64,000 bases of DNA from Prauserella isguenensis (GTDB taxonomy: Bacteria; Actinomycetota; Actinomycetes; Mycobacteriales; Pseudonocardiaceae): the NCBI RefSeq assembly GCF_014191605.1, contig NZ_JACHWU010000008.1, positions 62,001-126,000 on the forward strand, read 5' to 3'. Below the pieces are notes generated by a model. That model was not told the DNA's origin, did no database searches, and saw only the letters and a program-made list of their open reading frames with translations. How positions within the stretch are numbered: position 1 is the stretch's first letter; each line of letters starts with the position of its first letter. Shown piece after piece: positions 1 to 64,000 of the stretch. Both the position numbers and the translations under genes were made by a program.

Positions 1-947
1 CGGGCGACATCTGCGCGCTCACCAAGATCTCCTCGGCCGAAACCGGCGACACACTGTCCACACCGGACGATCCGTTGCTCATCGCGCCGTGGGAGATGCC
101 GGAACCGCAGCTGCCGATGGCGATCGTCGCCGCAGTCCGCAGCGACGAGGACGCGCTGGCCCGCAACCTCGGCAGGCTCGTCGCGGCCGATCCGACACTG
201 CGGCTGGAACGCAACGCCGAGACCGGCCAGCTCGTCGTGTGGTGCACCGGCGAGGCGCACGCCGACGTCGTGCTGGCGCGGCTGTGCGACGGCGGCGCCG
301 ACGTGACCACCGAACCGGTGCGCATCCCGCTGCGGGAGACCTTCACCGGCGCGGCGACCGGCCACGGCAAGCACGTCAAACAGTCCGGCGGGCACGGCCA
401 GTACGCCGTGTGCGACATCGAGGTCGAACCGCTCCCCCGTGGCACCGGCGTCGAGTTCGCCGACCGGGTCGTCGGCGGTGCCGTGCCGCACCAGTTCATC
501 CCGAGTGTCGAGAAAGGAGTCCGGGCGCAGCTCGCGGCGGGCATCACCGACGGTCGTCCGATCGTCGACGTGCGCGTCACGCTCGTCGACGGCAAGGCTC
601 ACAGTGTCGACTCCTCCGACGCCGCGTTCCAGACCGCGGGCTCGCTCGCCGTGAAGGACGCCGCCACGGCGGGTCTCACGACGCTCGAACCGCTCGACGA
701 GATCGAGGTTCGCCTACCGGACGGCCACCTCGGTGCGGTCCTGGGCGACCTCTCGTCCCGCCGCGGCCGGGTGCTCGGCACCGAAGCGCCCGGAGGAGGC
801 ATCACGGTGGTACGCGCCGAGGTGCCCGCCACCGAACTGCTCCGCTACGCGGTCGACCTGCGGTCCATCACCTCCGGGACGGCGACCTTCAGCCGGCACC
901 ACGCGCGCTACGACCCGGCGCCCGATCACACCGTCGCGATGCGGTGA
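1..947 (+). CDS. Elongation factor G-like protein (3' part)
   Basis: The reading frame is open from base 3, so the gene begins outside the window; about 314 C-terminal residues are present. The first visible residues (GDICALTKISSAETGDTLST) fit the end of EF-G domain II, followed by domain III (EPQLPMAIVA, then a LARLCDGGADV-type stretch), domain IV (RETFTGAATGHGKHVKQSGGHGQYA) and domain V (GAVLGDLSSRRGRVLG). Domain IV reads KHVKQSGGHGQYA where housekeeping EF-G usually has a KQSGGRGQ-type sequence, and the protein ends in an unusual SRHHARYDP tail. This points to the EF-G2-like paralogue common in actinobacteria rather than fusA. Its cellular role is not well established. The GTPase domain cannot be assessed here. 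Confidence 0.85.
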   Translation, partial: GDICALTKISSAETGDTLSTPDDPLLIAPWEMPEPQLPMAIVAAVRSDEDALARNLGRLVAADPTLRLERNAETGQLVVWCTGEAHADVVLARLCDGGADVTTEPVRIPLRETFTGAATGHGKHVKQSGGHGQYAVCDIEVEPLPRGTGVEFADRVVGGAVPHQFIPSVEKGVRAQLAAGITDGRPIVDVRVTLVDGKAHSVDSSDAAFQTAGSLAVKDAATAGLTTLEPLDEIEVRLPDGHLGAVLGDLSSRRGRVLGTEAPGGGITVVRAEVPATELLRYAVDLRSITSGTATFSRHHARYDPAPDHTVAMR

Positions 948-973
948 CGGTGTTCGCTGCCGCACGAGGAGTG

Positions 974-1567
974 TCAGAAGGAGAAGCCGCCGGCGCGCTC
1001 GTTGCGATCGGCGAGCAGACCGGCGAGAGTCGCGACGGCGATCTCCGGCGGGGTGCGGGATCCGATGTTCAGCCCGATGGGCCGGTGCACGCGGGCGATG
1101 TCGTCCTCGCTCACACCGAGCTCCCGCAGTGCGGCACGGTGCGGGCCCTCGTGCCGGGGGTTGCCCATGACGCCGACCCACCGCGCGGGCTGGGCGAGCG
1201 CGTCCCGCAACACCGGGCCGAGTTCGTCGCGGTGGTGGTCGGTGACGACGATGTCGGCCGTGCCGGGCGCATCCGACAGGTCCGGGACCTGCGTGGGTGC
1301 GTCCGCGACCCGTTTCGCGTCGGGTTCGACGAGCAGGGCCCGGAACCCGGCGTCCGCGGCGTAACGGAGCAGGTAGTCGGCCACCGGCGTGGCGAACACG
1401 GCGATCAGGGTGCGGGTGTCCCGGGCCGCGTCCCGTCTGCCGTGGGCGACGTCGCACGCGTCGGCGTCGGCGTCGGCGGAGGCGTCGGCTCCGCGCTCCG
1501 CCGTGTCGGGGTTCTCCGACGTCTCAGCTCTCTCGGGCGTGTCCGGCGCTTCCGGTGTCGTTGCCAT
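974..1567 (-). CDS. XdhC family protein (Rossmann domain only)
   Basis: 197 residues. The first 55 or so are an acidic Ala/Asp/Glu-rich linker. The rest matches the C-terminal XdhC Rossmann domain: a beta strand VFATPVADYLL, a VVTDHHRDEL segment and the family signatures VGVMGN followed by GLNIGSRTPPEIAVATLAGLL. XdhC proteins assist insertion of sulfurated molybdenum cofactor into xanthine dehydrogenase-type enzymes. The N-terminal XdhC/CoxI domain is missing and no molybdoenzyme gene lies nearby, so the partner is unknown. The ATG at 1567 is preceded two codons earlier by an in-frame GTG. The gene is convergent with the EF-G-like gene, 26 bp apart. Confidence 0.75.
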   Translation of the reverse strand: MATTPEAPDTPERAETSENPDTAERGADASADADADACDVAHGRRDAARDTRTLIAVFATPVADYLLRYAADAGFRALLVEPDAKRVADAPTQVPDLSDAPGTADIVVTDHHRDELGPVLRDALAQPARWVGVMGNPRHEGPHRAALRELGVSEDDIARVHRPIGLNIGSRTPPEIAVATLAGLLADRNERAGGFSF

Positions 1568-1598
1568 ACCCACCAGTGTGACAGTTGTGGGCGCGTCG

Positions 1599-2129
1599 TC
1601 AGGAATCCTGCGCGCGCGGCGTGGCCACCGGCTCCGGTTCGGCGATGTCGAAGTACTCCGGCTGCGGCGCCGTTCCCGCCAGCTTGAAGTAGCGGACCTT
1701 GCGCCGTCTCCGCAGGGTGAGCGTGTCGCGCACGGCGTCGTTGTAGACGCGACGCGCGATGACCATGCGGTACTCCGCATCGGCCAGTTCGTCGGCCAGT
1801 CGACCCGGCAGCGCCACGCGGTCGAGCAGGCCGAGCAGCCGGGTGAGTTCGTTCTCGGCCGGCTCGCGGTCGGCCCGCGGAGCGCGTTCGGCGGTGGACG
1901 CCGCGGCGACGAGGGCGTCGGGGTCGACCCGCGCGAGCGCTTCCGCCGGCGCCGACGCCGCCATGGTCCTCGCGACGACCGCACGCCGGGCGAGCGCCGC
2001 ATCGAGCGCGCCCCAGCCCGCGTCCATACGCACGTGCAGCCTGTCGAGGCGGTTCGCCGTCGCCAGCAGGAACAGCCCGACGGCGACCACGAGCACGGCG
2101 AGCGCCGCCACCACCAGGAAGACGGTCAT
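1599..2129 (-). CDS. LemA-like single-pass membrane protein
   Basis: 176 residues. Residues 2-24 form one transmembrane helix. The next part (NRLDRLHVRMDAGWGALDAALARR) resembles the start of LemA-family helical domains, and the rest is helical with a basic RRRRK patch near 140. The ATG overlaps the pimA stop codon by four bases (ATGA), so it is translationally coupled as last gene of the pgsA-patA-pimA operon. M. tuberculosis has a membrane protein (Rv2609c) at the same place, suggesting a role tied to envelope mannolipid synthesis, but I cannot assign a function. Confidence 0.7.
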   Translation of the reverse strand: MTVFLVVAALAVLVVAVGLFLLATANRLDRLHVRMDAGWGALDAALARRAVVARTMAASAPAEALARVDPDALVAAASTAERAPRADREPAENELTRLLGLLDRVALPGRLADELADAEYRMVIARRVYNDAVRDTLTLRRRRKVRYFKLAGTAPQPEYFDIAEPEPVATPRAQDS

Positions 2130-3268
2130 GCGCCCACGTCCCGGTCGGTGCCGACCTTACGCGGATCGGCGGTGATGGCCGTCTCGTAGACACGTTGAAC
2201 CTGCGTGACGACGGTGCGCCAGTCGTACAGCGCGGCCCGCTCGGTCGCCGCGACCGACAGTCGGGCCCGCTCTGCGGGGTCGGCCAGCAGCCGGCGCAGC
2301 GTCCGGCCGAGTGCCGTGGCGTCCCCGGTGGGTGTCAGTACCCCGGCGCGGCCGTCGTCGAGGACCCGGCGGAACGAGTCGAGGTCGCTCGCCACCACCG
2401 GAGCGCCCGCGGCCATCGCCTCGGTGAGGATCATTCCGAAGCTCTCGCCACCGGTGTTGGGCGCGCAGTAGACGTCGACGCTGCGGAGGGCACGCGCCTT
2501 GGTCTCGTCGTCGACCTGGCCGAGCAGTTCCAGGCGGTCTTCCAGTTCCGGGCCCGCCTGTCTGCGCAGCGTGTCGGCCTCTCCCCTGCCCGCGACGAGC
2601 AGCCGCACGTCGGGCAGGTCGGCGACGACGCCCCGCAGCGCCTCCAGCAGCACGCCCATCCCCTTACGGGGTTCGGTGTAGCGGCCCACGAAGCCGACGG
2701 TGCCGCCGGTGCGGGGATAGCCGTCGAGCGGGCCGGCCTCGGCGAACGCAGGCACGTCGACACCGTTGGGAATCTCCACGGCGTCGCCGCCGAGGTGTTC
2801 GACCTGTACCCGGCGGGCGAGCGCCGACACGGCGATGCGGGCGGTGATCTTCTCCAGCAGCGGCCGCAGCACGGGCTGGAACGCCGACAGGGTGCGCGAG
2901 CGCGGCGTCGAGGTGTGGAACGTCGCCACGATCGGGCCGTCGGCGACCTTCAACGCCAGTAGCGACAGGCTCGGCGCGGCTGGCTCGTGCAGGTGCAGCA
3001 CGTCGAACCGGTTGTCCCGCAACCACCGCCTCACCCGGGCGTACGACACAGGGCCGAACTGCAACCGCGCCACCGAGCCGTTGTACGGGATGGCCAGCGA
3101 CCGGCCTGCCGGGTGGACGAATTCGGGCAGGTCGGCGTCCTCGTCGGCGGGCGCCAGCACCGACACCGTGTGACCGCGGGAGCGGAGCGCTTTGGCGAGG
3201 TCGACCACGTGCCCCTGCACCCCGCCGGGCACGTCGAAAGAGTAGGGGCAGACGATCCCGATCCGCAT
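2126..3268 (-). CDS. pimA: Phosphatidyl-myo-inositol mannosyltransferase PimA
   Basis: 380 residues. GT4 glycosyltransferase that transfers the first mannose from GDP-mannose to phosphatidylinositol on the cytoplasmic membrane face, starting PIM/lipomannan synthesis. The start MRIGIVCPYSFDVPGGVQ is nearly identical to mycobacterial PimA, with the glycine loop at 15-16. Nucleotide-sugar features include RYTEPRKGMGVLLEA near 195 and the EX7E motif in GESFGMILTEAMAAG near 270. The ATG at 3268 is preceded by GGGGTGA at five bases; a GTG at 3277, overlapping the patA stop, is the alternative. Gene order pgsA-patA-pimA matches M. tuberculosis Rv2612c-Rv2610c. Confidence 0.93.
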   Translation of the reverse strand: MRIGIVCPYSFDVPGGVQGHVVDLAKALRSRGHTVSVLAPADEDADLPEFVHPAGRSLAIPYNGSVARLQFGPVSYARVRRWLRDNRFDVLHLHEPAAPSLSLLALKVADGPIVATFHTSTPRSRTLSAFQPVLRPLLEKITARIAVSALARRVQVEHLGGDAVEIPNGVDVPAFAEAGPLDGYPRTGGTVGFVGRYTEPRKGMGVLLEALRGVVADLPDVRLLVAGRGEADTLRRQAGPELEDRLELLGQVDDETKARALRSVDVYCAPNTGGESFGMILTEAMAAGAPVVASDLDSFRRVLDDGRAGVLTPTGDATALGRTLRRLLADPAERARLSVAATERAALYDWRTVVTQVQRVYETAITADPRKVGTDRDVGA

Positions 3269-3273
3269 GCCGG

Positions 3274-4194
3274 TCACCCCGCGTCCGCAGCGGCTTCGCC
3301 GCCCGCGGTGCCGTCGGAGCCGTCGCGGTCGGCGGGCCAGAACGGCTGCAGCATGTGCCAGTCGGTGGGGTGGGCGGCGATGTCGCCTGCGAAGACGTCG
3401 GCGAGCGCCTGCGTCGCGGCGGGCGCCTCGGCCCGATTGGCGACGCGGATGCGCGGGTGGATGCGCAGGCCCCAGCCGTCGTCGGTGTACCAGGACCCGA
3501 CGGGCAGCAATGCCGCGCCGGTGCTCGCGGCGAGCCGCGCAGGCCCCGCAGGGAACCGGGCCTGCTCACCGAAGAAGGTCACCGGGGTACCCGTGTCGGT
3601 CAGGTCGCGGTCGCCGACGAGGCACACGACGCGGTTCTCACGCAGCCGCTGCAGCAGCAGCCGGAACGACACGCTGCCGTCCGCGGGGATGACCTCGAAG
3701 CCCAGCGATTCCCGGTACTCGACGAACCGGCGGTACAGCGATTCCGGTTCGAGGCGTTCGGCGACCGTGGTGAGTTCGCCGACGTTCCGCACCGCCCACA
3801 GGCCTGCGACGTCCCAGTTGCCGGTGTGGGGCAGGGCGACGACCGCACCGTTGCCCTCGGCCAACGCGGCCTCGAGGTATTCGGTCCCGCTGATGTCCAC
3901 GTCGGCCAGCACCGCCGTGGGATCGGTCGACGGAAGGCGGAACGCCTCGTGCCAGTACCGCGCGTAGGAGTGCATCGCGCGGCGCGTCAGGTCGTCCAGT
4001 TCGGTCTCGCCGGCCTGCGGGACGACGCGCCGAAGGTTGGCCCGCAGTTGCCGGACGCTGCCGCCGCCGCGGCGTGCGGCGAGGTCCGCCACGCCCCAGA
4101 AGGCGACGCCGGCCAGCGTCCGCGGCAGTTTCGGCACCAGGCGCCACCCCGTGGCGAATCCCGCGTCGGCGAGTCGTCCGGCGAGTCCCGTCAC
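3274..4194 (-). CDS. patA: Phosphatidylinositol mannoside acyltransferase
   Basis: 306 residues. Lauroyl/KDO-acyltransferase (HtrB/LpxL) family enzyme that palmitoylates the mannose of PIM1/PIM2. The HX4D catalytic motif is present as PHTGNWD (His123, Asp128), followed by a VCLVGDRDLTDTG segment and PVTFFGEQARFPAGPA. The amphipathic N terminus fits membrane association. The GTG start at 4194 overlaps the pgsA stop as GTGA, indicating coupled translation. Its position between pgsA and pimA is the same as Rv2611c in M. tuberculosis. Confidence 0.9.
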   Translation of the reverse strand: MTGLAGRLADAGFATGWRLVPKLPRTLAGVAFWGVADLAARRGGGSVRQLRANLRRVVPQAGETELDDLTRRAMHSYARYWHEAFRLPSTDPTAVLADVDISGTEYLEAALAEGNGAVVALPHTGNWDVAGLWAVRNVGELTTVAERLEPESLYRRFVEYRESLGFEVIPADGSVSFRLLLQRLRENRVVCLVGDRDLTDTGTPVTFFGEQARFPAGPARLAASTGAALLPVGSWYTDDGWGLRIHPRIRVANRAEAPAATQALADVFAGDIAAHPTDWHMLQPFWPADRDGSDGTAGGEAAADAG

Positions 4195-4799
4195 GAGTGT
4201 CCCTCCGCGGCCGAACGCGCCACCCCGACGATCCGCTGGACCAGGGTGATCACCGACAGCACCGCCAGCAGCCACTGCGACACCTCGACGGCGACCGGCA
4301 CGCCCAGTCCCTGCAGGCCGGTGCCGACGAGCGCGATGATCAGCCGTTCGGCACGTTCGACGAGCCCGCCGTCGGCCGAGGTGAACCCGGACGCCTCGGC
4401 GCGCGCCTTGACGTAGGAGATCACCTGCGCGAGGACCAGCGAGATCAGCGCGGCGACGGCGATGCGCTCGTTGCCGGTGGCCATCGCCCACCACGCGATC
4501 GCGCCGAACAGGGCACCGTCGACGAGCCGGTCGCACGTCGCGTCCAGCACCGCCCCGAACGGCGTGCTGCCCCGCGCCCGCGCCATCGCGCCGTCCAGCA
4601 GGTCGAGCATGACGAAGCCCCACACCGTGAACGTGCCCCACAGCAGCATCCCGGCAGGGAAGAACACCAGCGCACTGCCGAGCGCACCGGCCGTGCCGAT
4701 GAGCGTCATGGCGTTGGGCGTGAGCCCGGCCCGTACCAGCGCGGCACCGATCGGGTCGGTGACGCGTGATACCGAGGCGCGCGCGAAGATATTCAGCAT
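4191..4799 (-). CDS. pgsA: Phosphatidylinositol (phosphate) synthase, CDP-alcohol phosphotransferase
   Basis: 202 residues with about six hydrophobic segments. The CDP-alcohol phosphotransferase signature is complete in its acidic residues: D66-x2-D69-G-x2-A-R ... G82-x3-D86-x3-D90. In actinobacteria the enzyme in this operon condenses CDP-diacylglycerol with inositol phosphate, supplying the lipid used by PimA. The ATG at 4799 follows AGGA by five bases. It is first of four overlapping genes (pgsA-patA-pimA-LemA-like), separated from HIT/thrS here by the MarR/YceI pair, whereas in M. tuberculosis HIT and pgsA1 are neighbours. Confidence 0.9.
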   Translation of the reverse strand: MLNIFARASVSRVTDPIGAALVRAGLTPNAMTLIGTAGALGSALVFFPAGMLLWGTFTVWGFVMLDLLDGAMARARGSTPFGAVLDATCDRLVDGALFGAIAWWAMATGNERIAVAALISLVLAQVISYVKARAEASGFTSADGGLVERAERLIIALVGTGLQGLGVPVAVEVSQWLLAVLSVITLVQRIVGVARSAAEGHS

Positions 4800-5013
4800 C
4801 TGGTCCTACGAGGCGTGCAGGTCGGTCCGGGGACGTCGGTCGGGGCTGGTCGTGCGGGGCTGATCGGTCCGGGGCGGCCACCGGATGTCACGTGGTCGAG
4901 TGACCACCGACCGGTCGGCGCATCCGCCCAAACCCTATCGACTTCCCGCACCGACCGCCGGAACGGATGCCCGGAGCGGCTGCCGCGGCGTGCGCAGCGG
5001 TGCTGGTCCGGAC

Positions 5014-5571
5014 CTACGCCGCCCGGCCGGTGTCGCCCCCGTCACCGGCATCGGCCTGCGCGTCCTCGTCCTCGGCGGCGAGCCGGCGTTCGACCTCGGG
5101 ACACTGCGGCGTGAGCCCGGCCCGGATCGTCTCGCTGATCTCGCCGAGCATGCGCACCTGGTCCGGCGTCAGCTGGTCGAACACCGCGGCCCGGACCGCC
5201 TCGACGTGCCCGGGCGCCGCGGCCTTGATGGCGTCGAACCCCGCGGGCGTCAGATGAGCGAACGCACCGCGCTTGTCGGTCGGGCACGCCTCGCGGCGGA
5301 CCCAGCCTTTCGCCTCCAGCTTCGCGACGGCGTGCGAGAGGCGGCTGCGGGACGACCCCGTGGCGATGGCCAGATCGCTCATCCGCATCACCTGATCCGG
5401 CGATTCCGAGAGTTCGACCAGCACTTCGTAGTAGGCCTGCGGCATGCCGGCGTCACGCTGGAGCTGCGTCTCCGTGTGCGCGTTGAGCATGCCGACGGCC
5501 TCCCGGAAGGCGCGCCACACGCGCTGCTCGTCGTCACTCAGCCATCGCGGTTCGTCCATACGAGCCATCAT
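5014..5571 (-). CDS. MarR family transcriptional regulator
   Basis: About 185 residues. A winged helix-turn-helix domain (about 45-135) has the recognition helix in ATGSSRSRLSHAVAKLEAKGWV and the wing in RREACPTDKRGAFAHLTPAG, both typical of MarR repressors. The C terminus is an acidic tail. Three in-frame ATGs (5571, 5568, 5559) lie within 13 bp; GGGG precedes the first two. The gene is divergent from the yceI-like gene, and its start codons abut a palindrome at 5578-5591 with a second at 5612-5625, so autorepression and control of yceI are likely. The inducer is unknown. Confidence 0.85.
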   Translation of the reverse strand: MMARMDEPRWLSDDEQRVWRAFREAVGMLNAHTETQLQRDAGMPQAYYEVLVELSESPDQVMRMSDLAIATGSSRSRLSHAVAKLEAKGWVRREACPTDKRGAFAHLTPAGFDAIKAAAPGHVEAVRAAVFDQLTPDQVRMLGEISETIRAGLTPQCPEVERRLAAEDEDAQADAGDGGDTGRAA

Positions 5572-5577
5572 ACCCCG

Positions 5578-5625
5578 GTTGAACGCTCAACCAACATGCG
5601 TTACAGTCATAGTTGAGCGCTCAAC
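5578..5625. promoter_or_regulatory. Twin 14-bp palindromic operators between marR and yceI
   Basis: Two near-identical palindromes, GTTGAACGCTCAAC (5578-5591) and GTTGAGCGCTCAAC (5612-5625, perfect), are 34 bp apart centre to centre, about three helical turns. They lie beside the marR start and upstream of yceI. The spacing and symmetry are those of a MarR dimer operator pair. Related sequences occur upstream of the nitroreductase at 9858 and 9937. Confidence 0.75.
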
Positions 5626-5787
5626 AAAGGGCTCCCCTCCCGGGCCGCAGCGACGGATCCGAGGTATCGAGGGAGCCGGAAGGGCGCGAGCGACCTGCTC
5701 CGAGGCGCCCCCGTACGACACGGGCGGCCACCCCGGACAGGGCGCCACAGGCAGACGAGAACACAACACGCGTGTGGAGGACACACC

Positions 5788-6333
5788 ATGACCGCAGCGA
5801 CGCAGATCCCCGGGTACCTCAAGGGCACCTGGACCATCGACCCCGTGCACTCCGAGGTCACGTTCATCACCCGGCACCTCGGCGTGTCCAAGGTGCGCGG
5901 CCAGTTCACCAACTTCGAGGGCAAGATCGTGACCGGCGAGGACGTCACCGACTCCTCGGTCGAGGCCACGGTTCACGCCGACAGCATCCACACGAAGAAC
6001 GACCAGCGCGATGCGCACGTCAAGGGCGACGAGTTCCTCGACGTCGAGCGCTTCCCCACGCTGTCGTTCCGCTCCACCGGCATTCGCGCCACCGGCGACG
6101 GCTACGTCATCGACGGCGAGCTGACGCTGCACGGCGTGACCAAGCCGGTGTCGCTCGAGGCCGAGCTCGGCGGTTTCGGTGACGGCATGGCCGAGGGCAG
6201 CAAGGTCGTCGGCGTCGAAGCGAAGACCGAGATCAACCGCACCGACTTCGACGTCGCGTCGCAGTTCCCGAGCGCCGTCGTCGCCGACAAGGTGAAGATC
6301 GAGCTCGACATCGAGGCCGTCCTCGACAACTGA
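5788..6333 (+). CDS. YceI family protein
   Basis: 181 residues, the usual length for a YceI lipocalin-like domain that binds polyisoprenoid or other amphiphilic ligands. Recognisable are GTWTIDPVHSEVTFITRHLG at the N terminus, VRGQFTNFEGKI, FPTLSFRSTGI and the DGELTLHGVTKPV beta hairpin. There is no signal peptide, so it is predicted cytoplasmic. GGAGG lies eight bases before the ATG. It is transcribed away from the marR gene through the twin operators and ends at a strong terminator. MarR-YceI pairs often respond to stress or lipophilic compounds, but the ligand cannot be read from the sequence. Confidence 0.88.
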   Translation: MTAATQIPGYLKGTWTIDPVHSEVTFITRHLGVSKVRGQFTNFEGKIVTGEDVTDSSVEATVHADSIHTKNDQRDAHVKGDEFLDVERFPTLSFRSTGIRATGDGYVIDGELTLHGVTKPVSLEAELGGFGDGMAEGSKVVGVEAKTEINRTDFDVASQFPSAVVADKVKIELDIEAVLDN

Positions 6334-6381
6334 GCCCGAGTCCGGCCGGCGCCGAACAGGAACAACGCCGGCCCCCGGTGA

Positions 6382-6428
6382 GCGAAGGGCCCGCCTGCTC
6401 GATGTCCCCGAGCAGGCGGGCCCTTCGC
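6382..6428. terminator. Bidirectional terminator between yceI and the HIT gene
   Basis: A perfect 20-bp inverted repeat (6382-6401 and 6409-6428) with a 7-base loop lies between two convergent genes. It lacks a long T run, as is common for actinobacterial terminators. Confidence 0.85.
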
Positions 6429-6477
6429 GTGTCCTGCGTTCGGGCGTGCCGCCGCGGTGCGAGGGTGCGCGGCAGCC

Positions 6478-7062
6478 TCACCAGGCGTCGGCGAGCAGCT
6501 GCCGAGTCTGACCCAGCAGTTGCGGCAACACCTTCGTCTGGCCGACGACCGGCATGAAGTTGGAGTCGCCGCCCCACCGCGGCACGACGTGCTGGTGCAG
6601 GTGCGCGGCGATACCGGCGCCCGCGATCACGCCCTGGTTCATGCCGATGTTGAACCCGTGGGCGGCCGAGACGTTCCGGATGACCGTCATGGCGCGCTGG
6701 GTGAACTCCGCGAGTTCGCGCGTCTCGTCGGCGGTGAGTTCGGTGTAGTCGGCCACGTGCCGGTACGGCACGACCATCAGGTGCCCGGGGTTGTACGGGT
6801 ACAGGTTGAGCACCGCGTACACGACCGAGCCGCGCGCGAGGATCAGCGCCTCCTCGTCGTCGGCGCCTGTGATCCGGCAGAACGGGCAGCCATCGGCCTC
6901 GTCGCCCGACGGTTTGTTCTCGCCCTGGATGTAGGCCATCCGGTGCGGGGTCCAGAGACGTTGCAGTTCGTCCCGGACCCCGACACCGTCCTGGCCTTCG
7001 AGCGCGGGTTCCGCGGCACCGCCGGCACCCGCGCCGCGCCCGCCGGCCGCGTCACCGGCCAA
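6478..7062 (-). CDS. HIT family protein, likely Ap4A phosphorylase
   Basis: 194 residues. The histidine triad is present as [14 protein letters not shown], preceded by [17 protein letters not shown] and a GCPFCRI cysteine pair. It closely resembles M. tuberculosis Rv2613c, a diadenosine tetraphosphate phosphorylase, including the upstream segment [13 protein letters not shown]. The conserved N-terminal part rules out a start at the internal Met before AYIQGE. A TTG at 7062 has GGAGG six bases upstream and overlaps the thrS stop by 11 bp. thrS-HIT coupling is conserved, and aminoacyl-tRNA synthetases are a main source of Ap4A, which makes functional sense. Confidence 0.85.
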
Positions 7063-9082
7063 CAAGAGCCTCCAGTGCCTCGGCCGTCGGGGAGGTGTTC
7101 TCACGCCGGGCGATCCAGTCGCCGATCGCCTGCACCGCACGGTCCACCGGAACGCCGTTGATCTGGCTGCCGTCGCGGAATCGGAACGACACCGCACCCG
7201 CGTCGACGTCCTTGCCGCCCGCAAGCAGCAGGAACGGCACCTTCTGCGTGGTGTGGGTGCGGATCTTCTTCTGCATCCGGTCGTCGCTGGTGTCGGTCTC
7301 GACGCGGATCCCCTTGGCGCGCAACGCCTTCTCGACACCGCGCAGATGTTCGACGTGCTCGTCGGCGATCGGGATCCCCATCACCTGCACCGGCGACAGC
7401 CATGCCGGGAACGCACCGGCGTAGTGCTCGGTGAGCACACCGAAGAACCGCTCGATCGACCCGAACAGCGCGCGGTGGATCATGATCGGCCGCTGCCTGC
7501 TGCCGTCCGGTGCGGTGTATTCGAGCCCGAACCGCTTGTTCTGGTTGAAGTCCAGCTGGATGGTCGACATCTGCCAGGTGCGCCCGATCGCGTCCTTGGC
7601 CTGAACCGAGATCTTCGGTCCGTAGAACGCGGCGCCACCGGGGTCGGGAACCAGCTCGAGGCCGGACTCCTCGGCGGCCTCCCGCAGCGTCTCGGTGGCC
7701 TCCTCCCATTCCCAGTCCTCACCGATGAACTTGTCCGAGTCGCCGCGCGTGGACAGTTCGAGGTAGAAGTCCGAAAGGCCGTAGTCGGCGAGCAGATCCA
7801 GCACGAACCGCAGCAGCGAACGCAGTTCGCCGGGCATCTGCTCCTTGGTGCAGTAGATGTGCGAATCGTCCATCGTCAACCCGCGCACACGCGTCAGGCC
7901 GTGCACGACACCCGACTTCTCGTAGCGGTACACCGTGCCGAACTCGAACAACCGCAGCGGCAACTCGCGGTACGAGCGTCCACGGGAGCGGAAGACGAGG
8001 TTGTGCATGGGGCAGTTCATCGCCTTGAGGTAATAGTCCTCGTCGTCGAACTTCAACGGCGGGAACATCGTGTCCGCGTAGTACGGCAGGTGCCCCGAGG
8101 TCTCGAACAGCTCACCCTTGGTGATGTGCGGGGTGTTGACGAACTCGTAGCCCGCCTCCTCGTGACGACGGCGCGAGTAATTCTCCAGCTCCCGCCGGAT
8201 GATGCCGCCCTTAGGGTGGAACACCGGCAGGCCGGAGCCGATCTCCTCGGGGAACGAGAACAGGTCGAGCTCGGCGCCCAGCTTGCGGTGATCGCGCCGT
8301 TCGGCCTCGGCCATGCGCTCGAGGTACTCGTCCTGCGCCTCGGCCGATTCCCATGCGGTGCCGTAGATGCGCTGCAGCTGCCGGTTGTTCTCATCACCGC
8401 GCCAGTACGCGGCAGCGCTGCGGGTGAGCTTGAACGCGGGGATGAACTTCGTCGTGGGCACGTGCGGCCCGCGGCACAGGTCGCCCCAGACGCGTTCCTT
8501 GCTCCGCGGGTCCAGGTTGTCGTAGATCGTCAGCTCGCCGCCGCCGACCTCCATCACCTCATCGGTATCCACATCGGACTTGAGGTCGACGAGCTCCAGC
8601 TTGAACGGCTCGTCGGCGAGCTCGGCCTTCGCGTCGTCGACCGAGTCGACGACGCGGCGGGAGAACTGCTGCGAGCCCTTGATGATCTGCTTCATGCGCT
8701 TCTCGAGCGCCTGCAGGTCCTCGGGCGTAAACGGGGTGTCGACGGCGAAGTCGTAGTAGAAGCCGTCCTTGACCGGCGGGCCGATGCCGAGCTTGGCGTC
8801 GGGGAACTGCTGCTGCACGGCCTGGGCGAGCACGTGAGCGGCCGAATGACGGATCACACTGCGGCCGTCCTCGGTGTTGGCGGCGACCGGCTCGACCTCG
8901 GCGTCCGCGTCGGGCGCCCAGGCCAGGTCGCGCAGCGCGCCGTCGGTGTCACGGACGACGACCACGGCGTCGGCACCCTTGCTCGGCAGGCCCGCCTCAC
9001 GCACCGCGGAACCCGCCGTAGTGCCCGCCGGCACCACCACGCGTTCGGTGGCTTCGGAGGCGGCGAACGACGGCTGGGACAC
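7052..9082 (-). CDS. thrS: Threonyl-tRNA synthetase
   Basis: 676 residues, full length. Domains in order: TGS (about 1-75); the editing domain with the zinc-like motifs [12 protein letters not shown] (HxxxH) and [12 protein letters not shown]; the class II catalytic core with zinc ligand Cys in [18 protein letters not shown], motif 2 ([20 protein letters not shown]) and motif 3 ([18 protein letters not shown]); and the C-terminal anticodon-binding domain. The GTG at 9082 is chosen because AAGGAG lies seven bases upstream and the protein then begins SQPSFA as in relatives. It heads the thrS-HIT unit. No T-box-like leader is visible. Confidence 0.97.
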
Positions 9083-9099
9083 GGTGAACTCCTTGAGAC

Positions 9100-9127
9100 G
9101 CATTAACACAGGTACTTGCCGTGTCAA
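9100..9127 (-). promoter_or_regulatory. Probable thrS promoter
   Basis: On the minus strand, TTGACA (9127-9122) and TAATGC (9105-9100) are separated by 16 bp. The predicted start of transcription would fall just before the AAGGAG ribosome site, leaving almost no leader. Confidence 0.55.
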
Positions 9128-9182
9128 TGCTAGCCACCGGGCCCCGGCCGCCGGTTCGCCGCCCGCCGGGTCGGCGTGAGCC

Positions 9183-9785
9183 TCAGGCCTCGGCGACGAC
9201 CTGCTCGAAGTCGAGCCGCGGCAGCCGCTCCTGCCAGGCGTTCTCACCGGGCCTGCCGATGTTCACCACAACGAGCGACTTCCACGGCTTGTCGGCGAAG
9301 AACTCGGCATCCACCCCCGCGCCGTCGAAGCCGGTCATGGGGCCTGCGGCCAGCCCGGCGGCACGGACGCCGAGGATGAAGTATCCCACCTGCAGCGAGG
9401 CGTTGAGCGTGGCCACCGGCTCGCGCTTGCCGGGGTCGGCGAACAGGTCCTTCACGCCCGGCGCGTGCGGGAACACCGCAGGCAGGTTCTCGTGGAAGTC
9501 CGCGTCAGCGGCGAGCACGACGGTAACCGGGGCGGCCTCCGTCTTGGGGCGGTTGCCCTCGGACATGTGCTTGAGCAGTCGCTGCCTGCCCTCGTCGCTG
9601 CGGACGACGAGAGCGCGGAGCGGCTGGTTGTTCATGGACGTCGGTGCCCACTTCACGAGGTCGTAGATCGCGCGCAGCTGCTCGTCGGTGACGGGCTCGG
9701 AGCTGAAGGTGTTGGCGGTACGGGCGTCGCGGAACAGCAGGTTCTGCGCGTCGTCGGACAGCTCGAGCGCCGGCGTGGTCGTCAT
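9183..9785 (-). CDS. Nitroreductase family protein (RutE/malonic semialdehyde reductase-like)
   Basis: 200 residues. FMN-dependent nitroreductase fold with [39 protein letters not shown] (FMN-binding loop), [27 protein letters not shown] and a C-terminal [13 protein letters not shown] strand. The length and the PTSMNNQP motif fit the RutE/HadB subgroup, but the physiological substrate is unknown; no rut genes are nearby. GGAG precedes the ATG at 9785 by eight bases. Palindromes at 9858-9871 and 9937-9950 resembling the marR/yceI operators suggest control by that MarR protein or a relative. Confidence 0.85.
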
Positions 9786-9857
9786 CGCGGGGTCTCCCAT
9801 TTCGTCGTCGGGCGGTGGAACGACACCTGACTGCGCCGTTCCACCCACGACAACATA

Positions 9858-9950
9858 GTTGAACCCTTGACCACTTCCCGAGGCGGCTATGCCGCGCGTC
9901 ACGATCGGTCGACGGAGGAAAACCGGCGAGCGCATGGTTGAACGTGCAAC
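9858..9950. promoter_or_regulatory. Candidate MarR-type operators upstream of the nitroreductase
   Basis: GTTGAACGTGCAAC (9937-9950) differs from the marR/yceI palindromes only in the centre, and GTTGAACCCTTGAC (9858-9871) keeps one half-site exactly. The latter starts 73 bp upstream of the nitroreductase ATG. Confidence 0.55.
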
Positions 9951-10046
9951 AACCAAGGGAAACCGGCGAGCGGCAGGCCGCACGACGCACCGCCCCCGGA
10001 CACGGCGAAGGCGCATCCCGACGAGCGGAATGCGCCTTCGATCGAG

Positions 10047-10118
10047 TGCGCGATACTGGGATCGAACCAGTGACCTCTTCGGTGTGAACGAAGCGCTCTC
10101 CCGCTGAGCTAATCGCGC
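10047..10118 (-). tRNA. tRNA-Val (CAC)
   Basis: 72 nt cloverleaf with acceptor stem GCGCGAT/ATCGCGC, anticodon loop TTCACAC (anticodon CAC, reading GTG) and a standard T arm (GGTTCGATCC). CCA is not encoded. Outside the anticodon arm it is identical to the tRNA-Val(GAC) at 11315. Confidence 0.95.
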
Positions 10119-10535
10119 CGGGTGCTCTGTGCTGTTGTGCGAACAACTCTAGCGGACGCCGTTCGAGGACCGACAAACGGGTGGTCCTTTCGTCCGCACG
10201 GTGCGCATACATGCGGAAACACTCCGTAGAAGCGGCTGGATACGAGGGCCGCATCCGACGGTTGCCCGGCACTGACCGGGTATGTCGTGGACAACACGGG
10301 CGAGTCGAGTCCTATCGCCGACGAAGTAAACCCGCCAGTATGGACGGGGCGTGTGCCACACACGTGCCGTACGGCCGCCGGAGCGCGGCCGGGGTTCGAC
10401 CGGAAGTGACGGGCACAACACGGCTTAACTCGTCCGAGTGGTCTCGGCGATTACGGCGAGCGAATCGGGCTTCGGCTGCGTCTCACCGGTAAGCCTCGGC
10501 CGAACCGGCCGGGAAGGGAGCAGAAGGGTACGACC
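10119..10535. other. Intergenic region with no convincing gene
   Basis: 417 bp between tRNA-Val and the SsgB-like gene. No reading frame here has sensible codon use. It must hold the tRNA-Val promoter (minus strand) and the SsgB-like promoter (plus strand); GGAAGGGAGCAGAAGGG just before 10536 supplies the ribosome site. A palindrome GTTGTGCGAACAAC sits at 10134-10147, just upstream of the tRNA. Confidence 0.6.
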
Positions 10536-10961
10536 ATGCGAAACGATCACGTGACGCTCCGGTCCAACGCGGTCTTCGACCTGCTGGCACCGAAAACGCC
10601 TCCCGTTCCGGTGAAGGTGGAGCTGCGCTACGACACGAGCGATCCGTACGCCGTCGTCGCCGCCTTCCGTACGGGACGCGCCGGCTGGGTCGAGTGGGTC
10701 TTCGCGCGTGACCTCATCGCCGACGGACTGCTCGCCGACGCGGGCGACGGTGACGTCCACATCCGACCGTCGACCGAGGACCCCGAGTCCGTGCTGATCG
10801 AACTGACGTCGCCGTCCGGGCACGCGATGTTCGAGGCCTCGGCAGAGGAGCTCGCCGACTTCCTCGACCGAACCTACGACGTGGTGCTGCCGGGCAACGA
10901 ACACCTGTGGGTCGACGTCGACGAGGCGCTCACGCGGCTGATCCCCAACGATCTTGGCTGA
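10536..10961 (+). CDS. SsgA/SsgB family sporulation and cell division regulator
   Basis: 141 residues, typical length for SsgA-like proteins (SALPs). Family features include the N-terminal LRSNAVFDLLAP, VKVELRYDTSDPYAVVAAFRTG, WVFARDLIADGL and LELTSPSGHA-like region (IELTSPSGHAMFEASAEELADFLDRTY). SALPs occur only in morphologically complex actinobacteria; SsgB directs FtsZ positioning at sporulation septa in Streptomyces. Pseudonocardiales usually keep a single SsgB-like copy, so that is the likely identity. The gene stands alone beside tRNA genes. The ATG has a purine-rich upstream region. Confidence 0.85.
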   Translation: MRNDHVTLRSNAVFDLLAPKTPPVPVKVELRYDTSDPYAVVAAFRTGRAGWVEWVFARDLIADGLLADAGDGDVHIRPSTEDPESVLIELTSPSGHAMFEASAEELADFLDRTYDVVLPGNEHLWVDVDEALTRLIPNDLG

Positions 10962-11114
10962 TCACGACGCCTGCACGGCCCGACGGCGACGGAAGGTGAC
11001 CCCCCGTGCAAACGGCCGTGTGGGCGTCCAGTACAGTTCTTCACACACCACGGCGGCGGGGGAAACCCCAGGGAGCCGGCCCTCTACGGAGAGTCATCTT
11101 CCAGCCGGGAAAAT

Positions 11115-11187
11115 GCGGACGTAGCGCAGCTGGTAGCGCATCACCTTGCCAAGGTGAGGGTCGCGGGTTCGAGTCCCGTCGTCCGCT
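11115..11187 (+). tRNA. tRNA-Gly (GCC)
   Basis: 73 nt with acceptor stem GCGGACG/CGTCCGC, anticodon stem CACC/GGTG around loop TTGCCAA (anticodon GCC) and T arm GGGTTCGAGTCCC. First of a three-tRNA cluster. Confidence 0.95.
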
Positions 11188-11241
11188 CGACTGCGGCGGC
11201 TACCCGCAGTTGAATCGGGTGCGAGCCTGATTCACAACCGC

Positions 11242-11313
11242 GGCGGCGTGGCCGAGTGGTTCAGGCAAGGGCCTGCAAAGCCCTGTACGCGGGTTCGATT
11301 CCCGCCGCCGCCT
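11242..11313 (+). tRNA. tRNA-Cys (GCA)
   Basis: 72 nt with acceptor stem GGCGGCG/CGCCGCC, anticodon loop CTGCAAA (anticodon GCA) and T arm GCGGGTTCGATTCCCGC. The discriminator base is T (U in RNA), as expected for tRNA-Cys. Confidence 0.94.
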
Positions 11314-11314
11314 C

Positions 11315-11389
11315 GCGCGATTAGCTCAGCGGGAGAGCGCTACCTTGACACGGTAGAGGTCACTGGTTCGATCCCAGTATCGCGCACCA
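11315..11389 (+). tRNA. tRNA-Val (GAC), CCA encoded
   Basis: Acceptor stem GCGCGAT/ATCGCGC, anticodon stem CTACC/GGTAG with loop TTGACAC (anticodon GAC) and genome-encoded CCA at 11387-11389. It starts two bases after tRNA-Cys, so the three tRNAs are surely one transcript. Confidence 0.95.
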
Positions 11390-11393
11390 GCTC

Positions 11394-11430
11394 AGCCCCC
11401 CATCCCGGGCAACCGGGATGGGGGGCTTTA
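11394..11430 (+). terminator. Rho-independent terminator of the tRNA cluster
   Basis: A perfect 15-bp stem (11394-11408 / 11413-11427) with a GCAA tetraloop is followed by TTTACTTTG, a clear terminator five bases after the tRNA-Val CCA. Confidence 0.93.
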
Positions 11431-11592
11431 CTTTGTCATGGCCGTTGTCATGGCCGCCGCTGTCATCTATGGCCGCTGTCGTCGGCGCTTGCCGGGGCCG
11501 CCTTGTGATGGCTGAGTGCCCCGCTGGGTCTCCCACCGGGTGTCTGCCGCCCCAGAGTCCTGCCTCGAGGGCGGCAGACCGAGCGTCCCGTG

Positions 11593-12207
11593 TCAGCCGG
11601 CGTCGGCGTGCAGTCCGCGCAACGGGGGCAGATTCCCCCACAGGACGCGTCCCGCCCTGACCTCCGCGAAGTGCCGGCCGACCCAGCTCGCCGCCACACC
11701 GTCTTGCCGCGCACGGTGCGCCACCAGCAACGTGCTGAACGCTCCGCCATCGCTCAGCGTCGCGCGCACGGCACCCAGGAAGCGATCCCGCTGCTCCCCC
11801 ATCACCGTCCAGGGCACCGAACACACGACGAGATCCACCGGCGGGAGGCCACGCTCACGCACCAGGTCCGGCAGGTCGAACGCCGACGCACACGCGACGT
11901 CCACCTCGGGACAGCGGGTCCGGAGCCGATCCGTCAACGCCGGGCTGACCTCCACGGCCAGCAGCCGCGACGACGCCGGCAACCGCGTCGAGAGTTTCGT
12001 GGTGATCGCGCCGGACCCCGCACCGAGCTCGACCACCGTGCGGGCGTCCGCCAGCCGGACCTCGTCGAGGAACCCGCCCACACAGTCCGTGGCCGTCTCC
12101 GTGACGGCACCGGCACGTATCGGGTGGCGGACGAACTCACCGGCGAAGGGGCGCCGCTCTCGCCGGCGGCGCGCAGCCGTCGCGCCGTCGTGATCCATTC
12201 TCGACAT
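11593..12207 (-). CDS. Class I SAM-dependent methyltransferase (PmtA/rRNA dimethylase-like)
   Basis: 204 residues from the ATG at 12207, which has GGGGTGA four bases upstream; an ATG at 12231 is possible but poorly spaced. SAM-binding motif I is VVELGAGSGAITTKL, followed by an acidic strand end (LLAVEVSP) and VDLVVCSVPWTVM in the motif IV position. The early IRAGAVTETA segment and the VVCSVPW motif resemble phospholipid N-methyltransferase and KsgA-like enzymes, so the substrate may be a lipid, RNA or small molecule. It follows gdhA on the same strand. Confidence 0.7.
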   Translation of the reverse strand: MSRMDHDGATAARRRRERRPFAGEFVRHPIRAGAVTETATDCVGGFLDEVRLADARTVVELGAGSGAITTKLSTRLPASSRLLAVEVSPALTDRLRTRCPEVDVACASAFDLPDLVRERGLPPVDLVVCSVPWTVMGEQRDRFLGAVRATLSDGGAFSTLLVAHRARQDGVAASWVGRHFAEVRAGRVLWGNLPPLRGLHADAG

Positions 12208-12258
12208 CCACTCACCCCACCACCTAGGCATGACCTCCATTGTCCATGCCGCTCCGTC

Positions 12259-13689
<1,431 letters not shown>

Positions 13690-13848
13690 TCAAGATGACG
13701 AAGGACACACGCGGCGACGCGGCCGTGGAGCGCCGCCCCAGCCGCCCGTCGACGATCTCACCGGTCGGGCTCAGCGTGGCTGGCGACAGAGCAGCGAGGT
13801 GGATCGGGATGTCGTGTTCCGCACCGGAGCGTGCACGCCGGCGGCCGC

Positions 13849-14859
13849 TTACAGTGCGCTCAGCACCCGCGACAGCACGATCACGCCGCACAGCACACCG
13901 TTGAACACCCGGTGAGCCACCAGGACGGCGATGAACTCCCGGACGACCGCGCTGGACCAGAAGTACCACGCCGTCGGTGCGCCGACGACCTGTCCGTCGA
14001 GCTTCGCCTTCCGCGCGAGCAGCGCGGCCCGCAGGACGTGGAAGTTGTTGGTCACCACGACACACCCGTAGTCGCTCGTGCGCGCTCGCATGAGCTCGGC
14101 ACTGAACATCAGGTTCTCCCACGTCGTCGTGGAACGGTCCTCCACCATCACCCGGTCGGAGGGGACACCGTGGGATACCAGATGGTCGCGCATGGCGTGG
14201 GCCTCCGGGACCTCCTCGTCCGGCCCCTGCCCGCCGGAGGTGACGAGTATCGGATCCGCGCCGCGGGCGCGCTGCTCGTCGAACACCTCGCGGCCGCGGC
14301 CGAGCCGACTCGCCAGCAGCGGCGGCACCCGCCGCCCGTCCAGCAGGCCTGCGCCCAGCACGACGATGTAGTCGACGGGACGGCGGGAGCGGATCCGACC
14401 GTAGACGACCGAGTACAGCAGGAAGCACACGAACAGGAACGACACGTAGAACAGCACGCCCGTGATCGCCGTGGCCGTGACCGTGAGGGGCTTCCAGTCG
14501 ATCAGCGCGACGAGTAGCTCAGCCGGAACGTAAGCGACAATGCCGATGCCCGCCAGCAGCGAGACCAGGTTCGCCGGTCGCCGGCCCTCCCGGCGGAGCA
14601 TCGTGACCCCACTGGCGATCAGGAAGACCCCGAACGCCAGCACGGACACCGGGATCAGCAGCACGCCGATCATGAGCAGCACCCGCGCCGTGTCCTCGGA
14701 GACCGTGCCCACCACCAGCAGCATCGCCACGGCCAGGGACGCCAGCGCGAGGAACAGGTACACCCCGTTGCGCAGCTTGCGCCGGTCGCGCAGGAAGCTG
14801 ACGAGGAATGCCGTGAAGAACAGTGCGGCGGGGACGAACGCGATCGGTGACACGCTCAC
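13849..14859 (-). CDS. YdcF/SanA-family (DUF218) membrane protein
   Basis: 336 residues. About five hydrophobic segments fill the first 150 residues. The soluble DUF218 domain follows with DYIVVLGAGLLDGRRVPPLL, ILVTSGGQGPDEEVPEA and VEDRSTTTWENLMFSAEL, then VVTNNFHVLRAALLARK; the C terminus is again hydrophobic. Family members are linked to envelope integrity and vancomycin sensitivity, but the biochemical role is uncertain. GTG 14859 with GGGGG upstream gives the best start. Nothing adjacent suggests an operon partner. Confidence 0.8.
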   Translation of the reverse strand: MSVSPIAFVPAALFFTAFLVSFLRDRRKLRNGVYLFLALASLAVAMLLVVGTVSEDTARVLLMIGVLLIPVSVLAFGVFLIASGVTMLRREGRRPANLVSLLAGIGIVAYVPAELLVALIDWKPLTVTATAITGVLFYVSFLFVCFLLYSVVYGRIRSRRPVDYIVVLGAGLLDGRRVPPLLASRLGRGREVFDEQRARGADPILVTSGGQGPDEEVPEAHAMRDHLVSHGVPSDRVMVEDRSTTTWENLMFSAELMRARTSDYGCVVVTNNFHVLRAALLARKAKLDGQVVGAPTAWYFWSSAVVREFIAVLVAHRVFNGVLCGVIVLSRVLSAL

Positions 14860-15035
14860 GGGAGCCCCCGCATCGTCGTTGCGGCCGGAACACGGCGCGC
14901 GCACCCGGCGACTGTCATCAACGGTCCGCGCCGTCGGACCTGTCCCGACTCTCCACCATGTACAGGATTAGACCACAGCGAGCGATGTGGCGCCCCGCCC
15001 GCGACACGACATCGCAGCGGCGCCCGGCGCGGTTG

Positions 15036-15746
15036 TCAGCCGCGGGACCAGACCGGAATCCGGTCGAGCATGTCGCAGCGCAGATCGAGGGCCGCGACAA
15101 GCTCGTTGGGATCGCGATGATCGCCGACCGGGTCGAACACGTCGATATGCTCCCCGCGCAACGCGAAACCCCGGAACGGACGGGAGTCGTGCAGCAGCAG
15201 TGCTTTCAGTTCCGGGCCGAACACGGCGCGGGCGAACGTCTCGTCGTCGCAGTGCACCTCGAAGCTCCAGTCGAACTCCTCATCCCCGAGCTGCAGTCCT
15301 CCCATACCGATCGTGCGATTGATGGTGTTCTGCGGCCCGACGATCCGCGTCGCGCTGAGCATGGGATGCGCCGCGGGAGCCGCGACCCAGATCGCACGTT
15401 CCGGCCGATGCTCGCCGTCGTGCACCGTCTCGAACGTGGCCGCGACGAACGGCCTGCCACGATGAGTGCCGCTGATGACGCCCGTCGCGCCCGTCGCGCG
15501 GGGCGGCCGGTGCCACGGCTCGGCCCACCCCGTGCGGTCGTACTGCCGGTCGTACAGCGGCACGTACGAGTCGTCCCGCTCGGCGAAGGTCCAGCCTCTG
15601 GACTCCACCGCCGCCCGCGCCTCCGGTGCCGACATGGCCGCGCGGGCCCTGCCCGCCCGCCGCACCAGGACGATCAGCGCGATCACCCCCGCGGCAAGCA
15701 GCAGCACGCCACCGAACACGATCGCGAGGATCGCGCCCACACTCAT
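15036..15746 (-). CDS. Single-pass membrane protein of unknown function
   Basis: 236 residues. Residues 3-28 are one transmembrane helix; the rest is a soluble alpha/beta domain containing GWTFAERDDSYVPLYDRQYD, GVISGTHRGRPFVAATFET and WSFEVHCDDETFARAVFGPELKALL. I do not recognise the family with confidence. It resembles actinobacterial proteins with one anchor and a cytoplasmic or exported DUF3137-like domain. It lies 83 bp downstream of the YbaB-like gene on the same strand and may belong to the type VII cargo module. Confidence 0.55.
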   Translation of the reverse strand: MSVGAILAIVFGGVLLLAAGVIALIVLVRRAGRARAAMSAPEARAAVESRGWTFAERDDSYVPLYDRQYDRTGWAEPWHRPPRATGATGVISGTHRGRPFVAATFETVHDGEHRPERAIWVAAPAAHPMLSATRIVGPQNTINRTIGMGGLQLGDEEFDWSFEVHCDDETFARAVFGPELKALLLHDSRPFRGFALRGEHIDVFDPVGDHRDPNELVAALDLRCDMLDRIPVWSRG

Positions 15747-15829
15747 CCGTCACACCCTCCACATCGAACGGTCGGCAGACGTACGAAACCGGGTGCGCCG
15801 GTTGTCCGGCCACCCGGTTTCGCCCGGCT

Positions 15830-16330
15830 TCAGCTGCGGCGCAACACGCGGAAACTCTCGAAGGCCTCGTCGTCGCTGAGTTGTTCGCGACCGCCGCGCG
15901 CGCATGCCGGCGCCGAGCCGTGCCCGAGCGGATCCGGCCCCGGATCGACCGGCTCGGAGTCGCCGAACAGCTTCTTGTCCTCGGCGAGCACCTTGTCCAG
16001 CAGGTCGCTGGAACCGAGTCCGCGCTGCACCACCTCGGCTTGCGCCCGAGTGGCGGCCACCCGGGCGAGCGCGATCGTGTGCTGCACCCTGGCGGACAGC
16101 TCGGCCGGGTCCACTCCACTGCGGACCGCGTCGGAGAACGTCACCTTCTCGACAGTGCCGTCCGGCCCGGCCTCCACGGTCACCACCCCGTCCGGCGAGG
16201 TGGCCGTGCCGGTGACCTCGGACAGCTGCTCGGTCATGGCCCGGTAGGTCTCCGCACGGGTGCGGTTCGCCGCCGCCGCGTCGTCGACCGCCTGGATGCG
16301 CTGCACCAGATGCTTGGCCGTCTCGTTCAT
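15830..16330 (-). CDS. YbaB/EbfC-like protein of the type VII cargo module
   Basis: 166 residues. The first 110 have the YbaB pattern: an N-terminal helix (LVQRIQAVDDAAAANRTRAE), a central hairpin VTSPDGVVTVEAGPDG-type sequence (TATSPDGVVTVEAGPDGTVE) and a long C-terminal helix. In actinobacteria YbaB-like proteins encoded beside WXG100/EspC-like genes are common; whether they bind DNA or chaperone secreted cargo is unsettled. The tail (about 120-166) is Pro/Gly-rich. The ATG overlaps the upstream stop as ATGA, so it is coupled to the preceding gene. Confidence 0.65.
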   Translation of the reverse strand: MNETAKHLVQRIQAVDDAAAANRTRAETYRAMTEQLSEVTGTATSPDGVVTVEAGPDGTVEKVTFSDAVRSGVDPAELSARVQHTIALARVAATRAQAEVVQRGLGSSDLLDKVLAEDKKLFGDSEPVDPGPDPLGHGSAPACARGGREQLSDDEAFESFRVLRRS

Positions 16331-16857
16331 GGGGTACCTCCCGTGTTCTCGGACCCGCTGCCGGCACCGCCCTGCTCGGGCCGGATGGTGCCGAGGAACT
16401 CCTCGAAATCGGCGAACACGGGTTGAAACGTCTCCGGAGTGGAGCTGAGCACGACCTGGATCACCGCACGCCGCGCCGGGTCGGCGGTGTCGGTGAATCC
16501 CATGAACACCTGGTACTGCACCAGATACCGGCGACGGCCCGCCACGTCGGCGTCGATCCGCAGCGGCTGGGTGTACACCGGGTTCTCGGCGGTGCCCGTG
16601 GCCTGCGTGTTGCCCACCTTCACCTCGTACGCACCACGGCGCAGCCGCTCCGCAGCCTCGGCGGCCACATCGGACAGTGGCACGTCACCGCCGCGCACCT
16701 CACCGGTGATCGTGATGTTCGCGGTGAAGCCGTCCCCGCCCGTGTCGGGCCGCAGTGCCACGAACGCCGCGTTCGGCGTACCGATCTCGTCCGGCGACAC
16801 CGACACCCAGCCCTCCGGCAGGGAGAACTCGATCGGCACCGGGATCGTCGTTGCCAT
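16327..16857 (-). CDS. Small beta-rich protein (LpqN/DcrB-like), possible type VII chaperone
   Basis: 176 residues, no signal peptide. The sequence begins IPVPIEFSLPEGWVSVSPDEIG and ends VVLSSTPETFQPVFADFEEFLGTIRPE, a layout like the DcrB/LpqN fold (beta-sheet against two helices), though without a lipobox. Proteins of this kind recur next to EspC-like targets in actinobacteria and could act as cytoplasmic chaperones, but that is inference. ATG 16857 is preceded by AAGG seven bases away; a GTG at 16863 is possible. It is 39 bp downstream of the repeat-protein gene. Confidence 0.55.
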   Translation of the reverse strand: MATTIPVPIEFSLPEGWVSVSPDEIGTPNAAFVALRPDTGGDGFTANITITGEVRGGDVPLSDVAAEAAERLRRGAYEVKVGNTQATGTAENPVYTQPLRIDADVAGRRRYLVQYQVFMGFTDTADPARRAVIQVVLSSTPETFQPVFADFEEFLGTIRPEQGGAGSGSENTGGTP

Positions 16858-16896
16858 GCTCACGCCTTCTTCCTCGTCGACCGACCGTCACCGCAC

Positions 16897-18492
16897 TCAG
16901 AAGCCGAGCGCATTGCCCACGCTACTGATCGCATCGCCTGCCCTGTCCTTGGCGCCGCCGACCGCGTCACCCACGGCCTGGCCCGCGTCGCTCACGGCAT
17001 CGCCGGCACTCGTCGCCGCGTCGACCACACCGCCCGGGTCGACCGACACGTCGAAGCCGACCTTGCCGCCGACGCCGAGTGCGGCACCGGCGGACGCCCC
17101 GATGTGGAACTTGCCGTCGTCCCCCATGCCGAACTGGGCGTCGGCGGACGCACCGACACCGGCCCACGCCTCGCCGTTGACACCGGCGCCGACACCGGCG
17201 ACCTCACCGCCGACGTCACCGCTGGCCTTGGCACCGGCGAACGCCTCGGCGCTGACATCGGCACCGGTGAGACCGACGCTGGCGTCGGCGGACGCCTCGG
17301 CGCCCGCCATGGCCTCACCGCTGGCCGACACGCCGGCGTGGTCGCCGAAGTTCAGCTCGCCCTCGACATCGCCTCTCGCACCGACGAACGCCTCGGCACT
17401 GGCCTGTGCGCCGAGCGCGTCGACGCTCGCCTCGGCGCCCGCGTCACCGCCCACGAAACCGCTGGCGCTGCCGCTGCCCGACACGCCCATCCCGGTGTCG
17501 AACTCGCCTTCCACCTCGCCCTTCGCCAGGTAGGCCTCGGCGTTCGCGCCCGCGGCGAAGCCGTCCTCGGTGACCTCGGCGTACGCACCGGCGCCGGCGC
17601 CGAGCACCGACCCCGAACCGGAGGCACCCGCCGACATGTCGCCGTACTCGGCACCCACGTCGAACTCGCCGCCCGCGACCTCGACGTCGTCGCCGACCTC
17701 GTGGCGCACCGGGTCGATGCCGAGCATGCCGGGACCGGGCAGGTCGATGCCCAGGCTGTCGAACAACTCTCTGGCGCCGTCGTGCATGAGCTTGTCGGCC
17801 GGTTCGTCGCCGACCGTGTTCTGGTAGCTGCGGTTGCCGTTCTGGTCCGTCTGCCAGCCACCGGTGTCGACGTCCTCCCACCGGCCGGTTTCCGGGTTGA
17901 ACTGCCGTTGCGTCTGCCGGTTGTCGGCGCCGAACTTCCGCTCGCCGAACTCGTGCTGGAACCGGCCCTCCTCGTCGTGGGTCATGCCGAGCGCCATGGC
18001 CACGACCCCGCCTTCCGCGGCAACGGCCTTCCGCGCGGCGTCGAGGATCTGCTGTGCCTCCGCCATGGCGGGCCCGCCCGGGTCCTCGAACGGTGCGATC
18101 GGGCCGCCCACCATCGGGCCCAGCGCACGCTGCGCGTCGTACTGTGCCTTCGCGGCCCGGCTGGCCGCCCTCGCCTGGTGGTACAGCTCGATCGCACGCT
18201 GCGCCTCGCCCTGCCCCCAGGTCAGGATGTCGGCGTAGTTCGCCAGCTGTCCGCCGCCGTGCCCGACGGCCTCGGCGGCCTGCCCCCACTTCGGCGGCTC
18301 TTCGGCGAAGACCGACCGGAACGTCGTCGCCGCGTCACCGACCCAGCCGGCCGGGTCGATCGTCCCGAGCGTGGAACCGATCTCGTCGGCGACGTTGATC
18401 GGATCGACCAACGACCCCAGGTCGGACGAGATCACCTCGGGTTCGCCCGGAATGAGCGCCTTCGGGTCGTCGGTCTGCCCCAGTTCCGCCAT
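16897..18492 (-). CDS. Putative type VII-secreted protein with Gly/Ala-rich tandem repeats
   Basis: 531 residues in four parts. (1) Residues 10-115: helical T7SS signal-like domain with a WVG turn (50-52), conserved Trp69 and Trp92 and a helix ending ELYHQARAASRAA. (2) Residues 170-260: polar domain with EFGERKFGADNRQTQRQFNP and GGWQTDQNGNRSYQN. (3) Residues 270-480: Gly/Ala-rich alternating sequence with an imperfect repeat of 48-49 residues keyed by AEAYLAKGEVEGEF (318), AEAFVGARGDVEGEL (366) and AEAFAGAKASGDVGGE (415). (4) Residues 485-531: amphipathic Ala/Gly helix. No known toxin domain is visible. ATG 18492 has AGGAG five bases upstream and overlaps the stop of the EspC-like gene. Confidence 0.7.
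   Translation of the reverse strand: MAELGQTDDPKALIPGEPEVISSDLGSLVDPINVADEIGSTLGTIDPAGWVGDAATTFRSVFAEEPPKWGQAAEAVGHGGGQLANYADILTWGQGEAQRAIELYHQARAASRAAKAQYDAQRALGPMVGGPIAPFEDPGGPAMAEAQQILDAARKAVAAEGGVVAMALGMTHDEEGRFQHEFGERKFGADNRQTQRQFNPETGRWEDVDTGGWQTDQNGNRSYQNTVGDEPADKLMHDGARELFDSLGIDLPGPGMLGIDPVRHEVGDDVEVAGGEFDVGAEYGDMSAGASGSGSVLGAGAGAYAEVTEDGFAAGANAEAYLAKGEVEGEFDTGMGVSGSGSASGFVGGDAGAEASVDALGAQASAEAFVGARGDVEGELNFGDHAGVSASGEAMAGAEASADASVGLTGADVSAEAFAGAKASGDVGGEVAGVGAGVNGEAWAGVGASADAQFGMGDDGKFHIGASAGAALGVGGKVGFDVSVDPGGVVDAATSAGDAVSDAGQAVGDAVGGAKDRAGDAISSVGNALGF
17143..17541 (-). repeat. Tandem coding repeats of about 145 bp
   Basis: Three imperfect units encode residues 318-365, 366-414 and 415-450 of the putative secreted protein. 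Each begins AEA(Y/F) and carries a GxVxGE segment 8-14 residues later; the third is truncated. Confidence 0.6.
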
Positions 18493-18935
18493 CACCGCTC
18501 CTGTCCCTCGCTACCGGCACCGCCGTCGAGAACGGCGGTGATGCCACCCGCGGCCGCGCCGCCGAGCGCGCCGCCGAGGCCGCCCGCGATACCGCCGACA
18601 GCGCCGCCCACGGCCCCGCCTGCGGCCATACCGCCCGCCGCGCTCTCGAACGCGTTGCCCAGCGTGTCCATCGACGACCGGGTGTCGTCGTCGGATTCGA
18701 GGTACTGGGCAGCGGCCGATCCGAGCTGGCCCCCCAGTTCCTCGGCCTTGCCCTTCAATGTCTCGAAATGCTTGCGCATGCTCTCGATGTAGAGCTGCCA
18801 CGCCTGCTGCACCGCGTCGTTCCCGTAGTCACCGCTAGGGCCCTGCCACATCAGACCGGCCGCGCCCCCTGCGGTCTCACCGATCCGTCCCGCGGTCCCG
18901 CGCAGTTCGTCAGGAACGGCATCGAAGCCTGTCAT
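18492..18935 (-). CDS. EspC-like (DUF2580) type VII secretion target
   Basis: 147 residues. Helix-turn-helix pattern of the EspC/WXG100 superfamily: FDAVPDELRGTAGRIGETAG, a turn at MWQGPSGDYGND, then a second helix with conserved aromatics. The C-terminal export motif YxxxD is present as YLESD (78-82). Unlike classic 100-residue members it carries a Gly/Ala-rich, GxxxG-like tail (about 100-140) that may form a hydrophobic hairpin. AAGGAG precedes the ATG at 18935. It is first gene of the module and overlaps the next, so the two products probably leave the cell together as partners. No ESX core genes lie in the window. Confidence 0.75.
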   Translation of the reverse strand: MTGFDAVPDELRGTAGRIGETAGGAAGLMWQGPSGDYGNDAVQQAWQLYIESMRKHFETLKGKAEELGGQLGSAAAQYLESDDDTRSSMDTLGNAFESAAGGMAAGGAVGGAVGGIAGGLGGALGGAAAGGITAVLDGGAGSEGQER

Positions 18936-19094
18936 GGTCCCCAACTCCTTCGCCTTTCGGCGGCGTCGCCGGCAGTCGCACGGCCGCCGGACCACCGCTC
19001 GTACGTAACTGCTGACGCGGCGCGGTCGGGCCGGGTTCCCGCCGGAGGTGAATTTCCGTCAACTCGGGCGAACCGCCCTCGTCGCACACACGAA

Positions 19095-19122
19095 GGACGG
19101 GCCGGGATGTCCCGGCCCGTCC
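19095..19122. terminator. Hairpin downstream of the htpG fragment
   Basis: A perfect 13-bp inverted repeat (19095-19107 / 19110-19122). It occupies the same position relative to the htpG fragment as the large hairpin at 23751-23838 does relative to htpG, and shares the GGGCCGGG core. Confidence 0.7.
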
Positions 19123-19168
19123 CCGACGTGCGGTGTTCGGCTGTGCTCGGTTGGGAGCGCGGCCGCGC

Positions 19169-19327
19169 TCAGCCGAGGACGGCCGCCGGCCTGCCCGCGA
19201 GCAACCGGACGAGTTCGTGCGGATCCGGCAGCGGCCGGCGCGGCCTGCGGCAGATGCGGACCAGTTCGGGGTTCGAGTCACCCTCGTCCCCGACGATGCA
19301 GGCAAGCCCTGTCCTCAACGCCCTCAT
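19169..19327 (-). pseudogene. Truncated, internally deleted copy of the htpG 3' end
   Basis: A 52-codon frame runs from ATG 19327 to TGA 19169. Its product contains ACIVGDEGD, NPELVRIC, PLPDPHELVRLLAGR and ends in LG, aligning with HtpG ACIVGDEGDLSPELVRIY and LPDPHAFAQLLAGRLAAGLG. Relative to htpG, 153 bp (51 codons, in frame) are missing exactly between two copies of TCCGGCAGC (htpG 23938-23946 and 24091-24099; single copy here at 19224-19232). Nucleotide similarity covers about 19089-19303. The ATG is 16 bp downstream of the siderophore ATPase stop, so it could be cotranscribed. It retains only the end of the C-terminal dimerisation domain and is most likely a nonfunctional relic. Confidence 0.8.
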
Positions 19328-19343
19328 CGCCCGCACCCGAGAA

Positions 19344-20138
19344 CTAGCTGGTACGGCCCAGCAACTCGTAAGGCAGGCATTGGGGGCTGCCGTTCCGTGG
19401 GTCGTAGAAGATGTCGGCCTTGACGCCGAAGACGTCGCCGAGCATGTGCGAGGTCATGACCTCATGTGGTGATCCGGCGGCATAGACCCGACCCTCGCAG
19501 AGCGCGATCATCTGGTGCGAGTAGCGCGCGGCACTGTTGAGGTCGTGCAGCACCATGACGGCAGTCTGACCCTCTTCCCGGTTCAGGCGAGCCAGTAGTT
19601 CGAGTACCTCGAGCTGATGGGCCATATCGAGGTAGGTCGTGGGCTCGTCCAACAACAGGGTGTCGGTCTGCTGCGCCAGAGCCATGGCGATCCAGGCGCG
19701 CTGGCGCTGGCCACCGGACAATGTGTCCAGCGCCCGGTCGGCGAACCCGTCCACGCCGGTGATCTCCAGGGCGCGCGCGACAGCCCGCTCGTCGGATCTG
19801 GACCACTGTCGGAGAAAGCTCTGGTGCGGGTAACGGCCCTGCGACACCAGTTCGCGGGTGGTCAACCCCTCCGGAACGTGTGGGCCTTGGGGCAGTACGC
19901 CCAACCTCTTCGCAACCTCACGTGTCGCAAGGTTGGCTATGACCTCTCCATCGAGGTGAACGCTGCCCGTGCGTGGCTTCAGCAGACGCGCCATCGAACC
20001 CAGCAGAGTGGACTTCCCGCAGCCGTTCGGGCCGATTATCGACGTGATCCGGCCCTCCGGCATGGCTACGGAAAGGTCCTCCAACACCGTGGAGTCCTCG
20101 TAGGCGAACGTGATGCGCTCCGTACTGAGCTTACTCAC
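19344..20138 (-). CDS. Ferric-siderophore ABC transporter, ATP-binding protein
   Basis: 264 residues, FecE/FepC type. Walker A is GPNGCGKST, the ABC signature [18 protein letters not shown], Walker [17 protein letters not shown] and the switch His [14 protein letters not shown]. The sequence [26 protein letters not shown] is typical of iron-chelate importers. It powers import by the two permeases encoded upstream. GTG 20138 has GAGGCGAGA upstream. Codon choice (AGT, CTT, GTA, ATA) is looser than in neighbouring genes, supporting acquisition of the cluster. Last complete gene of the transporter unit. Confidence 0.93.
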
Positions 20139-20204
20139 AGTTCTCGCCTCTCCGACGGGATCACTGATCCTCCAGCATTCTCTCCGTGTCCGGGCATGCG
20201 AGAT

Positions 20205-21272
20205 CTATCCGTTCCTGTTCCGATAGAGCAGATACAAGAAGAAGGGCGCGCCGAGAACTGCGGTGACGATTCCGGCAGGCAGCTCCACGGGAGCGAACAG
20301 GGCTCGTCCGACGAAATCCGCACCCACGACTATCGTGGCTCCCGTAGCCGCGGCCGCGGGTATGAGGCCCCCGTAGGCCGGGCCGACCAGGTGGCGAGCG
20401 ATGTGCGGGGCCATCAACGCGACGAAACCGATCGTTCCCGCCGTCGCCACGGCGGTACCGGCCAGTCCGACGCTCGTCAGCAGCAGCAGCCCGCGCACCT
20501 TTTCGACAGGGAGCCCCAGAGCACGCGCCACGTTGTCGCCCAAATTCATCGCAGCGAGATGGCGGGAAAGCAACAGTGCCAACGGAAAGAACACCAACAA
20601 CCACGGCGTGAACGAGTAGAAATCGTCCCAACCCCGACCGTAGACACTGCCGGCGAGCCAGACCAGGGCGACCGAAGCCTGTTCTATCTCACCAACGGCT
20701 ATCAAGAGCGTCGCGCCGGCGCCGGCGACAGCGCTCAGCCCGATACCGACGAGCACCAACCGTAATGGCGATCCCTTCCTCCGCCATGCCAACAGGTACA
20801 GCAACCCGGCCGCAAGAAAAGCACCGGCCAGTGCTGCTGGTTGCAGATAGACGATGGAGGCCGCCGGCGCGACCACGATCAGACTCACCGCCGCCAACGA
20901 TGCCCCGGCGTTGATACCGACGATATCCGGCGCAGCGAGGTCGTTGCGCGTGAGTCCCTGCAGTATCACCCCGCTCACCCCCAGCGCAGCTCCCACAGCC
21001 ACGGCGACCAGGGCACGGGGCAGGCGCAGACTGTTGACCACAAAAGCGTGGCCACCGTCATCCCCCAACCCGACAAGCGTGCGTACGACCTCGACCGGTG
21101 ACACCGGATACTCTCCGTACCCGACATTTGCCACCAGCCCGGCGAACGCAGCCAACGAGAGCACGCAGATGATCAGGACCGAGCGCAGGTTCAGCCTCAG
21201 CGAGACCGGTCCGGCTCGAAGCGTTGCCTCACGGGCTTTCGGGCGGGAGGCGATGGGCGCGAGCCGTGCCAT
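20205..21272 (-). CDS. Ferric-siderophore ABC transporter permease (FecD/FepG type)
   Basis: 355 residues with about nine to ten membrane helices. FecCD family landmarks: LRLPRALVAVAVGAALGVSG, LQGLTRNDLAAPDIVGINAG and the coupling segment GTIGFVALMAPHIARHLVGP, ending in GAPFFLYLLYR. It forms a heterodimeric pore with the next permease. The ATG at 21272 lies just inside the stop codon region of the upstream permease (one base apart), so expression is coupled. The N terminus (about 35 residues) is a basic cytoplasmic extension. Confidence 0.93.
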   Translation of the reverse strand: MARLAPIASRPKAREATLRAGPVSLRLNLRSVLIICVLSLAAFAGLVANVGYGEYPVSPVEVVRTLVGLGDDGGHAFVVNSLRLPRALVAVAVGAALGVSGVILQGLTRNDLAAPDIVGINAGASLAAVSLIVVAPAASIVYLQPAALAGAFLAAGLLYLLAWRRKGSPLRLVLVGIGLSAVAGAGATLLIAVGEIEQASVALVWLAGSVYGRGWDDFYSFTPWLLVFFPLALLLSRHLAAMNLGDNVARALGLPVEKVRGLLLLTSVGLAGTAVATAGTIGFVALMAPHIARHLVGPAYGGLIPAAAATGATIVVGADFVGRALFAPVELPAGIVTAVLGAPFFLYLLYRNRNG

Positions 21273-21273
21273 A

Positions 21274-22272
21274 TTACTGCGACACCTTGTTACGCGCCAG
21301 GTAGATGAAGAACGGAGCACCCACGACAGCGGTGGTCACACCGACAGGGATTTCGTGGACCGGAAGGACCACACGCGAGATGATGTCGGCGCCGAGGAGC
21401 ACTATCCCTCCGATGATCGCAGAGTAAGGCAGGATCCAGCGATAGTCCACACCGACGAAGAAGCGCACCGCGTGTGGGACCACGAGCCCGATGAAGCCCA
21501 CCGGCCCCGCCACGGCGACTGCGCTGCCCGCCAGGAGGACCACCGAGAGCACGGCGAGAGATTTCGTGAGACCGGTCTTCTGTCCCAGACCACTGGCCAC
21601 CTCCTCGCCGAGCATGAGTGCAGTGACCTGGCGGCTCAGAGCCAACGCGAGTGCGAACCCCACAAGGACATAGGGCGATATCTGCTGCAGCAGCTCCAGG
21701 TCACGCCCGAGTACCGAGCCGGCGAGCCAGAACCGGATCGTATCCATGGTCTGCTCGCTGAGTACCAGGGTCGCCGTGGTGAATGACGACAGGAGCGCCG
21801 CAACTGCCGCCCCACCGATGGCCAGCCGCATCGGCCTCATCCGCCCGCGGCCCATCGAGCCGATCCCGTACACGACCGTGGCGGCGATCGCCGCCCCGAC
21901 GAATGCGAACGGTGCAAACGTCGACGATGCCGTTCCACCGAACACGAACACCGTCGTCACCACGGCGAAGGCGGCCCCGGCGTTGATTCCGAGTATTCCC
22001 GGATCGGCCAATGGGTTGCGCGTAATTCCCTGCATAATGGCACCTGCTACCGCCAGGCAGGCTCCGACCAGGGCCGCGGCGAGTGCACGTGGAACCCGAA
22101 TGGTGCGGATGATCAGGTCATCTCGGGATCCGTCGTAGTCGCCGAACGCCCGAACCACGTCCGTCACGCCGATACCGGCCACGCCGAAGTTGACGCTGAC
22201 GACGAGGCCTGCAGCCAGAAACACCGCACATACCAGCAGTCCGAAAAGGAGCGTGCTCCTCGACCGCAACAT
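21274..22272 (-). CDS. Ferric-siderophore ABC transporter permease (FecC type)
   Basis: 332 residues, FecCD fold. Signatures are IRVPRALAAALVGACLAVAG, MQGITRNPLADPGILGINAG, GPVGFIGLVVPHAVRFFVGV and a C-terminal VGAPFFIYLARNK. It pairs with the downstream permease; both share the ATPase encoded at 19344. The ATG at 22272 is 40 bp downstream of the binding-protein stop, consistent with one operon in the order binding protein, permease, permease, ATPase. Confidence 0.93.
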   Translation of the reverse strand: MLRSRSTLLFGLLVCAVFLAAGLVVSVNFGVAGIGVTDVVRAFGDYDGSRDDLIIRTIRVPRALAAALVGACLAVAGAIMQGITRNPLADPGILGINAGAAFAVVTTVFVFGGTASSTFAPFAFVGAAIAATVVYGIGSMGRGRMRPMRLAIGGAAVAALLSSFTTATLVLSEQTMDTIRFWLAGSVLGRDLELLQQISPYVLVGFALALALSRQVTALMLGEEVASGLGQKTGLTKSLAVLSVVLLAGSAVAVAGPVGFIGLVVPHAVRFFVGVDYRWILPYSAIIGGIVLLGADIISRVVLPVHEIPVGVTTAVVGAPFFIYLARNKVSQ

Positions 22273-22312
22273 GGAGATGACCCGTCCGCCTGAGTTCGAT
22301 CAGTCCGACCAA

Positions 22313-23287
22313 CTACCGCCCGTCGAACAACTCGACCGCCTCCTCCGCGATCAGTTCCATGGAGACGAGCCCCCGCGACCGGGTCCACAGGGCCCGACTC
22401 ACCGCGTGGACGTCCCCGTTCTCCACCGCGGTGAGCTTCCGCCACACCTCCGATGACTCCCAGGGCTTCATCGTGGTCTCCGCGTCGGTCATGACGAACA
22501 ACACGGCGGGGTCGATCTCTGCCAACCCTTCCAACCCCGTCGAGGCAGAGTCCGCGTCCGCGGGATACGCCGCCGCCTCTGGTGCATAGGGAACCCGCAC
22601 TCGATCGAGGATGTCAGCCACGTACGACCCCTCTCCCAGAACCTGCGCCGTTCCGCGCTCGCGGGGAATGACGGCCAGTGAGTGGCTGCCATCGCCTTCG
22701 GAGTCGGCTCGCGACAACTCGTCGAGCCGACCTTCGAGACGTCCGATCTCCGCGTTCATTTCCTCCGTCTTGTTGATGGCATCGCCGACCTGTCGAGCCA
22801 CATCCAGCGTTTTCTCGTAGCCGGCGTACCGGGCGGTGAACACAACCGTCGGGGCGATCGCACTCAGTTCGTCGTAAATCGCCGCGTGACGGTCGTTGTC
22901 GGCGATTATCAGGTCGGGTTCGAGCTTTGCGATCTGCTCCAGATTGGGCTCAGACCGGCTACCGACCGACTCCCACTCGCCGATCCTGCTCCGCACCTCA
23001 GGGATCAGGTTCTCCGGGTCGCCGTCGTCGACCAGCCCGACCGGGCTCACCCGAAGGGAAGCAAGCATGTCGATATACGGAAGCTCGAGCGCGACGATTC
23101 GCTGGGGCTGCGTGGGGACCTCGGCCTCACCCATGTCATGTTCGACTGTGCGGGTGGGCCCAGACGCGGCGTCTCCACCCCCTTCGCCTCCGGCCGTGGC
23201 GCACGCAGTGAGCAGTACGATACTCAGAATCATTCCGAAAATCGTTTCGGTGCCACGTTTCAACCATCGCCGCTCGCGACAAATCAT
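22313..23287 (-). CDS. Iron-siderophore substrate-binding lipoprotein
   Basis: 324 residues. A type II signal peptide (basic MICRERRWLKRG, hydrophobic core) ends in the lipobox LLTAC. The mature part is a class III/TroA-like fold with QRIVALELPYIDMLASL, VGSRSEPNLEQIAKLEPDLIIA and GLEGLAEIDPAVLFVMTD, typical of FepB/FecB-type proteins. It captures the ferric chelate outside the membrane for the FecCD-type permeases. No siderophore biosynthesis genes accompany it, so the ligand may be a xenosiderophore or one made elsewhere. ATG 23287 has GGAG ten bases upstream. Confidence 0.9.
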   Translation of the reverse strand: MICRERRWLKRGTETIFGMILSIVLLTACATAGGEGGGDAASGPTRTVEHDMGEAEVPTQPQRIVALELPYIDMLASLRVSPVGLVDDGDPENLIPEVRSRIGEWESVGSRSEPNLEQIAKLEPDLIIADNDRHAAIYDELSAIAPTVVFTARYAGYEKTLDVARQVGDAINKTEEMNAEIGRLEGRLDELSRADSEGDGSHSLAVIPRERGTAQVLGEGSYVADILDRVRVPYAPEAAAYPADADSASTGLEGLAEIDPAVLFVMTDAETTMKPWESSEVWRKLTAVENGDVHAVSRALWTRSRGLVSMELIAEEAVELFDGR

Positions 23288-23597
23288 GTCGAGCACACTC
23301 CATTCTGGACGCGTTCTCTCGCCCTTGTCCGGCAACCGAAACAGGCCGCCGTACGCCGGATCCGGTAACGAGCCGGACACGGCAGCGGAACGGCCGGTCT
23401 CGCACGTCCGGAGGAGATGCCGGTTCAGTGGCATACGAACTCCAGGACGCCCGTGATCTGCTGCGGAAACTCTGATCGAGCGACGTAGGAGTATCAACGA
23501 TCCGAGGACGAAAAGGACCGGATACGTGACCACCGGACCGCGATGAAGAACGAACGGCGCGCAGGCGAGACGACCCGAGCAAGGACAACGCACCCTT
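23288..23597. other. Leader/intergenic region of the siderophore importer
   Basis: About 310 bp between the promoter palindrome and the binding-protein start. An open frame continues upstream of ATG 23287 but has no signal-peptide-compatible start or recognisable sequence. I see no gene here. Confidence 0.5.
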
Positions 23598-23627
23598 GGT
23601 TATAGTCGTAAATATAACCGTGGTTAG
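23598..23627. promoter_or_regulatory. AT-rich palindrome, candidate iron-regulated operator
   Basis: GGTTATA (23598-23604) and TATAACC (23613-23619) form a perfect 7-bp inverted repeat with an 8-base spacer in the only clearly AT-rich stretch of the region, followed by TGGTTAG. It is 311 bp upstream of the siderophore-binding protein. The half-sites recall DtxR/IdeR boxes (AGGTTA...TAACCT), but spacing does not match the 19-bp consensus. Confidence 0.4.
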
Positions 23628-23750
23628 AATTTATCTGTGACGCTCACGCGTATGTCATAGCCGGCTCGTCGGGTCAATGGTTCGGCCGGTACAGCTCCGC
23701 CGACTCTTGGCTTCGCGTCGTCATTCGACGGGACATCGGAACATGAGAAA

Positions 23751-23838
23751 GGGCGGGCCGGGGATTGAACTGCTCCCAGCGGTCGGACTGTCAATCAGTT
23801 CCGACCGCGGGAAGCGTTCAGAGTTCCCCGGCCCGCCC
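23751..23838. terminator. Large cruciform-like terminator downstream of htpG
   Basis: The outer stem (23751-23764 / 23825-23838) is a perfect 14-bp repeat. An inner stem (23779-23787 / 23800-23808, 9 bp plus flanking partial pairing) closes a small TCAAT loop. The whole 88-nt structure sits 45 bp after the htpG stop. Confidence 0.8.
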
Positions 23839-23882
23839 CTACGGCTGGTACGCGCGGTGTTCGGCTCCGAGCCCTCGCCGGC

Positions 23883-25838
23883 TCAGCCGAGGCCGGCGGC
23901 CAGCCTGCCCGCGAGTAGCTGGGCGAACGCGTGCGGGTCCGGCAGCTCCTCACCCTCGGCCAGCAGCGTGGTGCCGTACAGCAGCTGTGCCACGTCGGGC
24001 AGCGACGGGTCGTCGGCGTTCTTCGCGTGGGACTCACGCAGCCCGGCGACGAGCGCATGCTCCGGGTTGATCTCCAGGATGCGCTTGACGTCCGGCAGCG
24101 GCTGGCCCAACTGGCGGTAGATGCGGACCAGTTCGGGGCTCAGATCGCCCTCGTCACCGACGATGCAGGCCGGCGACGTCGTCAGCCGCGACGACAACCG
24201 CACGTCCTTGACCTCGTCCGACAGGGTCTCGCGGAGCCACTCCACCAGCCCGGCGAACTCCTCCTTCGTCGCCTCGTCGGTCGAATCGTCGGCCTCGCCG
24301 TCCCCGTCGAGGTCCACCTCACCCTTGGCGATCGACCGGAACGTCTTGCCCTGGAACTCGGCCCCCGAGTCGACCCACATCTCGTCGACCTGGTCGGTGA
24401 GGATCAGCACCTCGACGCCCTTGCTGGTGAAGGCCTCCATGTGGGGCGACTTCTCCACCATCTCGCGCGAACGGCCGGTCAGGTAGTAAATGTGCTCCTG
24501 ACCCTCGGGCATACGCGCGACGTACTCGGCGAGGGTGGTCTGCTCGTCGGCCGAACGGGTCGAGTCGAACGAGGCGATCTCGAGGATGTCCTGCCTGCTG
24601 TCCGGGTCGGTGACCAGTCCCTCCTTCACGCAGGTGCCGAACTGGCTCCAGAACGTGCGGTACCTGTCCCGGTCCCCGGACTCCTCCGACTTGACCAGAC
24701 CGGCCACGGTGGACAGCACCTTCTTGGCGAGCCTGCGCCGCATGGCGCGGATCTGGCGGTCCTGCTGGAGGATCTCCCGCGAGACGTTCAGCGACAGGTC
24801 CTGCGCGTCGACGACACCCTTCACGAAGCGCAGATACTCGGGCATCAGCTCTTCGCAGTCGTCCATGATGAACACGCGCTTGACGTAGAGCTGCACGCCG
24901 CGCTTCGCCTCGCGGGTGAACAGGTCGAACGGCGCACGCGAGGGCAGGAACAACAGTGCCTGGTACTCGAACGTGCCCTCGGCCTGCAGCCGCATCGTCT
25001 CGAGCGGGTCCGCCCAGTCGTGGCTGATGTGCTTGTAGAACTCGTTGTACTCGGCGTCGGTGACCTCGCTGCGCGGACGGGCCCACAGCGCCTTCATCGA
25101 GTTGAGCGTCTCCGGCTCGACGACGGTCTCCTCGGACTCGCCGTCCTCACCCTGCTTGACCCGCTCGACCTCCATACGGATCGGCCACGCGAGGAAGTCC
25201 GAGTAGCGGGTGACGATCCGCCGCAGAACGCCGGTGTCGGTGTAGTCGTGCATGCCGTCGTCGGTGTCGACGGGCTTGAGGTGCAGGGTCACGGCGGTGC
25301 CCTGCGGGGCATCGGGCACGTCGGCGATCGTGTACGTCGCCTCGCCCTCGGACTCCCAGCGGGTGCCGACGGTCTCGCCCGCCTTGCGGGTCACGACGGT
25401 GACCTTGTCGGCGACCATGAACGCGGAGTAGAAGCCGACGCCGAACTGCCCGATGAGGTCGCTGCCCTGGGCCTCCTGGGCCGACTTGAGCTTCTCCAGC
25501 AGCTCGGCCGTGCCGGACCGGGCGATCGTGCCGATGAGGCCGACCACCTCGTCGCGCGACATGCCGATGCCGTTGTCGCGCACGGTCAGTGTCCGCGCGG
25601 CAGGATCGCGTTCCAGCTGGATGTGCAGGTCGTCGGTGTCGACGTCCAGGTCCTTGTCGACCATCGACTCGAGCCGCACCTTGTCCAGCGCGTCCGACGC
25701 GTTGGACAGCAGCTCCCGCAGGAACACGTCCTTGTCCGAATAGATCGAATGCACCATCAGTCGCAGCAGCTGCCGCGCCTCGGCCTGGAACTCGTGCGTC
25801 TCGGCCTGCTGCTCCGACTCCACTGCCTTCTCCGCCAT
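23883..25838 (-). CDS. htpG: Chaperone HtpG (Hsp90)
   Basis: 651 residues, full length. The GHKL ATPase domain shows ELLSNASDALDKVR, DNGIGMSRDEVVGLIGTIARSGT and LIGQFGVGFYSAFMVADKV. The middle domain contains WADPLETMRLQAEGTFEYQALLF-like sequence and LSLNVSREILQQD with the catalytic-loop Arg region; the C-terminal dimerisation domain ends AQLLAGRLAAGLG. An acidic insertion (VDLDGDGEADDSTDEATKEE, about 520-540) is notable. It is transcribed alone, with a terminator hairpin on the siderophore-importer side. A degenerate copy of its last codons lies at 19169-19327. Confidence 0.96.
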   Translation of the reverse strand: MAEKAVESEQQAETHEFQAEARQLLRLMVHSIYSDKDVFLRELLSNASDALDKVRLESMVDKDLDVDTDDLHIQLERDPAARTLTVRDNGIGMSRDEVVGLIGTIARSGTAELLEKLKSAQEAQGSDLIGQFGVGFYSAFMVADKVTVVTRKAGETVGTRWESEGEATYTIADVPDAPQGTAVTLHLKPVDTDDGMHDYTDTGVLRRIVTRYSDFLAWPIRMEVERVKQGEDGESEETVVEPETLNSMKALWARPRSEVTDAEYNEFYKHISHDWADPLETMRLQAEGTFEYQALLFLPSRAPFDLFTREAKRGVQLYVKRVFIMDDCEELMPEYLRFVKGVVDAQDLSLNVSREILQQDRQIRAMRRRLAKKVLSTVAGLVKSEESGDRDRYRTFWSQFGTCVKEGLVTDPDSRQDILEIASFDSTRSADEQTTLAEYVARMPEGQEHIYYLTGRSREMVEKSPHMEAFTSKGVEVLILTDQVDEMWVDSGAEFQGKTFRSIAKGEVDLDGDGEADDSTDEATKEEFAGLVEWLRETLSDEVKDVRLSSRLTTSPACIVGDEGDLSPELVRIYRQLGQPLPDVKRILEINPEHALVAGLRESHAKNADDPSLPDVAQLLYGTTLLAEGEELPDPHAFAQLLAGRLAAGLG

Positions 25839-25885
25839 CGGCGATGGACCCCCTTGGGTGACGACATGTCTCGTGATGTGACGTT

Positions 25886-25903
25886 GGCGGCGCCTGCGCC
25901 GCC
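25886..25903. terminator. Small hairpin between aztD and htpG
   Basis: GGCGGCGC and GCGCCGCC (25886-25893 / 25896-25903) form a perfect 8-bp stem downstream of aztD and upstream of the htpG start. It could terminate the zinc operon. Confidence 0.4.
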
Positions 25904-26011
25904 CTCCCATCATCCACCGACGGTGGCGCGTGCGGTCGACGCCCCTGGCCTTGACGGCGGGGCGCCGGCCGCACGCGCGCGGGTTCTCCGATGCCTGCGA
26001 ACTGCGTGGCG

Positions 26012-27205
26012 TCAGTGCGCGTGCACGACCCCGCTCAGTTCGTTCGGCGCGGCCTCGAGATCGGCGGTCGCGGTCTTCTCACCCGACTCCAGATCGACGG
26101 CGTGGAGCTGCTGCTTCTCCGGGTCCGACACGTACGCGGTGTTGTCGCGCACGAACAGGGCGGGCCGCGGCTGCTGCCACTCGATCGGCTCGGACCACTC
26201 CTCGTCGAGCACCGTGATGGACTCGGTCAGTTCGCCGCTCTGCGGGTCCACGACGTGGATCTTGCCGTCCGTGCCGAGCACCAGGGCCTCGCCCTCGGGG
26301 CCCCGCGCGAGCGAGCGGAACGTGTAGCTGGCGGGCAGGTCCACCCGCTGCAGCTCGGCGTTCTCGGTGTCGACCAACGAGATCTGCTTCGGCCGCTCCA
26401 GTTCGGCGTCCTCGTCCTTCTTGTAGTCGCCCAGCAGGATCGGCGACTCGGGCGAGCCGGACTGGTTGCCGATCCGGCCGTACTCGGTCGGGCTGTCGAC
26501 CTTCGTGATCTTTCCGTCCCGGTAGATCAGCACGCCGTCCTCACAGCCCACCGCGATGGCCTCGCCCTGCGCGGCCGACTCGCCGTGCACGCCGGGGCAG
26601 TTCTCGTTGCGCGTGATCTCCTTCCGGTTCTCGTCGAGGATCGCGATGCCATTGCGTTCCTCCTCGTTGCCGAGCGTCACGAGCATCTCGCCGTTCTCGA
26701 GTTCGACGGCCACGCCGTGGTGCGGTTCCTCGGTCTTGTAGTCGGTCGTCTCGGGTTCGCCGTCGCCGAGATCGTGCGGGTCGAAGCTGCGCACCTGCCC
26801 CGTGCCGTCGGTGAACAGCACCGTGCGGCCCGCGTGCCGGACGACGTGGCCCGGCTCCGCGCCGTCGAAGGTCACGTCGGTCAGCTGCCCGCCTACCGCG
26901 TCGAGGACCTGGAAGCCCTTCGATGTGGACACCATCACGTGCCGGTCGTCGCCCGCGGGGTTGAGCCGGTTGAAGCCCTCCAGCGGAATGTCGGCCTTCA
27001 CCTCGAGCGTGGTGCCGTCCAGCACGTAGATGCCGCCGTCGTCGGTGGTGACGACGGGATCGGCGATGTCGGCACCACCACCCTGCTCACCACCCCCGCC
27101 TCCACTCCCGCTCGCCTGGTCGTCCGCAGCGCAGGCACTCACCGCGAGCATCGCGGCCGCCGCCGACAGCGCGGCGACTCTCCTGAACCGAGCCGTACTG
27201 CTCAT
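26012..27205 (-). CDS. aztD: Zinc metallochaperone AztD (beta-propeller lipoprotein)
   Basis: 397 residues. Signal peptide with lipobox VSAC, a Gly-rich linker, then a seven-bladed-propeller-like repeat (blades such as GGIYVLDGTTLEVKADIPLEG and GTDGKIHVVDPQSGEL). AztD features include EEPHHGVAVELENGEMLVTLG, NGIAILDENRKE, CPGVHGESAAQGEAIAVGCED and a C-terminal VVHAH; these His residues are likely zinc ligands. In Paracoccus AztD delivers zinc to the binding protein AztC. AAGGAG precedes ATG 27205. Last gene of the minus-strand zinc operon. Confidence 0.88.
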   Translation of the reverse strand: MSSTARFRRVAALSAAAAMLAVSACAADDQASGSGGGGGEQGGGADIADPVVTTDDGGIYVLDGTTLEVKADIPLEGFNRLNPAGDDRHVMVSTSKGFQVLDAVGGQLTDVTFDGAEPGHVVRHAGRTVLFTDGTGQVRSFDPHDLGDGEPETTDYKTEEPHHGVAVELENGEMLVTLGNEEERNGIAILDENRKEITRNENCPGVHGESAAQGEAIAVGCEDGVLIYRDGKITKVDSPTEYGRIGNQSGSPESPILLGDYKKDEDAELERPKQISLVDTENAELQRVDLPASYTFRSLARGPEGEALVLGTDGKIHVVDPQSGELTESITVLDEEWSEPIEWQQPRPALFVRDNTAYVSDPEKQQLHAVDLESGEKTATADLEAAPNELSGVVHAH

Positions 27206-27268
27206 CTCTTCTCCTTCTCGTGGGAACCGGATTCGGGTCCGCGGCATGGTCCGACCCGGCGCGGGAGG

Positions 27269-28204
27269 TCATGCGCCGGTGAGGCCGTCGACGATGGCGT
27301 CGGTATTGGCGCGCATCATCGCCAGATACGTCGGTGCGCCCCCGTCGGGGCCGGTGAGCGATTCGGTGAACAGCGAGCGCACCTGCACGTCGACGCCCGC
27401 CCGGTCGGCCAGCACGTTCGCGAGCCGATCCGGCTGGGTCGAGTCCGCGAAGATCGCCGGAACACCGGCCTCCCGGACCGTGCCCGCCAGGTCTTCGAGA
27501 TCCGAGGCGCTGGGCGAGGCCAACGTCGTACCGCTGGGGATCACCGCTCCGAGCACGGTGAACCCGTACCGCTGCGCGAGGTAGCCGAACACGTGGTGGT
27601 TGGTCACCAGCGTGCGGTGGTCGTCGGGAATCCGGTCGAACCGTCGTGTCATCCACTCGTCGAGCTCGTCCAGCTTCGCCAGGTACGCCGTCGCGTTGGC
27701 GCGCACCGCCTGCTCGTCGACTCCGTCCACATCGGACACGATACGGTCGGTGATGCGTTCGACGGCGGTACGCATGCGGCGGGGATCCGTCCAGAAGTGC
27801 GGATCGGCCTCGCCGTCCGAGTCGCCACCGGAGAAGCGGATCGGATCGACGCGCTCGGCCACTGCGAGGTCCGGCACGCCCGACTCGACCGCGGCGTCGA
27901 CGTTGCGCTGGACCCCCTCTTCCAGGCCGAGCCCGTTGTGGACGAGCAGGCCCGCCTGTTCCACGACCGCCGACTCCCTGGCCGAGATCGCGAACGAATG
28001 CGGATCGGCACCGGGCTTCATGAGCACCGTCACCTCCGCCTCGTCCCCGGCGATCTCGCGGGCGACGTCGCCGAGGATGTTCGTCGTCACCACGATCCCG
28101 CCGTTGCCGGCTCCCGCGGAGGAACAGCCGGTCAGCACCAGCGCGCACACCGACAGCAGTGCCGTCGTCACGGCCGCGAGCCGACCTCCGCCCCGCGCCC
28201 TCAT
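27269..28204 (-). CDS. aztC: Zinc ABC transporter substrate-binding lipoprotein AztC
   Basis: 311 residues. Signal peptide with lipobox LTGC. Cluster A-I metal-binding protein: zinc ligands expected in GADPHSFAIS, ADPHFWTDPRRM, TNHHVFGYLAQRYGF and a C-terminal ADSTQPDRLANVLADRAG. The loop before ADPHFW is short and acidic rather than His-rich, as in AztC compared with ZnuA. The ATG overlaps the stop of the upstream propeller gene (ATGA), so the two are coupled. It feeds zinc to AztB/AztA. Confidence 0.9.
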   Translation of the reverse strand: MRARGGGRLAAVTTALLSVCALVLTGCSSAGAGNGGIVVTTNILGDVAREIAGDEAEVTVLMKPGADPHSFAISARESAVVEQAGLLVHNGLGLEEGVQRNVDAAVESGVPDLAVAERVDPIRFSGGDSDGEADPHFWTDPRRMRTAVERITDRIVSDVDGVDEQAVRANATAYLAKLDELDEWMTRRFDRIPDDHRTLVTNHHVFGYLAQRYGFTVLGAVIPSGTTLASPSASDLEDLAGTVREAGVPAIFADSTQPDRLANVLADRAGVDVQVRSLFTESLTGPDGGAPTYLAMMRANTDAIVDGLTGA

Positions 28205-29385
28205 CGGCCTGTTTCCACGAGCAGCGAGGGCGTGACGTCGGTGTCGAACGTCCTGGCGACCCGCAGGTCGTCGCGGTAGTCCACCTCGTGCACGGTCGCC
28301 GCCGCGGGATCGTTGACGTAGGCGCGGTCGGTGTCGACCGTGATGGTGACCCCGTCGGGCACGTCGCCGTCCAGGAGCCGCGTCGTCGCGGTCTCCTCGC
28401 CGGTCTCCGCGTCGTGGGCGTGCAGGACACCGTCCTCGGTGAGGACCAGCAACGGGCCGTCCGGGCCCGTGGCGGCCGCCGCCGCGGCGGGTCCGGTCTT
28501 CGCGAGTGTCCACGCGGGCTCGGCGGCGTCGAACAGCCAGGCGCCGTCGCGGGCCGCGACCGCACCGAGCGTCTCGGCCCCGGGACGCTGCCGGAACGCG
28601 CCCGCGTCGGGACCGCCGTCCGGGTACGGAACCGCTTCGCCCGTGAACTCGCCGTCGTCGGAGTCGACGAGCACCGCGCCGCCGGCACAGCCGAACACGA
28701 CGCCGCGGTTGGTCACGGCGGCGTTGCCCGGGTCCTCGCAGGTGGCGTCGACGTCGGAGACCTTGCCGCCGTCGCGTTCCCGCACGGCGATCCCGTCACC
28801 ACCGGCCACGACGACGTGCTGCTCGTAGGGCACCGCGACGCCGTCGACGGTGTCACGCTCGTCGACCTCGCCGGATTCGAGTGCCTCTCGGTCGAGCAGC
28901 ACTGTCGTGCCGTCGTCGCGGGCGAGCGCGACGAGTGCGCTGTCGGACCATGCGCCCGTGACGGTGCCGTCGACGGCGCCGGCACCGCCGGGATCGGTGC
29001 GGTAGTAGTGGTTGTGGTCGCCGTGTTCGACGGTCCACACACCGCTGTCGATCACGCGGGTGCGGTTCCCGCCCGAGAGGAACGCGAACCTGCCGTCGGT
29101 GACGGCGCCGGTGACCGCACCGTCGCCCGGCAGCTCGGTCACGTCACCGCTGAGCAGATCCAGCACCCGCACCCCCCGTCCGTCGCCGTCGGCGACCACG
29201 AGCCGCGACTGGGGTTCGGCGGCCTCCTCGGCGCCTTCGACGTAGCCGTGGGGTGTACTGGTGGCGGGCGCCCCAGTATGGCCCGCTTCACCTCCGCAGC
29301 CGGCCAGCGTCACTCCACAGAGGACTGTGGTGAGCGCCGCCGCGGCGCGCGGGCCGCGCATTGTCGTTCTCACACGTGATGTCAC
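28201..29385 (-). CDS. AztD-like beta-propeller lipoprotein (second paralogue)
   Basis: 394 residues. Lipobox LAGC, then propeller blades (RLVVADGDGRGVRVLDLLSG, VWTVEHGDHNHYYRTDPGG). The HGDHNHYYR motif near residue 120 is a strong candidate metal site seen in AztD-like proteins. It shares the blade pattern and a central Cys-containing VFGCAGGAVLVDSDDG with AztD at 26012 (AVGCEDGVLIYRDG) but is otherwise divergent. GTG 29385 overlaps the aztB stop as GTGA with AAAGGA upstream. Placement between aztB and aztC makes a role in zinc delivery likely; whether the two propellers act in sequence is unknown. Confidence 0.8.
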   Translation of the reverse strand: MTSRVRTTMRGPRAAAALTTVLCGVTLAGCGGEAGHTGAPATSTPHGYVEGAEEAAEPQSRLVVADGDGRGVRVLDLLSGDVTELPGDGAVTGAVTDGRFAFLSGGNRTRVIDSGVWTVEHGDHNHYYRTDPGGAGAVDGTVTGAWSDSALVALARDDGTTVLLDREALESGEVDERDTVDGVAVPYEQHVVVAGGDGIAVRERDGGKVSDVDATCEDPGNAAVTNRGVVFGCAGGAVLVDSDDGEFTGEAVPYPDGGPDAGAFRQRPGAETLGAVAARDGAWLFDAAEPAWTLAKTGPAAAAAATGPDGPLLVLTEDGVLHAHDAETGEETATTRLLDGDVPDGVTITVDTDRAYVNDPAAATVHEVDYRDDLRVARTFDTDVTPSLLVETGR

Positions 29386-30248
29386 AGTGTCCTTTCCGGA
29401 ACTGATTCGGGGAGGGTGCTGCGCGGCGCGCGGTGGCGCGGGCGCAGCCGGGAGAGCAGCGCGGAGAGGCCGAACAGTGCCACGGCGACGAGCGCGATCG
29501 TCGCTCCCGCGGCGGTGCCGGCGTGCCACGAGACGAGCAGTCCGACGGCCGTCGCCGCGGTGCCGATGAGCCCGGCGCCGAGCATGACCAGCGGAATCCG
29601 ATCGGCCCAGAACATCGCCGCGGCCGGCGGGGCGACGAGCAACCCGACCACCAGCAACGTGCCGACGACGTGCAACGAGGACACGATGGCCAGCGTCAGC
29701 AACAGCAGCAACGCTCCGTGTGCCACCCGCGGCCGCAGACCGAGCGCGGTCGCCGTGCGCCGGTCCACGCTCAGCGCGACGAACGCCCGGTGTCCGCCGG
29801 CGCACACGACGGCGGCGAGCGCGAGCGCGGCGACGAGTTGCAGCAGGTCGCGCGATCGCACGGCGAGGACGTCGCCGAACAGGATGCTCGTGAGATCGAC
29901 GGCGAACGATCCCGAGTACGACACGATGATCACGCCGATCGCGAGCATGGCGACGAACAGCAGCCCGATCGCGGTGTCCTGAGCGAACCTCCGGGACCGG
30001 CCGAGCATCGTGACACCGCAAGCCATCGCGGCGGCGCTCAGCGCCCCGCCGAGCATCAGGTTCCCGCCCCCCAGTGAGGCGACGGCGACTCCCGGCAGCA
30101 TGCCGTGCGCCATCGCCTCACCGAGGAACGCCATGCCGCGCACGACCACCCACGTGCCGGCGAGTGCGCAGATCGCCGAGACGAGTACGCCTCCCCACAG
30201 CGCCCGCTGAACGAACGAGACCTCGAACGGCGTGATCAACCACTCCAC
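29382..30248 (-). CDS. aztB: Zinc ABC transporter permease AztB
   Basis: 288 residues with eight or so membrane helices, ABC-3 (ZnuB) family. Typical segments are FVQRALWGGVLVSAICALAGTWVVVRGMAFLGEAMAHGMLPG, VDLTSILFGDVLAVRSRDL and LHVVGTLLVVGLLVAPPAAA. It forms the membrane channel for zinc captured by AztC. GTG 30248 faces aztA across a 66-bp divergent promoter with a Zur-like box. Confidence 0.92.
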   Translation of the reverse strand: MEWLITPFEVSFVQRALWGGVLVSAICALAGTWVVVRGMAFLGEAMAHGMLPGVAVASLGGGNLMLGGALSAAAMACGVTMLGRSRRFAQDTAIGLLFVAMLAIGVIIVSYSGSFAVDLTSILFGDVLAVRSRDLLQLVAALALAAVVCAGGHRAFVALSVDRRTATALGLRPRVAHGALLLLLTLAIVSSLHVVGTLLVVGLLVAPPAAAMFWADRIPLVMLGAGLIGTAATAVGLLVSWHAGTAAGATIALVAVALFGLSALLSRLRPRHRAPRSTLPESVPERTL

Positions 30249-30264
30249 ACGCGGTAGCCTAAAC

Positions 30265-30279
30265 TGAAAACGAATTTCA
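30265..30279. promoter_or_regulatory. Zur-type operator in the aztB/aztA divergent promoter
   Basis: TGAAAACGAATTTCA matches the actinobacterial Zur palindrome TGAAAATGATTTTCA at 13 of 15 positions. It is 17 bp from the aztB start and 36 bp from the aztA start, so one site can repress both directions when zinc is plentiful. Confidence 0.8.
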
Positions 30280-30314
30280 TTTCAATCCAGGTGGCAGAAC
30301 GGTCGAGGAGAGCC

Positions 30315-31121
30315 ATGACACAGGCCAGGACGCAGGCCGCGCAGGAGACGGGCGACGCCGCGGACGAACGCACCGGCTCGTCACCCGGAGCCGGCCCCAC
30401 GGCGGTGCCCTCCGGTCCGGCCGGCGTGATGCTCGACGACGTCTCCGCCGGCTACGACGGTGCGGACGTCCTGCAGAACGTGAGCGCACTGATCCCGCGC
30501 GGCGCCGTCACGGCGATCGTCGGGCCGAACGGGGCCGGGAAGTCGACCATGATCGGGGTGATCGCCGGAGTGGTCCGGACCACGTCGGGAAGGGTGACGC
30601 TGCCGCCGAAGGGCAGGCCGGCGCTGGTCGTCCAGCACTCGGGTGTCCCCGACCAGCTCCCGATCACGGTGCGGGAGGTCGTGCGCATGGGCCGATGGGC
30701 GCACCGCGGACCGTGGCGCAGGCTGCGCCGAGACGATCACCGGCTGGTCGACGACGCACTCGATCGTCTCGGCATCGCCGACCTCGCACGCAGGCGGCTG
30801 AGCTCCCTCTCGGGCGGGCAGCGGCAGCGGGCACTCGTCGCGCAGGGACTCGTCCAGCACTCGGCCGTCCTCCTCCTGGACGAACCCACCGCGGGCCTCG
30901 ACGTCGCCGCCAGGGACGCGATCGCGGCCGCATTACGCCGCTCCGCCGACGACGGCACCGCGGCCGTGCACGTGACGCACGACCTCGCCGACGCCGATCG
31001 CGCCGACCATTGCGTCCTGCTCTCCGGCGGACGCGTCGTCGCCGAGGGCAGACCGGAGGAGGTCCTCACACACGACACCGTCGACCACGCCTGGGGCCTG
31101 GACCGCTACCGCGGCCGATAG
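30315..31121 (+). CDS. aztA: Zinc ABC transporter ATP-binding protein AztA
   Basis: 268 residues. About 40 disordered residues precede the ATPase. Walker A is GPNGAGKST, Q-loop region VVQHSGVPDQLPITVREVV, signature [15 protein letters not shown], Walker B LLLDEPTAGLD and switch His VTHDLADADRADH. Encoded divergently from aztB rather than in a single aztABCD operon, but controlled by the same Zur-like box. AGGAGAGCC precedes the ATG at 30315. Confidence 0.92.
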   Translation: MTQARTQAAQETGDAADERTGSSPGAGPTAVPSGPAGVMLDDVSAGYDGADVLQNVSALIPRGAVTAIVGPNGAGKSTMIGVIAGVVRTTSGRVTLPPKGRPALVVQHSGVPDQLPITVREVVRMGRWAHRGPWRRLRRDDHRLVDDALDRLGIADLARRRLSSLSGGQRQRALVAQGLVQHSAVLLLDEPTAGLDVAARDAIAAALRRSADDGTAAVHVTHDLADADRADHCVLLSGGRVVAEGRPEEVLTHDTVDHAWGLDRYRGR

Positions 31122-31299
31122 CTCCTCACGGCGGGGAATCCGGGGCCGTGAGGCGCGGGTCTCCCCCGGTTGCACCTCGTGTCACTTCCCACAAGGTGTG
31201 TACGCTGTGCGCCCCAGTGTTCAGTATGCGTACGGCGACAGGGTGATCGCTTCCCGACCGCCGGGGCACGACCACGGGTACGCGACCGAGGAGGGCCGC

Positions 31300-32595
31300 A
31301 TGACCACGACCGACGGCGACGCGACGGCCGTTCCCGCCTGCCCGCCCCCGCACCGGTTCGAACGCCCGCCACGCCCACTGCCGGACCTGCGCACGCTGCG
31401 ACGCGACTCCGGCGCCGCGTACTTCACCAACGGCCTGGTCGGCATGGTGTTCGCCGCCACCGGCCCGATCGCGGTGATCATGTCCGTCGGGGTGTCCGGA
31501 GGTCTGTCGACCGCGCAACTGTCGTCGTGGATCTTCGGCATCTTCTTCCTCAACGGTCTGCTGACCCTGCTCGCGTCGTGGCTCTACCGACAGCCGCTCG
31601 CGTTCTTCTGGACCATCCCCGGCACGGTCGTGGTGGGCGATTCGCTCGGTCGCCTCACGTGGGCCGAGGTGCTCGGCGCGTTCGTCGTCACCGCGGCGCT
31701 GATCCTCGTCGTCGGGCTCACCGGCTGGGTACGGCGCGTGATGTCGGCGCTGCCGATGCCGATCGTCATGGCGATGGTCGCGGGCGTCTTCCTACAGTTC
31801 GGGCTCGACCTCGTCGGCGCGTTCGGCGTCGACCCGAGTGTCGCCGTTCCGATGGTGGCCGTGTTCCTGCTGCTCAGTGTCGTGACCGGCCTCGGGAAAC
31901 GAATCCCGCCGATCCTCGGCGCGCTGCTCGCAGGTGTCGCGGCCGTCGCACTGTCCGGCCGGTTCGACCCGGCGGGCGACGCGGGATGGCTGGCCCAGCC
32001 GATGCTGCAGGCACCGCAGTGGTCCTGGCAGGCGGTCTTCGAACTCGTCGTTCCGCTGGCCATCACCGTGCTGGTGGTGCAGAACGGCCAGGGCATCGCC
32101 GTGCTCAAACAAGCGGGTCACGAACCGCCGGTCAACGTCGCCACGGTGGCCTGCGGCCTGTGGTCACTGCCCGCCGCCGCCGTGGGCGCCGTGTCGACGT
32201 GCCTCACCGGACCGACGAACGCCCTGCTCACCGCCTCCGGACAACGCCACCGCCACTACATCGCCGGCATGATGTGCGGAGTGCTCGCGATGCTCGTCGG
32301 GCTGCTCGCGCCCGCGTTCGTGCAGCTCATGCTCGCGACCCCGGAAGCGTTCATCGCCGTCCTCGGTGGCCTCGCCATGCTCCGCGCACTCCAGGGGGCG
32401 TTCGTCAGCGCTTTCGGCGGGCGCTTCACCCTCGGCGCACTCGTCGCCTTCGTCGTCACCGTCTCCGACGTCGAGCCGCTCAACATCAGCGCCGCCTTCT
32501 GGGGCCTGGTGGCCGGGCTCGCCGTGTCGGCCCTCATGGAACGGGCCGACTTCACCGCAGACCGGGCGAGCCGAGCCGGCGAACCGGCCGGCTGA
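31300..32595 (+). CDS. BenE-family benzoate/H+ symporter-like transporter
   Basis: 431 residues, about 12 membrane helices. Matches BenE (benzoate:proton symport, UraA/xanthine permease superfamily): YFTNGLVGMVFAATGPIAVI, FFWTIPGTVVVGDSLGRLTW, PMPIVMAMVAGVFLQFG, ITVLVVQNGQGIAVL and TCLTGPTNALL. GAGGAGGGCCGC precedes ATG 31300. No aromatic-catabolic genes are adjacent, so the substrate may differ from benzoate. It follows aztA by 178 bp and is probably a separate transcript. Confidence 0.85.
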   Translation: MTTTDGDATAVPACPPPHRFERPPRPLPDLRTLRRDSGAAYFTNGLVGMVFAATGPIAVIMSVGVSGGLSTAQLSSWIFGIFFLNGLLTLLASWLYRQPLAFFWTIPGTVVVGDSLGRLTWAEVLGAFVVTAALILVVGLTGWVRRVMSALPMPIVMAMVAGVFLQFGLDLVGAFGVDPSVAVPMVAVFLLLSVVTGLGKRIPPILGALLAGVAAVALSGRFDPAGDAGWLAQPMLQAPQWSWQAVFELVVPLAITVLVVQNGQGIAVLKQAGHEPPVNVATVACGLWSLPAAAVGAVSTCLTGPTNALLTASGQRHRHYIAGMMCGVLAMLVGLLAPAFVQLMLATPEAFIAVLGGLAMLRALQGAFVSAFGGRFTLGALVAFVVTVSDVEPLNISAAFWGLVAGLAVSALMERADFTADRASRAGEPAG

Positions 32596-32616
32596 GTCGA
32601 GCCGCGGAACCGACGC

Positions 32617-32660
32617 GACGGCGGACCCGGGGACGCGACTGCGCCGCCGGGCCCGCCGTC
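32617..32660. terminator. Terminator between the BenE-like and PAC2 genes
   Basis: A 14-bp stem with one mismatch (32617-32630 / 32647-32660, 16-base loop) lies between two convergent genes. Confidence 0.75.
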
Positions 32661-32666
32661 CTGCGG

Positions 32667-33569
32667 TCAGTCCTGCTCGGTGCCGGGTTGCTGTGCGAGG
32701 AACCGCTCGAACTCGGTGGCCAGGTCGTCACCGGTCGGCATCTCGGTGTCCCCCACCAGCAGGTTGTCCTCCGACGAGGTGAACGCGTCGTACTGCTCCT
32801 CGAGCGAGTGCACCACGTTCGCCGCCTCGTCCGATTCCTCGACCTGACGGTTGACCTCGACCTCGGCGCGTCGCGCCGCCTCACGCAGCGCGTCGTCGGG
32901 CAGCTGCAGGCCCGAGACCTTCTGCACGGCGTCGACGAGCGTCAAGGCCGCAGCCGGATAGCGCGACTGCGACAGGTAGTGCGGCACGTGCGCGGCGAAC
33001 CCCGCCGCGTCGTGACCCGCCTGACCCAGACGGAACTCGACGAGCGCCTCCGCGCTGCCCGGGACCTGAGCCCGGTTGAACGTCGGGCTGAACTGGCGCA
33101 CCAGCTCCGTCCGCGTCGCGTGCGCCGTCACGCCGAGGGGCCTCGTGTGCGGCACGGCCATCGGAATCCCCTGGAACTGGACGCTCAGCCGGACCTTCCA
33201 CCGCTCCACGAGCCTGCGGACCGCCTCGGCGAACAGCTCCCACTCACGGTCCGGTTCCGGCCCTGTGAGCAGCAGCATCGGCGTCTCGTCGGCGTCGTGC
33301 AGCAACCGCACCGTCAGCTCCGGCACCTGGTAGTCGGCCCAGCCGTCGCCGTCCCACGTCATAGCGGGCCGCCGCGACCGGTAGTCGATCAGCCGGTCCA
33401 CGTCGAACCGCGCCACCACGGGGGCGTCGAACGTCTCCGTGAGGTGCTCGGCGAGCAGCTCACCCGCGTTACCCGCGTCCACGTAACCGTCCAGGTGGTA
33501 CAGCAGGACCGCACCGTCGAGCACCGGAACGTCGGAATCGACCACGTACAACTCGTCCGCATCGGTCAT
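32667..33569 (-). CDS. PAC2 family (proteasome assembly chaperone-like) protein
   Basis: 300 residues. PAC2 domain features: LDGAVLLYHLDGYVDAGNAG, FDVDRLIDYRSRRPAMTWDGDG, MLLLTGPEPDREWELFAEAV and GVTAHATRTELV. The last 60 residues are an acidic helical tail. In actinobacteria such proteins resemble Rv2125; a link to the proteasome or to peptide ligation chemistry is suggested by the fold but unproven. GGAGGTGG precedes ATG 33569. It lies 116 bp upstream (operon-wise downstream in coordinates) of nothing on its own strand except the end of der at higher coordinates, so it may be the tail gene of the der transcript. Confidence 0.82.
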   Translation of the reverse strand: MTDADELYVVDSDVPVLDGAVLLYHLDGYVDAGNAGELLAEHLTETFDAPVVARFDVDRLIDYRSRRPAMTWDGDGWADYQVPELTVRLLHDADETPMLLLTGPEPDREWELFAEAVRRLVERWKVRLSVQFQGIPMAVPHTRPLGVTAHATRTELVRQFSPTFNRAQVPGSAEALVEFRLGQAGHDAAGFAAHVPHYLSQSRYPAAALTLVDAVQKVSGLQLPDDALREAARRAEVEVNRQVEESDEAANVVHSLEEQYDAFTSSEDNLLVGDTEMPTGDDLATEFERFLAQQPGTEQD

Positions 33570-33685
33570 GTCGCCACCTCCTCCTCGGCCCCATCGCGTC
33601 CGCGCCTCCACGCTGCCCGGCCGTCGGGAAACGGGGCACACACCAGCCGCGATGGGTGGTCGCCGGCGCCCCTGCGGCACCGTCG

Positions 33686-35131
33686 CTACCGCTGCTTCCT
33701 CGGCTTCTTCTCCCTCACCCGCACGTTGATCCGCACCGGTGAGCCGGGGAACCCGAATCGCTCCCGGAACTTGCGCTCGACGAACCGACGGTAGCCGGCC
33801 TCGAGGAAGCCCGTTGTGAACAACACCAGAGTAGGCGGCCGGATTCCCGCCTGGGTCGCGAAGAGCACCTTCGGCTGCTTGCCGCCCCGTACCGGCGGGG
33901 GCGTCGCCGCGACCAGGTCGGACAGCCAGCTGTTCAGCTGCCCCGTGGGTACCCGCTGGTCCCACGATTCGAGCGCGGTCCGCAACGCCGGTGCGAGCTT
34001 GCGCACCGCGCGCCCCGTCAACGCCGACACGTTGACCCGTTCGGCCCACGGCACGCGCACGAGCCCGCGGTCGATCTCCCGCTCCAACTGATGCCTGCGG
34101 TCGTCGTCGACCAGGTCCCACTTGTTGAACGCCAGCACGAGCGCGCGGCCTGCCTCCGAGACCATCGTGATGACCCGCAGGTCCTGTTCGGACAGTGGCT
34201 CGCTCGCATCCAGCAGCACGATCACCACTTCGGCCGCGTCGATCGCGGTCTTCGTCCGCAGCGACGCGTAGTACTCCATACCGCTGGCCGTCTGGACCCG
34301 CTTGCGCAGGCCCGCAGTGTCCACGAACCGCCAGTCCTGCCCGTCGAGTTCGACGAGCGAGTCGACCGGGTCGACGGTCGTGCCCGCCACATCGTCCACA
34401 ACGGACCGCTCTTCGCCGGTGATTTTGTTGAGCAGGCTCGACTTCCCGACGTTGGGCTTGCCGACGAGGGCCACCCGGCGCGGCCCGGCGACCGGCGCTC
34501 GCCGCTCCCGCGGCGCCTCCGGCAGCACCTCCAGGATCGTGTCGAGCAGGTCGCCGGAGCTGCGGCCGTGGAGCGCACTCACCGGGTGCGGCTCGCCGAG
34601 GCCCAACGACCACAGGGACGCCGTCTCGGCGATCAGCCGCTGGTCGTCGACCTTGTTCGCCGCGAGGATCACCGGCCGCTTCGATCGGCGCAGCACCTTC
34701 GCGACTGCCTCGTCGGTGGCGGTCGCCCCGACGGTCGCGTCCACCACGAGCAGCACCGCGTCCGATGTGGACATCGCCAGGTCGGCCTGCGCGGCCACCG
34801 ATCCCTGCAGCCCGTCGGCGTCCGGTTCCCAGCCGCCGGTGTCGACGAGTGTGAACCGCCTGCCGCCCCACAGGGCGTCGTAGGCCACCCGGTCGCGCGT
34901 CACACCCGGTACGTCCTGCACGACCGCCTCGCGGCGGCCCAGGATCCGGTTGACCAGCGTCGACTTGCCCACGTTCGGCCTGCCGACCACGGCCAGCACA
35001 GGCTGCGTGCCCACGACCTCCTCGTCGCCGGTCCCGGACTGGGCGCCCAGCTCGTCGAGGCGGGCGAACTCGGCCTCGTCGGACCAGGTGCCGTCGACCT
35101 CGCCGGAGGCCGTGCCGTCTGCTTCGGTCAT
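33686..35131 (-). CDS. der: Ribosome-assembly GTPase Der (EngA)
   Basis: 481 residues with two tandem G domains. G1 motifs GRPNVGKST and [10 protein letters not shown]3 DTGGWEP and DTAGLRK, G4 NKVDD and NKWDLVDDD; a C-terminal KH-like domain ends with basic REKKPRKQR. Der acts in 50S subunit maturation. The first 45 residues are an acidic extension. ATG 35131 starts two bases after the stop of the acyltransferase gene, so it is cotranscribed with plsC-like and cmk, as cmk-engA are in M. tuberculosis. Confidence 0.96.
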
Positions 35132-35133
35132 CG

Positions 35134-35817
35134 CTACTGTTTCTCTTCCCTGTCGCTGTGCCTGGTCTCGTCGACACGGGAGACCAGATCGGCGAGCGTC
35201 CCGCGGATGTGCTCGGTCGCGTCGGCCAGCCCGCTGCGGCCGCGGCCGACCTCCAGTGTGAACGGTTCCCCCGCGACCACGTCCACCGCGGGGCGCAGCC
35301 GCCTGCGCTGCAGTTCCGGTGGGCGGAGCGTGCCCCGCACCGCCACCGGCTGCACCGTGGCGCCGGAGTTGCGCACCAGCCACGCCGCACCGTGGTGCGC
35401 CGAGGTCACCTCACCCGCACCGCGAGTGCCCTCGGGAAAGACTCCCACGAGCCCTCCGCGCGACAACACGCCGGTCGCCGTCGTCAGCGCCGTGCGGTCG
35501 GGCGCTCCCCTGGTCACCGGGACCTGACCGAGCCGCCGCAGCCACGGCCCCGCCGCGGCGTCGAACATCTCGTCCTTGACCAGGAACACCGAGCGCCGGG
35601 GCACGAGGCCGAACAGCAGCTGCGGTTCGATCATCGTGCTGTGGTTGGCGACGAGCACTACGGCCCCTGTCCGCGGTACGCGCTCCATCCCCGCGACGCG
35701 CAGCCGGTACGCGGGGCGGTACAGGTGCCGCGCGATCGTGCGGCCCAGGTCGTGCAGCCATGGCACGGCACCGTCCGGCAGCTCGCCGGATCCCGTGGGG
35801 CCCGCGGGTCCGGTCAC
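35134..35817 (-). CDS. 1-acyl-glycerol-3-phosphate acyltransferase-like protein
   Basis: 227 residues, PlsC family. Motif III is intact ([11 protein letters not shown]), and motif II-like GQVPVTRG is visible. Motif I reads [11 protein letters not shown], that is HX4E instead of the usual HX4D, a conservative change at a catalytic residue. GTG 35817 overlaps the cmk stop (GTGA) and has GGAG eight bases upstream; GTG 35823 is the alternative. Genes of this type are often fused or adjacent to cmk, and may contribute to phospholipid synthesis coordinated with growth. Confidence 0.8.
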
Positions 35818-36539
35818 CGGCACGGCTCCGCCACGCCCTCGTCGAGCAGTCCGCGGGTGCCCGCCAGCTCGGTCAGCGCCGCCAGCACCTGGTCGATCGA
35901 CAGTTCCGACGTGTCGAACTCGACCGCGTCCTCGGCCGGCCGCAGCGGCGACGCCGCCCGGCCCGAGTCCAACCGGTCGCGCCGCTGGACCGACGCCAGC
36001 ACCGTGGCCTGGTCGGCCTCCCGGCCGGCAGCGGTGTCCTGGGCTCCGCGGCGCGCGGCACGCACCTCCGGTGAGGCGGTGAGGAACACCTTCAGCGGCG
36101 CGTCCGGGGCCACGACGGTGCCGATGTCACGTCCGTCGACGACGACACCGCCCCCGTCCCGGGCCGTCTCCTCGATGAGTGCCCGCTGCCGCTGCACCAG
36201 CAGGTCCCGCAGATCCGACACGGCCGACACGGCCGACACGGCGGCGTCGACCCGCGGGGTGCGGATCGCCTCGCCCACGTCCGTGCCGTCGAGCCGCACG
36301 CCGGGACTGGCGGGGTCGGTCGACACGTCGAGCCGCACCGACCGGGCGAGCGCAACGACCGCGTCGGCGTCGTGCGGGTCGACACCCGCGTCGAGGACCG
36401 CCAGCGTCACCACGCGGTACATCGCGCCCGTGTCCAGGTACCCGGCGCCGAGCTCGGCCGCCAGTTTCCGCGCCACCGTGGTCTTACCCGTCCCCGACGG
36501 CCCGTCGAGGGCGACCACACCGCGTAGGGCTCCCGTCAC
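35814..36539 (-). CDS. cmk: Cytidylate kinase
   Basis: 241 residues. Phosphorylates CMP/dCMP. P-loop GPSGTGKTTVARKLA, then DTGAMYRVV, the CMP-binding VVVDGRDIGTVVAPDAPLKVFLTAS and the lid RRDRLDSGRAASPLRPAEDAV. GTG 36539 is preferred over longer versions because GGAG lies seven bases upstream and the start MTGALRGVVALDG fits the family. It heads a cmk-plsC-der operon. In M. tuberculosis the rluB-like gene lies directly upstream; here the Mrp/Kht/Ohr island intervenes. Confidence 0.95.
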   Translation of the reverse strand: MTGALRGVVALDGPSGTGKTTVARKLAAELGAGYLDTGAMYRVVTLAVLDAGVDPHDADAVVALARSVRLDVSTDPASPGVRLDGTDVGEAIRTPRVDAAVSAVSAVSDLRDLLVQRQRALIEETARDGGGVVVDGRDIGTVVAPDAPLKVFLTASPEVRAARRGAQDTAAGREADQATVLASVQRRDRLDSGRAASPLRPAEDAVEFDTSELSIDQVLAALTELAGTRGLLDEGVAEPCR

Positions 36540-36844
36540 CGACTGCTCCTCGCTACTCGCCTGTGTTTCCGCAGCCGCTTCGGTCCGCGGGACACGTTCA
36601 CCCACGACCACGCTGCCGTCGTCCCGGTGTCGCCGCCGTGCTGCTGTCCTCGTGCTGCTGTCGCCGTGCTGTCGGCATCTGCCGCGGGCGCCGTGCCGTG
36701 GGCGCCGTGCCGACAGACGACGGACCCGCACCCGACGGGCCGGTGCACCACGGGATCGCCTCGCGCTCACGTGCTGCCCGTGGCACGGCCGTGCCACGGG
36801 CACCGGTCCGCGCCTGCGTGCTGCAGCCCCATTCTGCCTGGCGG
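36540..36844. other. Repetitive intergenic region with two palindromes
   Basis: 305 bp between mnhG and cmk with no credible gene. It holds a perfect 28-bp palindrome at 36775-36802 (half TGCCCGTGGCACGG), a looser inverted repeat CTGTCGGCA/TGCCGACAG at 36669-36677/36708-36716, and short direct repeats GGGCGCCGTGCCG and GTGCTGCTGTC. It probably contains the mnh terminator and the cmk promoter. Confidence 0.6.
36775..36802. terminator. 28-bp perfect palindrome downstream of mnhG
   Basis: Two 14-base halves without a spacer, 43 bp beyond the mnhG stop. The CGTGGCACG/CGTGCCACG core recurs at 49913-49937, downstream of xerD. Confidence 0.5.
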
Positions 36845-37186
36845 TCATTCCCGTCCGGAACGCAGGCGTTGCGCCAGCTCGTCCACCACCAGTGTGGAAC
36901 GGTCGACACCGCCCGTGCGGTAGGCGGCGCGCCCGAACAGCTGCGACAACGCCGGCGCTGTGATGACCTGGAACAACCCTGCCAGCACGAGGCCGACCGC
37001 GAAATGCGGCTCGAGTCGCACCGCCGTGCCGGCGAGGATGAGCAGCAGTCCGAGTGTCTGCGGCTTCGTCGCCGCCTGAAGCCGGCTCAACGTGTCCGGC
37101 AGTCGCACCATGCCCCACGCGCCGATCACGCAGAACAACGCACCCGAGATCAGCCCGACCGCGCTGACCCAGTCCCGCACGCTCAT
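36845..37186 (-). CDS. mnhG: Mrp Na+/H+ antiporter subunit G
   Basis: 113 residues with three membrane helices. MnhG/PhaG features: GLISGALFCVIGAWGMVRLPDTLSRLQAATKPQTLGLLLIL. Small structural subunit of the Mrp multi-subunit antiporter. ATG overlaps the mnhF stop (ATGA). Last gene of the operon. Confidence 0.93.
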   Translation of the reverse strand: MSVRDWVSAVGLISGALFCVIGAWGMVRLPDTLSRLQAATKPQTLGLLLILAGTAVRLEPHFAVGLVLAGLFQVITAPALSQLFGRAAYRTGGVDRSTLVVDELAQRLRSGRE

Positions 37187-37449
37187 CGGTACTCCTCCCT
37201 GCGCTCGACGAGCCGCACCACCGAGATCGTGCCGACGAAGCCGAGTAGCGCGACCACCACGATGAGGGCGATGTAGATACCCCGCGACGACATCGCCATA
37301 CCCACCGCCGTCCCCGCGACGATCAAGATCACCAGCACGTCGACCGCGAGGATGCGATCCAACGTGCGCGGCCCGCGCACGACGCGCAGCATCGTCAGCA
37401 GGCCTGCCACGCCGAGCAGACCGAACGTGACCGCAAACACGACGTTCAT
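37183..37449 (-). CDS. mnhF: Mrp Na+/H+ antiporter subunit F
   Basis: 88 residues, three membrane helices. The LRVVRGPRTLDRILAVDVL segment is the MnhF/PhaF signature (RGPT..DRI.A.D). Implicated in cation/bile-salt efflux within the complex. Overlaps mnhE and mnhG by four bases each, so translation is coupled. Confidence 0.93.
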   Translation of the reverse strand: MNVVFAVTFGLLGVAGLLTMLRVVRGPRTLDRILAVDVLVILIVAGTAVGMAMSSRGIYIALIVVVALLGFVGTISVVRLVERREEYR

Positions 37450-38186
37450 CGGTCCTCCCGCCTGTTCTCGTCGACCTCGGCGACGTCATCGGGGCCGTCG
37501 GCACCGGCCTCGCCGCCACCGTCGGACTCACCGTTTCGGGACTCGGCGTTTCGGAACTCGGCCTCCGAGGCGGCGACCGCCGCGACGGGAGACGGCTGCT
37601 GAGGCCGGCAGACCGGGGAACGGTCTCGCTCCCGTTTCGCCTCCTCGGCCCGACTTCGTGCTGCGGGAGCCTCCTGCTCGTCACCGAACGCCCACACGAC
37701 GACGTGCTGCATGTCGACCACGTTGTCGTAGGCCTTGTGCGCGTCCTCCGCGGTGCGCACACCGGTCGTATAGACGTACCAGATGCCGCGGGAACGGTCG
37801 ATCTGCAGCACGAACGTGCCCGGTGCGAGCGAGACGACGTTTGCGGCCGAGGCGATCACGTGGTCGACGTCGGAGAGCACCGGCACCGCCATGATGGCCG
37901 CCGACACCCGCCCCGACTCGCGAAGAGTGTCCACGAAAAAGCGGACCGCCGATCCGACCAGATCGACGATGACATACCCAGCCAGAATGACCAGCCGCCA
38001 CGGCCTGTGGAAGATGTTCCACCGGTGCGACGGCAACGGGAACACCACGAGGACGATCAGTGCGACGAGGAGCCCGTACACGGCCGTCGCCACGTCGAAT
38101 GTTCCCCACAGCAACATCCATACGACGACGAGCCAGATCATCAGCGACGGCGCGATGCGGTTTCCGTGCCTCCTACGCCTGGGCAT
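37446..38186 (-). CDS. mnhE: Mrp Na+/H+ antiporter subunit E
   Basis: 246 residues. The first 165 match MnhE: helices near 15-55, then RPWRLVILAGYVIVDLVGSA and AANVVSLAPGTFVLQIDRSRG with HVVVWAF closing the domain. A C-terminal charged, disordered extension of about 70 residues (Arg/Glu then Gly/Asp-rich) is longer than in most homologues. Starts within the mnhD stop (TGATG overlap). Confidence 0.9.
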   Translation of the reverse strand: MPRRRRHGNRIAPSLMIWLVVVWMLLWGTFDVATAVYGLLVALIVLVVFPLPSHRWNIFHRPWRLVILAGYVIVDLVGSAVRFFVDTLRESGRVSAAIMAVPVLSDVDHVIASAANVVSLAPGTFVLQIDRSRGIWYVYTTGVRTAEDAHKAYDNVVDMQHVVVWAFGDEQEAPAARSRAEEAKRERDRSPVCRPQQPSPVAAVAASEAEFRNAESRNGESDGGGEAGADGPDDVAEVDENRREDR

Positions 38187-39718
38187 CAGCCGTTCCCCTC
38201 CCCGAGTACTGCCGAGCGGTAGCCCTCGTCGTGCAGCAGGTCGTTGGCGGCCCGCTCGCTCATGTCGGCGAGCGGGCCTGCGAACACCGCGATCAGCACG
38301 CTGATCAGTACGAGACCACCCGTCGCGCCGACCATCGCCGACGACGTCGAGCCCGTTCCCACGGTCACGTCGTCGTTCGGATCGTCGTCGACCAACGGTT
38401 CGGTCGGCGGTCCCCAGAACGCGCCGACCCAGATCTTCGTGACCGCGTAGAGAGTCAGCAGGCTCGTCACGACGGCTCCGGCAGTCACCGCGATCGCCAT
38501 CGCGGTGCCCACCTCGGCACCGGCCTGCAGCAACGCCATCTTGGCCACGAAGCCCGAGAACGGCGGAATGCCGGCCAGGCTCATCGCAGGGATCGCGAAC
38601 AACACGGCCACCAACGGGTACGCCCTCGCGACCCCCGACATCGCCTGCAACGAGACGGTGCCCGTGTGCCGGGTCACAAGACCGCTGACCAGGAACAACG
38701 CGCCTTGCACGGTGATGTGGTGCACGACGTAGAGGATCACGCCTGCCAGCCCGATCACGGTGAACAGCGCGAGGCCGAACAGCATGTATCCGATGTGGCT
38801 GACGAGCAGGAACGAGAGCATCCGGTTGAGGTCGTTCTGCGCGATCGCGCCCAGCGCGCCGATGATCATCGTCACGAGCGCGACACCGAGGAGCACGGCC
38901 CAACTGTCCTCGTGGACGAACACGAGGGTTTGGGTCCGGATCAGCGCGTACACGCCGACCTTGGTCAGCAGCGCCGCGAACACGGCGGTGATCGGTGCCG
39001 GCGCCGTCGGATAGCTGTCGGGCAGCCAGAAGTGCAGCGGCACGAGCGCCGCCTTGATGCCGAACACGATGACGATGAACAGCGCGAGGCTCGACTGCAC
39101 GCCCGCGGGCAGGGCGGCGATCTTCTCCGGCATCGCGGCGAGGTTGACGGTGCCCGTCGCCGTGTACACCAGGGCGATCATCGTGATGAACAGCAGTGAC
39201 GAGGTGAGACTGACGATCACGTACGTCATGCTCGGCCGGACCCGTTCCGCAGTGACCCGCCGCGTGATCAACACGTAGGACGCACCGAGCATGATCTCGA
39301 ACGCGACGAACAGGTTGAACAGATCGCCGGTCAGATACGCCATCGATACGCCCGCACACAGCACGAGATACATCGGGTGGAACGCCGTCGAGGCCGTCCT
39401 CCGCCCGAAGTCGGTGATGCGCTGACCGATCGAGAAGACCAGCACGGCGAGCGTCACGAGGGCCGACACCAGCAACAGCAGGGAGGCGAGCCGGTCGGCG
39501 ACGAGCGTGATCCCGAACGGCGGGCCGTATCCGCCGAGTCGCAGCACGACCGGCCCTTCGCTGTCGGCTCGCAGCAGCAGGGTCGCGGCGACCGCCGCGA
39601 TGGCGGTCAGCACGACGACGCCCAACAGCCGTTGCACCCGGGGCGAGCGGCCCGCGACCAGTGACAGCGCCGCCGCCAACAACGGCAGCAGCACGGGGAG
39701 CGCGACGAGGAAGGTCAT
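38186..39718 (-). CDS. mnhD: Mrp Na+/H+ antiporter subunit D
   Basis: 510 residues, 14 or so membrane helices. NuoL/M/N-like antiporter core: DLFNLFVAFEIMLGASYVLI with the key Glu, FGIKAALVPLHFWLPDSYPTAPAPITAVFAALLTKVGVYALIR (split here: Lys in KAALVPLHFWLP and Lys in LLTKVGVYAL), and VLYVVHHITVQGALFL. Along with MnhA it forms the proton/sodium path. The start ATG overlaps the mnhC stop. Confidence 0.95.
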   Translation of the reverse strand: MTFLVALPVLLPLLAAALSLVAGRSPRVQRLLGVVVLTAIAAVAATLLLRADSEGPVVLRLGGYGPPFGITLVADRLASLLLLVSALVTLAVLVFSIGQRITDFGRRTASTAFHPMYLVLCAGVSMAYLTGDLFNLFVAFEIMLGASYVLITRRVTAERVRPSMTYVIVSLTSSLLFITMIALVYTATGTVNLAAMPEKIAALPAGVQSSLALFIVIVFGIKAALVPLHFWLPDSYPTAPAPITAVFAALLTKVGVYALIRTQTLVFVHEDSWAVLLGVALVTMIIGALGAIAQNDLNRMLSFLLVSHIGYMLFGLALFTVIGLAGVILYVVHHITVQGALFLVSGLVTRHTGTVSLQAMSGVARAYPLVAVLFAIPAMSLAGIPPFSGFVAKMALLQAGAEVGTAMAIAVTAGAVVTSLLTLYAVTKIWVGAFWGPPTEPLVDDDPNDDVTVGTGSTSSAMVGATGGLVLISVLIAVFAGPLADMSERAANDLLHDEGYRSAVLGEGNG

Positions 39719-40188
39719 CGGATCCGGGCCTCCTCGTCGTCCTCGCCGGGGCGGCTCTCGGGCGCCTCGGGTGCTTCGAAACCGGCGACGCGCTCGCTCT
39801 CCGGCCCCTCGTCCTCGACCTTCCTGGCAGCCTGTTCGGCTCTCGCGATGCGGCGGTCCTCGACGTCGTCCTGTACCTCGTCGTGGCCGAGCAACGCCCA
39901 GGACCGGTAGGCGAGCGCGAGCAGGAACGTCGTGAGCGCGAACGTGATCACGATCGCGGTCAGCGCGAGCGCCTGTGGGAGCGGATCGACCATCGCTTCC
40001 AGCACTGCGGAGCCCACGAACGTCGGCTCGCCGGGCGGACCGCCCGCGACCTGCAGGAACAGGTTCGCCCCGTGGCCGAGGATCACGATGCCCAGGATCA
40101 CGCGCATCAGCGAGCGCTGCATGAGCAGGTAGAAGCCGACGGAGTAGAGGCCGGCGAGCGTCACGGCCATGGTGATGTTGATGGTCAT
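39715..40188 (-). CDS. mnhC: Mrp Na+/H+ antiporter subunit C
   Basis: 157 residues. First 105 residues are a NuoK-like three-helix protein (LYSVGFYLLMQRSLMRVILG, GHGANLFL, DPLPQALALTAIVITFALT). A charged tail of about 50 residues follows. ATG 40188 with GAGAGGGGA upstream; seven bases after mnhB. Confidence 0.93.
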   Translation of the reverse strand: MTINITMAVTLAGLYSVGFYLLMQRSLMRVILGIVILGHGANLFLQVAGGPPGEPTFVGSAVLEAMVDPLPQALALTAIVITFALTTFLLALAYRSWALLGHDEVQDDVEDRRIARAEQAARKVEDEGPESERVAGFEAPEAPESRPGEDDEEARIR

Positions 40189-40195
40189 CGACGCG

Positions 40196-40765
40196 TCATC
40201 CCCTCTCCTCCTCGAGCTGTTCGTCGTCCACACCGGGCCCGCCGACCTCGGTGCCCGCACCGATGGTGCGCAGCAGATCCACCACGACTCCGATGATCAA
40301 CAGGTAGACACCGAGGTCGAGCAGCAGATTCGAGGTGATCTTGAGTTCACCGAGGACAGGAAGCTGGAGCTTCCAGATCCCCGACGCGAGTACCGGGTCA
40401 CCGAACACCACCGGCGCAAGCGCGGTGAGCACCGCGATGGCCAGGCCGCTCCCGATGACGACGGGCGGGCGCACACGCACCATCATCGCCAGCTCGGCGC
40501 TACCTCCCGCGACATAGCGGAGCACGAAGGCCAGAGCGGCGACCAGGCCGCCGCTGAACCCGCCGCCTGCGTTGTTGTGCCCGGCGAGCAACAGATAAAC
40601 CGAGAACACGAGCACCGTCGGGAACAGCACTCGAGCAATGACCTCGAGCAGCAGCGACCGTGGCCATGAGTAGGCGTCCTGCTCGGTCATCAGCCAACGT
40701 TCGCGGGGCGTGTCCCACTCCGTCCACGGCACGGACTCGCGCGGGTCGTCGGGGCGATCGGTCAC
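40196..40765 (-). CDS. mnhB: Mrp Na+/H+ antiporter subunit B
   Basis: 189 residues. MnhB family: LLLEVIARVLFPTVLVFSVYL, AGHNNAGGGFSGGLVAALAF and LLDLGVYLLIIGVVVDLL, with an acidic C terminus. The GTG overlaps the mnhA stop (GTGA); the internal Met before TEQDAYSW is an alternative start. Stand-alone mnhB indicates a seven-subunit (group 1) Mrp system. Confidence 0.93.
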   Translation of the reverse strand: MTDRPDDPRESVPWTEWDTPRERWLMTEQDAYSWPRSLLLEVIARVLFPTVLVFSVYLLLAGHNNAGGGFSGGLVAALAFVLRYVAGGSAELAMMVRVRPPVVIGSGLAIAVLTALAPVVFGDPVLASGIWKLQLPVLGELKITSNLLLDLGVYLLIIGVVVDLLRTIGAGTEVGGPGVDDEQLEEERG

Positions 40766-43128
40766 GACCTCACCTCCGGCGTCTCGGTGGTGCCGGTGTC
40801 GTCGGTAGCGTCCTGCTCGGTCGGCTCGGGGCGGCCAACGGTGCCGTTGCGCCTGCGTGAGCGCGCCAGAATGAGGCTGGCGACGCCGGTCGCCGCGACC
40901 GCGAGCACCGTGATCTCGCCGATCGTGTCGAACGCACGGAAGTCGACAATGATCGCGTTGACCACGTTCGTGGCCCCGGTCTCGTCCTCGGCACGCTCGA
41001 TGTACTGCCGACTCGCCTCCGGTATGCCTCCCCGGTAGCCGGAGTAGAGCACCGCCAGCACGGCCACGAACGTGCCCGCGACTCCCGCGATCACCGCCTT
41101 GACCCACCGGCCGCCCACGTACGCCTTGTTCTCGATGAAGCGGGGCGGGAATCGGCGGATGACGAACACGAACACGACGAGCGTGAGCGTCTCGACCAGG
41201 AACTGCGCCAGCGCCAGGTCGGCGCCGCCGTCGACGACGAACCACGCGCCGATGCCGTAACCGACCACGCCCGCCAACAGCACCGCGGTGAGCCGGCGGC
41301 GAGCGAGCAGGGAGGTGGCGGCCGCGACGAGCACCAGCAGCGCGAGCGGCACCTGAAGCCAGTTGTCGAACAACCGCAGCTCGCCGAAGTCGATGTCGCC
41401 CGAGAACAGTCCCGCGCCGGGAACGACGACGAGCGTGGTGAGGATGACGCCCAGGTACACCGGCAGGGAGCCGACCTGCAACCGACCGGTGACACCCCGC
41501 GCCAGGGACTCGAGGCCCTCGACCGACCTGCCGTACCAGCTCTGGGCACGCAGCGGCCCGGGCACGTAGCCACCCAGCCGCTGCACACCGGCGTAGCGAT
41601 GCACGGCCACACCGGCGGCGATGATGCCCACGCTGATCATCAACGCCGGCGTGATGCCGTGCCAGAGCGCGAGGTGGTACCCGGGATCCTTGCCGTAGCG
41701 GTCGGCATAGCCCGTCTCCACCGGCTCGATCACGCTCGGTGCGAGTGCGAGCACCAGCCCGGCGAGCGAGGGGACGGCCACCATGCCGGTCATGACGCGC
41801 CCACACGGCACGGGCGCAGAGGGCGCCATGTCGGGTTTGGTGCCGAACGCGCCGCGGAGGAAGCGGAGGCTGTAAACGACTGTCAGTACGGAGCCGACCG
41901 CGACCCCGACGCCGATGAGGCGGTCGACGGTGCCGCCTTCGAACAGCGCCTCGAGGGCGACCTCCTTGCCGATGAAGCCGAGCAGCGGGGGCAGGCCCGC
42001 CATCGACATGAGAGCGAACGTCGCCAGCGTCGTCAGCCCGCGCCACTGTCTGCCGAGACCGGACAGTTCCCGGATGTCGCGGGTGCCCGCGCGTTTGTCG
42101 ATGATCCCCACGGTGAGGAACAACGCGGACTTGAACAGGCCGTGCGCGAGTATCAGCGTGCCCGCCGCGAGCGCCGACATCCAGGTGCCGGCGCCGAGCA
42201 TGACCATGAGAAAGCCGAGCTGACTGATCGTGCCGTAGGCCAGCAGAGTCTTGAGGTCGTACTGGCGCAGCGCTCGGAAACCACCGAGCAGCATCGTCCA
42301 CAAACCGCAGACGACGATCGGGATCCACCACGCGGGATGATCGGCGAACGCCGGCGAGAACCGCGCGACGAGGTAGACGCCTGCTTTCACCATCGCGGCG
42401 GCGTGCAGATAGGCACTCACCGGGGTCGGCGCGACCATCGCGCTGGGCAGCCACGGGTGGAAGGGAACCTGCGCGGACTTGGTCAACGCGCCGAGCAGGA
42501 CCAGCAGGAGCGCCGCGGTGACGATGCCGCCCGAGGGCGGGTCGGCCAGGATCTCCGAGATCCGCATGGTGCCCGCGGCCGTACCCAGGAGGATGAGCCC
42601 GAGCAGCATCGCCAGCCCGCCGAGCGTCGTGACCAGCAGCGCCTGGGTCGCAGACGTACGCAGCCGTTTCGCGACCCCGTCCCCGCCGACGAGCAGGAAC
42701 GAGCACACCGTGGTGAGCTCCCAGAACAGGTACAGCGAGATGACGTCGTCGGCCAGGACGAGTCCGAGCATCGCGCCGGCGAAGGTGACCAGCAGCGCCG
42801 AGTCCCGTGCGGCCGTGCGGTGATCGTCCGGCTTCGCGTACCGGGAGTAGTAGCAGAGAACGACCGCGCCGATGCCGCTGACCAGCAGAATCAGCAGTAG
42901 TGCGAGTTCGTCGAAACGCGCCGTGAACTCAAGGCCGATGACAGGCGCCCAGGCCAGCGTTTCCAACGGCGGGGCACCGCTGACGGCCTCACCGCCCCTG
43001 GCCAGCGCGTAGACCAGGGTCGCCGCCGGGGCCAGGGCGCCGACGACGAAAGCCGCCCGACCGTAGCGGCGTGCGACCAGCGGCAGGACCGCGGCGAGTG
43101 CGAAATGCGCCAAGATCGCCACTAGCAC
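40762..43128 (-). CDS. mnhA: Mrp Na+/H+ antiporter subunit A
   Basis: 788 residues with about 20 membrane helices. NuoL-like core: SLYLFWELTTVCSFLLVG (key Glu), LTKSAQVPFHPWLPSAMVAPTPVSAYLHAA and MVKAGVYLVARF; the C-terminal third (about 600-760) is the extra MnhA/MbhD-E-like region with FLVETLTLVVFVFVIRRFP and FDTIGEITVLAVAATGV. It is the largest subunit of the antiporter used for sodium and alkali tolerance. GTG 43128 begins the seven-gene operon mnhABCDEFG. Confidence 0.95.
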   Translation of the reverse strand: MLVAILAHFALAAVLPLVARRYGRAAFVVGALAPAATLVYALARGGEAVSGAPPLETLAWAPVIGLEFTARFDELALLLILLVSGIGAVVLCYYSRYAKPDDHRTAARDSALLVTFAGAMLGLVLADDVISLYLFWELTTVCSFLLVGGDGVAKRLRTSATQALLVTTLGGLAMLLGLILLGTAAGTMRISEILADPPSGGIVTAALLLVLLGALTKSAQVPFHPWLPSAMVAPTPVSAYLHAAAMVKAGVYLVARFSPAFADHPAWWIPIVVCGLWTMLLGGFRALRQYDLKTLLAYGTISQLGFLMVMLGAGTWMSALAAGTLILAHGLFKSALFLTVGIIDKRAGTRDIRELSGLGRQWRGLTTLATFALMSMAGLPPLLGFIGKEVALEALFEGGTVDRLIGVGVAVGSVLTVVYSLRFLRGAFGTKPDMAPSAPVPCGRVMTGMVAVPSLAGLVLALAPSVIEPVETGYADRYGKDPGYHLALWHGITPALMISVGIIAAGVAVHRYAGVQRLGGYVPGPLRAQSWYGRSVEGLESLARGVTGRLQVGSLPVYLGVILTTLVVVPGAGLFSGDIDFGELRLFDNWLQVPLALLVLVAAATSLLARRRLTAVLLAGVVGYGIGAWFVVDGGADLALAQFLVETLTLVVFVFVIRRFPPRFIENKAYVGGRWVKAVIAGVAGTFVAVLAVLYSGYRGGIPEASRQYIERAEDETGATNVVNAIIVDFRAFDTIGEITVLAVAATGVASLILARSRRRNGTVGRPEPTEQDATDDTGTTETPEVRS

Positions 43129-43186
43129 CCGGCTTCACCGTCCTTCGCTCGGCCCGCAATACCGACATCCTACGAACTGGATGATC

Positions 43187-43225
43187 GTTCCGCCCGACCG
43201 GCCAGAATGGACGGTCGGGCGGAAC
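43187..43225. promoter_or_regulatory. Inverted repeat in the mnhA/khtT divergent promoter
   Basis: A perfect 14-bp inverted repeat with half GTTCCGCCCGACCG (43187-43200 / 43212-43225) and an 11-base loop lies 48 bp upstream of the KhtT-like start and 58 bp from mnhA. It could be an operator, or an RNA hairpin in the khtT leader. Confidence 0.5.
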
Positions 43226-43273
43226 CTGCGCCGAGCCCGGTGCCGCATCGGGCACCGGGGGTGCGGTGGACGG

Positions 43274-43756
43274 GTGAACGTCGAAGTCACACCACTGCCG
43301 GGCATCGGTGTCCGGAAGGAATTCGTCGCAGGTAACGGCCGCCGGGTCGGGGTGGTCAGCCACCGCGACGGCACGACCGATCTCATCGTCTCCAAGTCGG
43401 ACGACCTCGATGCCTGCCTGGCGTCGCTGTCGCTGACCGCGGACGAGGCGGGCGCGCTCGCCAACCTGCTCGGCGCGCCGCAGCTGGTCGCGCAACTCAC
43501 CGAGGAGCAGAAGGAGCTGCCGGGCATCAGCACCCGCCAGCTGACGATCAAGACCGCGTCGCCCTACGACGGCAGGACCCTGGCCGACACGGAGATCCGC
43601 ACCCGGACCGGCGTGTCCGTGGTCGCGGTGATGCGCGCCGGGCAGATCCACGCGTCCCCCGCTCCGGACTTCGTGTTCACGGCGGGTGACCTCGTCGCGG
43701 CCGTCGGTACGGCGGAGGGACTCGACGCGGCGACGAAGATCCTCCACCACGGGTGA
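43274..43756 (+). CDS. KhtT-like RCK_C (TrkA-C) regulatory subunit
   Basis: 160 residues. N-terminal part starts VEVTPLPGIGVRKEF, as in KhtT/YhaT. The C-terminal RCK_C domain (about 75-160) has KTASPYDGRTLADTEIRTRTGVSVVAVMR and FTAGDLVAAVGTAEGL. In Bacillus KhtT gates the KhtU K+/H+ antiporter and binds c-di-AMP. GTG 43274 is supported by GGTGGA just upstream. Nine bases separate it from the antiporter gene, so the pair is one operon. Confidence 0.88.
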   Translation: MNVEVTPLPGIGVRKEFVAGNGRRVGVVSHRDGTTDLIVSKSDDLDACLASLSLTADEAGALANLLGAPQLVAQLTEEQKELPGISTRQLTIKTASPYDGRTLADTEIRTRTGVSVVAVMRAGQIHASPAPDFVFTAGDLVAAVGTAEGLDAATKILHHG

Positions 43757-43765
43757 CGGCCGGCC

Positions 43766-44944
43766 GTGGACCACACCACACTCGCCCTGATCGAGCTGGG
43801 CGCGGTCTTCCTCCTACTCGGCGTGCTCGGCAGGGTGGCGCAGCGCGTCGGCATGTCGCCGATTCCGCTCTACCTGGTCGGCGGGCTGTTCTTCGGCGAG
43901 GGCGGCGTGGTCGGGCTGGGCGACATCGGCCAGTTCACGCACCTGGCCAGCGAGATCGGCGTCGTGCTGCTGCTCCTGCTGCTCGGGCTGGAGTACTCGG
44001 CGGCCGAACTCGTCGGCGGGATGAAGCGGTCCTGGCCGGCCGGCGTCGTCGACATCGTGGCCAATGCCGCGCCGGGTGCCGTCGTGGCGCTGCTGCTGGG
44101 CTGGGGGCCGATCGGAGCGGTGGTACTGGGAGGCGTCACCTACATATCCTCGTCCGGCATCATCGCGAAGGTCCTCGGCGACCTGGGCAGGCTCGGTAAC
44201 CGCGAGACGCCGGTCGTGTTGTCGATCCTCGTGTTCGAGGACCTGGCGATGGCGCTGTACCTGCCGATCCTCACCGCGGTCCTCGGCGGTGTGAGCCTCG
44301 TGGGCGGGCTGACCGCGGTCGGCATCTCACTCCTGGTCATCTCGGTCGTGCTGGTGATCGCCATCAAGTACGGGCGGTTCGTCTCCGCGATCGTCGACAG
44401 CGACGACCGCGAGGTGTTCCTGCTGCGCGTGTTCGGGTCGGCGCTGCTGGTGGCCGGTCTGGCCCAGGCACTGCAGGTCTCGGCCGCGGTGGGTGCGTTC
44501 CTGCTGGGCATCGCGATCTCGGGGTCGACCGCGGAGAACGCCACCCGCCTGCTGGAACCGCTGCGCGACCTGTTCGTGGCGGCGTTCTTCGTGGTGTTCG
44601 GTCTGAACACCGACCCCGCGTCGATCCCGCCGGTGCTGGTCTGGGCCGTCGTGCTGGCCGTGGTGACGACGGTGACCAAGATCGGCACCGGGTGGTGGGC
44701 GGCCCGGCGTTCGGGGGTCGGCAGGCTCGGACGCGCGAGGGCCGGTGCGGCCCTGGTGGCGCGCGGCGAGTTCTCGATCGTCATCGCCGGCCTCGCGGTG
44801 AGCGCCGGCGCCGTCGAAGGCGAGCTCGCCGCCCTGGCGACCGCGTACGTGCTGCTGATGGCGATCCTCGGCCCGACCGCCGCCCGCGTGGTCGAGCCCG
44901 TGGCCCGGAGGCTGCAGCCGCGCCGGGCGACGTCCGGCGTCTGA
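43766..44944 (+). CDS. KhtU/Kef-type cation:proton antiporter
   Basis: 392 residues, about 12 membrane helices, CPA2 family. Signatures are IPLYLVGGLFFGEGG, LLLLLLGLEYSAAEL, SSSGIIAKVLGDLGRLGNRE, SILVFEDLAMALYLP and AGAALVARGEFSIVIAGL. It probably exchanges K+ (or Na+) for H+ under control of the KhtT-like subunit. No soluble TrkA-N domain is attached, as in KhtU. Start GTG 43766. Confidence 0.9.
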   Translation: MDHTTLALIELGAVFLLLGVLGRVAQRVGMSPIPLYLVGGLFFGEGGVVGLGDIGQFTHLASEIGVVLLLLLLGLEYSAAELVGGMKRSWPAGVVDIVANAAPGAVVALLLGWGPIGAVVLGGVTYISSSGIIAKVLGDLGRLGNRETPVVLSILVFEDLAMALYLPILTAVLGGVSLVGGLTAVGISLLVISVVLVIAIKYGRFVSAIVDSDDREVFLLRVFGSALLVAGLAQALQVSAAVGAFLLGIAISGSTAENATRLLEPLRDLFVAAFFVVFGLNTDPASIPPVLVWAVVLAVVTTVTKIGTGWWAARRSGVGRLGRARAGAALVARGEFSIVIAGLAVSAGAVEGELAALATAYVLLMAILGPTAARVVEPVARRLQPRRATSGV

Positions 44945-45039
44945 GTGGTCGCCGAACGCCACCCGGCCGTACACCGCGCACGCCGCTACCGTCGTGGATG
45001 TACGGATCGGTCCAGACGCGCTCGAGCGAGGAGAACTCC

Positions 45040-45468
45040 ATGCCAGACACCGTGTACACCGCGATCGCGACCTCCACCGGCGACGGCAGGCGCGGCGGCA
45101 GGGCCGCCACCAACGACCAGACTCTCGACGTCACACTCGCCGTCCCGGCCGAGATGGGCGGCACGGGCGCTGGCACCAATCCGGAACAGCTGTTCGCGGC
45201 GGGCTGGGCCACCTGCTTCCACTCCGCGCTGAAGGCCGTCGCCGCCGAGCGGAAAACGACGATCAGCGACTCGGCCGTGGTCGCCGAGGTGCAGTTGCGA
45301 TCGCAGGAAGGCGGCGGGTTCGGCCTCGCCGCGGATCTGCACGTCGAACTGTCCGGCGTCGACCAGGCCACGGCCGACGAGCTGACCGAGGCTGCCCACG
45401 CGATGTGCCCGTACTCGAACGCCACCCGCGGCAACATCCCGGTGACCGTCGACGCCACGGTCGCCTGA
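45040..45468 (+). CDS. ohr: Ohr-type organic hydroperoxide resistance protein
   Basis: 142 residues. Both redox cysteines are present: Cys59 in GWATCFHSAL and Cys123 in CPYSNATRGN; the substrate-pocket Arg near RRGGRAATND is conserved. It reduces organic and lipid hydroperoxides using lipoylated proteins. GAGGAGAACTCC precedes ATG 45040. No OhrR-type MarR gene is adjacent. It follows the antiporter by 95 bp and converges with rluB. Confidence 0.92.
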   Translation: MPDTVYTAIATSTGDGRRGGRAATNDQTLDVTLAVPAEMGGTGAGTNPEQLFAAGWATCFHSALKAVAAERKTTISDSAVVAEVQLRSQEGGGFGLAADLHVELSGVDQATADELTEAAHAMCPYSNATRGNIPVTVDATVA

Positions 45469-45554
45469 GGCCCGGCCCCTCGGAGCGCCCTCCCCCGAAG
45501 CACCGCCCCCTCGGGGTGCGGTCGCGCCGAGTCGTCCTCACCGAACGCCGGCGG

Positions 45555-46295
45555 TCACGACCCGACGGCCTTGTACAGCGAGCCGATCTCCTTGCGGTTC
45601 AGCTTGCGGATCGCGCCGGGCTTGGTCTGCCCGAGCTGCACGCCGCCGACCGACGTGCGAACGAGTTTGCGCACCGGGTGGCCCACCTCCCGCAGCAGCC
45701 TGCGCACGATGTGCTTGCGGCCCTCGTGCAGCACGAGCTCGACCAGCGTCCGCCCGGCCTGGACGTCCTTGACGCGGAACTCGTCGACCCGCACCCGACC
45801 GTCCTCGAGCTCGACGCCGCTGCGCAGACGTTTCCCGAGACCCCGCGGCACGGAGCCGTCGACCTCGGCCAGATACGTCTTCGGCACATGGAACGAGGGG
45901 TGCATCAGCTTGTTCGCCAGGTCGCCGTCGTTGGTCAGCAGCAGCAGGCCCTCGGTGTCGGCGTCGAGCCTGCCGACGTGGAACAGCCGCTCCCTGCGGT
46001 TGCGCACGTAGTCACCGACGCACGGCCTGCCCTCCTCGTCGGACATGGTGCTGTGCACGCCCTTCGGCTTGTTCAGCGCCAGGTAGACCAGCGTGTCGTC
46101 CACGATCAGCCGCTCGCCGTCCACGTGGATCACCGCGGTGTCCGGGTCGACCCGCTTGCCGAGTTCCCGCACGGCCTCGCCGTCGACGCTCACCCGGCCC
46201 TGCGCGATCAGCTCCTCGGACGCGCGCCGCGACGCGACGCCGGCCTGCGCGAGCACTTTCTGCAGGCGAACCCCTTCGGGGTTGCTAGATGTCAT
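45555..46295 (-). CDS. rluB: 23S rRNA pseudouridine synthase (RluB-like)
   Basis: 246 residues. N-terminal S4 RNA-binding domain (RLQKVLAQAGVASRRASEELI) and an RsuA/RluB catalytic domain with the catalytic Asp in GRLDADTEGLLLLTNDG, plus KTYLAEVDG and EGRKHIVRRLL. Overlaps the end of scpB by 11 bp. Equivalent to Rv1711, which lies between scpB and cmk in M. tuberculosis. Confidence 0.92.
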   Translation of the reverse strand: MTSSNPEGVRLQKVLAQAGVASRRASEELIAQGRVSVDGEAVRELGKRVDPDTAVIHVDGERLIVDDTLVYLALNKPKGVHSTMSDEEGRPCVGDYVRNRRERLFHVGRLDADTEGLLLLTNDGDLANKLMHPSFHVPKTYLAEVDGSVPRGLGKRLRSGVELEDGRVRVDEFRVKDVQAGRTLVELVLHEGRKHIVRRLLREVGHPVRKLVRTSVGGVQLGQTKPGAIRKLNRKEIGSLYKAVGS

Positions 46296-47145
46296 CGATC
46301 GAATCCACCTCGGGTAGCAAGGGTGCGATGGGCGGCAGGTCGTTCAACGACTCCAGGCCCAACCGCTCCAGGAACAGCTCGGTCGTCACGTAGAGCGTGC
46401 CGCCGGACTCGCCGTCGGCGCCGCTCTCCTCGATCAGACCGCGCTGTACGAGCGTACGGATCACGCCGTCGACGTTCACACCGCGTACCGCCGCGACCCT
46501 CGAGCGCGTGACCGGCTGCCGGTAGGCGATGACCGCGAGCGTTTCGAGCGCCGCCCGCGTGAGCTTCGACCGCTGCCCGTCGAGCAGCAGCTTCTCCACG
46601 AACGGGGCGTACGTGTCACGCGTGTAGAACCGCCAGCCTTCCGCCGATCGGCGCAGGTCGAACCCGCTGCCGCGGTCGGTGTAGTCCTCCGCCATCGTGC
46701 GCAACGTCTCGGTGACCCGGTCGACGGGCTGTTCCAGCGCGCCGGCCAGGGTCTCCTCCCCGACCGGCGCGTCGACCACCAACAGCATCGACTCCAACGC
46801 GGACACCAACGTGTCGTACTCGGACACGTCCGGCAGCACCCGGTCCTGCGCCACCGCCGTGAGGCTCGTGTCCTCACCGTCGGCCGAACCCCCGCCGAGT
46901 GCGTCGCCGTCTGCGGAGTCCTGGCCTGCAGGGTGCTCCACGGCGGCTGCGATGTCGCGGGCTGCGATGTCGCGGCCACCGGCGGCTGCGAGGTCGGGAA
47001 CCTCCCCGCCGGTGCTGTCGACCGCACCACCGTCGGTCGGGGCGCTGTCCGACTCGGGGCCGCCGGTCACGGCCCTGTCCGTGGTGACGGCATCGGCGCC
47101 GGGGCCGGGGCCGACGTGCGCATCGATGTCGTGTGGCTCGTTCAC
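46285..47145 (-). CDS. scpB: Segregation and condensation protein B
   Basis: 286 residues. The conserved ScpB domain (about 105-286) has winged helices: LVSALESMLLVVDAPV, GWRFYTRDTYAPFVEKLL, LTRAALETLAVIAYRQPVTRSRVAAVRGVNVDG and GTLYVTTELFLERLGL. The first 100 residues are a disordered Gly/Ala/Asp-rich extension with a short DIAARDIAAA duplication. Binds ScpA and SMC to form condensin. GTG overlaps the scpA stop (GTGA). Confidence 0.93.
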   Translation of the reverse strand: MNEPHDIDAHVGPGPGADAVTTDRAVTGGPESDSAPTDGGAVDSTGGEVPDLAAAGGRDIAARDIAAAVEHPAGQDSADGDALGGGSADGEDTSLTAVAQDRVLPDVSEYDTLVSALESMLLVVDAPVGEETLAGALEQPVDRVTETLRTMAEDYTDRGSGFDLRRSAEGWRFYTRDTYAPFVEKLLLDGQRSKLTRAALETLAVIAYRQPVTRSRVAAVRGVNVDGVIRTLVQRGLIEESGADGESGGTLYVTTELFLERLGLESLNDLPPIAPLLPEVDSIDDI

Positions 47146-48191
47146 CCGTACTCCTCGTCGTCCGTGTCGGCGTCCCGGTCGGCCTCGGCCCGGGCCGTGG
47201 CCTCCTCGAGCGAACCGCCCGTCCAGCGCACGTGCAGCTCGCCGAGCGCCTCCTCCTGTTCGAGGTTCACCGACTTCTCCCGGTAGAGCTCGAGCAGTGC
47301 GAGGAACCGTGCGACCACCTCGAGGGTGTGTTCGCAGTCGGCGACGAGGTCACGGAACGTGCCCGCCCCCTGTTCGGCGAGCCGCAGGCGCAGCACGGCC
47401 GCGTGTTCGCGCACCGACACCCTGCCCATGTGCAGGTGGTCGAGCGATACCTCGGGCGTGGGTTTGGGCCGGAACACACCGAGCGCGATGTCGGCGAACC
47501 GGTCCGGGGTGACGCCGAGCATCACCTCGGGCAGCAGGCCGAGGTAGCGCTCCTCCAGGCTCACCGACCGTGGGTACCGCCGGAGAGCACCCGCCTCGAG
47601 CTCACCGAAGAGCGCCGCGACCTGCTTGTAGGCGCGATACTGCAACACCCGCGCGAACAGCAGGTCACGTGCCTCCAGCAGTGCCAGGTCGTCCTCGTCC
47701 TCGACCTCCGCCGACGGCAACAGCCGCGCGGCCTTCAGGTCGAGCAGCGTCGCCGCGACGACGAGGAACTCGGTGGTCTCGTCGAGGTTCCACTCCTCGC
47801 CGAGCGACCGGGTGTGGGCGATGAAATCGTCGGTCACCCGGTGCAACGCGACCTCGGTGACGTCCAGCTGGTGCTGCGAGATCAGCTGCAGCAGCAGGTC
47901 GAACGGCCCTTCGAAGTTCTGCAGCCGCACCTGGAACCGAGGCGGACCGTCGGCCGACTCGCCACTGCCGGCACCGCCCTCGTCGCCGTCCCCACTCGCC
48001 CCGGCCGCGCCGCTCGCGGCGATCTCCCCGGATTCGTTTGCGACGGATTCGTTCGCGACGGGGTCGCTCGAGGTGGCGTCCCGGGGCTCGTCGGCGAGCG
48101 CCTCGGCGCCGTCGGCAGGGACGGGTTCATGGGTGGCCGCGTCGGTCGGTGTGTCGTCGGCGTCCGGCTGGGGCTGCGCCCCGTGGTTCAT
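47142..48191 (-). CDS. scpA: Segregation and condensation protein A (kleisin)
   Basis: 349 residues. After about 80 acidic disordered residues comes FQVRLQNFEGPFDLLLQLISQHQLDVTEVALHRVTDDFI (split: FEGPFDLLLQLI is the ScpA signature), then ATLLDLKAARLLPS and a C-terminal winged helix with FLALLELYREKSVNLEQEE. It bridges SMC heads with ScpB. Start ATG 48191 overlaps the RHH gene stop by one base (TGATG). Confidence 0.93.
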   Translation of the reverse strand: MNHGAQPQPDADDTPTDAATHEPVPADGAEALADEPRDATSSDPVANESVANESGEIAASGAAGASGDGDEGGAGSGESADGPPRFQVRLQNFEGPFDLLLQLISQHQLDVTEVALHRVTDDFIAHTRSLGEEWNLDETTEFLVVAATLLDLKAARLLPSAEVEDEDDLALLEARDLLFARVLQYRAYKQVAALFGELEAGALRRYPRSVSLEERYLGLLPEVMLGVTPDRFADIALGVFRPKPTPEVSLDHLHMGRVSVREHAAVLRLRLAEQGAGTFRDLVADCEHTLEVVARFLALLELYREKSVNLEQEEALGELHVRWTGGSLEEATARAEADRDADTDDEEYG

Positions 48192-48742
48192 CAGTTCGTG
48201 GCTTCCTGGTCGTCGAGGTCGCCGTCGCGCAGCCGCGTGACGAGGACGGAGTCCTCGCCGCCGGCCTCGAAGTCGGCCAGCAGCACGGCGACGGCCTCGC
48301 GCACGATGCGCCCGCGATCCACCGCGAGGTCGTGCGACGCACGCAGGGCCAACCGGGCCTGCTCCATCGCGACCAGCTCGTCGCCGGACAGGTACACCGT
48401 GATCTTCGCGTCGTGCTTCTGCCTGCCCGAGCCGCGGCGGCCCGCCTTCGCCAGTCCGCCCGAGTCCGACGTCGCGGGCTTCGCGGCCGTCGTCGAGGCC
48501 GTCCGCTTCCGGGTGGGCTCCGGTTCCCCGGCCGTCCGGTCCGCGGCCGTCTCCGCCTCGGCGGGCGGCTCGTCGGCCGCCCGGGCCGGGACGTCGGCCG
48601 CGGGCGCCTCCACCGATTCCGCGTCCGGAGCCGCCGCGGGTGCGGGCGGGCCCGCAGGTGTCACGGCGCCGTCCCCGAACACGGGGTTGCTGGTGCGGCG
48701 GAACAGTTCGGACGCCCCGGGCAGGGATGCTCGCCTGCTCAC
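48191..48742 (-). CDS. Ribbon-helix-helix-like protein beside parA and scpAB
   Basis: 183 residues. The N-terminal 110 are Pro/Ala/Glu-rich and disordered. The C terminus has a likely ribbon-helix-helix: beta strand AKITVYLSGDEL, helix VAMEQARLALRAS and a second helix RGRIVREAVAVLLADFEA. Such proteins often bind DNA as dimers and act as centromere-binding partners for ParA-type ATPases. It overlaps parA by four bases upstream and scpA by one downstream. Function is inferred from context only. Confidence 0.65.
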   Translation of the reverse strand: MSRRASLPGASELFRRTSNPVFGDGAVTPAGPPAPAAAPDAESVEAPAADVPARAADEPPAEAETAADRTAGEPEPTRKRTASTTAAKPATSDSGGLAKAGRRGSGRQKHDAKITVYLSGDELVAMEQARLALRASHDLAVDRGRIVREAVAVLLADFEAGGEDSVLVTRLRDGDLDDQEATN

Positions 48743-49749
48743 CGGCCGATCACCTCACGTGCCAGCTGCCGGTACGCCGCCGCACCCGCCGAACGAGGAG
48801 CCCACTTGGTGATCGGTTCACCGGCCACAGTGGTCTCCGGGAACCGCACGGTGCGGTTGATCACCGTGTCGAACACGGTGTCGCCGAATGCCTCCACCAC
48901 GCGCGCCATGACCTCCTTCGAATGCAACGTCCTCGGGTCGAACATCGTGGCGAGAATGCCGGTGATGTCCAGTTTGGGGTTGAGCCGTTCGCGCACCTTA
49001 TCGATGGTGTCGATCAGCAACGCCACGCCCCGCAGACTGAAGAACTCGCACTCCAGCGGGATGATCACGCCGTCGGACGCGGTGAGCGCATTGACGGTGA
49101 GCAGTCCCAGCGACGGCTGGCAGTCGACAAGAACATAGTCGTACTGCTTCATCACCGGATGCAGCACCCTCAGTAGCGTGTGCTCACGCCCGACCTCGGC
49201 GACCAGCTGCACCTCGGCCGCCGACAGGTCGATGTTGCTCGGCAGCAGGTCGATGCCCTCGAGCTTCGTGTTCCGGATGACGCCGTCGACCGGCAGCGAC
49301 CGCTCCATGATCACGTTGTAGACGCTCTGCTCGAGCTCGTGCGGCTGCACACCGAGACCGACCGACAGGGCGCCCTGCGGGTCGAAGTCGACGAGCAGCA
49401 CGCGCCTGCCGTACTCGGCGAGCGCGGCGCCGAGATTGATCGTCGACGTGGTCTTGCCCACGCCACCCTTTTGGTTACACATCGCCAGCACGGTCGCCGG
49501 GCCGTGCGTGTGCAGCTCCGGGGGTTCGGGAATCTCCCGCAGCGGCCTGCCGGTCGGGCCGAGCTTGACCTCCTCGGCCTGCTCGCCACCGGTCCGGTCC
49601 TCGCCGGCAGCGGCGGGTGCCGTGTCGGCCGCGGCCGCACCGGAGTAACCGGGGCCGGCCGCGGGTTCGGACGTGGCGCCTGCGGTCGCACCGCTGCCCC
49701 CGGCGGTCGTGTCGCCGGACTGGGATCGCGGCTGCTGGGAGGTCGACAT
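48739..49749 (-). CDS. ParA/Soj family chromosome-partitioning ATPase
   Basis: 336 residues. After about 80 disordered residues comes the deviant Walker A CNQKGGVGKTTSTINLGAAL, then VLLVDFDPQGALSVGLG, DYVLVDCQPSLGLLTVNAL and IPLECEFFSLRGVALL. It corresponds to Rv1708, a second ParA-like protein distinct from the oriC-proximal parA. Its tight overlap with an RHH gene and scpAB suggests a role with condensin or segregation. The ATG at 49749 begins a five-gene overlapping unit. Confidence 0.9.
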   Translation of the reverse strand: MSTSQQPRSQSGDTTAGGSGATAGATSEPAAGPGYSGAAAADTAPAAAGEDRTGGEQAEEVKLGPTGRPLREIPEPPELHTHGPATVLAMCNQKGGVGKTTSTINLGAALAEYGRRVLLVDFDPQGALSVGLGVQPHELEQSVYNVIMERSLPVDGVIRNTKLEGIDLLPSNIDLSAAEVQLVAEVGREHTLLRVLHPVMKQYDYVLVDCQPSLGLLTVNALTASDGVIIPLECEFFSLRGVALLIDTIDKVRERLNPKLDITGILATMFDPRTLHSKEVMARVVEAFGDTVFDTVINRTVRFPETTVAGEPITKWAPRSAGAAAYRQLAREVIGR

Positions 49750-49912
49750 AGGGCGGAAGCTCCTCCTTGGGGCAAGAACGCCGTCAGCCTATTCGCGGTG
49801 TAGACATAGCGGCAAAGAGGCTCGCCGCACGTCGAGCCGATTGTCGCCGACCGGCCCGGTTCCGTGGAGACCGGACACGCCGAGGCGGCGATGGTGGCGG
49901 CGGGATGTGCCG

Positions 49913-49937
49913 CGTGGCACGGGCGCCGCGTGCCACG
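49913..49937. terminator. Hairpin downstream of xerD
   Basis: CGTGGCACG (49913-49921) and CGTGCCACG (49929-49937) form a perfect 9-bp stem with a 7-base loop between xerD and parA. The same core forms the palindrome at 36775-36802. Confidence 0.55.
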
Positions 49938-49968
49938 GCGCCGGTGGCGGCCGGCGACACCGGCACGG

Positions 49969-50907
49969 TCAGCGGAGTGCGCGTGGGTGCGCGGTCGCGT
50001 ACACCTCGCGCAGCGTGGTCACGGTGACGAGGGTGTAGACCTGCGTGGTGGACACCGAGGCGTGCCCGAGCAGTTCCTGGACCACCCGCACGTCGGCGCC
50101 GCCTTCGATGAGGTGGGTGGCGAACGAGTGCCGGAGCGTGTGCGGTGAGACGGTCGCGCTGAGGCCCGCCCGCTCCGCGGCGGTCTTGAGCACGTGCCAC
50201 GCACTCTGCCGCGACAGCCTGCCGCCGCGCGCGTTGAGGAACACCGCGGCCGTGCCACGCCCCGACTTGGCCAGCACCGGACGCGCACGGACGAGATAGG
50301 CGTCGAGTGCGTCGAGTGCGGGCCTGCCGATCGGCACGAGCCGCTGTCTGCCGCCCTTGCCGTCGAGCAGCACGGTGCGCTCGACGGTGTCGATGTCGTC
50401 GACGTCGAGGCCGACCGCTTCGGAGATTCGGGCGCCGGTCGAGTACAGCAGCTCCAGCAGGGCACGGTCCCGCAACGGGCGCTCCCCGTCCGGCGCAGGA
50501 GTGGCGAGCAGGCTCAGCACGTCGTCGACCGGCAGGGCCTTCGGCAACCGCCGCGCGGGCGCCGGGGGATGCACGTCGCGGGCGGGGTCGTGGGTGGTGA
50601 TGCCATCCGCACTGGCGAACTTGTGCAGCCCGCGCACCGCCACCAGCGCCCGGGCCGCCGACGAGGCCGCCAGCGGCCGGTGCTCGTCATCGCCCTCCCG
50701 CAGCACTGCGCCGAACTCGGCGACGTGTGCGGGCTCCACCGCCGCCGGGTCGGTGATGCCGTTGCGCTGCAGGAACTCGACGTAGCGGCGCAGGTCACGG
50801 GCGTACCCGTCGAGCGTGTTCTTCGACGTGCCGCGCTCCACCGCGAGGTGGTCGAGATAGGTCGCCACGACGTGTTCGACGGAGCCTCGCGAGCGTGTCA
50901 CGCGCAC
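49969..50907 (-). CDS. xerD: Site-specific tyrosine recombinase XerD
   Basis: 312 residues. N-terminal SAM-like core-binding domain and C-terminal catalytic domain with the tyrosine-recombinase residues: Arg in STGARISE, Lys in DGKGGRQR, His/Arg in [13 protein letters not shown], His in [10 protein letters not shown] and nucleophile Tyr in VYTLV. Resolves chromosome dimers at dif with XerC. Start GTG 50907 or 50901. Location matches Rv1701, so it is the housekeeping enzyme and not an integrase. Confidence 0.93.
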
Positions 50908-51027
50908 ACTCTAGACGGATCGACCCCGTCGGCAGGCGTATTCACCAGGCCTGTCCCCCAGGTTCGCGTGGGCGAGGCGCGCCGGCGAAAAGCGCCGAAC
51001 CGGCGTCGAAACGGTACCGTCGAGCCC

Positions 51028-51528
51028 ATGACGCAGGACCCGAACGAGCTCCGCGTCGGAGACACCGAACGGGAGGAAGCCTCCCGCGTGCTCGCCGACC
51101 ACTTCAGCTCCGGCCGGCTGTCGATGGGCGAGTACGAGGACCGTGTGGGTGCGGCCGCCGCGGCACGGACGCGTGCTGATCTGAGCGGACTGTTCAACGA
51201 CCTTCCCGCGCCGCACCCGACCTTCCTCCGACCTCCGTCCGCGTCGCTCCCGCCGACGACACCCCGCCCCGGTTCGGTGCCCACCGTGAACCGCACGGCC
51301 GATGTGCTGCCACCGTCCGACAAGTCGAAAATCGTCGCCGGGGTGCTGCAGATCCTGCTGCCGTTCGGCATCGGCAGGTTCTACACGGGACACACCGGCT
51401 TGGCGCTCGCCCAGTTGTTCGTGACGCTGCTGACACTCGGCATGGGCGCGATCTGGCCGTTCATCGACGGGATCGTGCTACTGGCCAAGGGCGGAGTCGA
51501 CGGCGACGGCCGCCGACTCCGCGACTGA
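51028..51528 (+). CDS. DUF1707 and TM2 domain membrane protein
   Basis: 166 residues. N-terminal DUF1707 (LRVGDTEREEASRVLADHFSSGRLSMGEYEDRV), a Pro-rich linker, then a TM2 domain with two helices (IVAGVLQILLPFGIGRFYTG and LAQLFVTLLTLGMGAIWPFIDGI, joined by a short polar turn). Similar proteins are widespread in actinobacteria with unknown function. Divergent from xerD, convergent with the Nudix gene (34 bp). Confidence 0.8.
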   Translation: MTQDPNELRVGDTEREEASRVLADHFSSGRLSMGEYEDRVGAAAAARTRADLSGLFNDLPAPHPTFLRPPSASLPPTTPRPGSVPTVNRTADVLPPSDKSKIVAGVLQILLPFGIGRFYTGHTGLALAQLFVTLLTLGMGAIWPFIDGIVLLAKGGVDGDGRRLRD

Positions 51529-51562
51529 TCTCGCCTCCGGCCGCCGGTGCCGCGGCCGGGCG

Positions 51563-52195
51563 TCAGTCGTCGCGAAGCCGTTCGGCGAACGTCATCGGCC
51601 GGTGCCGCCACGGGGCGTGCGGCCCACGCGGGGAGCGCCGCCCGGCGATGACGGTGTGCGCCGCGAGGATGCCCCCGACGCTGGCCCCGTTGACGATCTC
51701 GCCCGCCAGCACCATCCCGACCGCATCGTCCAGGGGGACGGTCGTGATCGTCAGATCCGCCTCCTCGTCCCCGTGAGCCTGCCGCGGCACCGCCGTGAGG
51801 TCACGCGCCAGGTAGACGCGCACCACCTCGTCGGTGAAGCCCGGGGACGCGGCGACCTCGACGAGCGTGTCCCACCGCGCCGCAGCCAGTCCGGCCTCCT
51901 CGACGAGCTCACGCGCCGCGGTGTCCACCGGATCCTCACCGTCGACGTCCAACAGGCCCGCGGGCAGTTCCCACAGCCTGTCCTGCACCGGATGGCGGTA
52001 CTGGTGGATGAGCGTCACACCGCCGTTGTCGTCGACAGCGCAGACGGCCACGGCGCCAAGGTGTTCCACCACCTCGCGCCGCGCCGTCGCACCGCCCGGC
52101 ATCGCCACCTCGTCGACGCGCAGCCCCACGACGCGTCCGATGTGGATGTCCCGCGTGGACACCACGTCGAACTCGTGCGTGCCCGGCTCGGTCAC
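51563..52195 (-). CDS. Nudix hydrolase, ADP-ribose pyrophosphatase type
   Basis: 210 residues. The Nudix box is [20 protein letters not shown] followed by AGL, with the catalytic REL-x-EE segment intact. N-terminal strand [24 protein letters not shown] and the [19 protein letters not shown] stretch are typical of ADP-ribose pyrophosphatases; M. tuberculosis Rv1700 occupies the same position next to pyrG. GTG 52195 overlaps the pyrG stop (GTGA). Confidence 0.9.
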
Positions 52196-53889
52196 CGCGC
52201 GCCCGCCGATTCCGGCAGCTCGACCGGCAGTCGCTCGGCCGTGTGGTACTCGACCGCCGCCTTGACGAACGCGCTGAACAGCGGGTGCGGGCGGGTCGGC
52301 CTGCTCTTGAGCTCGGGGTGCGCCTGCGTCGCGACGAAGAACGGGTGCTGTTCGGCGGGCAGCTCCACGAACTCGACGAGCCGGTCGTCGGGCGAGGTGC
52401 CGGAGAACACCAGTCCCGCCTTCGCCAGCCGGTCCCGGTAGGCGTTGTTGACCTCGTAGCGGTGGCGGTGCCGCTCGGAGATCTCCGTCTCACCGTAGGC
52501 GGCCGCGACCTGCGAACCCGTCTGCAGCTTCGCCGGGTAGGCGCCGAGCCGCATGGTGCCGCCCATGTCCTTCTCCCCCGCGACGACCTGCTTCTGGTCG
52601 GCCATGGTGGAGATCACCGGGTGAGCCGCGACCGGGTCGAACTCGGACGAGTCGGCGCCCTCGATTCCCGCGAGGTTGCGGGCCGCCTCGACGACCATGC
52701 ACTGCAGTCCGAGGCACAGCCCCAGCACCGGGATCTTGCGCTCCCGCGCGAACTTGATCGCGCCGATCTTGCCCTCGATACCGCGGACGCCGAAACCACC
52801 GGGAATCAACACGCCGTCCACATCGGACAGCGCCGCGGCCGCGCCGGACTCGGTGAGCAGGTCGTCCGAGGCCACCCAGACGATCTTCACCTTGGCGTGG
52901 TGGGCGAATCCGCCCGCCCGCAGTGCCTCGGTCACCGAGAGGTAGGCGTCGGGCAGGTCGATGTACTTGCCGACCAGCGCGACCCGGACCGTCTCGTTCG
53001 GGTTGTGCACGCGCTCGAGCAGGTCCCCCCACACCGTCCAGTCGACGTCCCGGAACGGCAGGCCGAGCCTGCGCACCACATAGGCGTCGAGAGCCTCGGC
53101 GTGCAGCACCTTCGGGATGTCGTAGATCGACGGCGCGTCCGGGCAGGCGACGACGGCCTCACTGTCCACATCGGACATCAGGCCGATCTTGTTCTTCACC
53201 TCGTCGGACAGTTCGCGGTCGGCGCGGCACACCAGCGCGTCCGGCTGGATACCGATGTTGCGCAGCGCGGCCACCGAGTGCTGCGTCGGCTTCGTCTTGA
53301 GCTCGCCGGACGGCGCCAGGTACGGCACCAGCGAGACGTGCAGGAAGAAGCAGTTGTCGCGGCCCACGTCGTGGCGCACCTGCCGGCACGCCTCGAGGAA
53401 CGGCAACGACTCGATGTCGCCCACGGTGCCGCCGACCTCGGTGATGACGACGTCGGGGCGCTGGCCACTGCCGTCGCCGTCCGCGACGGCCATGATGCGC
53501 GCCTTGATCTCGTCCGTGATGTGCGGAATGACCTGCACCGTGTCGCCGAGGTACTCGCCGCGCCGCTCCTTGGCGATCACCGACGAGTACACCTGCCCGG
53601 TGGTCACGTTGGCCGAACCGGAGAGGTCGCGGTCGAGGAAGCGCTCGTAGTGCCCGATGTCCAGATCGGTCTCGGCACCGTCCTCGGTGACGAACACCTC
53701 ACCGTGCTGGAACGGGTTCATCGTTCCGGGGTCGACGTTGAGATACGGGTCCAGCTTCTGCATCGTGACGCGGAGTCCACGAGCGGTGAGAAGCTGGCCC
53801 AGGCTGGAGGCGGTAAGCCCCTTGCCGAGCGAGGAGGCGACGCCTCCCGTGACGAAGACGTACTTGGTTGTCCGCGGCTGAAGTCCCAC
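52192..53889 (-). CDS. pyrG: CTP synthase
   Basis: 565 residues. Amidoligase domain: [55 protein letters not shown] and [10 protein letters not shown]. Glutaminase domain: catalytic Cys in [17 protein letters not shown] (GLCLGLQ), with His and Glu in the C-terminal [15 protein letters not shown] segment. Makes CTP from UTP and glutamine; downstream cmk recycles CMP. GTG 53889 with AAGGTGGAAG upstream. Confidence 0.97.
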
Positions 53890-53973
53890 GGGCTTCCACC
53901 TTAACTCACACTCACGGATTCGCGCGCAGGCGCCTCACGCGCCGCGTGGCGCCGCACGTGCGACAGTGGCTCC

Positions 53974-55299
53974 GTGTCCACCGAAGACCCCGCAGCCACC
54001 GCCTCCACCTGGACCGCACCGACGGCGCGCCGCGCGAAGGGTGGCGCGCTCGACACGACCGTGCGGGTACCCGGGTCGAAATCCATCACCAACCGGGCCT
54101 ACGTGCTCGCGGCCCTGTCGACCGGGGAGACGCTGGTGCGGGAACCGCTCGATTCGCGGGACGCGCGCCTGATGCTCGACGCGCTGGCGGCCCTGGGCGC
54201 CGGTGCCGAGCACGCGTCCGACGGGGTGCGCGTCAGCCCACTCACCCCCGGCATCGGTGACGCCACCGTGACGCTCGGTAACGCGGGCACGGTGGCCCGA
54301 TTCACGCCGGCGCTGGCCGCACTGGGCGAGCGGACCGTCCACTTCGACGGTGACGCCGCGATCCGCCGCAGGCCGCTGTCGCCGCTACTGGGCGCGCTGC
54401 GCGAGCTGGGGGCCGACATCCGGGACGGCGGTGGCGAGCCCGGCGCTCCCCCGTTCACCGTCCGGGGGCACGGCGGACTGACCGGCGGCGAGGTCGACCT
54501 CGACTCGTCGGCGTCCAGCCAGTTCCTGTCGGCGTTGCTGCTCGCCGCTCCCGCGTTCGAACGCGGCGTCACGGTGCGGCTCGTGGGCACGGTCCCCAGC
54601 GAGCCGCACATCGCCATGACCCTCGACATGCTGCGTCGCTTCGGCGCGAACCCCGAGCGCAGCGGTCGCGAGGTGCACGTCCCGCCCGCGACACTGACGC
54701 TCGCCGACTACACCGTCGAGCCGGACCTGTCGACCGCGGCACCGTTCGTCGCGGCACCGCTGGTGGCCGGCGGCACGGTCCGCATCGCGGGCTGGCCGCG
54801 CGAGACCACCCAACCGGGTGACTGGCTGCGCAGCCTCGTCGCCGAACTCGGCGGTGAAGCCGCGTTCGAACGTGCCGCCGACGGCTCCGAGCTCCTCCGC
54901 GTCACCGGTGACGGCCTGCTGCCCGGTCGCGAGCTCGACCTGCACGAGGTCGGCGAGCTGACACCGGTCGTCGCGGCGATGCTGTGCTTCGCCGACGGCC
55001 CGTCACGCATTTCGGGCGTGGCGCACCTGCGCGGTCACGAGACCGACCGGCTGGCCGCGCTCGCGACCGAGCTGACCGCGCTCGGCGGCCACGTCACCGA
55101 GACCGCCGACGGGCTGGTCATCACCCCGGCGCCGCTGCACGCGGGCACGTTCCACACCTACGACGACCACCGGCTCGTCATGGCCGGCGCGGTGCTGGGC
55201 CTGCGCGTGCCCGGGATCGAGGTGGAGAATCCCGCCACGGTCGGCAAGACCTTCCCCGGCTTCGTCGACGCGTGGCACGCCGTGCTCGGCGAGGCCTGA
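53974..55299 (+). CDS. aroA: 3-phosphoshikimate 1-carboxyvinyltransferase (EPSP synthase)
   Basis: 441 residues. Shikimate-pathway enzyme joining PEP and shikimate 3-phosphate. Signatures: VPGSKSITNRAYVLAALSTG, TLGNAGTVARFTPALAA, DGDAAIRRRPLSPLLGALRELGA, DLDSSASSQFLSALLLAAP and HETDRLAALATELTALGG. The active-site loop reads GNAGTVARF, so the position equal to Pro101 of the E. coli enzyme is Phe. GTG 53974. It is plus-strand and divergent from pyrG across 84 bp, within an otherwise minus-strand conserved block. Confidence 0.95.
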   Translation: MSTEDPAATASTWTAPTARRAKGGALDTTVRVPGSKSITNRAYVLAALSTGETLVREPLDSRDARLMLDALAALGAGAEHASDGVRVSPLTPGIGDATVTLGNAGTVARFTPALAALGERTVHFDGDAAIRRRPLSPLLGALRELGADIRDGGGEPGAPPFTVRGHGGLTGGEVDLDSSASSQFLSALLLAAPAFERGVTVRLVGTVPSEPHIAMTLDMLRRFGANPERSGREVHVPPATLTLADYTVEPDLSTAAPFVAAPLVAGGTVRIAGWPRETTQPGDWLRSLVAELGGEAAFERAADGSELLRVTGDGLLPGRELDLHEVGELTPVVAAMLCFADGPSRISGVAHLRGHETDRLAALATELTALGGHVTETADGLVITPAPLHAGTFHTYDDHRLVMAGAVLGLRVPGIEVENPATVGKTFPGFVDAWHAVLGEA

Positions 55300-55358
55300 A
55301 GGACCCCCTGAACGAGGGCTCCTCGAGGGCGGATCCTGAGGACCCCGTGTCCCGAGAC

Positions 55359-55386
55359 GTCCGGGCACTGCGGTACGCCCGGACGC
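55359..55386. terminator. Terminator between aroA and mctB
   Basis: CGTCCGGGC (55359-55367) and GCCCGGACG (55378-55386) form a perfect 9-bp stem with a 10-base loop between convergent genes. Confidence 0.7.
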
Positions 55387-55408
55387 CGAGCGGTGACGTG
55401 CCGAAACG

Positions 55409-56359
55409 TCAGCGGCTCTCCCGGTTGACGCCCGGTGCCGGGGCCTCGGCGTTGCCCGCAGTGCCGTAGCGGCCCGTGTCGCCTTCGAGTTGCTCACGCA
55501 GTGCCAGCACCGTGGCGATCCGGCCGGAGTGCGATCCGACGTTGTCCACCGTGGACAGCACGGACGTCACCGCCGTGTCGGCCCTCGCGACACCGACGGC
55601 ACCGGCGCCGCCCGCCGAGCCCTCCCGGCCGGCCAGCACGGCACCCGCGCCGGAACGGTCGAGCTGGGCCGCGAACCGCGCGATCGTCGCCGCCTTGTTA
55701 CCTGCACCGTCGCCGGTCTCCCCGGCGCCGGTCAGCACGATGGCCAGCTGGGCCGGCTTCACGGACTTCTTGCTCGGGTTGACGAACCCGCTGTCGGTCA
55801 GCCCGGACAGCGCGGCCTGTCGTTCGTCACCGGACGCCTGCGGTTTCGCGTTCTCGCCGTCGAGCAGCAACACCGACCCGGCGAGCGCGCCGGCGAGCGT
55901 GCCCGGATCCCCCGCCGTCGGAAACTGCGCACCCGACGGCTGCAGCCTGGTGGCGATCTCGCGCAGCTGATCGGACTGGCCGGGGTCGGTGAACGCCTCG
56001 GTCAGTTGCACCTCGCCCGTGACCTCGGCACCCGACTGTTCGACGCGCTCGGTCAGCGCGTCCCGGTCGGCCGAGCTGGCGTCCGGCGTGGTGATGAACA
56101 CGACCGACCGCTTGCCGAGCAGCCCGTCGACCACGCTGCCACCGACCGAGCCCGCGAACGCGTCCGCGTCGGACAGCTGGGCCTGCAACGAGTTGCGCTG
56201 CGATTCGAGGTCGCTCACCTGCCCGGCGAGGTCCTCGCGCTCGTCCGACAGTCCGGACAGTAACGGCCCGTTCAACGCGGTCGAGCCGAGCACGACGCCG
56301 ATCGCCAGCGCGAGGAACGCCGCGGCGATCGAGACGATGTGATACCGCAGCGAGATCAC
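55409..56359 (-). CDS. mctB: Copper transporter MctB (SteB-like)
   Basis: 316 residues. N-terminal transmembrane helix (YHIVSIAAAFLALAIGVVLGS), a coiled coil (about 35-65, LSDEREDLAGQVSDLESQR) and an extracytoplasmic alpha/beta domain with SVVFITTPDASSADRDAL and VLLLDGEN. Homologous to Rv1698, described as an outer-envelope copper export factor and, with SteA, linked to cell-wall hydrolase regulation in corynebacteria. GTG overlaps the steA stop (GTGA). Confidence 0.88.
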   Translation of the reverse strand: MISLRYHIVSIAAAFLALAIGVVLGSTALNGPLLSGLSDEREDLAGQVSDLESQRNSLQAQLSDADAFAGSVGGSVVDGLLGKRSVVFITTPDASSADRDALTERVEQSGAEVTGEVQLTEAFTDPGQSDQLREIATRLQPSGAQFPTAGDPGTLAGALAGSVLLLDGENAKPQASGDERQAALSGLTDSGFVNPSKKSVKPAQLAIVLTGAGETGDGAGNKAATIARFAAQLDRSGAGAVLAGREGSAGGAGAVGVARADTAVTSVLSTVDNVGSHSGRIATVLALREQLEGDTGRYGTAGNAEAPAPGVNRESR

Positions 56360-57540
56360 GAAAACAGCCCCCTGACCCAGGACGCGAAGGAGTTCCAGGT
56401 GTCGCGCAACCAGTCCGCGTACACGCTGCCGACGTCGGAGACCAGTAGCGCCGCCGCGACCACCGCCAGCGCGGCCAGCACCAGCAGCACGACGGCGCTC
56501 ATCGACACACGATTGCGGTGCAGCGTGGCGACGGCCTTCCCGTCGACGAGTTTCGTGCCGAGCTTGAGCCGGGTGAGGAACGTCGACGGGTTCGAGCCGG
56601 ACCGACCGTGGTCCAAGAACTCCCGCAGCGTGGCCTGGAATCCGATCGTCACCACGAGGCCGGCGTCGTGGGCATCGGCCAGCAGCAGCGCCAGGTCCTC
56701 CGGATTACCCGAGGCCGGGAACGTCACGGCCCCGATCCCGAGGTCCTGGATGCGCTCGACACCCGGTGCGTAACCGTCCGGCTGTGCGGGCACGACGACC
56801 TCGTGGCATTCCTTGAGGGTCTGCGCCCCGATGGCGCTGGGGTCGCCGACGACCACGTCCGGGGTGTAGCCGAGCTCGCGCAGCGTGTCTGCCGCGGCGT
56901 CCACACCGATCAGCGCCGGCCGGTGCTCGTTGATGTACTTCTTCAGCGCCTTGAGGTCCTCGGCGTGCTCGTTGCCGGGCGCGACGACCAGCACGTGCCG
57001 GTTCTTCAGCTGCAGGCGCAGCTCGGGCACACCCACGCCGTCGAGGATCAGAGCGCGCTCCCGCCGGAGGAACTCGATCGTGTTGGCGGAGAACGCCTCC
57101 AACTGCGTGGACATGCCGGCCTTGGCCTCGATCATCGCGTCGGCGACGCTCTCGGCCGTCTGCACCGTGCCGGACGCGATCGCCTCGTCCCCGGCGTACA
57201 GCGTGCCCTCGTGGAGGCGCACCTTGCTGCCGTCCTTGAGCCGCTGCACGACGTCGGAGCCGACGTTGTCGACCAGCGGAACACCCGCCTCGACGAGGAT
57301 CTCCGGGCCGAGGTTGGGGAAACGACCCGAAATGGACGGTGCGGCGTTCACGACCGCGGAGACCTCGGCCGCGACGAGCACGTCCGCCGTGGCGCGGTCG
57401 ATGTCGACCTCGTCCATGACGACGATGTCCCCGGAACCCACCCGCCGCAACAACTCCCGGGTGCGCCGGTCGACACGTGCCACTCCGCTGATACCGGGCA
57501 GGGATTCCTTGGCCCGGGTGAGCAAGCCGGAGAGTTTCAT
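56356..57540 (-). CDS. steA: Cytokinesis-associated membrane protein SteA
   Basis: 394 residues. Starts MKLSGLLTRAKESLPGISG; contains SGDIVVMDEVDIDRATADVL, ISGRFPNLGPEILVEAGVPLVDNVG and a thiamin-pyrophosphokinase-like central domain (LGYTPDVVVGDPSAIGAQTL). One C-terminal transmembrane helix (about 350-372) is followed by a Trp-rich tail. With SteB/MctB it affects septal peptidoglycan hydrolysis. Matches Rv1697, including the start. It is 203 bp downstream of recN. Confidence 0.9.
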   Translation of the reverse strand: MKLSGLLTRAKESLPGISGVARVDRRTRELLRRVGSGDIVVMDEVDIDRATADVLVAAEVSAVVNAAPSISGRFPNLGPEILVEAGVPLVDNVGSDVVQRLKDGSKVRLHEGTLYAGDEAIASGTVQTAESVADAMIEAKAGMSTQLEAFSANTIEFLRRERALILDGVGVPELRLQLKNRHVLVVAPGNEHAEDLKALKKYINEHRPALIGVDAAADTLRELGYTPDVVVGDPSAIGAQTLKECHEVVVPAQPDGYAPGVERIQDLGIGAVTFPASGNPEDLALLLADAHDAGLVVTIGFQATLREFLDHGRSGSNPSTFLTRLKLGTKLVDGKAVATLHRNRVSMSAVVLLVLAALAVVAAALLVSDVGSVYADWLRDTWNSFASWVRGLFS

Positions 57541-57700
57541 GTCGTCGATACTGGCAAACGACACCGCGGAAAACGGCGGCGACGCGCCGAGAACGGACGA
57601 CGATCACCCCCATCCGCGCCGCGGATCACACCACCGGGCCGGCGTCGGGCGGGTCGTCGGCGAGGTTCGGACGGGACGGGCGGGCGTAGGCACAGCGGTC

Positions 57701-57722
57701 CGGTCTCACCACCGCGAGACCG
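57701..57722. terminator. Small hairpin downstream of recN
   Basis: CGGTCTC (57701-57707) and GAGACCG (57716-57722) form a perfect 7-bp stem with an 8-base loop, 22 bp after the recN stop. Confidence 0.4.
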
Positions 57723-57743
57723 TGAAGATCCACTTCGGACGGG

Positions 57744-59789
57744 TCACGTCCGGGCGCCGCCGCCCGACTTCTTCCCTGAGCCGGACTTTCCGGACGTCTC
57801 CGACCCGCCGGTGCCCGACCCGGCGGATGTCGTTCCGCCCTTCGGTCCGGTGGAGGACGAACCGGCGCCCTTCGAACCGGCGCCCCTCGGACCGCCGCCC
57901 TTCGCACCGGCCGCCTTCGACCCTCTGCCGGATCCTGCGGCCTTCGGCCCACCGCTCTTCGGCCCACCGCTCTTCGAGCCCCCGCTGCGGGAGCCTGTGT
58001 CCCCGGCGTCGCGGGCGACGTCGGACTTGTACGTGTCCGCCGTGCCGATGAGTTCCTCCGCGTGCGCCCGGCCCGCCTCGCTGTCGTCGAGGCCGGCCAG
58101 CATGCGCGCGAGCTCGTCGACGCGGTGCTCGGGGTCGAGCACGGTCACCCCGCTGCGCGTGATGCCGTCGGCCGCGGCCTTGTCCACGACGAGGTGCCGA
58201 TCGGCGAACGCCGCGACCTGCGGCAGGTGCGTCACGACCAGCACCTGGTGGGTGCGCGCCAACGTGGCCAACCGTTTGCCGATCTCGACCGCCGCGCGGC
58301 CGCCGACGCCGGCGTCCACCTCGTCGAACACGAGGGTCTGCACCGGGTCGGCGTGTGCCAGCACGACCTCGATGGCGAGCATCACCCGGGACAGCTCGCC
58401 GCCGGACGCCGCCTTGTGCACCGGCATCGGCTGCGCCCCGGAGTGAGCCTTGAGTACGAGTTCGACCTCGTCGACACCGTCCGGACCCGCGTGCAGGCGC
58501 TGTCCCGCCACGCTCAGTGCCTGTGGATCGGTCTCGTCAGCGGCCTTGGTACGGACCAGCAGTTCGATTTCGGCCTGCCCCATCGCCAGGCCCGCCAGCT
58601 CGCCGGTGATGCGGTCCGCGAGCTCGGCCGCAGCGGTGCGTCGCGCGGTGCTCACCGCTTCCGCATGGGTGGCGAGTTCGGCCGCCAGTTCGTCGCGGCG
58701 GGCCGCCAGCGCGGTGAGGGCCTCGTCGGAGGTGTCCAGACCGGCCAGCCGTTCCCGCGCGTCCTCCGCCCACGCGAGCACACCGTCGACGTCGGCGGCG
58801 TACTTGCGTGTCAGTTTCTTCAGCTCGGACTGCCTGGCGAGGATCTGCTCCAGCCGCTCCGGGTCGGCTTCGAGGCCGTCGAGATAGCCGGTGAGCTCGG
58901 CTCCGACGTCGGACAGCAGCGTCGCCGCCTCGGCCAAACGCGGTTCCAGATCGCGCAGCACCGCGTCGTCGGCCGCCGACAGCCTGCGGCGCGCGTCGGC
59001 CAGCAGCCCGAGCACGCCGGGCTGGTCGGGTTCCCCGTCGACGGCCCCGGACACGGCCGCCGACGCGGCCGACGCCGCCTCCCTCAGCTCGTCCACCGCG
59101 GACAGGCGTTTCACCTGTTCGGTCAGGTCGCCGTCCTCGCCGGGTTCGGGGGCGACCGCCTCGATCTCCGCGAGGCCGTGTCGCAGCATGTCCGCCTGCT
59201 GCGCCAGCTCCCGCGAGCGCGACGACCGCTCCTCGAGCTCGGTGATCACGTCGAGCCACTCGCGACGGATCCGCCGGTACTCGGCGAGCGGCGTCGCGAC
59301 GGGGTCGCCTGCGAACCGGTCGAGCACCGCGCGCTGTTCCGCCGAGCGCAGCAGTTTCAGCTGGTCGTTCTGCCCGTGGACGGCGATCAGCTGCTCGGCG
59401 AGGTCGCCGAGCACACCGACCGGCACGGACCGGCCACCGAGGTGGGCCCGCGACCGGCCGTCGGCACCGACCGAGCGGAGCGCGATCACGCTGCCGTCCT
59501 CGTCCATGTCGGCACCCGCGTCGGTCACGATCGTCGGCGCGCGGTCGCCCGAGGCAGCCCCGTCGCCCGCGGCGCCGATGCCCTCGAAGCGCCCTTCGAC
59601 GGTCGCCTTGGCCGCGCCCGCGCGCACCTTCGACGCCTCCGACCGGCCACCCGACAACAGGTGTAGCCCGGTGACGACCATGGTCTTGCCCGCCCCCGTC
59701 TCACCGGTGACGACGGTGAGACCCGGGTGCAGTTCGAGCAGGGCGTCCTCGATCACTCCGAGGCCCTGGATTCGCATCTCGGCCAGCAC
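57744..59789 (-). CDS. recN: DNA repair protein RecN with Lys/Ser/Gly-rich tail
   Basis: 681 residues. SMC-like ATPase: Walker A TVVTGETGAGKTMVVTGL, central coiled coil, ABC signature SGGELSRVMLAIE, Walker B TLVFDEVDAGVGGRAAVEI and HLPQVAAFADRHLVV. The canonical protein ends near residue 590; the last 90 or so residues are a low-complexity Gly/Ser/Lys tail (units like SGGPKSGGPK and AAGAKGGGPRG), strongly basic. GTG 59789 fits the family start LAEMRIQGLGVIED. Order recN-nadK-tlyA is conserved. Confidence 0.94.
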   Translation of the reverse strand: MLAEMRIQGLGVIEDALLELHPGLTVVTGETGAGKTMVVTGLHLLSGGRSEASKVRAGAAKATVEGRFEGIGAAGDGAASGDRAPTIVTDAGADMDEDGSVIALRSVGADGRSRAHLGGRSVPVGVLGDLAEQLIAVHGQNDQLKLLRSAEQRAVLDRFAGDPVATPLAEYRRIRREWLDVITELEERSSRSRELAQQADMLRHGLAEIEAVAPEPGEDGDLTEQVKRLSAVDELREAASAASAAVSGAVDGEPDQPGVLGLLADARRRLSAADDAVLRDLEPRLAEAATLLSDVGAELTGYLDGLEADPERLEQILARQSELKKLTRKYAADVDGVLAWAEDARERLAGLDTSDEALTALAARRDELAAELATHAEAVSTARRTAAAELADRITGELAGLAMGQAEIELLVRTKAADETDPQALSVAGQRLHAGPDGVDEVELVLKAHSGAQPMPVHKAASGGELSRVMLAIEVVLAHADPVQTLVFDEVDAGVGGRAAVEIGKRLATLARTHQVLVVTHLPQVAAFADRHLVVDKAAADGITRSGVTVLDPEHRVDELARMLAGLDDSEAGRAHAEELIGTADTYKSDVARDAGDTGSRSGGSKSGGPKSGGPKAAGSGRGSKAAGAKGGGPRGAGSKGAGSSSTGPKGGTTSAGSGTGGSETSGKSGSGKKSGGGART

Positions 59790-59863
59790 GGGCACCACCG
59801 TATCGGCAGCCACCGACAGCCGGGAGTGCGCAGGGGTGAGACGTCACGTACCCGGCGGGCCGG

Positions 59864-60787
59864 TCAGCTCGGGTCGCCGCGGTCGTGCCGTTCCCGCCAG
59901 CTCTTCACCGGAAGCGAGAACTTGTGCACCAGCCGGTCGGTGAACGGCCCGTCCCACAGGTGCGCGAGCCGCACGGGAACAGAACCCGCCACGACCCGTA
60001 CCTGCATGCCTGCGTCGAGCTCGATGTGCCGGAGGCCGTCGCAGGTCAGCACCGCGGGCGAGCCGTCGGGGTCGACGCTGACCGTGATCACCGACTCGCG
60101 GGAGACGACGAGCGGGCGCGAGAACATGGCGTGGGCGTTGCTCGGCACCACCAGCAGCGCCTCGACGTCGGGCCACACCACGGGGCCGCCCGCGGAGAAC
60201 GCGTACGCCGTCGACCCGGTCGGCGTCGAGCACAGCACGCCGTCGCAGCCGAACGCCGAGACCGGCCGCCCGTCGACCTCGATCAGCGCGTCCAGAATGC
60301 GTTCACGGGTGGACTTCTCCACGCTCGCCTCGTTGAGCGCCCACGTGGCGGCCACGACCTCGTCGCCTCGGGTCACGGTGACGTCGATCGTCATCCGCTC
60401 CTCGATGCGGTACGCGCCCCGCACGACGCGTTCGACCGTGTCGGCCAGGGCGTGCGAGTCCGCCTCGGTGAGGAATCCGACGCGACCCAGGTTCACACCC
60501 AGCACCGGAACCCCGGCAGGGCGGGCCAGCTCGGCGGCCCGCAACAGGGTGCCGTCGCCGCCGAGCACGAGCACCAGTTCGGTGCCGTGGGCGGGACGGT
60601 GATCCGGGTCGACCACGACGCACGGCGTGTCCCCCGCCCTGCCGACGAGCTGGCGCACCTCGTCGTCGACCACGCGCAGGCCGATCCCGGCTCCCGCGAG
60701 GCGCGCGGCGACCGCACGCGCGGCGTCCTGCGTCGACTCGCGGTCCGGATGCACCACGAGCAGCACTTCCCGAGGCCCGAAACTCAT
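59864..60787 (-). CDS. nadK: NAD kinase
   Basis: 307 residues. GGDGT motif in VLVLGGDGTLLRAAEL, NLGRVGFLTEAD, the NEASVEKSTR substrate loop and FGCDGVLCSTPTGSTAYAFSAGGPVV. Phosphorylates NAD to NADP. ATG 60787. Lies 37 bp after tlyA on the same strand, as in M. tuberculosis (tlyA-ppnK-recN). Confidence 0.95.
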   Translation of the reverse strand: MSFGPREVLLVVHPDRESTQDAARAVAARLAGAGIGLRVVDDEVRQLVGRAGDTPCVVVDPDHRPAHGTELVLVLGGDGTLLRAAELARPAGVPVLGVNLGRVGFLTEADSHALADTVERVVRGAYRIEERMTIDVTVTRGDEVVAATWALNEASVEKSTRERILDALIEVDGRPVSAFGCDGVLCSTPTGSTAYAFSAGGPVVWPDVEALLVVPSNAHAMFSRPLVVSRESVITVSVDPDGSPAVLTCDGLRHIELDAGMQVRVVAGSVPVRLAHLWDGPFTDRLVHKFSLPVKSWRERHDRGDPS

Positions 60788-60824
60788 TGCGGCCCCCTCA
60801 CCGTCGTCGTCACCGTCACCGCCG

Positions 60825-61646
60825 TCACTGCGGCCCCGTTTCGACCGCGGTGCGTACCAGTTCCTCCGGCTCCGGCAGGCCGGAGCCGGCGTCGGGCCCG
60901 CCCTTGCGCAGCCAGGCGAAGAACTCGACGTTGCCGGACGGCCCTGGCAATGGGCTCGCCGTGACGCCGCGCGGCTGCAGTCCGTGGTCGGCCGCCGTGG
61001 CCAGCACGTCGAGCACCGCCTCGGCGCGCAGCCCGGGATCGCGGACCACGCCGCCGCTGCCCAACCGGTGCTTGCCGACCTCGAACTGCGGTTTCACCAT
61101 CGGCAGCAGATCGGCACCGTCGGCCGAGCAGGCGGCGAGTGCGCCGAGCACGAGCTTCAGCGAGATGAACGACAGATCGGCGACCACCAGGTCCACCGGC
61201 CCGCCGATGTCGTCGGGCGTCAGGCTGCGCACGTTGGTCTTGTCCAACACGACCACGCGCTCGTCGGTGCGGAGGCGCCAGTCGAGCAGCCCACGGCCGA
61301 CGTCTGCGGCCACCACCTCGCGCGCGCCCTCGCGCAGCAGCACGTCGGTGAAGCCGCCGGTCGAGGCACCCGCGTCGAGGCAGCGGGCGCCGGTGACGCT
61401 CAGCCCCTCCGGTTGGAACGTCTCCAGCGCGCCGAGCAGTTTGTGGGCGCCCCGCGACGCCCAACCGGGGTCGTCGTCGGTGCGCACGACGATGGGAGCG
61501 TCCGGCTCGACGCTCGTCGCCGGTTTGGCGGCCACCATGCCACGCACGGTCACCCGGCCTTCCCCGATCAGCGCACTGGCCTGTTCGCGCGACCGGGCGA
61601 GCCCGCGCCGCACCAGCTCGGCGTCGAGCCGCGCCCTACGCGGCAT
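60825..61646 (-). CDS. tlyA: 16S/23S rRNA 2'-O-methyltransferase TlyA
   Basis: 273 residues. N-terminal S4 domain (RLDAELVRRGLARSREQASALI), a RGAHKLLGAL linker motif and a FtsJ-like methyltransferase with SAM motif CLDAGASTGGFTDVLL, then VVADLSFISLKLVL and MVKPQFEVGKHRLGSGGVVRD. Modifies rRNA at sites needed for capreomycin binding in mycobacteria. Start ATG 61646. Confidence 0.94.
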   Translation of the reverse strand: MPRRARLDAELVRRGLARSREQASALIGEGRVTVRGMVAAKPATSVEPDAPIVVRTDDDPGWASRGAHKLLGALETFQPEGLSVTGARCLDAGASTGGFTDVLLREGAREVVAADVGRGLLDWRLRTDERVVVLDKTNVRSLTPDDIGGPVDLVVADLSFISLKLVLGALAACSADGADLLPMVKPQFEVGKHRLGSGGVVRDPGLRAEAVLDVLATAADHGLQPRGVTASPLPGPSGNVEFFAWLRKGGPDAGSGLPEPEELVRTAVETGPQ

Positions 61647-61703
61647 GGCCCGATCGATTCCCGAGCGGGCGCGCCGGCGCGCCGGAAACTGTGGCCGCCA
61701 TGC

Positions 61704-61931
61704 TCACACCTTGTCGATGCTGGAAAGAGCCACGGTGAGCTCGGTGTGCACGGCCTCGAACCGTTCGACGTGCTCGGCCACGGGCAGCTGCTCGAGGTCG
61801 TCGAGCGCGGCGACGGCCTCGTCGATACCGGCCCGCGGGTCGGTGTCCTGCGCCGCGTTCGCGTCGTGGTTCGGTGGTGTGTCCTGGCCGGCCTCCTGCG
61901 GCGGGCCGGGTACCGGGCTGTCGTCGTGCAC
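61704..61931 (-). CDS. Small conserved acidic protein (Rv1693-like position)
   Basis: 75 residues. Disordered acidic N terminus, then an amphipathic helical part GIDEAVAALDDLEQLPVAEHVERF continuing to LTVALSSIDKV. GTG 61931 is the only plausible start in frame. A small gene sits at this place between tlyA and the HAD phosphatase in related genomes; function unknown. Confidence 0.6.
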   Translation of the reverse strand: MHDDSPVPGPPQEAGQDTPPNHDANAAQDTDPRAGIDEAVAALDDLEQLPVAEHVERFEAVHTELTVALSSIDKV

Positions 61932-62011
61932 GTCCTCAACGCTATCCGATCCGACACGGGCCGCCGTCGCCGACAGGGCACGACCGCCGCTCGGGACGCC
62001 CGGTACCGCGG

Positions 62012-63025
62012 TCAGGTCAGGCCGAGGTCGGCCAACGCCGTGGCCGCCGCGTCGTCGCCGGGGCGTACGGCAGTGGTGCCCGTGCGCCACGCGGCGTCAC
62101 ACAGCGCGCGGAGCAGCGCCATCGGGTCGGCGGTCTCGCCCGCGAGGTCGGCCGTCGCGACGATCAGCGTGTCCCCACCGGTGTCGATGTGCCAGCCGTC
62201 CTGAGGCCCGACCGCCACGCGGCAGGCCGGCTCGTCGAGGGCGGCCAGGTCGGCGGCCACGTATCCGGGCCGTTGTGCAGGTCCGGCCACCAGCAGTCCG
62301 GCAGGCGTCACCACACCGGTCAGGACCGCCAACGAGGCCATGTCCGCGGCCACAGCGCCGGCGATGTCGGTGTCGAGCCGGTCGCCGACGACGAGCGGGT
62401 GCGTGCTCCCCGCCGAGTCCGCGGCGAGCCGCAGCAGCGGAGTCTCCGGCTTACCCGCGACGAGCGGAATCGCGCCGGTGGCCGCGCGCAGTGCCGCGAC
62501 CATGGCGCCGTTGCCCGGCAAGAGGCCGCGTTCGGCCGGGAGGGTCGTGTCCTCGTTGCACGCCACCCAGACCGCGCCCGCGCGGATGGCGAGGCAGGCC
62601 TCGGCGAGCACGGGCCACGCCGTCTCGGGCGAATGACCCTGTACGACGCCCGCGACACCGTCGCCGGCCGTCCGGACCGGCGTCAGTCCGGCGGCCGCCA
62701 CCTGATCGGCGAGCGCGTCCGTACCGACGACGAGCGCGTTCGCACCGGGTTCGAGCCGCTCCGCGAGGAGCCGGACGCCCGCCTGCGCGCTCGTGCTCAC
62801 CTCGTCGTCGGTCGCGGGGACGCCCACCTCGGCGAGGTGCGCCACCACCGCCTCCGGCGCCTTCGAGGCGTTGTTGGTGACGAACCGGACCGGGGTGTCA
62901 CGACCTCGTGCCCGCGAGACCGCGTCGGCCGCTCCCGGGACGGGGTCGCCGCCCCGGTACACGGTGCCGTCGAGGTCGAACAGCAGCGCGTCGCAGACGT
63001 CGAGCAGTGTCGCGGCGTCACTCAC
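62012..63025 (-). CDS. HAD superfamily IIA phosphatase (NagD-like)
   Basis: 337 residues. HAD motif I LLFDLDGTVYRGGDPVPGA, motif II VRFVTNNASKAPEAV, Lys in VAGKPETPLLRL and motif IV in HPLVVGDRLDTDIAGAVAAD. The C2 cap places it in subclass IIA (NagD/p-nitrophenylphosphatase/glycerol-3-phosphate phosphatase); the corresponding Rv1692 dephosphorylates glycerol 3-phosphate. About 80 extra C-terminal residues follow. GTG 63025 overlaps the TPR gene by 8 bp. Confidence 0.9.
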   Translation of the reverse strand: MSDAATLLDVCDALLFDLDGTVYRGGDPVPGAADAVSRARGRDTPVRFVTNNASKAPEAVVAHLAEVGVPATDDEVSTSAQAGVRLLAERLEPGANALVVGTDALADQVAAAGLTPVRTAGDGVAGVVQGHSPETAWPVLAEACLAIRAGAVWVACNEDTTLPAERGLLPGNGAMVAALRAATGAIPLVAGKPETPLLRLAADSAGSTHPLVVGDRLDTDIAGAVAADMASLAVLTGVVTPAGLLVAGPAQRPGYVAADLAALDEPACRVAVGPQDGWHIDTGGDTLIVATADLAGETADPMALLRALCDAAWRTGTTAVRPGDDAAATALADLGLT

Positions 63026-64000
63026 CCGCGAGCTCCGAGGCGCGCTCGGCTGCATCGGTCTGCATGTCGTCGTCGACCTCGGCGGCGTGCAGGAACCACT
63101 GCACCGCCTCCGCGGTGCGACCTGCCTCGGCGAGGTTGTCGGCGTAGGCGTAGAACAGCCGCACGCTCCACGGCTGCGGCCGCTGCGGATCCAGGTCGGC
63201 ACCCTGCAGGGTCACGACGGCGGCGTCGAGCTGGCCGAGGTCACGGCGTGCGCCGGCCTCGACGATCTTCAGTTCGACCGCTGTCTCCTTCGGCAGCCCG
63301 GCGACGTTCGTCTCCTTGACGATGTCGATCGCACGCTCCGGCCTGCCCATCGCCCGTTCCGCGTCGGCGATCACCGCGATGTGGGCGTCGGTGTGGGTCA
63401 TCCGGCGCACCGCACGCAACTCCGACAGGGCTTCCGACCAGTTCCCGGTGTGATATGCCGTGAGTCCGAGCGCCTCCCGCACGACCGCGATCCGCGAAGC
63501 GCGCTTCTTCGCGTAGCGGGCGTGGGCGAGTGCCGCGTCCGGGTCGGTGTCGACCAGCAGGCCCGCGGCCACCAGGTGCCGCCCGATACGTTCCGCGAAA
63601 TCCTTCGGCAGCGAACGGAGTTCCTGCCTCGCGTCGGTGTCGAGCATGGCGTACTCGGCCTCGTCCGGCAGGTCCGGGGCCGTCGGCACGTCGCGCGGCC
63701 CGCTGCGTTCCGGCTTTCCGTCGGGCTTCGCGCCGTGCCGAGGGCCGCGCTCGGGGCGACGGTCGTCGCGGCGTCGGCCGTCGCCGAACTTCCGGTCGTC
63801 GCTTCGGCCTCGGTCGTCGCCGCTGCGGTTGCTGCGACCTCGGTCGCCGAAGCTCCCGTCGCTCCGGTTGCGGTCGCTGCGGCCTCGGTCATCGCGGCCT
63901 CGGTCATCGCGGCCTCGGGCCGGCCGGTTACGGTCGTCCCGCGCGTTCCGGTCGCCGCCGGGACGCCGGTCGCCGTACCCGGAGCGGGCGTCACCGCCGC
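63018..64000 (-). CDS. TPR protein with Arg/Asp/Gly-rich N terminus (5' end outside window)
   Basis: The frame is open from the stop at 63018 to the window edge, so the start lies beyond base 64000. The C-terminal 220 residues contain TPR-like helical pairs (AALAHARYAKKRASRIAVVREALGLTAYHTGNWSEAL is one; AVQWFLHAAEVDDD another). Before them about 105 visible residues are low complexity, with RDDRGRDDRGRSDRNRSD-like units suggestive of an RGG-like RNA-binding tail. Matches the position of Rv1691. The GTG at 63689 is an internal codon, not a convincing start. Confidence 0.75.
   Translation of the reverse strand, partial: GGDARSGYGDRRPGGDRNARDDRNRPARGRDDRGRDDRGRSDRNRSDGSFGDRGRSNRSGDDRGRSDDRKFGDGRRRDDRRPERGPRHGAKPDGKPERSGPRDVPTAPDLPDEAEYAMLDTDARQELRSLPKDFAERIGRHLVAAGLLVDTDPDAALAHARYAKKRASRIAVVREALGLTAYHTGNWSEALSELRAVRRMTHTDAHIAVIADAERAMGRPERAIDIVKETNVAGLPKETAVELKIVEAGARRDLGQLDAAVVTLQGADLDPQRPQPWSVRLFYAYADNLAEAGRTAEAVQWFLHAAEVDDDMQTDAAERASELAGE

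Follow-up and report, generated by a model that had tools for sequence, protein, structure and literature searches.

A probably displaced htpG 3' end behind a putative ferric-siderophore importer, and a likely recurrent cassette site beside a chaperone gene in Prauserella isguenensis and its relatives

Several described systems resemble the arrangement found here at htpG of Prauserella isguenensis. The experimental reaction HFIR joins one end of foreign DNA by homology and the other without it, placing the DNA beside a conserved anchor; as a rule a comparable length of DNA is lost and 3–10 bp of microhomology are used (PMC3240628). The htpG site is probably alike in the first respects, but a deletion and microhomology are not readable there, the donor sequence being unavailable. 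Serial displacement of effector genes has been described in Vibrio cholerae T6SS clusters, and HFIR was proposed to account for it (PMC5361080). There, too, an incoming module is anchored in a conserved upstream stretch, and older pieces, in one step including the 3' end of an effector gene, are kept and pushed outward; however, these clusters retain immunity genes that are thought to be selected, whereas the htpG site holds a decaying chaperone tail and unrelated cargo. In the minimal mobile elements of Neisseria, a given pair of conserved genes encloses whole-gene cassettes of varying content (PMC3082526). They are defined between strains, while the htpG site varies between species, leaves a displaced tail and in one congener (G003) is without the far gene. 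Integrase-free hotspots share with it the turnover of cargo without mobility genes and the recombination of a flanking core gene, suggested here for htpG of G001 and G002, but the model set out there is a double homologous exchange with no duplicated tail (PMC5635113). Since the htpG site has such a tail, which a double exchange does not explain, a first, one-sided event would have had to create its present state. The process itself is of a known kind; here its presumed anchor is a housekeeping chaperone. We did not find this locus in the literature on htpG in Saccharomonospora or as an actinobacterial island site, or on Saccharomonospora genomic islands.

The window, i.e., the whole stretch of 64,000 nucleotides that was analysed, contains an intact htpG at 23883–25838 (minus strand; NCBIfam HtpG, 754 bits), the presumed homology anchor. 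The gene is present in all seven congeners compared (G000, the genome of the window, to G006; one of them is Saccharomonospora sp. CUA-673). Behind it lies an importer cassette at 19331–23631 (minus strand), whose bounds were set by homology to another location in G006 (87.3% identity over 19331–23310 and 77.5% over 23455–23631); in that genome the homologue is about 40 kb from htpG. The cassette encodes, all on the minus strand, a lipoprotein siderophore-binding protein (SBP; 22313–23287; PF01497; nearest solved relative HtsA 3eiw, E 1.1e-49), the FecCD-family permeases 1 (21274–22272; PF01032, E 2.2e-90; GC3 0.778) and 2 (20205–21272; PF01032, E 3.3e-91; GC3 0.756), and the ABC ATPase of a ferric-siderophore importer (19344–20138; ABC_tran; the best NCBIfam match, FecE, reaches 309 bits, below the curated cut-off of 375). 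The limits of the htpG and SBP coding sequences, read from translations, are likely ones. An operator-like palindromic sequence upstream of the SBP gene (23598–23629, no strand assigned) was revealed by alignment of upstream regions and is recognisable in G000, G006 and G068.

With a Peripla_BP_2 SBP, FecCD permeases and an ABC ATPase, the importer has the make-up of the FecBCDE type; it shares with such importers the side-by-side SBP, two FecCD permeases and ATPase, and HtsA as the nearest solved SBP. Unlike those named in NCBIfam, its four proteins all score below the curated cut-offs shown, and no named equivalog (FecB, FhuD, FepB, etc.) is reached, the best SBP match having 235 bits against a cut-off of 320. 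Among 200 genomes of the family, with some 11 candidates scored in each, four had the SBP at E ≤ 1e-40. Judged by these matches, the importer is a patchily distributed, putative FecBCDE-type ferric-siderophore system. The looser codon use ascribed to it by the earlier note was confirmed: GC3 is 0.756–0.811 in the importer genes and 0.818–0.945 in nine of the ten neighbours, the tenth, znuA, having 0.793.

A same-orientation partial copy of the htpG 3' end had been reported beyond the importer, and this copy proved to be real. The segment 19092–19303 repeats the htpG 3' end and its terminator in the same orientation: 19224–19303 is identical to 24091–24170 at 67 of 80 positions (84%), and 19111–19232 to 23827–23946 at 97 of 124 positions (78%), both on the same strand. 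Its length had been given as 160 bp; the aligned length is about 190–210 bp, representing approximately 288 nt of htpG coding sequence plus the terminator. With the htpG tail of G000, G002 or G005 as reference, none of 1268 control windows scored as high as the relic. The controls were windows of the same length tiled over the joined contigs of G000–G003, from which 97 windows near htpG and known tail copies had been removed; the final set also excluded the old-terminator stretches of G001 and G002. With these stretches kept, one or two windows equalled some of the short tail scores, and once they were dropped none did, which makes the case for the short tails slightly stronger. Likewise, none of 300 Markov-shuffled copies per test scored as high. 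A second copy within the same 59–80 kb was present for 10 of 395 predicted ORF tails (seven loci): the htpG copies of G000 and G002 account for four, a 39-bp repeat that surrounds a different insertion in G003 accounts for one, and the five in G006 are read as paralogues.

The displaced, decaying coding part of the relic (19169–19303, minus strand) is missing 153 bp between two copies of the 9-bp repeat TCCGGCAGC, which stand at 23938 and 24091 in intact htpG; a single copy, at 19224–19232, marks this internal deletion in the relic. Over 135 sites its substitutions fall 7, 11 and 7 times on codon positions 1, 2 and 3, whereas 10 of 12 substitutions in intact G000 htpG are at position 3 (Fisher p 0.004), as are 60 of 90 in the seven htpG genes pooled, which are not independent of one another (p 0.001). 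Because its substitutions are spread evenly over the codon positions, the relic is, on this pattern, unconstrained sequence. Its identity to G002 is 76% and that of the intergenic DNA beside it 83%, i.e., the relic is somewhat more diverged.

In three of the seven congeners (G004, G005 and G006) the site is empty: htpG is followed directly by the same ESX genes as in the window, with no importer and no second tail there. The first gene downstream of htpG in these relatives corresponds to 18492–18935 of the window (minus strand), an ESX-associated small protein gene with a weak EspC-like match (PF10824, E 5.6e-4, 20.7 bits, below the gathering score of 23.5). The second of the ESX pair (16897–18495, minus strand), encoding a protein with a putative T7SS secretion signal domain (PF21725), has its ortholog after htpG in G004–G006 (in several pieces in G006) and 18.5–20 kb off in G002 and G001. 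When the importer and the second tail are taken out of G000 and the two flanks joined, the result is collinear with the G005 empty site apart from the 153-bp gap. Since the relic adjoins the very ESX genes that come next after htpG at empty sites, it is probably the original end of htpG, in which case the intact gene now carries the newcomer tail. Outside the genus, the downstream stretches of about 20 kb in G024, G067, G009 and G030 contained no ESX match beside htpG.

The relic hairpin, read as the old native terminator (19092–19125, minus strand; 43-nt fold of -35.1 kcal/mol, z -5.3), is alignable with the terminators of G005 and G002. The terminator of intact htpG, the presumed newcomer, is an unusually long hairpin (23750–23836, minus strand; 106-nt fold of -75.2 kcal/mol, z -8.75) with about 51 extra nt. 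Similarity had been claimed to extend past the stop codon, and the hairpin and GCGGTGTTCGGCT are indeed common to the relic and the intact htpG end; however, the relic terminator is closer to those of G005 and G002 than to that of the window's own htpG. An 89-nt query over the latter gave no match in the other six congeners, and its extra palindrome was rejected as a known repeat, the genus search having placed it at one place only. No clear foreign signature was found in the tail of intact G000 htpG, where identity declines toward the 3' end about as in other species; the exception is 10 sites peculiar to G000 within the final 200 columns of the htpG alignment.

The site has also received other cargo. 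An 18-kb sugar/inositol block lies behind htpG in G001, G002 and G003, and G001 and G003 contain an additional 1.5-kb insert, accompanied by a displaced htpG tail of its own. Thus, one position is empty in G004–G006, holds the importer in G000 and the block in G001–G003, with G003 as an exception in having no ESX pair on the other side. When the displaced tails of G001 and G003 were compared with the G002 tail, no control window (among 1857 and 1742, respectively) scored as high, and likewise none with the G005 tail; against their own htpG tails 14 of 1857 and 17 of 1742 did. For the old terminators kept beside the ESX genes in G001 and G002, 0 of 1920 and 0 of 2154 windows were as high against the G005 and G002 htpG ends, versus 383 of 1920 and 96 of 2154 against the present G000 htpG end. 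The stretch 23632–23752 was considered as part of the G001/G003 flank and rejected, the best local scores being only 20 and 17. The earlier note had treated the relic as a scar of the importer; it is not importer-specific, the displaced tail of G001 and G003 adjoining unrelated cargo, and is most simply the old native end. Divided into six 300-bp bins, htpG is 97–99.7% identical between G001 and G002 in five; in the sixth, which contains the htpG start and adjoins upstream DNA that has diverged, the figure is 78%. The block is about 94% identical between these genomes; block and htpG do not form one unbroken tract, because identity dips to 86–90% between them.

We consider it likely that the site is a recurrent cassette hotspot, with recombination anchored in htpG at one end and, at the other, a joint made illegitimately or by a single crossover. 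A recurrent site with the chaperone gene as its handle is suggested because the same spot took both the 18-kb block and the 1.5-kb insert. In the ancestor, the terminator and then the ESX genes would have come immediately after htpG. The incoming DNA would have carried a second htpG tail linked to the iron-siderophore importer; one end would have recombined by homology inside htpG, leaving the gene whole but with its tail and terminator exchanged. That intact htpG runs on unbroken over the junction while its tail occurs twice would fit this. The other end of the cargo would have been joined, without long homology and presumably with no recombinase at the time, inside the old htpG tail. This joint falls in 19304–19330, between the relic and the G006-homologous importer, where no microhomology is readable without the donor. 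The old tail, the terminator and the ESX genes would thereby have been pushed about 4.6 kb away, and the displaced tail would have decayed, losing the 153 bp between the repeats. In other congeners that spot received the 18-kb block (G001/G002/G003) and the 1.5-kb insert (G001/G003). The earlier proposal of an insertion through htpG recombination is supported by the three empty sites among seven, the far-side tail and the looser codons; excision and reintegration as such would be conjecture. Points against the reading given here are the absence of a clear foreign signature in the G000 htpG tail, the failure of the G001 and G003 displaced tails to match their own htpG tails, and of the terminators beside the ESX genes to match the present G000 end, above controls, the dip in identity between block and htpG, and the somewhat greater divergence of the relic from G002.

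An equivalent route is a circle with the tail and the importer, integrated by one crossover. Such a single-crossover (Campbell-type) integration of circular DNA with the last ~290 bp of htpG and the importer, which we hold possible though rather unlikely, yields exactly the observed order of whole htpG with a new tail, cargo, truncated old tail and native neighbours. On the other hand, replication and mobilisation genes are absent from the four ORFs of the 4.3 kb, and no such circle was observed. The layout of the locus fits this route and the linear one-sided one equally.

The direction of transfer proposed above could also be turned around. The ESX side of G000 (16–19 kb) is 94–96% identical to G002 but about 85–87% to G001, which is the nearest genome to G000 elsewhere (in the two control regions searched). 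The ESX side of G000 may therefore itself have been imported, as these identities would suggest, which would reverse which tail was resident. That the ESX side with an htpG tail came in from an empty-site relative near G002/G005 onto a resident importer–htpG arrangement is, in our opinion, unlikely: pairing of the arriving tail with the resident htpG, the normal outcome, would delete the importer, and an illegitimate joint at the same place is needed anyway.

Elements that integrate at the 3' end of a gene typically supply it with a replacement tail. The site could thus have been used by an element that carried a replacement htpG tail, integrated site-specifically and later lost its integrase, and the repeated use of one spot would fit as well. 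However, neither an integrase nor a transposase was found in the four importer ORFs, in all 15 predicted ORFs of the G002 block (the first of them scanned in part) or in the two ORFs of the G001 insert, the block ORFs of G001 and G003 being covered only through the G002 scan; the cargo thus looks like cassettes free of mobility genes, and the integrase gene of an integrative element is absent from the ORFs scanned. In addition, the recognisable tail varies by event, with about 288 nt of coding sequence in G000 and about 45 nt in G001/G003, although decay blurs this comparison. We regard this origin as distinctly improbable.

Second htpG tails were also sought across the family by protein search. 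In total, 153 of 200 genomes gave a match and five gave two. The second matches in G020 and G158 were rejected as tail copies, being weak and megabases away, and G181 has two full-length genes, which leaves G000 and G073. G073, from another genus, contains a 607-bp copy of the htpG tail (99.7% identity) 128 kb away. An htpG fragment without an importer and at another location had been named as evidence against the insertion; this one we take to have arisen independently in a comparable way, and not to be a refutation. Detectable tail copies are rare outside the genus, with the limit that the protein search misses short ones, including the G001/G003 tails. The G073 case illustrates that tail copies do arise, but it is very improbable that htpG was partly duplicated in place with no foreign DNA involved and that the importer afterwards happened to land between the copies: this requires two independent events at one point, and three other species have cargo there, two of them together with a displaced tail.

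Returning to the htpG-anchored cassette site, it can tentatively be suggested that the htpG 3' end of this genus serves as a serial loading dock, in which the tail brought by each cassette becomes the new end of the gene and older tails and cargo are pushed outward. The decayed htpG tails may then be a stratigraphic record of acquisitions made without a dedicated recombinase. With its empty sites and alternative cargo, the locus illustrates from nature how actinomycetes can gain whole operons beside a housekeeping gene when no mobile element is recognisable. The trace left by such events, a displaced gene tail, is readable and datable and could be searched for genome-wide, and such a search would show how frequent one-sided recombination is outside the transformable model species.

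The window contains a second copy of the htpG 3' end on the same strand. This relic (19092-19303, minus strand), which retains a terminator, aligns with the end of the intact gene (23883-25838, minus strand) in two blocks, 97/124 positions being identical between 19111-19232 and 23827-23946 and 67/80 between 19224-19303 and 24091-24170. The blocks meet at TCCGGCAGC. The intact tail has two copies of this 9-bp sequence, at 23938 and 24091, and the relic has one, the mark of a 153-bp deletion between the repeats. Its local alignment scores were 95 against the tail of its own genome (G000), 103 against that of its congener G002 and 95 against that of G005. None of these was equalled by 300 Markov shuffles per test or by 1268 control windows of the same length from a tiling of the joined G000-G003 contigs, 97 others near htpG or known tail copies having been excluded beforehand. 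The duplicate proposed in the earlier note is real.

To widen the control, we took the final 300 bp of each of 395 predicted ORFs in the seven homologous loci, together with the 100 bp downstream, and looked for a second copy inside the same 59-80 kb locus. Ten ORFs had one: two in G000 (htpG itself and the ATPase gene of the importer, adjoining the relic), the G002 terminator pair at htpG, five ORFs of G006 (Saccharomonospora sp. CUA-673) that we read as paralogues, and one ORF in G003 with an exact 39-bp direct repeat. Because this last repeat lies at another gene, htpG is not the only site of a duplicated-edge trace in these loci. On the joined contig its copies span 14745-14783 and 16353-16391, some 41 kb away from htpG; the approximately 1.6 kb between them is absent from G005, a further insertion with a short duplicated edge.

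All seven genomes of the genus set contain htpG. In G004, G005 and G006 it is followed directly by a terminator and the ESX pair (a small protein gene with a weak EspC-like match and the gene for a protein with a putative T7SS signal domain), which in the window occupies 16897-18995. No importer was found between htpG and the ESX pair in these three genomes, that of G006 being located elsewhere, nor any second htpG tail at the locus; they fit the insertion envisaged in the earlier note. We also joined in silico the ESX flank and relic of the window to the remainder of htpG, leaving out the importer and the second tail. The product was collinear with G005 apart from a 153-bp gap; with G004 and G006 the htpG part aligned and the ESX part did so only in patches. 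Given the collinearity with G005, the relic and its terminator occupy the native place beside these neighbours, and the sequences are most simply explained if the relic is the old htpG end.

The pattern of substitutions shows that the relic has evolved free of coding constraint. Against a seven-species consensus it shows 7, 11 and 7 differences at codon positions 1, 2 and 3 (135 sites), while the intact G000 tail differs from other species at 1, 1 and 10 (Fisher's test, position 3 versus the rest, p 0.004; p 0.001 against the seven intact genes pooled, which are not independent). The relic is 76% identical (109/143) to the G002 tail, compared with 83% (127/153) for the adjoining intergenic DNA, and is therefore an old scar rather than a fresh one.

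The four-gene ferric-siderophore importer between the two tails (minus strand) was delimited at 19331-23631 by homology to the G006 copy, which is 87% identical over 4.0 kb and lies about 40 kb from that genome's htpG, in a second variable interval. In the window this interval is 12254-15035; G006 carries about 44 kb there, including its own importer copy, and G001, G003 and G005 also differ. Further copies were found in G068, from another genus (79.5%), and, among the matches listed, in Pseudonocardia parietis (77%). The siderophore-binding lipoprotein was detected in 4 of 200 family genomes (E<=1e-40; about 11 candidates scored per genome), one of the four being only 32% identical. As the earlier note held, codon use is looser in the cassette: GC3 of its genes is 0.756-0.811, versus 0.818-0.945 for nine of ten neighbours, the exception being znuA (0.793). 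The cassette encodes FecCD permeases, an ABC ATPase and a Peripla_BP_2 lipoprotein, and all four proteins score below the curated cut-offs of the NCBIfam families listed. The nearest solved structure to the lipoprotein is HtsA (3eiw; E 1.1e-49), a staphyloferrin A receptor; a carboxylate siderophore is our guess for the ligand. Upstream of the lipoprotein gene, an operator-like palindrome, CTAACCgcGGTTAg (23598-23629), is recognisable in G000, G006 and G068. The terminator of intact htpG (23750-23836) is an unusually long hairpin with about 51 extra nucleotides (106-nt fold, -75.2 kcal/mol, z -8.75), and an 89-nt query over it had no match in the other six congeners.

Other cargo occupies the same spot in three relatives. 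Between htpG and the ESX ortholog there are approximately 18.5 kb in G002 and 20 kb in G001, and an 18-kb block in this gap is common to G001, G002 and G003 (93-96% identity), the pieces flanking it being about 80 to 92% identical, mostly below 90%. In G002 the block has 15 predicted ORFs, including sugar-isomerase-like proteins, an oxidoreductase, inositol-1-phosphate synthase, a sugar ABC transporter and a ROK protein. In G001 and G003 an extra 1.5 kb separates the block from htpG. In G001 it carries a short rRNA-dimethylase-like ORF next to htpG (locus L009, 2556-3080), which encodes 174 aa with a partial rRNA adenine dimethylase domain; G003 has similar DNA. On the far side of this insert is a degraded htpG tail with terminator. 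It scores 84 in G001 and 70 in G003 when aligned with the G002 tail, and 51 and 48, respectively, with that of G005; no control window reached these values (0/1857 and 0/1742). Against their own htpG tails the displaced copies did not exceed controls (14/1857 and 17/1742 windows as high). We read them as a second displacement, the tail coming from an earlier, G002-like state. G001 and G002 also retain terminator-like stretches of 29 to 41 aligned bp next to ESX, which match the G002/G005 htpG ends above all controls (0/1920 and 0/2154) and the present G000 end no better than controls (383/1920 and 96/2154 as high). In G003 the ESX pair is absent at this place.

Identity profiles bear on how cargo may move. 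On the htpG side G002 is closest to G005 in 18 of 20 1-kb bins. Within htpG, nevertheless, it is 97-99.7% identical to G001 in all but one of six 300-bp bins, the exception being the bin that includes the start of the gene (78%). This suggests a recombination tract over htpG beside the shared block, as would be expected if htpG were a handle for moving cargo. Block and htpG do not form one unbroken tract, since identity is down to 86-90% in the stretch that separates them. No comparable tract stands out in G000 htpG, whose tail shows only a mild excess of private changes, with 10 among the final 200 columns. G001 was the nearest genome to G000 in both control regions searched (95% over 890 bp versus 83-88% for the other five; up to 89%, in patchy matches). 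At the locus G000 is mosaic, nearest to G002 on the ESX side and to G001 upstream of htpG, so that the polarity, i.e., which tail was resident, is probable rather than proven. Along the window the nearest relative switches abruptly (G002 or G005 at 7001-9000 and 37001-43000, G001 in most other parts), which points to frequent interspecies recombination.

The order at the locus is whole htpG with a new tail, cargo, truncated old tail and native neighbours. An insertion driven by a recombinase would leave a similar picture; the cargo scanned, however, yielded no recombinase, and the 15 ORFs of the G002 block (the first scanned in part) include no integrase or transposase. One homologous crossover within htpG, together with a second joint, would account for the anatomy, and the earlier note was right to invoke recombination there. 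The far end of the cargo would have been joined illegitimately into the old tail or, alternatively, closed via a circle; with the crossover upstream of the site matching 24170, the second tail would be the donor's, without an extra duplication step. The earlier note also took the relic as a mark of the importer's arrival; a native htpG end, pushed aside at a site that receives cassettes repeatedly, is a better reading than a scar peculiar to the importer. A fresh copy of an htpG tail is found in G073, a family member of another genus: 607 bp, 99.7% identical, inverted and 128 kb away (L062:11818-12424 and L063:9941-10547), near an IS4/5-like ORF.

By analogy, we file the htpG site under an already known kind of process. 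In the way it works, this process resembles homology-facilitated illegitimate recombination (HFIR) in general (PMC3240628), Neisseria minimal mobile elements (PMC3082526) and hotspots that lack an integrase and recombine in the core genes flanking them (PMC5635113). It also resembles what happens in Vibrio T6SS clusters, where effector genes are serially displaced and HFIR has been proposed (PMC5361080). A search covering part of the literature returned no paper that describes htpG in this role for the group. The htpG locus is a tidy natural record that can be tested, of an ordinary kind.
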